DNA from: a virus
Virus record (IMG/VR): IMGVR_UViG_3300042387_001562
Coordinates: 1-27,043 of that record
Length of the DNA: 27,043 bases
Strand: one strand, 5' to 3'
Position 1 is the stretch's first letter. The number at the start of each line of letters is the position of its first letter. Both the position numbers and the translations under genes were made by a program. This document shows, one piece after another, positions 1 through 27,043 of this stretch. Below the pieces are notes generated by a model. That model made no database searches. It saw only the letters and a list, made by a program, of their open reading frames with translations, and was not told where the DNA came from.

Positions 1-123
1 GTTCATTTTGTGATTGGGATAATCAACGCCATATTGAAGAGCAAGATTGAAGCACCCGAAGTCAACTTTAGAGGTTTTGGTGGGGGGCGGTCCGGTGGAG
101 GTGGTGCAGACACAAAATGGTAG
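1..123 (+). CDS. C-terminal fragment of a Gly-rich protein, possibly TPM/YgcG-like
   Basis: An open frame enters from the left edge and stops at TAG 121-123, leaving 40 residues. The visible part has a short hydrophobic stretch (VIGIINAIL) and then a glycine-rich tail, GFGGGRSGGGGADTKW. Proteins with a TPM domain (YgcG family) often end in a membrane segment followed by a tail of the type GGGxSGGGGAxxxW, so this could be the end of such a protein. The catalytic or binding domain lies outside the window, so the family call rests only on the tail. A terminator follows about 135 nt downstream. A reverse-strand open frame over the same bases looks like a shadow. I am fairly sure the frame is coding and unsure of its identity. 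Confidence 0.45.
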   Translation, partial: VHFVIGIINAILKSKIEAPEVNFRGFGGGRSGGGGADTKW

Positions 124-258
124 ATTTTAGGAACTATTTGATTCTTGATATATAAAACCAAAACCCAGTGGATAACAAATTTGTATATTAATAAAATTTC
201 TTCATAGAGTAAAATTTTATAGATAATAAAAGGAAACAAACAAAAATATTTTAAAGTT

Positions 259-286
259 AAGCTTGGGAAACCAAGCTTTCTTTTTT
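259..286 (+). terminator. Rho-independent terminator
   Basis: An 8-bp perfect stem (AAGCTTGG, 259-266, pairing with CCAAGCTT, 271-278) is closed by a GAAA tetraloop and followed by a T-rich run to 286. It ends transcription arriving from the left-edge gene and separates it from the kinase gene at 315. Its stem resembles the terminator at 24123. Confidence 0.85.
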
Positions 287-314
287 ACATTCACGCAAAT
301 AAAACAATATAGTT

Positions 315-845
315 ATGAAAATAGGCTTATGTGGCACAATGAGTGTTGGCAAAACCACACTTGTCAACGCATTAAAACAACACGAATTATTTAAAGGTTA
401 CGAATTTAGAACAGAACGTTCAAAATATTTAAATAGTTTAGGCATCCCTTTAAACACAGATTCAACATTCAAAGGGCAATTAATATTTCTAGCAGAACGT
501 TCCGCAGAACTACTATGCGAAAATATAATCACAGACAGAACAGCAATTGATGTTATAGCTTTTAGTCAATGTTCTACATCTATGACTATATACGAGAAAG
601 AAGCATTTGAAAATGTTGCTAAATTTTTAATTGAAGAATACGATTATATCTTTTATGTTAGTCCCGATGGGGTTGCTATTGAAGATAACGGAGTTAGAGA
701 AACTGATAAAAATTATAGAGAACAAATCAATAATACTATCAAAGAAATACTCATGATCCACGGCCACAGAGCTAAAAACATAATCGATATATCAGGCTCA
801 ATTGAGGAACGCGTAAATAAAGTATTATCTGTCGTATTTTCGTAA
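315..845 (+). CDS. NadR-like P-loop nucleotide/nucleoside kinase (AAA_28 type)
   Basis: A 176-residue P-loop protein. The Walker A motif GTMSVGKT lies at residues 7-14, right at the N-terminus as in small kinases. IITDRTAID near residue 71 resembles the Walker B/DR region, and ETDKNYREQI near residues 128-137 resembles the lid region of NadR-type ribosylnicotinamide kinases and AAA_28 ATPases. The likely role is phosphorylation of a nucleoside or NAD precursor in the cytoplasm; the substrate cannot be read from the sequence. No NadR repressor or adenylyltransferase domain is present. It is the first gene after a terminator, about 30 nt before the 129-aa gene, and has no Shine-Dalgarno sequence. 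A thymidylate- or polynucleotide-kinase-like role is an alternative. Confidence 0.7.
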   Translation: MKIGLCGTMSVGKTTLVNALKQHELFKGYEFRTERSKYLNSLGIPLNTDSTFKGQLIFLAERSAELLCENIITDRTAIDVIAFSQCSTSMTIYEKEAFENVAKFLIEEYDYIFYVSPDGVAIEDNGVRETDKNYREQINNTIKEILMIHGHRAKNIIDISGSIEERVNKVLSVVFS

Positions 846-874
846 TATGTATAACAAATAATATATATAAAACT

Positions 875-1264
875 ATGAAAAAATCTGAATTAAAAGAATA
901 TATTAAAGAAATTATTTTAGCTGAGTTAACAGTTACTAGCGATAAAGACACTGCAAAAAAATTAACAGATCAAGGACTTTCTGTAACATTTGACCCAAAG
1001 GCTAAACCTGTAAGTGAGTCCGAAGACGAAGAACCAACACAAGCTGACATACAAAAAGAAAAATCTTTAACTAAAGCCCAAACCGAATGGACTAAAATTA
1101 CTAAAGAGCTTAAATCTAATGTTAGCAAAATCAAAGATATAATTTCCAAAAAACCCGCAGATAGAACTAAAGCTGATGAAGATCTTTTAACCAAAATGAA
1201 AGAACTCACCAAACGCAAAAACCAGCTTAAATCTAAATTCAGCGAACTGGATGATGAAAACTAA
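875..1264 (+). CDS. Small charged coiled-coil protein with possible capsid-targeting leader
   Basis: This 129-residue, Lys/Glu-rich protein has no recognised family. The N-terminus MKKSELKEYIKEIILAEL forms an amphipathic helix that ends in LAE, the [L/I]-x-E pattern cut by T4-type prohead proteases. Residues about 60-125 are a helical, coiled-coil-like segment (TEWTKITKEL, MKELTKRKNQLKSKF). It overlaps the next gene by 14 nt and lies two genes upstream of the terminase. Two roles are possible: an internal head protein carried in by its leader, or a highly diverged small terminase, since T4 gp16 is also small, helical and just upstream of gp17. Neither is shown. The leader AAAACTATG has no Shine-Dalgarno sequence. 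Confidence 0.65.
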   Translation: MKKSELKEYIKEIILAELTVTSDKDTAKKLTDQGLSVTFDPKAKPVSESEDEEPTQADIQKEKSLTKAQTEWTKITKELKSNVSKIKDIISKKPADRTKADEDLLTKMKELTKRKNQLKSKFSELDDEN

Positions 1265-1838
1265 AATAACATACATTTCAATAATAGTTCTGCTAATTGG
1301 TGTAATTATTTATCTTTTAACCCAAGGTAATGCCCAAGAAGAACGAGTAGAAATTAAAACTACTATTGAAAAAATACCAGTTAAAGTTGAAACCCCGGTA
1401 TATGTTCCTAAATGGAGAACCAAAGTAGAAACTATAACTGAATTTCAATTTGAAACAGATACATTTCAAGCCCCGATAGACACCAACGAAATATTAAAAG
1501 ACTACTATTCCAAATACGCATATCAAGACACAGTATCTGTTGATACATTTGGTAATATAGTAATAAGCGATACTATAACAAGAAACTATATTATAGCTCG
1601 CAAAGTTCAATCAAATTTAGAAATACCTAAAATTACAATTGAAAAAACTATTTACCTAAATAATAGAGAATGGTATGTTGGTGTAGGAATAGTTGGAAGC
1701 CCAAGACAACTTGGTTATATTGGAGGTGAAATACTATACAGAACTAAAAAACGCAAAGCAATAGGAATCGGAATGGGCATAAACCAAAATTTAATCCCAC
1801 AAGGTTCGTTTAAATTGCTTTGGAAATTAGGTAAATGA
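1251..1838 (+). CDS. Membrane-anchored or exported protein of unknown function
   Basis: A 195-residue protein. It starts with a short positive segment and a hydrophobic helix (about residues 7-24, ISIIVLLIGVIIYLLT), then GNAQEE, which could be a signal peptidase site or the end of a signal anchor. The rest is polar and rich in beta-type residues, with Val/Lys/Glu/Pro repeats (VEIKTT, VKVETPVYVPKW) at residues 33-57 and a Gly-rich stretch near 145-180. This topology would place the bulk outside the cytoplasm, as in spanins or other lysis accessory proteins, but no lysis family is recognised. A second ATG at 1254 is an equally good start. It overlaps the previous gene by 14 nt and the terminase by 4 nt (ATGA), which suggests coupled translation. 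Confidence 0.7.
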   Translation: MMKTKITYISIIVLLIGVIIYLLTQGNAQEERVEIKTTIEKIPVKVETPVYVPKWRTKVETITEFQFETDTFQAPIDTNEILKDYYSKYAYQDTVSVDTFGNIVISDTITRNYIIARKVQSNLEIPKITIEKTIYLNNREWYVGVGIVGSPRQLGYIGGEILYRTKKRKAIGIGMGINQNLIPQGSFKLLWKLGK

Positions 1839-3400
1839 GTGAAGATTTAAGACAGATAATAAGAGATGAATATATTGCTTGCGCTAAAGACCCATCACAC
1901 TTTATGCGCAAGTATTGCTTTATCCAACATCCCCAAAGAGGAAGGGTAATATTTAATTTATATCCTTTTCAAGGTAAAGTATTAAATCTTTGGAGGGATA
2001 ACCCATATTCTATTGTACTAAAATCTAGACAATTAGGTATATCTACCTTAGCTGCAGGATACTCTTTATGGTGGATGTTATTCCATAAAGATAAAAATGT
2101 ACTTTGTTTAGCAACTAAACAAGAAACAGCTAAAAACATGGTAACCAAAGTTAAGTTTATGTACGATAACTTACCTTCATGGTTAAAAATAGGAGCCGAA
2201 GAAAATAATAAATTAACTCTTAGATTAGACAATGGCTCCCAAATCAAAGCCGTTTCAGCTGCTAGTGATGCTGGTAGATCTGAAGCCGTATCATTATTAA
2301 TAATTGACGAGGCTGCTTTTATCGAAAATGTAGAAAATATTTGGGCTTCGTCACAACAAACATTAGCAACTGGTGGTGGAGCTATTGTATTATCTACCCC
2401 AAACGGCACAGGTAATTGGTTTCACCAAACTTGGGCTAGAGCTGAAGCAGGAGATAACGATTTCTTACCAATTAAACTACCTTGGTATGTTCATCCTGAA
2501 CGAGATGAAGCATGGAGAAAACGACAGGACGAATTATTAGGAAACCCTAGAATAGCTGCTCAAGAATGTGATTGTGATTTTAGTACCTCAGGAGAAACAG
2601 TATTTTTCCCTGAATGGATAGAATTTATATCTCAAACCTCTATTAAAGAACCTATGGAACGAAGAGGTTTAGATAAAAATTTATGGGTTTGGGAACAAGC
2701 AGATTATTCTAGAGAATATATGGTTGTAGCTGATGTAGCTAGAGGAGATGGTAGAGATTTTTCCACAGCTCATATTTTAGATATTGAAACTAATGTACAA
2801 GTGGCTGAATATAAGGGGCAGTTAGCACCCAAAGAATTTGGACACTTTTTAGTAGGATTAGCAACCGAATATAACAATGCTTTATTAGTTATTGAAAATG
2901 CTTCAATAGGGTGGGCTACATTAGAAACGGTAATGGAAAGAGGATACCAAAATTTATATTATTCTCCCAAAAGTGATGCTTTATCTGCCGAATCTTATTT
3001 TAATAGATATGAATACGGATCTAGTATGACTCCAGGCTTTACAATGTCCCAACGTACTCGCCCCCTTGTAGTAAATAAAATGAGAGAATACATTGGGGAT
3101 AAAAGTGTTACAATACAATCTAAACGTTTACTTGAAGAAATGAAAGTATTTGTTTGGAAAAATGGACGCCCCGAAGCCCAACAAGGTTACAATGACGACT
3201 TAATAATGCCTTTCGGGATAGCTATGTATTTAAGAGATACTTCCCTTAAATTTCAACAACAAGGATTAGATATGACTCGAGCAGCATTAGGGAATATGAG
3301 AAAAAATACTACTCCTATAATATTTAATAACAATAATGTCCCTAATCCTTACATTCATCAAATAGGAAATCAACAAGAAGACATAAGATGGCTTCTTTAA
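1835..3400 (+). CDS. 17: Terminase large subunit (T4 gp17-like)
   Basis: This 521-residue DNA-packaging motor has an N-terminal ATPase and a C-terminal RNase H-like nuclease. Walker A is SRQLGIST at 64-71, which lacks the usual lysine before the Ser/Thr. Walker B is LLIIDE at 154-159 and the coupling motif is LSTPNG at 186-191. The likely metal-binding acids of the nuclease are D300 (VVADVARGDGRDFS), E354 (VIENASIGW) and D454/D455 (YNDDLIMP). It packages concatemeric DNA through the portal, which is encoded next, 14 nt downstream. Length is slightly below T4 gp17 (610 aa). The start overlaps the preceding stop as ATGA. No obvious small terminase gene is adjacent. Confidence 0.96.
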   Translation: MSEDLRQIIRDEYIACAKDPSHFMRKYCFIQHPQRGRVIFNLYPFQGKVLNLWRDNPYSIVLKSRQLGISTLAAGYSLWWMLFHKDKNVLCLATKQETAKNMVTKVKFMYDNLPSWLKIGAEENNKLTLRLDNGSQIKAVSAASDAGRSEAVSLLIIDEAAFIENVENIWASSQQTLATGGGAIVLSTPNGTGNWFHQTWARAEAGDNDFLPIKLPWYVHPERDEAWRKRQDELLGNPRIAAQECDCDFSTSGETVFFPEWIEFISQTSIKEPMERRGLDKNLWVWEQADYSREYMVVADVARGDGRDFSTAHILDIETNVQVAEYKGQLAPKEFGHFLVGLATEYNNALLVIENASIGWATLETVMERGYQNLYYSPKSDALSAESYFNRYEYGSSMTPGFTMSQRTRPLVVNKMREYIGDKSVTIQSKRLLEEMKVFVWKNGRPEAQQGYNDDLIMPFGIAMYLRDTSLKFQQQGLDMTRAALGNMRKNTTPIIFNNNNVPNPYIHQIGNQQEDIRWLL

Positions 3401-3401
3401 T

Positions 3402-3411
3402 ATATTTATAA
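3402..3411 (+). promoter_or_regulatory. ATATTTATAA motif upstream of portal gene
   Basis: The 10-mer ATATTTATAA occurs here with only 3 nt between it and the portal ATG. It recurs upstream of six other assembly genes. Its core is the reverse complement of the T4 late promoter box TATAAATA. If it acts as a -10 element, transcription would start at or next to the ATG, giving a leaderless mRNA. A role in translation initiation is the alternative. Confidence 0.5.
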
Positions 3412-3414
3412 ACA

Positions 3415-5304
3415 ATGGCAAACACTGATGTATTTTCAAGATTAAGGCGTCTATTTTCGACTGATGTTATCATCCGTAATGAGGGGGGTAGCCAGTTAAA
3501 AGTAATAGACACTGATAAAATTCAAACAAGTGGTGAATTTCAAACCAATTCCCTAATAGATAGATTTAATAAAATCTATACTAACCCAGCAGCCACTTCT
3601 TTAATAGGCCAACAATTTAATTTACAATACCAATATTTAAGAACTTATCTATACAGCGATTATGATACAATGGATACAGATGCTATTGTTGCATCCGCTT
3701 TAGATATTATAGCTGACGAATGTACTTTAAAGAATGATATGGGAGAAGTACTTCAAATCAGAAGTAGTGATGATGATATTCAAAAAATTCTTTATAATTT
3801 ATTTTATGATGTATTAAATATTGAATTTAATTTATGGTCTTGGACTCGCCAAATGTGCAAATACGGTGATTTTTTCCTTAAATTAGAGATTGCTGAAAAA
3901 TTTGGGGTGTACAATGTAATACCTTATACAGCTTATCATATTCAAAGACGTGAAAATTTTGATAGAGAAAATCCTGCTAAAGTTCAATTTGCATATTCTC
4001 CAGATGGGTACTATACAGGAGGATCAGGATATTATTCTACTCCAAACACTAAACCTACAGAAAACCAAATTGTATTTGATAACTACGAAATAGCCCATTT
4101 TAGATTATTAACTGATGTTAATTATCTCCCTTATGGAAGATCATATCTAGAACCAGGTCGTAGATTATTTAAACAATATATTTTAATGGAAGACGCGATG
4201 TTAATTCATAGAATTTCTCGTGCCCCAGAAAGACGTATTTTTTATATAAACGTAGGTAATATACCACCCCAAGAAGTTGATGCTTTTATGCAAAAAACAA
4301 TCCAAACAATGAAAAAAACACCATTGATGGATGAAAAAACAGGTGAATATAACTTAAAGTATAACATGCAAAATATACTTGAAGATTTCTTTATTCCTGT
4401 TAGGGGCAACGATACAACTACTAAAATTGATACCGCTAAAGGATTAGAATACAATGGTATTGAAGATGTGGCTTATTTAAGAGACAAACTATTTGCTGCT
4501 CTTAAGGTTCCCAAAGCATTTATGGGATACGAAAAAGATTTAACAGGTAAAGCAACATTAGCTGCTGAAGATATTAGATTTGCTCGCACAATTGATAGAA
4601 TTCAACGTATTTTACTGTCTGAATTGTATAAAATAGCTTTAGTACATTTATATACCCAAGGATATGATGGTGAACAATTAACAAACTTTGAATTAAGTTT
4701 AACTACCCCATCAATTATAGCTGAACAAGAAAAAGTAGCATTATTAAAAGAAAAAGTTGACTTAGCTAGTCAAATGTTAGAAACTAAGATAATCCCCACT
4801 GATTGGATTTATCACAATGTATTCCACTTTAGTGAAGATCAATACGAAGAATATAGGGATTTAATAACTCAGGACCAAAAACGCGCTTTCAGAAACAGAC
4901 AAATATCAGAGGAGGGCAATGATCCAGAAGAAACAGGACGTTCTTATGGCACCCCACACGATTTAGCTGCGCTATATGGACGAAGCAGATATGAAGATAG
5001 CTCAGTTCCTGATGGGTACGATGAAAAATCTCCGCTAGGCCGCCCTGAAGAAAAAGCATCTAATATCAACACCCAACAAAATGCATTAGGTAGAGATAGA
5101 TTAGGTAGAAAAGATAATAAAGTAGATGACCAAGAAGGATATGGAGTGCCTAATTATAAAGGAGGTTCGCCCTTAGCTTTAGAAAATTCTAAAAGTATAT
5201 ATTTTAAAAATAAAACTTTATTAGAAAGTTTAGATAAAAATATTATTTTTGGTAAAAAAAGTGCGGGAGAATCATTATTAGATGAAAATAATTTAACTGA
5301 GTAA
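3415..5304 (+). CDS. 20: Portal vertex protein (T4 gp20-like)
   Basis: This 629-residue protein forms the dodecameric ring at the head vertex. It initiates head assembly and is the channel for DNA packaging. The gp20 signature is clear around residues 260-345: EDAMLIHRISRAPERRIFYI, then VGNIPPQEVDAFMQ, MKKTPLMDEKTGE and EDFFIPVRG, followed by a region matching the gp20 stem/wing (LFAALKVPKAFMGYE). It is about 100 residues longer than T4 gp20, with an extra polar C-terminal tail from about residue 510 (EEGNDPEETGRSYG onward) that looks disordered. It lies directly after the terminase, as is usual in packaging modules. There is no Shine-Dalgarno sequence, and the ATATTTATAA motif abuts the start. 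Confidence 0.95.
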   Translation: MANTDVFSRLRRLFSTDVIIRNEGGSQLKVIDTDKIQTSGEFQTNSLIDRFNKIYTNPAATSLIGQQFNLQYQYLRTYLYSDYDTMDTDAIVASALDIIADECTLKNDMGEVLQIRSSDDDIQKILYNLFYDVLNIEFNLWSWTRQMCKYGDFFLKLEIAEKFGVYNVIPYTAYHIQRRENFDRENPAKVQFAYSPDGYYTGGSGYYSTPNTKPTENQIVFDNYEIAHFRLLTDVNYLPYGRSYLEPGRRLFKQYILMEDAMLIHRISRAPERRIFYINVGNIPPQEVDAFMQKTIQTMKKTPLMDEKTGEYNLKYNMQNILEDFFIPVRGNDTTTKIDTAKGLEYNGIEDVAYLRDKLFAALKVPKAFMGYEKDLTGKATLAAEDIRFARTIDRIQRILLSELYKIALVHLYTQGYDGEQLTNFELSLTTPSIIAEQEKVALLKEKVDLASQMLETKIIPTDWIYHNVFHFSEDQYEEYRDLITQDQKRAFRNRQISEEGNDPEETGRSYGTPHDLAALYGRSRYEDSSVPDGYDEKSPLGRPEEKASNINTQQNALGRDRLGRKDNKVDDQEGYGVPNYKGGSPLALENSKSIYFKNKTLLESLDKNIIFGKKSAGESLLDENNLTE

Positions 5305-5314
5305 ATATTTCCAT

Positions 5315-5324
5315 ATATTTATAA
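5315..5324 (+). promoter_or_regulatory. ATATTTATAA motif (extended to TATTTATAAATA) upstream of core gene
   Basis: The 10-mer is followed by ATA, so this site also contains a T4-type TATAAATA box on the + strand (5320-5327) and is close to palindromic. It ends 12 nt before the ATG at 5337. It is the best single candidate for a late promoter in either reading of the motif. Confidence 0.5.
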
Positions 5325-5336
5325 ATAAAATCTAGG

Positions 5337-6200
5337 ATGAAAATAAAACATTCCAAGTTTAAAAATACGGGGATTCTATTTGAATTACTTGTTAGACAAG
5401 TAACAGCAGATACACTCAATAATATTCAATCTCCTGCTTTAAACATAATTAAAAAATATTTTATAAAAAGTGAATTAGGAAAAGAATTAAAGTTATATGA
5501 AAGTTTAACTAAAAGTCAAAAATTAAGTGAAACAAAATCAAATATTTTAATTCAAACTATTCTAGAATCATCTAAAAAACTTAATAAAACTTCATTAAGA
5601 AAACAAAAATATAATTTAATTAATGAAATACAAAAACATTACAATTTAGATGAGTTTTTTAAAACTAAATTACCTAATTATAAAGCTCAAGCCGCTTTAT
5701 ACACTCTAATCGAATTAGACCACTCAGAAAATATTAATATAAATCAAGTTTCATCTAATAGATATGCTTTATTAGAATATTTATCTAGTGCCCCCTTAAA
5801 CGAATCTAAGGTTAAGGAAGATGTAATAGAAGAATTTAAATCATACGATAAGGATTTAAGAATTTTAACTTATAAAATTTTACTTGAAAAATTTAATGGT
5901 AAATATTCAAATCTATATGAATCCCAAAAACAAATATTAAAAGAGTTTATTACCTCTGTTGATTCTACTCCTAAACTTAGAACTTTTTATAATGCAAAAA
6001 TACAAGAAATTAAAACTGAGCTTACAAATTTGAATGAGCATATCACTGATAAAACAGTTCAAATTAAATTAAATGAGGTTTTACCTTTAATAGTTGAAAT
6101 TAATAAAACGGCTCCCATTAAAAACGACAATATTATTGATTTACTCCAATATTGTGAACTTGTAGAAGAATTAAAAAAAGTAAATGGAAACCCCAAATAA
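5337..6200 (+). CDS. Conserved-type head-module protein of unknown function
   Basis: A 287-residue, Lys/Asn-rich, almost entirely helical protein between portal and protease genes. The N-terminus MKIKHSKFKNTGILFELLVR and a repeated Leu/Ile/Lys pattern are visible. There is no signal peptide, membrane segment or catalytic motif. Its place between portal and prohead protease is where T4-like phages keep prohead core genes (67/68 in T4), so a role in core assembly or portal function is plausible. That rests on context alone. The ATATTTATAA motif precedes it, and its end overlaps the next gene if the upstream ATG of that gene is used. Confidence 0.75.
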   Translation: MKIKHSKFKNTGILFELLVRQVTADTLNNIQSPALNIIKKYFIKSELGKELKLYESLTKSQKLSETKSNILIQTILESSKKLNKTSLRKQKYNLINEIQKHYNLDEFFKTKLPNYKAQAALYTLIELDHSENININQVSSNRYALLEYLSSAPLNESKVKEDVIEEFKSYDKDLRILTYKILLEKFNGKYSNLYESQKQILKEFITSVDSTPKLRTFYNAKIQEIKTELTNLNEHITDKTVQIKLNEVLPLIVEINKTAPIKNDNIIDLLQYCELVEELKKVNGNPK

Positions 6201-6747
6201 AAAAATAAAAGAAATGTCGGGTACTGGAGGAGGAGCAGGTGCTGCTTCTTTTTCACCTGGTCAAGGGGCCCAATACGCTACTCCATATGCTTTTAGATTG
6301 ACTAAGAAAATGAAAAAACTAGGTGAAGCTAATCCTGGTGCTACTTTAGGTAAGGGTCCTAAAGCCGGGGCTAGTGGAGTAAAAAATAATTATTACACCC
6401 AAAAATTAGGTTTTAAACCTGTAAATTCAAAAAAATTAGCATCCCAATCAAAAGCAATTGATACTAAATATTTATGGGGAGAAAATAATATGTATAAATA
6501 TAAATTATCTAAAACCCTCAACGAAGCTGACCCCGCTAGAATCCAATTCCAGGAAAAGCGTATAGCAGCTTTTAAAGAAATTGAAGAAAAACTAAATAAT
6601 TTATATCCCATTATAGATAATGCTAAAGAAGAAACTATAGCTTATTATAAGGACCAACCCCAATCATATGCTGTTGTAATACCAACAGATTTAGTTTTAG
6701 AATATTTAAACGATATTGAATCATTATTAAAACAAAACGACAGATGA
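6184..6747 (+). CDS. Probable structural/core protein with Gly-rich N-terminus
   Basis: A 187-residue protein with no certain family. A Gly/Ala-rich start (MSGTGGGAGAASFSPGQGA, residues 11-29) is followed by YATPYAF, then a basic middle and a helical acidic C-terminal half (EEKLNNLYPIIDNAKEE, residues 133-149). The SFSPGQGAQYA element resembles AFSVGQGAEWA in the major capsid protein of this window. The start at 6184 overlaps the previous gene by 17 nt. An ATG at 6214, 14 nt after the previous stop and preceded by an A-rich leader, may be the true start and would give 177 residues beginning MSGTGG. It overlaps the next gene by 4 nt. Location suggests a head or core role. Confidence 0.75.
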   Translation: METPNKKIKEMSGTGGGAGAASFSPGQGAQYATPYAFRLTKKMKKLGEANPGATLGKGPKAGASGVKNNYYTQKLGFKPVNSKKLASQSKAIDTKYLWGENNMYKYKLSKTLNEADPARIQFQEKRIAAFKEIEEKLNNLYPIIDNAKEETIAYYKDQPQSYAVVIPTDLVLEYLNDIESLLKQNDR

Positions 6748-8078
6748 GAACTCTACAAGAACAATTTAATTTAATAAACGAAGGTAAAGGACACAAAGAT
6801 GTGTTTTTAAAATCTGCTCGTAGATTATTTCCGGAATATATTACTAACTTTGCTACATACAATGAAGCTGTAAAAATACTTAAACAAAAAAGTGTTTTAG
6901 TTGAAGCCGCGGGTGGTGTAGTAACACAACGTACTTTTGATCCCTTTCAAACTTTTAATCAATTTGTAAGCGAGGCATCAACCCAAGAAAACCCAATTAA
7001 AGCTCCTAAAGCTACAGGCGCTTACGACACCAAAGCAGTTAACACTAAATTATCTAAAGAAGTAGAAATTAATCAAAAAGAAACAGGATACGATAATACT
7101 AATAAGGATATTATAGATAATGTATATGGGCAGGCTTTTTTAGAAGGATACTATGCCGAAATGAAAGATCCTAAAAATGAAGATAAAAGTGTAGACCAAT
7201 TAAAAGAAATAGTTCGTAAAAACTTAGCTAAAAGCCCTACATACTATGCAGAAAACGCAGCGTTTGGTATTAAGGGTATTGGATACACCAAAGATGCTCC
7301 TGGCTTAGGAGAACCTAAAGCACCAAAAGGCAAATACAAGTCTAGTGGATACGGTGATTTAAAAGAATCATATGATTATGAAACCCAAAAGGATTTGAAA
7401 GCATTGGCCCAAGATAGTAATAAGTTAAAAGATTCTAATGAAGTAAAAAAAGCGGCTAAATTTATAGGAATGAATGCAGATGATGAAGATGAACTTGGTA
7501 GGTTAACCAAAGCATATGCTAAAAAACATGAAATTACTGATTCTGAAGCAATAACTCATATAATAGATCAAGCCTATACTATTTTCAAATCTAGATTTTC
7601 AGAAATGAATGAAGGTCTTAAAAAGGCCTTCAATAAAAAACTAAGAGAATCAGAAATAAATGCAAACCCATATAGTCTATACAAAAGTCACCCTAAATTT
7701 AAAGAAGCAGAACAAGCAATTGCTAAAGCCTTAAAAACAGCTACTAAACGGGAAGATGTTGAAAATATATTAAAAAATTATCGTGAAGCTGGGGCAGATG
7801 ATACTGCCTCTAGAGAAGCTATATTTGCTGTTTTCAATAAAAAACTAAATGAATCTAAACTTCGCTCATTAGTTCGCAATTTAATAAAAGAAGAATTAAA
7901 CGAAGGCTATGGTATGTCCTTAGAAGATGCTAAAGCTGAAGCTCAACGCATATCCCAAGAAGAAGGTGTAGTACAACACGTTGAAGAAACATCAGAAGGA
8001 TCTGGAGAGTACAGAATATCAGATTGGTACGATTCAGATTTAACTGTTGCTTCATACCAAAACGGAATGGAATTATAA
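6744..8078 (+). CDS. Prohead core-like modular protein with many L/I-x-E sites
   Basis: This 444-residue protein lies immediately upstream of the prohead protease and has no recognised catalytic motif. Its N-terminus, MRTLQEQFNLINEGKG, resembles T4 capsid-targeting leaders that end in [L/I]-x-E. Further such sites occur at INE 11-13, LVE 52-54, LKE 153-155, LRE 300-302, LNE 368-370, IKE 381-383 and LNE 385-387. The element FNKKLxES occurs twice (296-303 and 364-371). A basic-acidic helix KLRSLVRNLIKEEL (372-385) leads to a separate C-terminal segment (388-444) ending in ISDWYDSD and VASYQNG. The best guess is a core protein processed by the neighbouring protease. It overlaps the previous gene by 4 nt and ends 2 nt before the protease start. 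Confidence 0.75.
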   Translation: MRTLQEQFNLINEGKGHKDVFLKSARRLFPEYITNFATYNEAVKILKQKSVLVEAAGGVVTQRTFDPFQTFNQFVSEASTQENPIKAPKATGAYDTKAVNTKLSKEVEINQKETGYDNTNKDIIDNVYGQAFLEGYYAEMKDPKNEDKSVDQLKEIVRKNLAKSPTYYAENAAFGIKGIGYTKDAPGLGEPKAPKGKYKSSGYGDLKESYDYETQKDLKALAQDSNKLKDSNEVKKAAKFIGMNADDEDELGRLTKAYAKKHEITDSEAITHIIDQAYTIFKSRFSEMNEGLKKAFNKKLRESEINANPYSLYKSHPKFKEAEQAIAKALKTATKREDVENILKNYREAGADDTASREAIFAVFNKKLNESKLRSLVRNLIKEELNEGYGMSLEDAKAEAQRISQEEGVVQHVEETSEGSGEYRISDWYDSDLTVASYQNGMEL

Positions 8079-8080
8079 TC

Positions 8081-8683
8081 ATGAGACAAGTACTCATAGA
8101 AACAATCCCGTTTAGCATATCTCCTGTTCAATTAACAGAAGGTATGAGAGCTCCATCAGGTAATCCTATGGTAGAAGGGATATTAGCTACAGCCGAAATA
8201 AAAAACGGAAACGGCAGATACTATTCAAAGGATTTATGGGAACGTGAAATAGATAAATATCAAGAAATTGTTAAACAAAATAGAGCAACCGGTGAACTTG
8301 ATCACCCCGAATCTTCAATCATAAACCTAAAAAATGTATCCCACATCATCCGAGAATTATGGTGGAATGGAGATAAAGTATTAGGTAAAATAGAAATTCT
8401 CCCAACAACATCAGGTAACATCCTTAAAGCTTTAATCGACAACGGAGTTCAAGTTGGTGTTTCAAGTAGAGGAATGGGCTCGCTAAAACAAATGGGAGAA
8501 ACATTAGAAGTACAAGACGATTTTGAATTACTTTGTTGGGATTTCGTATCAACCCCATCCAACCCAGGATCATATATGCAATTAGTAAAAGAAGGTAAAG
8601 AAAATAACACCAACCCTTACTCTAAAGCAAACAGTATTCTTACAGATATTCTTTGCGCTAACGGAACTTGCCCTCTTTTTTAA
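8081..8683 (+). CDS. 21: Prohead core protease (T4 gp21-like, peptidase S77 type)
   Basis: A 200-residue serine protease that cleaves scaffold, core and capsid proteins during head maturation. TGELDHP carries the probable catalytic His75. GVSSRG at 126-131 carries the nucleophile, S128 or S129. IRELWWNGDKVLGKIEIL and WDFVSTPSNPGS match the herpes/T4 assemblin-type protease fold, with D154 in the latter. The frame stays open to an ATG at 8024, but that start would overlap the previous gene by 55 nt with an unlike basic/Cys leader. ATG 8081, 2 nt after the previous stop, is preferred. Two hairpins, the second a terminator, follow it, and the scaffold gene comes next. Confidence 0.93.
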   Translation: MRQVLIETIPFSISPVQLTEGMRAPSGNPMVEGILATAEIKNGNGRYYSKDLWEREIDKYQEIVKQNRATGELDHPESSIINLKNVSHIIRELWWNGDKVLGKIEILPTTSGNILKALIDNGVQVGVSSRGMGSLKQMGETLEVQDDFELLCWDFVSTPSNPGSYMQLVKEGKENNTNPYSKANSILTDILCANGTCPLF

Positions 8684-8699
8684 TACAACACGCACCCCC

Positions 8700-8718
8700 C
8701 TAAGGGTAGTCCCCTTAG
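8700..8718 (+). other. Hairpin after protease gene
   Basis: CTAAGGG (8700-8706) pairs with CCCTTAG (8712-8718) around a short loop. It has no T-run, so it is probably not a terminator itself. It sits just 5' of one and could protect the 3' end of the mRNA or act as a processing signal. Confidence 0.55.
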
Positions 8719-8721
8719 ACC

Positions 8722-8752
8722 AACCCTCCCCTAAAAAGGAGGGTTTCTTTTT
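8722..8752 (+). terminator. Rho-independent terminator after protease gene
   Basis: AACCCTCC (8722-8729) pairs with GGAGGGTT (8738-8745), followed by TCTTTTT. It closes the terminase-to-protease unit and separates it from the highly expressed scaffold and capsid genes. Confidence 0.85.
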
Positions 8753-8791
8753 GCGATTTTTATAAATTTTGATATATGTATCATTGATAAT

Positions 8792-8811
8792 ATACCATTT
8801 ATATATGGTAT
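8792..8811 (+). other. Hairpin in the scaffold gene leader
   Basis: ATACCAT (8792-8798) pairs perfectly with ATGGTAT (8805-8811) around a 6-nt loop. It lies in the 199-nt gap upstream of the scaffold gene. As DNA it could be an operator; as RNA it could stabilise the leader. A degenerate relative of the window's recurrent motif (ATATTTGTATAA, 8814-8825) follows. Confidence 0.5.
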
Positions 8812-8832
8812 CCATATTTGTATAATCCCTAT

Positions 8833-8854
8833 TACGATTCTATTAATAATCGTA
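8833..8854 (+). other. Second hairpin in the scaffold gene leader
   Basis: TACGATT (8833-8839) pairs with AATCGTA (8848-8854) around an 8-nt AT-rich loop. It lies about 20 nt before the Shine-Dalgarno-like GAGG of the scaffold gene. A 5' hairpin of this kind can stabilise an abundant mRNA; that role is inferred. Confidence 0.5.
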
Positions 8855-8873
8855 TTCCACAAACAAAAATTTT

Positions 8874-8877
8874 GAGG
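8874..8877 (+). promoter_or_regulatory. Shine-Dalgarno-like GAGG of the scaffold gene
   Basis: GAGG lies 5 nt before ATG 8883. It stands out because nearly all other starts in the window have only A/T-rich leaders. It supports the chosen start. Confidence 0.6.
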
Positions 8878-8882
8878 TAATT

Positions 8883-9962
8883 ATGGCAACAAACAGAGAT
8901 TTGCTAAAAGAAGCCATTGCCGATGCTAAAGCTGTTAAAGACGCAGCCATCGCCAATGCAAAAGTCGCTCTCGAAGAAGCCTTTACTCCATATCTAAAAG
9001 AAAAATTTGCAGCTAAATTAGCTGAAATTGAAGAAGAAGAAATGGAAGAAGGAATGGAGACTGAAGGTTATGAAAAAGATTCAATGGAAGAACGTTTAGG
9101 TACAATTAACGATCCAAGTGAAGAAGGTGTTGGAAACGCATTTAGTGCAGCCCCACACGGAAATCTTGAAGAAGAAGACGACACTATGGAAGAAGAATTA
9201 GATCTAGAAGCTCTTTTAAGAGAACTCGAAGAAGGTGATGAAGAAATGTATGAAGAGGAAATGACTGAAGCTAAAGACAAAGAAAAAATGGACGAAGCTG
9301 AGGATGAAATGGAAGACGAAATGGGAGAAGAAGAAGTTAGCCTTGAAGACATGACTGAAGACGAACTTAGAGAACTTATTGAAGATGTAATTGCCGGAAT
9401 GGTTGAAGCTGGTGAATTAGAAGCCGGTGAAGGCATGGAAGGTGAAGAAGGTGAAGAAGAAATGGAAAGTGAAGAAGAAGTTGACATCGAAGAATTAATG
9501 GCCGAAGTTAAAAAAGAAAAAATGAAATCAAAAGGCCGTGAAGAAATCGAAGAAGCTAAAAGAAAAACTAAAGAAGCTGAAATGAAGAAAGAAAAAGCTG
9601 AAAAAGAACTTAAAGAAGCTTACGATACTCTTGCTGAAATTCAAGCTAGTCTTCAAGAAGTAAAACTTTTAAACGCTAAACTTCTCTACACCAACAAAAT
9701 CTTCAGAGCTAAAAATTTGACCGAAAGTCAAAAAGTAAAAGTATTGGAATCATTTGACAAAGCTACAACTGTAAAAGAAACAAAACTTATTTATGAAACA
9801 TTAAGCCAAGGTTTAACCACTAAAAAGCCAGTTAATGAATCAGTAGTAAGAGGTTTAGCTTCTAAAGCTGTAGGATCAGTTGAAAATAAGAAACCAATCT
9901 TTGAAGTAGACAGCCAATTTGCGAGATGGCAAGTTCTCGCTGGAATTAAAACAAACAATTAA
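8883..9962 (+). CDS. 22: Prohead scaffold protein (T4 gp22-like)
   Basis: This 359-residue scaffold forms the inner core on which the capsid shell assembles and is then degraded by the protease. The N-terminus is helical and Ala/Lys-rich (MATNRDLLKEAIADAK). Residues about 48-215 are extremely rich in Glu, Asp and Met, and residues about 205-265 are a Lys/Glu coiled coil. The C-terminus (NKIFRAKNLTESQKVKVLES near residue 273) matches the conserved end of gp22-type scaffolds. Many [L/I]-x-E sites are available for cleavage. It lies directly before the capsid gene with a 14-nt gap. The Ser-rich antisense frame over the acidic part is a composition artefact. Confidence 0.9.
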   Translation: MATNRDLLKEAIADAKAVKDAAIANAKVALEEAFTPYLKEKFAAKLAEIEEEEMEEGMETEGYEKDSMEERLGTINDPSEEGVGNAFSAAPHGNLEEEDDTMEEELDLEALLRELEEGDEEMYEEEMTEAKDKEKMDEAEDEMEDEMGEEEVSLEDMTEDELRELIEDVIAGMVEAGELEAGEGMEGEEGEEEMESEEEVDIEELMAEVKKEKMKSKGREEIEEAKRKTKEAEMKKEKAEKELKEAYDTLAEIQASLQEVKLLNAKLLYTNKIFRAKNLTESQKVKVLESFDKATTVKETKLIYETLSQGLTTKKPVNESVVRGLASKAVGSVENKKPIFEVDSQFARWQVLAGIKTNN

Positions 9963-9976
9963 ACTAATATAAAACA

Positions 9977-11689
9977 ATGTCACAAGTACAACAATTATTA
10001 GAATCTGCAGCTTCCGGGTGGAAGAATATGCAGTCAGACGCAGCTAAATTAGCTGCTAAGTGGCATAAGACAGGTTTACTTGAAGGTCTTAGAAATGAGG
10101 CTGAAAGAAACAACATGTCTATGCTTTTAGAAAACCAAGCTAAACAGCTTGTAACCGAAACTTCTAACGTAGGTGGTGGAACCGGATACGGTGCTTTCTC
10201 AGTAGGACAAGGTGCAGAATGGGCGGGTATTGCTCTTCCATTAGTACGTAAAGTATTTGGCCAAATCGCGGCTAAAGAATTCGTTTCTGTACAGCCTATG
10301 AATTTACCTTCTGGTCTTGTATTCTATTTAGATTTCCAATATGGAACTTCTAAAAGACCATTTGAGGATGGTAAGTCACTTTATGGTAACACCGGTTCTA
10401 GATATCCATTCTCTACCGATCCTTCTAACGTAGGTACTAACTACGGTAACCAAGGTGGTTTATATGGTGCTGGTAAGTTTACCTATTCTACCAACCAATT
10501 CTCTGCTTCTGTACAGGTAACTTCTGGTTCTTCTGCTACAGCTAAAGTAGCTACTTGGGCTAATTTAAACTTTGATTCTGATTTCTCAGCTTCAGCCGCG
10601 GGTAGCAAAATTATTGCAGTTACAATCCCATCTGCTACTACAGCTTTATCTAACTTTGACCCAGATGCAGTTCGTGGATTTATAATAACCTCAGCTTCTG
10701 CTATTACTACATCTACCAATTTACCTCAGTTCACTACTTACGATTATACTGCTAATACTATTACATTCTATGTAACTGCTTCAGGTATTGGTGCTATATA
10801 TACCAACGGTACTGCTTCTGTAGTAGTAGATTATAACAAAGCTACTCAAATGAGTCCGTATAATGTAGGTGATTTTGAAGCTGGTAATGCATTCGCAGTT
10901 CCAAACGCTGAAAGTGCTACTCAAATTGAAATCCCTGAGATCAATATTAACATGAGATCAGAAGCCATTGTAGCTAAAACTAAAAAGTTAAAAGCTGTAT
11001 GGACACCTGAATTTGCTCAAGACTTAAATGCTTATCAGTCACTAGATGCTGAAGCTGAAGTAACCAATATCATGAGTGAATATATCTCTCTTGAAATGGA
11101 CCTTGAGATTCTTGATATGTTAATTGAAGATGCGGCCGCTGGTACTGAATACTGGTCAGCTCTTAATAACGAAGTTATTAATTCTGCAGGTACTGCGTTT
11201 ACAACTTCTACTAGTGGTTTCTACAACACCCAAGGCCAATGGTTCCAAACTCTTGGTACTAAGATGCAGAAACTTTCTAACAAAATTCACCAATTAACCC
11301 TAAGAGGTGGTGCTAACTGGTTAGTATGTTCTCCAACTGTAGCAACTATCCTTGAATCTATTCCTGGATTTGCTTCTAACAGTGATGGTAACGTTACTAA
11401 AATGGAATATGCATTTGGTGTACAGAAAGCTGGACAGTTAAACAGCAGATATACTGTTTATAAGAACCCATACATGACTGAAAACCTTATCTTAATGGGC
11501 TTCAGAGGTACTCAGTTCTTAGAGGCAGGTGCTGTATTTGCTCCTTACGTTCCGTTAATTATGACTCCTCTTATCTACGATCCTAACACTTTCGTACCAA
11601 GAAAAGGTCTATTGACTCGCTACGCTAAGAAGATGTTACGTCCCGAGTTTTATGGTAAGATCTATGTTAGTGGTTTAAATAGCCTCTAA
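9977..11689 (+). CDS. 23: Major capsid protein (T4 gp23-like)
   Basis: A 570-residue HK97-fold shell protein. The helical N-terminal region (residues 1-61: MSQVQQLLES, LLENQAKQLVTE) matches the propeptide removed in T4-type phages. The Gly-rich GGGTGYGAFSVGQGAEW and ALPLVRKVFGQIAAKEFVSV then match the start of mature gp23. Conserved C-terminal elements include GANWLVCSP, NSRYTVYKNPY and RYAKKMLRPEFYGKIYV. Residues about 165-290 are Ser/Thr/Ala-rich and probably form an insertion domain exposed on the capsid. Cleavage probably occurs after E52 (LLE) or E61 (VTE). Codon usage looks more C-rich and biased than in the neighbours, as expected for a highly expressed gene. A strong terminator follows. 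Confidence 0.96.
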   Translation: MSQVQQLLESAASGWKNMQSDAAKLAAKWHKTGLLEGLRNEAERNNMSMLLENQAKQLVTETSNVGGGTGYGAFSVGQGAEWAGIALPLVRKVFGQIAAKEFVSVQPMNLPSGLVFYLDFQYGTSKRPFEDGKSLYGNTGSRYPFSTDPSNVGTNYGNQGGLYGAGKFTYSTNQFSASVQVTSGSSATAKVATWANLNFDSDFSASAAGSKIIAVTIPSATTALSNFDPDAVRGFIITSASAITTSTNLPQFTTYDYTANTITFYVTASGIGAIYTNGTASVVVDYNKATQMSPYNVGDFEAGNAFAVPNAESATQIEIPEININMRSEAIVAKTKKLKAVWTPEFAQDLNAYQSLDAEAEVTNIMSEYISLEMDLEILDMLIEDAAAGTEYWSALNNEVINSAGTAFTTSTSGFYNTQGQWFQTLGTKMQKLSNKIHQLTLRGGANWLVCSPTVATILESIPGFASNSDGNVTKMEYAFGVQKAGQLNSRYTVYKNPYMTENLILMGFRGTQFLEAGAVFAPYVPLIMTPLIYDPNTFVPRKGLLTRYAKKMLRPEFYGKIYVSGLNSL

Positions 11690-11711
11690 TATAAACAAAC
11701 CATAAATGTTT

Positions 11712-11743
11712 AAGAGAGCCTTGCGAAAGCAAGGCTCTTTTTT
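11712..11743 (+). terminator. Strong rho-independent terminator after the capsid gene
   Basis: GAGCCTTGC (11716-11724) pairs with GCAAGGCTC (11729-11737) around a GAAA tetraloop and is followed by six Ts. Weaker A-T pairs can extend the stem on both sides. It isolates the capsid transcript. The recurrent ATATTTATAA motif begins at the very next base. Confidence 0.92.
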
Positions 11744-11753
11744 ATATTTATAA
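11744..11753 (+). promoter_or_regulatory. ATATTTATAA motif directly after capsid terminator
   Basis: The motif begins right after the terminator T-run and ends 4 nt before ATG 11758. Because a terminator immediately precedes it, the downstream gene needs a new promoter here, and this motif is the only candidate visible. That favours a promoter role and a leaderless or nearly leaderless transcript. Confidence 0.55.
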
Positions 11754-11757
11754 TAGT

Positions 11758-12030
11758 ATGATAGATATATTCAATGAAATACTTTGGCCCCAATTTATAA
11801 AAATTGAAAGCATAAGTAAGTTGCAACTACACGAACAAGTAGCAGCTTATCACCAATACACTCAAGATTTATCAATAGCAAGACAAAATTGGCTAAACTA
11901 TCAAAATAAAGGACCTTTAATTATACCCGAAAGATACCTAGCCCAAGAAGAATCTTTTATTAATGAAAACAAAGAAACAGATTATTATCTTATCTTGCAA
12001 GAAGACGGATCTAAAATTATAATTACATAA
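11758..12030 (+). CDS. Small protein of unknown function
   Basis: A 90-residue, mostly helical protein with aromatic and Gln-rich segments (ILWPQFIKIES, HEQVAAYHQYTQDL). No membrane segment, signal peptide or known motif is visible. It lies between the capsid terminator and the probable virion fibre gene, with 2 nt before the latter, so the two are probably translated from one mRNA. A virion-related role is suggested by position only. The start is set by the motif and terminator upstream; no in-frame alternative lies nearby. Confidence 0.65.
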   Translation: MIDIFNEILWPQFIKIESISKLQLHEQVAAYHQYTQDLSIARQNWLNYQNKGPLIIPERYLAQEESFINENKETDYYLILQEDGSKIIIT

Positions 12031-12032
12031 AC

Positions 12033-12692
12033 ATGCCAAACTTACCAATATCACAATTGCCCCAATCAGATGCGTTAACAGGCCCCGAATTATTTGCTAC
12101 TGTACAAGATGGAGTAACAAAATACACTACTTTAAATAATATATTTTATTCCCCTATCCCAGGAAATACTTATGGGCTTTTTAACCAAACAGGTTCTAGT
12201 ATCCCTGTAACAGGAAGTGGAAATTCAACTATAGTTTCAGGGAGTTTATTAGATGGGGGGATAGGTACTTTAACGGTTCCCCCTAATGGATTTTCTAAAG
12301 GAGATGCTTATAGTGCCGTGGCTTCTGGCTTTATAACTTGTGACAACAACCATGATTTTGAAATCCAAATTAAATCAGGAAATACAGTTTTAGTGGATAC
12401 TGGAATACTCGAATTAGCCCAATCAACAAATAAAGGATGGGTACTCGATATAAATTTCTCTATCCAAGAAATAGGCCCAGCAGGTACTGCCCAAATAACT
12501 ACCGCAGGGATATTCCACTATAGAACCAATTCAGGTGGAAATGTAGAAGGTGAAACTTTTAATTTTACTAATAGTTCTAGTTTTGACACTACAACATCCA
12601 ATACCTTAGATGTAGAAGCTGTGTGGGGCACTGATTCTCTTGTAACAGATTCAGTATATTCAAATGTTTTTACTCTAACAAAAACTTTTTAA
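12033..12692 (+). CDS. Probable virion fibre or decoration protein
   Basis: A 219-residue protein. Residues 1-36 (NLPISQLPQSDALTGPELF, then VQDGVTKYTTL) match the short N-terminal attachment element seen in phage head and tail fibres (I-S-x-L-P ... G-x-x-x-x-x-V-Q-D-G). The rest is rich in Gly, Ser, Thr and beta-type residues, with NGFSKGDAYSAV, HDFEIQIKSGNTVLVDTG and LDVEAVWGT. That pattern fits a trimeric jelly-roll head domain of the kind found on marine phage virions. It ends in FTLTKTF, a typical end of that domain. It may decorate the capsid, given its place near the capsid gene, or bind the host surface. Receptor and attachment site cannot be inferred. Confidence 0.7.
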   Translation: MPNLPISQLPQSDALTGPELFATVQDGVTKYTTLNNIFYSPIPGNTYGLFNQTGSSIPVTGSGNSTIVSGSLLDGGIGTLTVPPNGFSKGDAYSAVASGFITCDNNHDFEIQIKSGNTVLVDTGILELAQSTNKGWVLDINFSIQEIGPAGTAQITTAGIFHYRTNSGGNVEGETFNFTNSSSFDTTTSNTLDVEAVWGTDSLVTDSVYSNVFTLTKTF

Positions 12693-12713
12693 TTTTCAAC
12701 TTAAACTCTATTT

Positions 12714-13436
12714 ATGACTTCCCACTCCCACGAAGATGAAATATTCCAAGAAAAACGTAAACCTAAAAACCCTATAAAATTTAAATTAGAGCTAAATCAG
12801 GAACAGAAAGAAGCCAAATCTAAAATATTAGAAAATACAGTTACATTATTAGCAGGTTCTGCTGGTTCAGGTAAAACACTTTTAGCGTGTCAAATAGCAC
12901 TAGAAAAGCTATTTATGAAAGAAGTTGAAAAAATAATCATAACACGCCCCACAGTATCAAAAGAAGAAATTGGGTTTTTACCTGGTGATTTACGCGAGAA
13001 AATGGACCCTTGGGTACAACCCATATACCAAAACATGTACGCACTGTATGACCGAGTAAAAATAGAAAAACACATACAGGAAGGCGATATCGAGATAGTA
13101 CCGGTTAGTTTTATGCGGGGTCGTACATTCTTAGATTCAATTGTTATAGTAGACGAAGCTCAAAACGTTACCCACGAACAAATGGAAATGATTGTAACCC
13201 GTTTAGGTTTACGTTCTAAGATGATAATTTGTGGTGATGATAACCAAGTAGACTTAAAAAATAAACGCGATTCTGGGTTTAGATTTTTATACACGGCTGC
13301 TAAAAAAATTAAAAACTTAGCCGCAATATCACTTAAAACAAACCACAGAAACCCAATAGTAGAAGATTTAATAGCATACTATGAAGACGCATACGAAAGC
13401 GGAATTAGTTTAACAAACAGCGGTTCGAAAAGATAA
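12714..13436 (+). CDS. phoH: PhoH-like P-loop ATPase
   Basis: A 240-residue PhoH-family protein. Walker A is GSAGSGKT at 48-55 and Walker B is VIVDEAQN at 144-151. The family motifs TRPTVSKEEIGFLPGD (78-92) and GDDNQVDL, and the C-terminal TNHR element, are also present. PhoH is a helicase-like ATPase linked to RNA metabolism; despite the name, a phosphate role in phages is unproven. It is common in marine phages. Here it lies inside the structural gene cluster, between a fibre gene and neck genes, rather than in a metabolism region. The first 20 residues are charged and poorly conserved in type, so a slightly later start is possible, but ATG 12714 fits the spacing. Confidence 0.93.
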   Translation: MTSHSHEDEIFQEKRKPKNPIKFKLELNQEQKEAKSKILENTVTLLAGSAGSGKTLLACQIALEKLFMKEVEKIIITRPTVSKEEIGFLPGDLREKMDPWVQPIYQNMYALYDRVKIEKHIQEGDIEIVPVSFMRGRTFLDSIVIVDEAQNVTHEQMEMIVTRLGLRSKMIICGDDNQVDLKNKRDSGFRFLYTAAKKIKNLAAISLKTNHRNPIVEDLIAYYEDAYESGISLTNSGSKR

Positions 13437-13455
13437 AAGAAACATTAGATTTGCC

Positions 13456-13465
13456 ATATTTATAA
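13456..13465 (+). promoter_or_regulatory. ATATTTATAA motif upstream of neck gene
   Basis: The 10-mer ends 10 nt before ATG 13476 in the 39-nt gap after phoH. It would start transcription of the neck and tail-completion genes if it is a promoter. Confidence 0.5.
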
Positions 13466-13475
13466 TAAAAATTAG

Positions 13476-14696
13476 ATGGCAAATATCCCAATTTGGCCCG
13501 GCACCTCATCATTTGCCCAGGTCTCAGCTTCATATTATAATACTCCTTCAACAGGTAGCTCACCTACTCCATTTGGTTTTTATGATAACGATCCCGATTT
13601 TAAAAATGATGCCAACAAAGTAGCAAACTTTTGCGCCCGAAGATTAGGTTATCCTATTGAAAATGTTGAATTACAAGATTTAAACTTTTGGACTGCATTC
13701 GAAGAAGCAACCACAGTTTATGGTAATGAATTATATGCCTACCAAGTTAGAGAAAATATGCTTAACTTGGAAGGCTTACCTATCACTACTCCTACACTTA
13801 ATAATACTCAAATTACCCCAAATATGGGTAATATTATCCGCATTTCAGAACAATACGGAACTGAAGCTGGATCGGGGGGTAATGTAAATTGGTACAGTGG
13901 TTCTGTAATTTTAACAGGAAGTGTTCAAGAATACGATTTAAATCAATGGGCAGTTCAAAATGGCATTAGTGCAAGTAATTTAGAAGTTAAAAGAGTATAT
14001 TATCAAGGAGTACCCGCTTCTGCAACTTATTATTATGGGGGAGGGATAGGATTAGGAATAGGTGGAGGAGGATTTATGGGAGCTTTAGGTGGGGCACCAG
14101 GATTTGCGGGGTATGGGTATAATTATCTTGTAACCCCCTTATCTTATAATGTTGGCGCTATTCAAGAAGTTGAATTAGGACAAGATATTTTACTTTCAGC
14201 TTATAGCTTTGAAATACACAATAATAAACTTAGAATATTCCCCGTACCTTTAGAAGCAGATACAGGTACACACTATTGGTTTCAATATGTTTTAAAAAAT
14301 GAACGTTTATCAGATTCGTTAGCTTCAGGCAGCGGAAATACAGGAGCAGGACTTATAACAAATGTATCTAATGTACCTTTTGCTAATCCTGTATATGCCC
14401 AAATAAATTCAATAGGTAGAAGTTGGATATTTGAATATACTTTATCTTTATCTAAAGAAATGCTAGGATATGTTAGAAATAAATATTCTCAAATTCCTAT
14501 CCCAGGGGCTGAAGTTACATTAAATGGGGACTCATTATTAACATCAGCAACTGATACTAAAAATGCTTTAATTGAAAGATTAAGGGCATATTTTGATGAA
14601 ACTTCTAGAAAAAGTATGCTTGAAAGGCGTAAAGATGAAGCAGACTTTTCTAAACAAGAGTTGAATAACGTACCCATGACAATTTATATAGGATAA
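13476..14696 (+). CDS. 13: Neck / head-completion protein (gp13-like)
   Basis: A 406-residue protein resembling the gp13-type neck proteins of T4-like marine phages. The N-terminal helical domain contains FYDNDPDF, NFCARRLGYPIENVELQDL and FWTAFEEATTVYGNEL. A Gly/Tyr-rich low-complexity insert (YYYGGGIGLGIGGGGF, about residues 185-215) follows, then a C-terminal helical region with LSLSKEMLGYVRNKYSQIP. In T4, gp13 and gp14 seal the filled head and form the tail docking site. The gp14-like gene follows after 2 nt, which supports the call. The Gly insert makes it longer than T4 gp13 (309 aa). Confidence 0.75.
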   Translation: MANIPIWPGTSSFAQVSASYYNTPSTGSSPTPFGFYDNDPDFKNDANKVANFCARRLGYPIENVELQDLNFWTAFEEATTVYGNELYAYQVRENMLNLEGLPITTPTLNNTQITPNMGNIIRISEQYGTEAGSGGNVNWYSGSVILTGSVQEYDLNQWAVQNGISASNLEVKRVYYQGVPASATYYYGGGIGLGIGGGGFMGALGGAPGFAGYGYNYLVTPLSYNVGAIQEVELGQDILLSAYSFEIHNNKLRIFPVPLEADTGTHYWFQYVLKNERLSDSLASGSGNTGAGLITNVSNVPFANPVYAQINSIGRSWIFEYTLSLSKEMLGYVRNKYSQIPIPGAEVTLNGDSLLTSATDTKNALIERLRAYFDETSRKSMLERRKDEADFSKQELNNVPMTIYIG

Positions 14697-14698
14697 TT

Positions 14699-15250
14699 AT
14701 GGCTCTTTTTGGACAAGCACGCGACATTTCAATGTTTAGACACATTAACCGCGAGTTAATGGGGAACATTATATCCCAACAATGCGCATTTTATAAATTA
14801 AGATTAGATCAAACTAATTTTAATATGTATGGTGAAGCTGCAGAGCAAAAATATTATGATGGTCCTGTATTATTATATTGTTTAATAGACTTACCTGATC
14901 AAACCCAACCCACAGACGACATGGGTGTAACTTTTGATTGGCAGCCTGAATTTAGATTTTTAAGAGACGATTTATTAAATAAACTTCAAGATTTTAATCA
15001 GGATACAATATACGGTGCTAATCTAGTACCTCAAATAGGTGATATTATATTATATGAAACTGCTTATTATGAAGTACACACTACTAACGCTGCTCAATAT
15101 TTTGTAGGTAAAGATCCAGATTATCCAAATTCTCCCCAACCACAAGGATTTAACCCCGGTTTAGGCGAATTTGGTTATAATGTATCTATAATTTGTAAAA
15201 CCCACTATGTACCTGCTGATAAAGTTGGTATAACCTTTGAAAGAATGTAA
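14699..15250 (+). CDS. 14: Neck protein (gp14-like)
   Basis: A 183-residue partner of the gp13-like protein. The N-terminus FGQARDISMFRHINRELMGN and the later YGEAAEQKYYDGP, then WQPEFRFLRDDLL and PQIGDIILYETAYYEV, fit the gp14 type found in T4-like phages of marine bacteria. The protein should be part of the connector between portal and tail. It is shorter than T4 gp14 (256 aa). Tight spacing on both sides (2 nt each) places it in one operon with the gp13- and gp15-like genes. Confidence 0.72.
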   Translation: MALFGQARDISMFRHINRELMGNIISQQCAFYKLRLDQTNFNMYGEAAEQKYYDGPVLLYCLIDLPDQTQPTDDMGVTFDWQPEFRFLRDDLLNKLQDFNQDTIYGANLVPQIGDIILYETAYYEVHTTNAAQYFVGKDPDYPNSPQPQGFNPGLGEFGYNVSIICKTHYVPADKVGITFERM

Positions 15251-15252
15251 TT

Positions 15253-16359
15253 ATGGCTGAAAGCAGAAACCCATCACCAAGAAAACCAACTCCTAAAACT
15301 CAAGCTGAACTTAGCAATCAGTTATCAGGGGCTAGTAATTCTTTATTAGGAGATCCAAATTTAGCTAACCCTAATTTTAATGGCCCCAATAGATCATTAC
15401 AAAATAGTTGGAAAGATGATACTGTAAAACCATTTACAGTTACTATCCAAGATATAGATGAAACCATAATGTATTATTTTCAAAATGTTATCAAACCATT
15501 TGTAATACAAAACGGAAATAGAATAGAAGTACCCATAATATATGGGTCCCCTGAACGTTGGAAATCAGTTCAACGAGATGGATACTATAAAGATAAAAAT
15601 GGAGCTATAATGGCCCCCCTTATTATGTTTAAACGAGATACAATTGAACGTAATAGAAGTTTGGGCAATAAATTAGACGCTAATTATCCTAATTTGTACG
15701 GGGTAATGAAAAAAAAGTATGATACTAGAAATTTTTATTCGAATTTTAATGTATTAACCAATAGAGTTCCTGAAGAACAATTCTACGCCGTTACTATACC
15801 TGACTACGTTAATCTAACATATAGTTGCGTAGTATACACATATTATGTTGAGCAGCTAAACAAAATAGTAGAAGCAATTAACTATGCTTCAGACACATAT
15901 TGGGGTGATCCTCAACGCTATAAATTTAAGGCTGCTATTGATTCCTTTACTACCGTAACTGAATTACCAACGGGGGCTGAAAGGATAGTAAAAAGCACAT
16001 TTAACATTAAAATGTACGGATATGTAATCCCAAATACATTACAAAATAATGTTTCTTCATTACAAAAATATAGAAATAAAGCTAAACTTATATTTGCATT
16101 AGAAACCACAGACGATCCTATAGTATTTGATCCAAATGTTCCTGTATTAACAGATGATTCTGGAAGACCTAATGCCCAAAACGCAAGAAGTTTGGCAGCA
16201 GATAAATATAATCTTAAACAAGCTCAACTATTTAATGAACCCCCCTCAGTAAATTTTTCTCCTAATTTAGAATATGAAGCTTTATTAAATGAAATAACCG
16301 AATTAAAAAATCAATTAGATGCCGCAAATGCAACTATTCAATCTCTTCAAAACCCCTAA
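15253..16359 (+). CDS. 15: Tail sheath stabiliser / tail completion protein (gp15-like)
   Basis: A 368-residue protein whose core aligns by eye with T4 gp15. Shared landmarks are an early FTVTIQDIDETIMYYF strand-helix, VPIIYGSPERWKSV (T4: VPITYASKEHF), YSCVVYTYYVEQLNKIVEAI (T4: YELSIFTRYEDDMFQIVEQI) and FNIKMYGYVIP (T4: FEVNGWMYPP). In T4 a gp15 hexamer caps the tail tube and sheath and binds the neck. A disordered N-terminal extension (residues about 1-55, Pro/Asn-rich) and a C-terminal coiled coil (YEALLNEITELKNQLDAANA) make it longer than T4 gp15 (272 aa). It completes a 13-14-15 block. Confidence 0.75.
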   Translation: MAESRNPSPRKPTPKTQAELSNQLSGASNSLLGDPNLANPNFNGPNRSLQNSWKDDTVKPFTVTIQDIDETIMYYFQNVIKPFVIQNGNRIEVPIIYGSPERWKSVQRDGYYKDKNGAIMAPLIMFKRDTIERNRSLGNKLDANYPNLYGVMKKKYDTRNFYSNFNVLTNRVPEEQFYAVTIPDYVNLTYSCVVYTYYVEQLNKIVEAINYASDTYWGDPQRYKFKAAIDSFTTVTELPTGAERIVKSTFNIKMYGYVIPNTLQNNVSSLQKYRNKAKLIFALETTDDPIVFDPNVPVLTDDSGRPNAQNARSLAADKYNLKQAQLFNEPPSVNFSPNLEYEALLNEITELKNQLDAANATIQSLQNP

Positions 16360-16383
16360 TATTAATAAATTGGAGTTGTACTA

Positions 16384-16439
16384 TTTTAAACTTTAATTAA
16401 CTATTACTAAAAAGAACAAAATAATTTGGAAGTTTAAAA
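16384..16439 (+). repeat. Short inverted repeat in the intergenic gap
   Basis: TTTTAAACTT (16384-16393) and AAGTTTAAAA (16430-16439) are perfect 10-nt inverted copies 36 nt apart in the 109-nt gap after the gp15-like gene. The arms are AT-rich, so chance is possible. A TATAAATA box (16454-16461), identical to the T4 late promoter core, follows, 7 nt before the next ATG. Confidence 0.35.
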
Positions 16440-16453
16440 ATAATTTATTATAT

Positions 16454-16461
16454 TATAAATA
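16454..16461 (+). promoter_or_regulatory. T4-type late promoter box TATAAATA
   Basis: An exact match to the T4 late promoter core lies 7 nt before ATG 16469, preceding the small coiled-coil gene and the glycan cassette. AT-rich sequence gives such matches by chance, so this is tentative. Confidence 0.35.
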
Positions 16462-16468
16462 AAAATTT

Positions 16469-16717
16469 ATGGAAAGATTAACACAACAAGAACTAGAAAA
16501 ACTTCAAGAACTTCAACAAAGAGGCCAAACACTAATTAATGAATTAGGGCAAATTGAGATTGCAAAATTATCACTCCAAAATAGACGTGAAAACTCAGAA
16601 CAACTTTTATCTCAATTACAGATTGACGAACAAGTTTATACTAAAGAATTAACAAATAAATACGGTCGAGTTTCAATTGACCCCCAAACTGGTGAAATTA
16701 CTAAGATAGAAGATTAA
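16469..16717 (+). CDS. Small coiled-coil protein of unknown function
   Basis: This 82-residue protein is a near-continuous heptad-like helix (LTQQELEKLQELQQRGQTL, then LSLQNRRENSEQLLSQL). It ends in a short beta-type segment (YGRVSIDPQTGEI). No membrane segment is present. It lies between the tail completion gene and the first cassette gene, with 14 nt to the latter. Small coiled-coil proteins of this build accompany tail genes in other marine myoviruses, but I assign no function. Confidence 0.65.
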   Translation: MERLTQQELEKLQELQQRGQTLINELGQIEIAKLSLQNRRENSEQLLSQLQIDEQVYTKELTNKYGRVSIDPQTGEITKIED

Positions 16718-16731
16718 TTTTTTAAAAGGTT

Positions 16732-17721
16732 ATGATTGATAATTTCGTAAAATTAGTTTTAGAAAATGGGGGAACAATAAAACCTTTATTAATCCCCTCA
16801 GAAAATACAGGTGGGACAGGTTTATGTAATCCTTCAATTTACATCGATAATGGTAAACCCATTATGAATCTTCGCCACGTGGATTATACTTTATATCATT
16901 GTGAGGGTGAACAACGATTTCAAACTAGATGGGGGAATGAATATAGACCATTTTGTTATTTACATCCTGAAGATGATTGTGTTTTAAGAACAACAAATTA
17001 TTTTTGTGAATTAGATCCTATAACTCTTGAAATCCAATCATACCAAAAAGTAGATACCTCCAAACTAGACAGTCCCCCAGTTTGGGAATTTATAGGATTA
17101 GAAGATGCACGATTAGTTAGGTGGGATGGTAAACTTTATATGTGTGGGGTTAGACGAGATACTAAACCTAATGGAGAGGGTAGAATGGAACTTTCAGAAA
17201 TAGTAGATGGTAAAGAAATATCTCGTTTTAGAATTAAACCTCCAAAAGATCCAAATTCATACTGCGAAAAAAATTGGATGCCTATCCTAGATATGCCCTA
17301 TCATTTTGTAAAATGGGCAAACCCCACAGAAATAGTAAAGGTTTACCCTGAAGAAGGACGTTCTGAACAAGTTTATTTAGTAGAATCTATCAACCAAAAT
17401 GTGCGTAGAGATATTAGAGGGGGTTCACAAGTTATATCTTTGGACAATTATAGGATAGCAGTAACACATGAAGTAGATTTATGGAATAGTGAAAATTCTT
17501 CCAAAGATGGTAGATATTACCATAGATTTATAATTTGGGATAAAGATTGGAACATTATTAAAACAAGTAAAGAGTTTCATTTTATGAGTGCTTGGGTAGA
17601 GTTTTGTTGTGGAATGGTAATATATGAAAATAAAATTCTTATCACATTCGCCTTTCAGGATAATGCAGCATTTATTCTTCAAATACCAGTTCAATTTTTT
17701 AAATCATTTTTAGAGATATGA
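16732..17721 (+). CDS. Five-bladed beta-propeller glycoside hydrolase/phosphorylase-like protein (GH130/GH43 superfamily type)
   Basis: A 329-residue protein with the motif order seen in GH130-like propellers: NPSIY (33-37), GLEDARLV (122-129), EKNWMP (179-184), RGGSQ (229-233), HEVD (246-249) and a closing strand LITFAFQDNAAF. Known relatives cleave or phosphorolyse mannosides, or are fused to glycosyltransferases. The acidic residues E124/D125 (in GLEDAR) and the KNW element are typical substrate-site positions. The substrate cannot be told. There is no signal peptide, so it acts in the cytoplasm or on the virion. It overlaps the TPR-FkbM gene by 4 nt and opens a cassette of glycan-related genes. 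A catalytically dead sugar-binding role is possible. Confidence 0.65.
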   Translation: MIDNFVKLVLENGGTIKPLLIPSENTGGTGLCNPSIYIDNGKPIMNLRHVDYTLYHCEGEQRFQTRWGNEYRPFCYLHPEDDCVLRTTNYFCELDPITLEIQSYQKVDTSKLDSPPVWEFIGLEDARLVRWDGKLYMCGVRRDTKPNGEGRMELSEIVDGKEISRFRIKPPKDPNSYCEKNWMPILDMPYHFVKWANPTEIVKVYPEEGRSEQVYLVESINQNVRRDIRGGSQVISLDNYRIAVTHEVDLWNSENSSKDGRYYHRFIIWDKDWNIIKTSKEFHFMSAWVEFCCGMVIYENKILITFAFQDNAAFILQIPVQFFKSFLEI

Positions 17722-18974
17722 CATTAGAATATCATTTAGGGGAATTTATAAAAGACCCACTTAACCCAGCTAAAAATTTCAATTTAGGGCTTTTATATGA
17801 TATTAATGGCCATACGGCATCTGCAATTTCTTTTTATTTAAGATGTGCCGAATATAGTTACGATAATGATTTAACGTATGAATCTTTATTAAGATTAGCT
17901 ACGTGTTTAGGAAAACAAAGTAGAAGAATTAATAGTGAACGAGGAGTATACTTACATGCTATATCTTTAATTCCTGATAGGCCTGAAGCCTATTTTCTTT
18001 TAAGTCAACATTATGAGAGATTAAAAGAATGGTTAGAATGTTATACTATGGCTAATTTAGCAGAGTTTTATAAAAACAATTCCCAACCTACTTATACAGA
18101 TATTAGCTATCCTGGAGAATATGGCCCAACATTTCAAAAAGCAATTTCATCTTGGTGGGTTGGGCAATTTGAAGAGTCTAAAAAACTATTTTATAAATTA
18201 GCAGATGAATATGGTGAAGATATGTTAGATGATTATAAAAATTCAGTAATAAATAATATAAATGCTTTAGGTTTATATAATCATCCCCATTTAAAATATA
18301 CCCCAACCCAACAGAATAACCTAAAATACCAATTTAAAGGAGTTGAAAATATACAAGAAAACTACTCCCAAGCCTACCAGGATATATTTGTTTTAACTAT
18401 GTTAAATGGTAAAAAAAATGGAACATATCTTGAAATAGGAGCAGGAGATGCTTTTTATGGTAGTAACACCGCTCTTTTAGATTTACAATTTGGGTGGGGT
18501 GGTATATCTATTGAATATAATAGTAATTATATTGAAAATTTTAAACAAAATAGAACTAGTATTTTAATAAATGAAGATGCAACACAAATAAATTATACTA
18601 ATTTACTTAAAACAAATAATTTTCCTACAAATATTGATTATTTACAATTAGATTGTGAACCTAGTGAAATAACTTATAATATTCTTCTCAAAATACCCTT
18701 TGAAGAATATAAGTTTGCAATTATAACATACGAGCACGATTATTATACAGACCCAAATCGAAATTCATGTATTTCTTGCACATATCGTGAAAAATCACGA
18801 GAATTTTTAATATCTAAGGGATATGAACTTATAGTTAATAATGTGGCGCCTGATAAATTGTGTTCTTTTGAGGATTGGTGGGTTCATCCTGATTTAGTAG
18901 ATAAAGAAATTATAGATAAAATAAAATTTATTAGCGATAAAACTAAAAAATCAACAACTTGTATATTTAAGTGA
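17718..18974 (+). CDS. TPR domain fused to FkbM-type methyltransferase
   Basis: A 418-residue fusion. Residues about 1-200 are helical tetratricopeptide-like repeats (NFNLGLLYDINGHTASAISF at 20-39; AYFLLSQHYERLKEW at 91-105). Residues about 215-418 form an FkbM-like methyltransferase with SYSQAYQD-type entry (QAYQDIFVL), SAM motif YLEIGAGDAFYGSNT (237-251), IEYN, DYLQLDCEP (307-314) and terminal FEDWWVHPD. FkbM enzymes O-methylate sugars or other small substrates. The TPR part may hold the glycan or protein partner. It is coupled to the propeller gene by ATGA and followed within 1 nt by a second FkbM gene. Low-GC codon choice is marked. Confidence 0.78.
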   Translation: MTLEYHLGEFIKDPLNPAKNFNLGLLYDINGHTASAISFYLRCAEYSYDNDLTYESLLRLATCLGKQSRRINSERGVYLHAISLIPDRPEAYFLLSQHYERLKEWLECYTMANLAEFYKNNSQPTYTDISYPGEYGPTFQKAISSWWVGQFEESKKLFYKLADEYGEDMLDDYKNSVINNINALGLYNHPHLKYTPTQQNNLKYQFKGVENIQENYSQAYQDIFVLTMLNGKKNGTYLEIGAGDAFYGSNTALLDLQFGWGGISIEYNSNYIENFKQNRTSILINEDATQINYTNLLKTNNFPTNIDYLQLDCEPSEITYNILLKIPFEEYKFAIITYEHDYYTDPNRNSCISCTYREKSREFLISKGYELIVNNVAPDKLCSFEDWWVHPDLVDKEIIDKIKFISDKTKKSTTCIFK

Positions 18975-18975
18975 T

Positions 18976-19584
18976 ATGAAAGAAAAAATAGCTTTTGACA
19001 TTGGGGCATGCACTGGTGAAACTCTAAATAAATTTAAAGATTACGATATCATATATGCATTTGAACCCAACCCATTCAGTTTTAATATCTTAGAAAAAAA
19101 ATATAATAACATTAATGTAAAGCTATTTAATATTGCCATATCGGACGAAAATGGTTATAAAAAATTTAATTGTCACGACCATTATCAATATTCATCATTT
19201 TTAAAAATTTTAAATACCGGGGAATTTGCCGAAAGATGCCATGATATAGATACTGGGTATAATAATATAGTTGGTATTATTGATGTTGAAACTGTAAGGC
19301 TAGATACTTTTATGTCTAATAATTTTATACCCCATATTGATTACTTAAAAATAGATACACAAGGATATGATTTAAATGTAGTTAAGTCATTGGGAGACAT
19401 GATAAATAAAGTAAAAATTATTGAATTAGAAACTCAAATTAAACCTCTTTATAAAAATTCTCCCACAAAAGAAGAGATTATAAATTATATGACATTTAAT
19501 AAATTTAAATTAGCATCATCTTTCCCTAATTCACCTTTAGTAGAGGGGTATGAAGAAATATTAATATTTGAGAATATAAACTAA
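18976..19584 (+). CDS. FkbM family methyltransferase
   Basis: A 202-residue SAM-dependent methyltransferase with motif FDIGACTGETL (7-17), the ribose-binding acidic E30 in YAFEPNP, and DYLKIDTQGYDLNVVKSLG (122-140), the characteristic FkbM signature. The C-terminus (LVEGYEEILIFEN) is also typical. The probable reaction is O-methylation of a sugar or related hydroxyl in the cytoplasm. It is a stand-alone domain, unlike the TPR-fused enzyme immediately upstream, so the phage encodes two different FkbM enzymes side by side. Acceptor unknown. Confidence 0.88.
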   Translation: MKEKIAFDIGACTGETLNKFKDYDIIYAFEPNPFSFNILEKKYNNINVKLFNIAISDENGYKKFNCHDHYQYSSFLKILNTGEFAERCHDIDTGYNNIVGIIDVETVRLDTFMSNNFIPHIDYLKIDTQGYDLNVVKSLGDMINKVKIIELETQIKPLYKNSPTKEEIINYMTFNKFKLASSFPNSPLVEGYEEILIFENIN

Positions 19585-19590
19585 ATTAAT

Positions 19591-20385
19591 ATGATACCAG
19601 TTATAGGAATACCAATATTAAATGGAACTCATTGGCTACAACGCTTAATATTTAGCATAGATTATCCGGTTGATAATGTTGTTATATTTAATAACGGAAA
19701 TAAAGAAATTATAGAAGAATTAGATAATTTAACTAAAATAAATCACCCTTATATAAATAATATAACAATTTGCCATTTACCTTCTAATTTGGGTGTATCT
19801 GCTGCTTGGAATTTAACTATAAAATCTTATAATACATCTTCTTATTGGGTTATATCAAATCACGATATTGCTTTTACGCCCGGATTATTAAAAGAAATGT
19901 ATGAAAAAGCCCAAAATGAAGAAATTGGGATGGTACATGGGAGTGGGGGGGATTTTAATGATGGCTCATATGATTTGTTTTTGATAAAAGATTGGATAAT
20001 TCAAAAATTAGGATTATTTGATGAAAATCTTTCTCCAGCTTATTGCGAGGATGCGGATTATATTATGAAAATTACAAGATATAATTGGGATAATCCTCAT
20101 AATCAAATTAAAAAAATATCATCTTTAAATACCCCTTATTATCATGGTATTGGGTTATCTACCGATAAAAATTATTATCAACATGGTAGTCAAACTAAAA
20201 AGCAAAATGATGAATTGACCAAAAAATTAGATGAAATAAATATAATTAACTTTCAATATATGAATATGAAGTGGGGTGAAGGTTGGAGAATGACAAATCC
20301 ACAAATGTATCCTATGGGTATAGAAAATATGCCCATAACTTATACTTCATATGATTTAGAATTCATCAGAACCAAAAATATATAA
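19591..20385 (+). CDS. Family 2-like glycosyltransferase (GT-A fold)
   Basis: A 264-residue protein with a Rossmann-like start (IPVIGIPILNG, VVIFNNGN), then LPSNLGVSAAWNLTI, which matches the NxGxxxAxN element of GT2 rhamnosyl-type transferases. The metal/nucleotide site is written NHD (90-92) instead of DxD. The acceptor-side motif is LSPAYCEDADYIMK (147-160), with acids E153, D154 and D156. It should transfer a sugar from a nucleotide sugar to a glycan or protein. It lacks a membrane anchor. It lies 6 nt after the FkbM gene. The replaced DxD residue leaves donor specificity open. Confidence 0.82.
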   Translation: MIPVIGIPILNGTHWLQRLIFSIDYPVDNVVIFNNGNKEIIEELDNLTKINHPYINNITICHLPSNLGVSAAWNLTIKSYNTSSYWVISNHDIAFTPGLLKEMYEKAQNEEIGMVHGSGGDFNDGSYDLFLIKDWIIQKLGLFDENLSPAYCEDADYIMKITRYNWDNPHNQIKKISSLNTPYYHGIGLSTDKNYYQHGSQTKKQNDELTKKLDEINIINFQYMNMKWGEGWRMTNPQMYPMGIENMPITYTSYDLEFIRTKNI

Positions 20386-20409
20386 AAAACAATTTAAACT
20401 TTATAATAT

Positions 20410-21135
20410 ATGAGTGAACTAGCAACAGTAAAACATTCCGGAAATATAGGAGATATTTTATACAGTCTTCCAGTAGTAAAACATATACATGATATTACTA
20501 ATCAAAAAGTAAATTTTTATTTAAATCCTATTGATGATAGAATGTCTATGGAGTCTAGTAATTTACTTAAACCTTTATTAGAACACCAATATTATATAAA
20601 TGAAGTAAATATATATAATGATCAATATATAAATTATGATCTAGATACTTTTAGAAATTATCTATTTTTTTCTAATTTAGGTACAATGCACTTAGCTGCT
20701 TTTAATTTTGATTTTGATCTTAAAAATAAACCTTCTATATTTTTAGATAATAAATTAAAATTTAGTATACCTACATGCGATATTATAATTAATAGAACAC
20801 AAAGATATAATAATGACAACTTTCCCTGGGAATATGTTCTTAATGAGCAATACAAATATTATTCTAAAGGTTTTGTAGGATTATTATACGAATTCAATTT
20901 TTTTAGAGAAAAATACAATATTGAAAATTTAATATACATTCCTATTAAAAATTATCTAGAATTAGCTTGGCTTATAAAAGAATCTAAAATTTTTATAGGA
21001 AATTGTAGTTCCCCATATGCTTTAGCTGAAACTTTAAAACACAATACTATTCAAGAAACTTGTATAGAATATCCTTCTTGTTTATACTCTAGACCAAATG
21101 CCCAATATTTTTTACAACATTTTTTTACTATTTAA
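20410..21135 (+). CDS. GT9 (heptosyltransferase)-like GT-B protein, short form
   Basis: A 241-residue protein that looks like a compact heptosyltransferase relative. KHSGNIGDILYSLPVVKHI (8-26) matches the N-terminal GDxLxxLPxV signature of GT9 enzymes. LAWLIKESKIFIGNCSSPYA (185-204) matches the C-terminal sugar-nucleotide site, in which the usual GNDTG is replaced by GNCSS. It is about 100 residues shorter than typical heptosyltransferases, and the middle is Asn/Tyr/Ile-rich. It may be an active reduced enzyme or a diverged binding protein. It sits between the GT2 and oxygenase genes, with 24 nt and 3 nt gaps. Confidence 0.68.
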   Translation: MSELATVKHSGNIGDILYSLPVVKHIHDITNQKVNFYLNPIDDRMSMESSNLLKPLLEHQYYINEVNIYNDQYINYDLDTFRNYLFFSNLGTMHLAAFNFDFDLKNKPSIFLDNKLKFSIPTCDIIINRTQRYNNDNFPWEYVLNEQYKYYSKGFVGLLYEFNFFREKYNIENLIYIPIKNYLELAWLIKESKIFIGNCSSPYALAETLKHNTIQETCIEYPSCLYSRPNAQYFLQHFFTI

Positions 21136-21138
21136 AAT

Positions 21139-21813
21139 ATGAACCCATATTACATAGACCCAACCCCAGACTCAGATTGGGGCATTATAGAAACTAATAA
21201 GTTTGGCTTAATGAAAAACCAACGCAAATCTTTTTTTGTAGTTGATAATTTTTATGAAGATCCGTATGCTGTAAGAGAATTTGCCCTTCAACAAACCTAC
21301 TTTCCTGGTGAAGGGGCAGTAGGTTCAAGAACCCGTAAACAATTTCTTTTTGAAGGCTTAAAAGAAAAATTTGAAGAAATTATAGGCATAAAAATAGCAG
21401 AACATACCAAAAATAAACAGGGTTGGAAAGATGGGGGAATAAATGGGCGTTTCCAAACTTGCACTGCCGGTACCCCTTTAGTATATCACTGCGATTCCCA
21501 ACAATGGGCTGGTATGATATATCTTACACCTGACGCCCCCCCTCAATGCGGAACAAGTTTTTTTAGACATAAAGAAACTAAAATAAAACACAATTCTGAA
21601 ATAAATTGGGAAAATGGAGAATGTAATAAAGTATTTAACCAGCACACATTTTTAGACGGAACTCCTTATGAATTAATAGATAAAATAGGTAATGTATTTA
21701 ATAGACTAGTTATATTTAATGGCGGGTTAATACATTCTGCCTCTGAATATTTTGGTTGGGATATTCCATCTTCTCGTTTATTTCATATGTTTTTCTTTGA
21801 TGGAGAGATATAA
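21139..21813 (+). CDS. 2-oxoglutarate/Fe(II) oxygenase-like protein (DUF6445 type)
   Basis: A 224-residue protein with a recognisable HxD...H...R arrangement: VYHCDSQQWAGMIYLTPDAP places H117 and D119, LVIFNGGLIHSASEYFG places H199, and SSRLFHMFFF places R213 for 2-oxoglutarate. GTSFFRHKET follows the first strand pair, as in DUF6445-like proteins of marine phages and bacteria. The N-terminus contains FFVVDNFYEDPYAVREFAL, also typical. It probably hydroxylates or otherwise oxidises a substrate in the cytoplasm; the substrate is unknown. As the last gene of the glycan cassette it could act on a sugar, lipid or protein side chain. The sheath gene follows 48 nt later. Confidence 0.75.
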   Translation: MNPYYIDPTPDSDWGIIETNKFGLMKNQRKSFFVVDNFYEDPYAVREFALQQTYFPGEGAVGSRTRKQFLFEGLKEKFEEIIGIKIAEHTKNKQGWKDGGINGRFQTCTAGTPLVYHCDSQQWAGMIYLTPDAPPQCGTSFFRHKETKIKHNSEINWENGECNKVFNQHTFLDGTPYELIDKIGNVFNRLVIFNGGLIHSASEYFGWDIPSSRLFHMFFFDGEI

Positions 21814-21861
21814 TTTTTAAAAAATTCTGTCATATGTATTATCAACAAAACCCGATAAAAC

Positions 21862-23565
21862 ATGGCAGAAACTTTAATATCACCCGGCGTATTAGCAAGA
21901 GAAAACGATAATTCTTTTGTATCCCAACAACCCGTAACTGTTGGAGCCGCTATCATAGGACCCACAGTTAAAGGTCCAGTTCAAATACCTACAGTAGTAA
22001 CTACATATTCAGATTATGTAAATAAATTTGGTACTACTTTTTTAAGTGGGGGTCAAGAATATAGTTATTTAACTTCTATTTCGGCTTATAATTATTTCCA
22101 AAATGGTGGTACCTCATTATTAGTAGCTAGAGTAGCTTCAGGATCCTTTACTCCCGCTTCAGCTTCAATCTTAGCTAGTGGTAGTACTATAGCCTTTACT
22201 TTAAAAACTATTTCTGAAGGTACTATAATGAACAATTCAGGTTCAGAAGGTACTAATGGTATTTTATCAAGTGGTTCAGCTGATAATGTAAGATGGCAAA
22301 TTGCAAACCGCGATACGGGTTCAGGAACATTTAGTTTATTAATTAGACAGGGTAATGATACTACCACAGAACCTATAGTATTAGAAACCTGGACTAATCT
22401 TTCATTAGACCCAACACAACCCAATTATATAGCAAGAGTAATTGGTGACAGTTACCAATCATATAATTCAAGTGAAAATTATATCCAAGTAAACGGTACT
22501 TTCCCTAACCAATCAAGATACGTTTATATATCTGCGGTTAATAACCCAACTCCTTATTATTTTGATAATAATGGAACTGCACAATCTCTATATACAAGCT
22601 CTATTCCACTAAACGCTAGCGGCACTTTCAACAACGCCACAGGTAATTTATTTTATGGCGGGGGCGCTAAATATTATAGTGCAATATCAGGTACAGTCAA
22701 TATTCAGGGTATTAGTTCCTCAGATTACAATAATATGATTAATTTAATGGCTAACCAAGACGATTATAGATTTAATTCTATTACAATTCCTGGTTTAACT
22801 ATAGCCGATAATTCAACCCAAGTAACCAACTTAGCAAATAATGTTCAATCTCGTGGTGACGCTATTTTAGTAGCAGATACTCGCCCTTATGGAGCTCAAT
22901 TATCTCAAACTATAACATCAGCTACTTCAATTAACAATTCATATGTTACTACCTACTGGCCTTGGTTACAAACCATTGACCCAGGAACAGGACAATTAGT
23001 TTGGGTACCGGCTTCAACAATGATCCCGGGTGTATATGCATTTAACGATAGTGTATCCGAACCTTGGTTTGCACCTGCAGGTATTAATAGAGGAGGTTTA
23101 AGTACAGTAGTTAGAGCAGAAAGAAAATTATCACAAACAAACCGCAATGATCTTTATGTAGGTAATGTTAATCCTATTGCTACTTTCCCTGGAACTGGAG
23201 TTGTAGTATACGGACAAAAAACACTACAGAAAAAAGCATCTGCTCTTGATCGTGTAAACGTTCGTAGATTATTAATTGCTCTTAAGTCTTACATTTCTCA
23301 AGTAGCAAACAATTTAGTATTTGAACAAAACACAATTGCAACAAGAAATGCATTCTTAAGCCAAGTAAACCCATATCTAGAATCAGTACAACAACGCCAA
23401 GGATTATATGCATTTAGAGTAATTATGGATGATTCAAATAACACACCTGATGTAATCGATAGAAATCAGATGATTGGTCAAATTTATCTTCAACCAACCA
23501 AAACTGCTGAATTTATTTACCTTGATTTCAATATTACTCCAACGGGCGCAACTTTCCCTGCGTAA
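21862..23565 (+). CDS. 18: Contractile tail sheath protein (T4 gp18-like)
   Basis: A 567-residue sheath subunit. The N-terminal domain has the usual entry LISPGVLARENDNSF, VTVGAAIIGPTVKGP and VVTTYSDYVNKFG. The variable middle (about residues 100-270) is Ser/Thr/Asn-rich and surface exposed. The C-terminal core is well conserved: GVVVYGQKTLQKKASALDRV, NVRRLLIALKSYI, NTIATRNAFLSQVNPYLESV and GQIYLQPTKTAEFIYLDF. On contraction it drives the tube through the host envelope. It directly follows the glycan cassette and precedes the tube gene. It is shorter than T4 gp18 (659 aa). Confidence 0.96.
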   Translation: MAETLISPGVLARENDNSFVSQQPVTVGAAIIGPTVKGPVQIPTVVTTYSDYVNKFGTTFLSGGQEYSYLTSISAYNYFQNGGTSLLVARVASGSFTPASASILASGSTIAFTLKTISEGTIMNNSGSEGTNGILSSGSADNVRWQIANRDTGSGTFSLLIRQGNDTTTEPIVLETWTNLSLDPTQPNYIARVIGDSYQSYNSSENYIQVNGTFPNQSRYVYISAVNNPTPYYFDNNGTAQSLYTSSIPLNASGTFNNATGNLFYGGGAKYYSAISGTVNIQGISSSDYNNMINLMANQDDYRFNSITIPGLTIADNSTQVTNLANNVQSRGDAILVADTRPYGAQLSQTITSATSINNSYVTTYWPWLQTIDPGTGQLVWVPASTMIPGVYAFNDSVSEPWFAPAGINRGGLSTVVRAERKLSQTNRNDLYVGNVNPIATFPGTGVVVYGQKTLQKKASALDRVNVRRLLIALKSYISQVANNLVFEQNTIATRNAFLSQVNPYLESVQQRQGLYAFRVIMDDSNNTPDVIDRNQMIGQIYLQPTKTAEFIYLDFNITPTGATFPA

Positions 23566-23580
23566 ATTTTTAAAAATATA

Positions 23581-23590
23581 ATATTTATAA
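23581..23590 (+). promoter_or_regulatory. ATATTTATAA motif upstream of tail tube gene
   Basis: The 10-mer ends 20 nt before ATG 23611, a distance that would give a short leader if transcription starts 5-8 nt downstream. A palindrome ATTTTTAAAAAT (23566-23577) precedes it. Confidence 0.5.
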
Positions 23591-23610
23591 ACAAATAAAA
23601 ATAATATAAC

Positions 23611-24099
23611 ATGGCAGTATTAGATCCAAACGAAATATTTTTCACAGCTTTTGAACCAAAGCAAACCAACCGATTTATCATGTACATTGATGGTATTCCG
23701 GCTTATGAAATCAAAGGAGTAGGAGCAGTAAATTTGTCTCAAGGCTCTGTAGCTTTAAACCACATTAACGTACAACGTTTTGTTAAAGGTAAAACTACAT
23801 GGGGCACTATTCAGTTTACCTTATTTGATCCTATCACTCCTTCTGGTGCACAAGCAGTAATGGAATGGGTACGTTTACATCACGAATCTGTAACAGGTAG
23901 AGACGGTTACTCTGACTTCTATAAGAAAGACCTAACATTTGATGTATTAGGTCCAGTAGGTGATATTGTGTCTGAGTGGGTTATCAAAGGAGCTATGATT
24001 ACCGAAGCTAATTTTGGAGATTACAATTGGGATGATGATGGAACTGCGGTTAATATTACAATGACAGTTCAACCTGATTACTGCGTATTGAATTTCTAA
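23611..24099 (+). CDS. 19: Tail tube protein (T4 gp19-like)
   Basis: A 162-residue tube subunit, equal in length to T4 gp19 (163 aa). Recognisable elements are FEPKQTNRFIMYIDGIPAYE at the start, the central KTTWGTIQFTLFDPITPSGA, and WVRLHHESVTGRDGYSDFYK. The C-terminus is FGDYNWDDDGTAVNITMTVQ. The protein stacks as hexamers inside the sheath and is the conduit for DNA. It follows the sheath gene as in T4, and a terminator follows it. Confidence 0.96.
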   Translation: MAVLDPNEIFFTAFEPKQTNRFIMYIDGIPAYEIKGVGAVNLSQGSVALNHINVQRFVKGKTTWGTIQFTLFDPITPSGAQAVMEWVRLHHESVTGRDGYSDFYKKDLTFDVLGPVGDIVSEWVIKGAMITEANFGDYNWDDDGTAVNITMTVQPDYCVLNF

Positions 24100-24122
24100 A
24101 AACCAATCACATATTTTTTAAG

Positions 24123-24153
24123 AAGAGCTTGGCAACCCCAAGCTCTTTTTTTA
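24123..24153 (+). terminator. Rho-independent terminator after tail tube gene
   Basis: GAGCTTGG (24126-24133) pairs with CCAAGCTC (24139-24146) around a 5-nt loop and is followed by seven Ts. The stem resembles that at 259-278, suggesting a common type reused in this genome. Confidence 0.92.
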
Positions 24154-24162
24154 TATTATCGT

Positions 24163-24185
24163 ATTATAAGGGAAAGTTCTTTAAT
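24163..24185 (+). repeat. Left arm of ~24-nt inverted repeat flanking the 91-aa gene
   Basis: The arm begins TATTATAAGGGAAAGTTCTT. Its reverse complement recurs at 24499-24523 with one-base length differences in short G and T runs. The arms enclose the whole 24215-24490 gene, with about 313 bp between them. It lies 9 nt after a terminator. Confidence 0.7.
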
Positions 24186-24214
24186 ATTATTCAACAATTT
24201 AAATTAAAAAAATT

Positions 24215-24490
24215 ATGACAACATTTTATTTTGTATTAGGTATGGTTACAGTCTTAGTAATTGCTGAGGTTGTAGCTGCATTTTTTGTAATTAAAATAAT
24301 TAATTCAATAAAATCAAAAACACAACATTTAGAACGTTCTCTTGAAGACGAAACAGGAAATCTACACCAACGGATTGATAACACTGAAAGACATATTGAT
24401 CATGAAGTTCAAGAGATTTACAGGCAACTTGATTCTCGATTAGATAAGTTAGAAAACAAATTAACACCAAAACAAGTTATAAAAGGATAA
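24215..24490 (+). CDS. Small membrane-anchored coiled-coil protein
   Basis: A 91-residue protein with one N-terminal transmembrane helix (about residues 4-27: FVLGMVTVLVIAEVVAAFFV). A charged helical segment follows (HLERSLEDETGNLHQRI ... REL-type heptads such as YRQLDSRLDKLENKL), predicted as a coiled coil on the cytoplasmic or periplasmic face. No family is recognised. It stands alone between a terminator and the gp26-like gene and is bracketed by a long inverted repeat, unlike any neighbour. Possible roles are lysis timing, superinfection exclusion or tail assembly at the membrane; none is supported beyond topology. There is no Shine-Dalgarno sequence. Confidence 0.7.
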   Translation: MTTFYFVLGMVTVLVIAEVVAAFFVIKIINSIKSKTQHLERSLEDETGNLHQRIDNTERHIDHEVQEIYRQLDSRLDKLENKLTPKQVIKG

Positions 24491-24498
24491 AGAATCCA

Positions 24499-24523
24499 AT
24501 TAAAGAACTTTCCCCTTATAATA
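24499..24523 (+). repeat. Right arm of ~24-nt inverted repeat flanking the 91-aa gene
   Basis: The arm reads ATTAAAGAACTTTCCCCTTA and continues TAATA. It is the inverted partner of 24163-24185. It overlaps the first bases of the ATATTTATAA motif that precedes the gp26-like gene, so inversion or pairing of the arms could affect that site. Confidence 0.7.
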
Positions 24524-24530
24524 TTTATAA
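24521..24530 (+). promoter_or_regulatory. ATATTTATAA motif upstream of gp26-like gene
   Basis: The 10-mer abuts the right inverted-repeat arm and ends 27 nt before ATG 24558, the longest spacing among the seven sites. Confidence 0.5.
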
Positions 24531-24557
24531 TCAACAAAGTTACACTAAATAAAAATT

Positions 24558-25298
24558 ATGGCTGAATTAAATTTCCCAACAGAGATAGTTGAGTTACCTT
24601 CAAAAGGATTAATATATCCCGAAGGTCATCCCCTTCGTAGCGGTAAAGTAGAAATGAAGTACATGACTGCCCGAGAAGAAGATATTCTTACTAATCAAAA
24701 TTATATAAGGCAAGGTATAGTAATTGATAAATTACTACAATCCTTATTAATTACCAAATTTGATTATGACGATCTTCTAATAGGAGATAAAGATGCTATT
24801 ATGCTATCAGCTCGTATTTTAGGATATGGGAAAAACTATACATTTGAATATCTAGGTGAAGATGTTACTATAGATTTAACTCTTTTAAAAGAAAAATCAC
24901 TAGATAAATCCAAACTAATTTCAACCAATGCTAATGAATTTTCATTTGTATTACCCCACACAGATAATACTATTACCTTTAAACTTTTAACCCAAAAAGA
25001 CGAAAAAAATATTGAAGCTGAAATTGAGGGTTTAAAGAAAATTAATAAAGAAGCTAATAACGAGTTAACCACAAGATTGAAACATATGATATTATCAATT
25101 AATGGTAACTATGATCAAAAATCTATTAGAGAATTTGTAGACAATGCATTTTTAGCTCGTGATTCCCGTGCATTTAGGGAATATTATAACGCTATAAACC
25201 CAGGCGTAGACACTAAAATCAAACACGAATTTATTGAAGGCGTAGAGGAGGACGTCAATGTCCAATTTGGAATTAACTTTTTTTGGCCTGACGCTTAG
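24558..25298 (+). CDS. 26: Baseplate hub / tail assembly protein (T4 gp26-like, T4_baseplate family)
   Basis: A 246-residue protein with the family entry IVELPSKGLIYPEGHPL (residues 10-26), then VEMKYMTAREEDIL and VIDKLLQSLL, and the family's characteristic end GINFFWPDA. T4 gp26 is a small assembly factor for the baseplate hub. The gene lies between the tail tube and tape measure genes, where other tailed phages keep tail assembly chaperones, so a chaperone role for the tape measure is also possible. Its last 41 nt overlap the next gene in another frame, and it contains a strong Shine-Dalgarno sequence for that gene. Confidence 0.82.
   Translation: MAELNFPTEIVELPSKGLIYPEGHPLRSGKVEMKYMTAREEDILTNQNYIRQGIVIDKLLQSLLITKFDYDDLLIGDKDAIMLSARILGYGKNYTFEYLGEDVTIDLTLLKEKSLDKSKLISTNANEFSFVLPHTDNTITFKLLTQKDEKNIEAEIEGLKKINKEANNELTTRLKHMILSINGNYDQKSIREFVDNAFLARDSRAFREYYNAINPGVDTKIKHEFIEGVEEDVNVQFGINFFWPDA
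25246..25251 (+). promoter_or_regulatory. Perfect Shine-Dalgarno AGGAGG inside the gp26-like gene
   Basis: AGGAGG lies 6 nt before ATG 25258. It is the only complete Shine-Dalgarno sequence I noticed in the window. It supports independent initiation of the overlapping 104-aa gene. As it encodes Glu-Glu in the upstream gene, chance cannot be excluded. Confidence 0.65.
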
Positions 25299-25572
25299 CC
25301 ATAGAACCCATATGTTCAATCAGATCCATGAAATATTATTTTATGGGCGAGGGGGGTATAATTATGATGTAATATATAATATGCCCATTTGGTTACGTAA
25401 ATTTACTTTTAATAAATTAAAAGATTACAATAATAAAGTAAATAATCAAGAAAGTGAAGATAATGTTCAAAAATCTATAGCAGCTATGAAATCGGTAGGG
25501 GCTACTAAAGATAAACCCCCTATAAACAAAATATCACCTCCTACTTATGTTACAAAGGCATCAAAAAAATGA
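25258..25572 (+). CDS. Small protein overlapping gp26-like gene, probable tail assembly factor
   Basis: A 104-residue protein in the +1 frame relative to the gp26-like gene, overlapping it by 41 nt. Residues 16-55 hold the most distinctive part: HRTHMFNQIHEILFYGRGGY, then YNMPIWLRKFTFNKL. The C-terminal half is polar and Lys/Pro-rich. Similar small proteins with an IHEI...GG...MPxxLR pattern occur next to gp26-like genes in marine T4-like phages. Position just before the tape measure gene suggests a tail assembly chaperone. The start at ATG 25258 is supported by AGGAGG. The overlap also holds a run of seven Ts (25278-25284), where a frameshift product could form. Confidence 0.75.
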   Translation: MSNLELTFFGLTLSHRTHMFNQIHEILFYGRGGYNYDVIYNMPIWLRKFTFNKLKDYNNKVNNQESEDNVQKSIAAMKSVGATKDKPPINKISPPTYVTKASKK

Positions 25573-25581
25573 TACCTTTTA

Positions 25582-25591
25582 ATATTTATAA
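25582..25591 (+). promoter_or_regulatory. ATATTTATAA motif upstream of tape measure gene
   Basis: The 10-mer ends 18 nt before ATG 25610 in the 37-nt gap after the 104-aa gene. Confidence 0.5.
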
Positions 25592-25609
25592 CATATATAG
25601 CATTTGAAA

Positions 25610-27043
25610 ATGGCAGATGATCCTAAAAAAATAGCAGAGGCTCTTGAAAGAATAAAAACATTGAACGAGGAAGTTAAGCGTCTTGGTGGGGAAGCTTTTG
25701 AAGATATTAATGCAGCCGTTAAATCTTTTGGGGGTGGGCTTAAAGGAGCACAAAAGGTAATAAAAGAGTTAAATTTTACCATAGATGATTTAAGAAATAG
25801 TTTTGATAATGTATCTACTACATTAAAAAATATTGTAGATGATATGGGGGGCATGGCCAAAGCCTCAAGACTTATAAATCGTGGATTTGATAAATTAGAA
25901 TCCTCAGCATCCAAACTTTCTCAGCATAAAAATAATGAATATATTTTATCTGCAAAACAAATAAAAGCTGAACAAGCTAAACAAACACTTGTTGTTAAGG
26001 ATCTTGAGTATCAACTTACTCGTTTAGGAACTAGCGAAGAAGATGAAAAAATAAAAAAAGAACTTAATGCACAACTTTTAAAACAAGAAGGCATAATTGA
26101 TAGACTTAAAACACTTACTAAAGAAACCTTAGAAGATGAAATAAAAATTCAAAAAACTCTTGGTTTAACCGGCCAAGCGTTTAAAGGAATTGCAAAAACT
26201 TTACAAAATATAGGTGTTGAAAGCGAATCTATTGAAGAAATTAATACTTCAATGCGTAAAGCTGCAGAAGAAGGTAAAACACTTAAAGTAGTAACTGAGG
26301 GATTAAAAGGTTCATTTAAAGCTATTAAAGAATCCCTACTTACAGACCCAGCAGTTCAATTAGCATTTTTAACTAAAACTTTTCAAACCCTATACAACAT
26401 AGGAATAAATTTTAGTAAAGATACAGCTAATTTAGCTAGAGAATTAGGAATATCTAGTAAAAACGCAGCTACATTAAACCGAGAATTTTATAGTCTTACC
26501 CTATCAAGCAAAAATGCATTTGGCAATCAGCAAAATTTTTTAAAAGCTACTTTAGAACTTAATGAATCTTTAGGTACTTCGGCTGTTTTTTCTGAAAAGG
26601 TTTTAAGTACACAAGCCCAAATCTCTAAAGTTACGGGATTAACTGCTGAAGAATCTGCGGATATTTATAAACTTTCTTTACTTAATGGCAAAACACAAGA
26701 AGAAATTTATGATTCTGTAGGAGCTATAAGAAAAGGAAATTTAAATAATAAAAAAGTTTTACAAGAAGTTCTTAAAACTTCGGGTCAATTAGCGGCACAA
26801 TATAAAAATAATCCTAAAGAATTAGGTAAAGCTGTAGTACAAGCCCAAAAATTAGGTTTAACTTTAGAACAAACCAAAAATATATCTAAAAATCTTCTTA
26901 ATTTTGAAGACTCAATCTCAGCTGAATTAGAAGCAGAATTATTAACAGGGAAAAATCTTAATTTAGAAAGAGCTAGATATTTAGCTTTAATGGGAGATTC
27001 TGCGGGAGCCGCTGAAGAATTAATGGAAAATTTAGGCCCAAAT
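25610..27043 (+). CDS. Tape measure protein, N-terminal part (cut by window end)
   Basis: A frame open for 478 codons from ATG 25610 to the right edge. The N-terminal region is long, helical and heptad-rich (IAEALERIKTLNEEVKRLGG; then VIKELNFTIDDLRNSFDNV), with extended coiled coils to about residue 200. Hydrophobic and Ala/Gly-rich segments follow, and elements typical of marine myovirus tape measures (LARELGISSKNAATLNREF; ISAELEAELLTGKNLNLERA). It sets tail length and is packed inside the tube. It is preceded by the ATATTTATAA motif and two probable tail assembly genes. The C-terminal part, including any membrane segment or lytic domain, lies outside the window. Confidence 0.85.
   Translation, partial: MADDPKKIAEALERIKTLNEEVKRLGGEAFEDINAAVKSFGGGLKGAQKVIKELNFTIDDLRNSFDNVSTTLKNIVDDMGGMAKASRLINRGFDKLESSASKLSQHKNNEYILSAKQIKAEQAKQTLVVKDLEYQLTRLGTSEEDEKIKKELNAQLLKQEGIIDRLKTLTKETLEDEIKIQKTLGLTGQAFKGIAKTLQNIGVESESIEEINTSMRKAAEEGKTLKVVTEGLKGSFKAIKESLLTDPAVQLAFLTKTFQTLYNIGINFSKDTANLARELGISSKNAATLNREFYSLTLSSKNAFGNQQNFLKATLELNESLGTSAVFSEKVLSTQAQISKVTGLTAEESADIYKLSLLNGKTQEEIYDSVGAIRKGNLNNKKVLQEVLKTSGQLAAQYKNNPKELGKAVVQAQKLGLTLEQTKNISKNLLNFEDSISAELEAELLTGKNLNLERARYLALMGDSAGAAEELMENLGPN

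Follow-up and report, generated by a model that had tools for sequence, protein, structure and literature searches.

A GH130-fold and TPR gene pair forms the recurring core of a glycan-related cassette in a phage tail operon

Results

The window analysed here, the 27,043 nucleotides of IMG/VR record IMGVR_UViG_3300042387_001562, contains six tightly packed open reading frames, all on the plus strand, at 16732–17721, 17718–18974, 18976–19584, 19591–20385, 20410–21135 and 21139–21813. The spacing between them is −4, 1, 6, 24 and 3 nt, in agreement with the initial annotation of six genes over 16732–21813 with 1–24 nt gaps or 4-nt overlaps. The left border is formed by the gene for an 82-aa protein (16469–16717, plus strand), which lies immediately 5′ of the sheath gene in many relatives that lack the cassette, and the right border by the tail sheath gene (21862–23565, plus strand), whose earlier identification is borne out by a PHROG match (E = 2e-69). 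The label of a gp15-like tail completion protein for the upstream gene had been given by position, and no family match was found for this gene or its homologues, which leaves the gp15 identity unconfirmed. The nearest late-promoter-like motif 5′ of the cassette, TATAAATA (16454–16461, plus strand), may act as a promoter; in relatives such motifs are found before 72 of 76 tube genes and 46 of 76 sheath genes, against 1.3% of coding windows. The cassette lies among the structural genes, as had been claimed, inside their operon and with no late-promoter-like motif of its own, and would be transcribed late, together with the tail genes. No membrane segment is found in the six proteins, the maximum 19-residue hydropathy being 0.66–1.44.

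The first gene (16732–17721, plus strand) encodes a GH130-fold enzyme of the five-bladed propeller family. The window protein is not matched by PF04041 in a Pfam search, and a PF04041 scan of the DNA of three relatives found nothing; the family is, however, matched by 10 of 50 relatives (best E = 9e-5). Comparison of a GH130 profile with PDB sequences gave a chance match only, and the assignment was settled by fold search. The AlphaFold model (pLDDT 88) matches GH130 mannoside phosphorylases with a Z-score of about 24 (RaMP1, 5ay9, Z = 24.1 with 277 residues aligned at 3.1 Å; 9gph, Z = 23.9), while GH43 and Leishmania MPT structures score lower (Z about 18). The motif G122-x-E124-D125-x-R127 is invariant in 50 sequences, and we take its Asp to be the GH130 general acid, an equation made from family knowledge rather than by residue-level superposition. 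The GH130-like propeller proposed initially is therefore upheld as a fold. Its proposed trimming role is unproven, since the GH130/GT108 fold family also spans phosphorylases, synthases and mannosyltransferases.

The second gene (17718–18974, plus strand) encodes a TPR domain fused to an FkbM-type methyltransferase domain. The TPR part of this predicted fusion is recognised, and the FkbM part is weak, its PF05050 match (14.5 bits) lying below the cut-off of 22.7. Engineered TPR proteins and OGT were matched when the TPR profile was compared with the PDB, and we read this as generic TPR similarity. The separate FkbM methyltransferase encoded next (18976–19584, plus strand) is a solid assignment, as annotated (PF05050, 72.7 bits against the same cut-off, E = 5e-20; NCBIfam, 2e-19).

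The GT2 glycosyltransferase (19591–20385, plus strand) is equally secure, with a Pfam E-value of 4e-9 (PF00535, 36.9 bits against a cut-off of 23.3), a PHROG galactosyl transferase match (9e-24) and syntenic copies that make it a recurrent accessory. The following gene (20410–21135, plus strand), which has the lowest GC content (0.227), is an orphan whose GT9-like label is a weak assignment. The motifs behind this label are those typical of GT9, and searches of Pfam (including PF01075), NCBIfam, PHROG and the PDB gave no match. In the relative L014 this site encodes a GT9-containing protein, to which the likeness is at the level of motifs (E = 0.21), and a scan of viral contigs and an HMM search recovered the same phage only. 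The last gene (21139–21813, plus strand) encodes, as suggested, a 2OG-Fe(II) oxygenase (DUF6445, Pfam E = 5e-13), again a recurrent accessory. H117-x-D119...H199...R213, corresponding to the iron triad and an Arg, is invariant in 24 sequences. Comparison of its profile with PDB sequences returned nothing; its structural model matches 2OG oxygenases (Z about 13–14), with OGFOD1 (Z = 13.7), PHD/P4H protein hydroxylases (PHD2, Z about 13) and small-molecule oxygenases as the best matches. Of the building, trimming, methylating and oxidising activities originally attributed to the set, all but trimming are represented by enzyme classes with recognisable catalytic motifs.

The array is more than chance, because an identical set is present in the near-identical phage L001 and other phages share the gene order. 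In a synteny search, however, no phage other than that of the window and L001 had the exact set, and the idea of the six genes as one conserved unit had to be abandoned. What is conserved is the GH130 gene followed by TPR(-FkbM), often with GT2 and 2OG genes behind in the same order as in the window; the second FkbM and GT9-like genes are local additions. When loci were sampled on GH130 alone, 31 of 36 distinct GH130 genes had a TPR gene directly 3′ of them (80/92 overall), and the two genes overlap mostly by 8 or 4 nt. Loci found through the 2OG protein alone show the order GH130, TPR(-FkbM), GT2, 2OG, and several of them have a collagen-like ORF close upstream. The TPR partner carries or adjoins variable catalytic domains, including FkbM and other methyltransferases, GT2, GT17 or GT25, radical SAM and 2OG oxygenase. 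In 21 of 92 loci a single polypeptide of up to 1071 aa contains both TPR and 2OG domains, in nearly every case separated by FkbM, so neither the TPR protein nor the oxygenase is an independent passenger; a GT17–2OG fusion is found in the relative L087.

The module is phage-restricted and almost absent from cellular genomes, with at least 599 IMG/VR stretches against five in 84,980 prokaryote genomes, and its two-gene core is found in hundreds of phage fragments from the environment. A cellular origin of the GH130 protein was considered for these five matches and rejected: all are MAG contigs of 3–18 kb with the same gene pair, one of them with a sheath gene, and they are probably phage contigs.

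Among phages approximately 96–98% identical in the flanking tail DNA, the segment that begins with the TPR gene and extends to the oxygenase is exchanged, with recurring breakpoints; in the window this exchangeable interior lies at 17700–21140 (plus strand). Neither L087 nor L004 has a counterpart of it at the DNA level, and only short, weak pieces match in L005 and L003. The 2OG oxygenase is 91–96% identical in relatives whose cassette interior differs. Many relatives have nothing at the site that separates the 82-aa gene from the sheath gene, and others hold different cargo there.

The genes at −1 to −3 of GH130 most often match collagen (16/92) and S74 chaperone (13/92), laminin-G is matched as well (7/92), and PHROG tail-fibre families lead. 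Collagen-like ORFs occupy 41 of 286 slots at −1 to −4 against 5 of 365 at +1 to +4 (p = 8e-11). Pfam collagen is present in 33 of 49 GH130-positive contigs and 6 of 26 GH130-negative controls (p = 5e-4, the sequences not being independent), in 20/29 against 6/23 after size matching (p = 0.005) and, more weakly, in 9/16 against 6/26 within the sheath-matched lineage (p = 0.047). A third of the GH130 contigs, which are incomplete, have no collagen gene. No collagen-like ORF is found in the 27-kb window, which stops before the fibre genes; in the close relative L004 a collagen-like ORF of 1245 aa lies beyond the point where the window ends. Thr, Ser and Gln abound in the collagen repeats of the phages but Lys is nearly absent, and the classical lysyl-hydroxylation route therefore does not fit.

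Discussion

We tentatively prefer a reading in which late-expressed soluble enzymes equip one of the virion proteins, of which a fibre is the likeliest, with a variable, methylated and oxidised glycan. The cassette would be one local form of a glycan-modification module that is widespread in phages and in whose core overlapping genes couple a GH130-fold sugar enzyme to a TPR protein. The enzymes would work in the cytoplasm, and their target would be a virion protein soon after its synthesis; a tail fibre or adhesin, which in many relatives is collagen-like, is the likeliest. The TPR domain would keep the enzymes and their substrate in contact. Sugars may be added by GT2 and perhaps by the GT9-like protein, the GH130 enzyme may make or remodel a β-mannosidic or similar link, the FkbM enzymes could O-methylate and the 2OG enzyme could hydroxylate a sugar or the attachment residue; the substrate and the order of reactions are those that we infer. 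When phages that are otherwise near-identical exchange the interior, the glycan would change, and the benefit may be particle masking, altered adsorption or fibre stabilisation. If so, the sugar coat of particles is varied by cassette swapping while the tail proteins stay constant, which would bear on adsorption, host range and immune recognition.

The usual assumption is that glycan genes near phage tail genes serve to alter the host surface. In a somewhat unlikely but serious alternative, the enzymes remodel a polysaccharide on the host surface (O-antigen, capsule or exopolysaccharide) at a late stage of infection, so that superinfecting phages are excluded or progeny kept off debris. The FkbM, GT2, GT9, GT17 and GT25 families are common in host surface-sugar loci. 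The interior exchange also resembles O-antigen locus turnover, and comparable glycosyltransferase-rich clusters in pelagimyophages and cyanophages have been read in this way (PMC7029224, PMC7824862). The host recognition cluster of pelagimyophages and cyanomyophages is likewise a hypervariable island, which holds tail fibres, glycosyltransferases and radical SAM genes within a T4-like structural region; it lies between VrlC and gp14, whereas the site in the window is directly before the sheath, and its sugar genes are read as LPS-related, with GH130, TPR-FkbM and DUF6445 not named in the passages that describe it (PMC7029224). The P-SSM2-type cyanophage LPS/capsule clusters also contain glycosyltransferases, O-methyltransferases and 2OG oxygenases and are polymorphic between related phages, but have epimerase/dehydratases, sugar kinases and nucleotidyltransferases (PMC7824862), of which none was found in the six genes or in the families listed for GH130 neighbours. 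An O-antigen conversion (gtr-like) cluster has a membrane flippase and a membrane-anchored glycosyltransferase, and by hydropathy the six proteins include neither. Furthermore, a protein substrate fits the TPR, 2OG and radical SAM/SPASM partners, and the module adjoins fibre genes in a late structural operon, at a time when a surface change is least useful to the phage. The association with tail-fibre genes favours a virion rather than a host-surface glycan.

It is quite unlikely that the site simply holds mobile cargo, with unrelated passenger genes and no joint pathway. The empty or differently occupied sites in relatives and the local nature of the second FkbM and GT9-like genes are compatible with this, but unless the genes function jointly it is difficult to account for the conserved GH130–TPR order and overlap and for the repeated TPR, FkbM and 2OG fusions, which link the genes in relatives. 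The case named in the initial annotation as refuting it, with the genes as independent passengers in relatives, was checked for and not borne out. A pathway to a small molecule or free oligosaccharide (secondary metabolite), of the kind that Iyer et al. put forward for some cyanophage clusters with halogenase, 2OG and methyltransferase genes (PMC7824862), appears highly improbable. Although two of the 92 genes examined upstream of GH130 match Trp halogenase, the window contains no recognised carbamoyl transferase, peptide synthetase or exporter, and the module is associated with fibre genes. DNA hypermodification, in which the 2OG enzyme would hydroxylate a base and the glycosyltransferases glycosylate it to shield phage DNA, is barely credible given the tail-operon location, the lack of recognised base-modification genes in the window, the structural likeness of the 2OG protein to protein hydroxylases and small-molecule oxygenases, and the FkbM and GH130 families, which are not known to have a DNA role. 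DNA-modifying glycosyltransferases are known in phages, and a glycosyltransferase of DSL-LC02 has been read so (PMC10611076).

Within the preferred reading of virion glycosylation, a more specific version is that the phage system hydroxylates, glycosylates and O-methylates collagen-like tail fibres, as a bacterial-virus counterpart of collagen modification with a TPR scaffold, a phage-restricted GH130-fold enzyme and interior exchange that switches the glycan; we regard this as unlikely. We know of no GH130–TPR–2OG module in the capsid and tail-tube glycosylation of mycobacteriophages. That system, as far as a citing paper describes it, is likewise one of virion protein glycosylation in a bacterial virus (Freeman 2023, cited in PMC12619734). 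Two viral proteins serve as precedents for the preferred reading. Mimivirus L230 combines a glycosyltransferase and a hydroxylase in one polypeptide, comparable to the GT17–2OG fusion in the phage relative L087, and acts on viral collagen in a virus with collagen-like proteins (PMC9614988). It differs in its lysine target, set against phage repeats nearly without lysine, in its glycosyltransferase and oxygenase families and in having no TPR or GH130 partner. PBCV-1 A064R, virus-encoded like the cassette, is a multidomain protein of glycosyltransferase domains and a sugar O-methyltransferase for virion glycans, but of a eukaryotic virus and with no GH130, TPR or 2OG partners named (PMC9614988).

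No publication came up in literature searches on phages for GH130 together with FkbM or for DUF6445. Phage tail regions are already known to hold glycan clusters, and the module is apparently an undescribed variant. Being common in environmental phage sequences, near-absent from cellular genomes and tied to fibre genes, it offers a concrete test of virion glycosylation. The module is also carried, at 164888–167720, by a sequenced Synechococcus phage, S-SCSM2R, for which the host strain is named.

Modular exchange at the cassette site

The six glycan-related ORFs proposed in the initial annotation are borne out on the + strand (16732–17721, 17718–18974, 18976–19584, 19591–20385, 20410–21135 and 21139–21813), tightly packed with gaps of −4, 1, 6, 24 and 3 nt between an 82-aa gene (16469–16717) and the sheath gene (21862–23565). 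The window, a viral contig 27,043 bases long, carries a T4-like structural cluster around them, with terminase, portal, protease, major head protein, head-tail adaptor, sheath, tube and baseplate hub; a PhoH-like ATPase and a thymidylate-kinase-like gene also lie within it (12714–13436 and 315–845). Since the named phages closest by sheath infect Flavobacterium (53% identity), the host is likely a member of the Bacteroidota.

DNA comparison with related viral contigs reveals sharp modular exchange at this site. L087 is 98.4% identical over 13125–16361, drops to 84.7% over 16412–17687, a stretch that is mostly GH130, has no match between 17688 and 21146, and is 97% identical from the oxygenase onward. 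Breakpoints fall at window positions 17699 and 21143 for L004 and 17699 and 21783 for L005, and the match to L003 restarts at 21785. The cargo is a TPR gene followed by GT17-2OG in L087, a TPR gene with a weak Methyltransf_24 match followed by GT17-FkbM-2OG in L004, a TPR gene followed by GT17-GT2/GT7C-GT25-Methyltransf_24 in L005, and GT25-FkbM and TPR-FkbM in L003. L002, with a double Methyltransf_24, keeps gene 2 at 98.9% and GT2 at 85% but has neither gene 3 nor gene 5; it matches again from 21138 at 96%. The six genes had been treated as one set that could build, trim, methylate and oxidize a glycan; their exact combination is instead one strain's version. GC content is lower in the interior genes (0.23–0.28) than in GH130 and the oxygenase (0.33–0.35). 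In many phages collected by sheath the site is empty, the 82-aa gene lying directly 5′ of the sheath gene, and in other sheath-anchored relatives different glycan enzymes occupy it.

The cassette nevertheless forms a genuine modular system whose genes are linked in function; it belongs with the glycan clusters already known from phage tail regions, as an apparently new version. GH130 relatives occur in at least 599 viral stretches and number five among 84,980 prokaryote genomes, on contigs of 3–18 kb. A TPR gene lies directly 3′ of GH130 in 80 of 92 distinct loci, most commonly overlapping by 8 or 4 nt, and in 31 of 36 when loci fetched by the TPR-FkbM query, which are biased towards the pair, are omitted and sampling is on GH130 alone. 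In 21/92 loci oxygenase and TPR protein are fused, and 14 loci found by the oxygenase alone, several near-identical, carry GH130, TPR(-FkbM), GT2 and oxygenase in the window order. The pair is also present in Synechococcus phages S-SCSM2R, with TPR-FkbM-2OG fused, and DSL-LC02, adjoining tail-fibre and collagen-like genes. Some existing labels are likely misannotations: 'CcmH/NrfG' for the S-SCSM2R fusion (L083:12971–14836), 'FkbM methyltransferase' for a 2OG oxygenase homologue (49%) of DSL-LC02 (WJZ48258, L082:15118–15711), and 'minor coat protein' for PHROG 1644, which takes in the same 2OG family.

Enzyme identities

The AlphaFold model of gene 1 (pLDDT 87.7, pTM 0.89) identifies a GH130-fold protein, closest to mannoside phosphorylases (Z ∼24) and then to GH43 enzymes and Leishmania GDP-mannose-dependent mannosyltransferases (Z ∼18). 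PF04041 matches 10 of 50 relatives; as 50 columns, including an E-D-x-R motif, are invariant across the 50 aligned sequences, the enzyme is probably active, and it may be a phosphorylase, a synthase, a transferase or a hydrolase. Its closest matches in BFVD, a library of viral structures, include GH130-like propellers of giant viruses (Pithovirus, Solivirus, Satyrvirus, Indivirus), some of which form part of long proteins labelled as glycosyl or LicD-type enzymes. Gene 2 joins TPR to a methyltransferase of FkbM type, and genes 3 and 4 encode FkbM and GT2, respectively. Both its fold and its HxD...H...R residues mark the gene 6 protein as a 2OG-Fe(II) oxygenase. Gene 5 resembles GT9 at motif level only and is an orphan, a viral-contig scan and HMM search returning the same phage only; Pfam-level GT9 domains are present at the same site in relatives L012 and L014.

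Probable late expression

Eight copies of TATTTATAA, a late-promoter-like motif, lie on the window + strand, seven of them 12–36 nt 5′ of structural-cluster genes, with intergenic DNA making up only ∼3% of the sequence. It precedes structural genes at 3403, 5316, 11745, 13457, 23582, 24522 and 25583, and TATAAATA (16454, +) stands 15 nt before the 82-aa gene. In relatives such motifs are found 5′ of tube in 72/76 and of sheath in 46/76, compared with 1.3% of coding windows. Because a motif precedes the 82-aa gene and a search of the window found none between cassette genes or immediately 5′ of sheath, the cassette is probably transcribed from a late unit beginning before 16469.

Proposed function

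The simplest reading is that GT2 would add a sugar, FkbM would O-methylate and the 2OG enzyme would oxidize. We favour a virion protein as the substrate: the enzymes are soluble, they come with a TPR scaffold, fibre genes lie nearby, and protein hydroxylases are the closest match to the 2OG fold. Precedents are PBCV-1 and mimivirus, whose multidomain GT-methyltransferase or GT-hydroxylase enzymes modify virus proteins (PMC9614988). Action on host surface glycans instead, the reading preferred for comparable clusters in PMC7824862 and PMC7029224, is a somewhat less probable but serious alternative.

At −1 to −3 of GH130, tail-fibre families rank first among PHROGs, and collagen (16/92) and S74 chaperone (13/92) are the commonest domain matches, followed by 2OG and laminin-G domains; 2OG-FeII_Oxy_3 (8/92) and tryptophan halogenase (2/92) also occur 5′ (alignment A2). 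Collagen-like ORFs make up 41/286 at −1 to −4 versus 5/365 at +1 to +4 (odds ratio 12). With shared descent uncorrected throughout, collagen is found in 33/49 GH130-positive versus 6/26 GH130-negative sheath contigs, in 20/29 versus 6/23 when size-matched, and in 9/16 versus 6/26 within the sheath lineage (p 0.047); E-value limits were 1e-10 for GH130-positive contigs and 1e-5 for controls, all control positives also passing 1e-10. The close relative L004, with a longer tail region, encodes a 1245-aa collagen ORF (∼20–23.4 kb of its contig) beyond the point where the window ends. As the phage repeats (GTQ/GIQ/GSQ/GTT type) are rich in Thr, Ser and Gln and poor in Lys and Pro, their composition makes Thr O-glycosylation conceivable, while the classical lysyl route does not fit.

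Sheaths of L015–L030 and L130 (640–995 aa; 567 aa in the window) contain a variable insert that begins around residue 100, and in L014 the sheath and tube genes flank a 491-aa ORF encoded on the other strand (7515–8990, −). Between tube and hub, the window encodes a 91-aa protein (24215–24490) that few relatives have; its N-terminus includes a hydrophobic segment (hydropathy 2.64).
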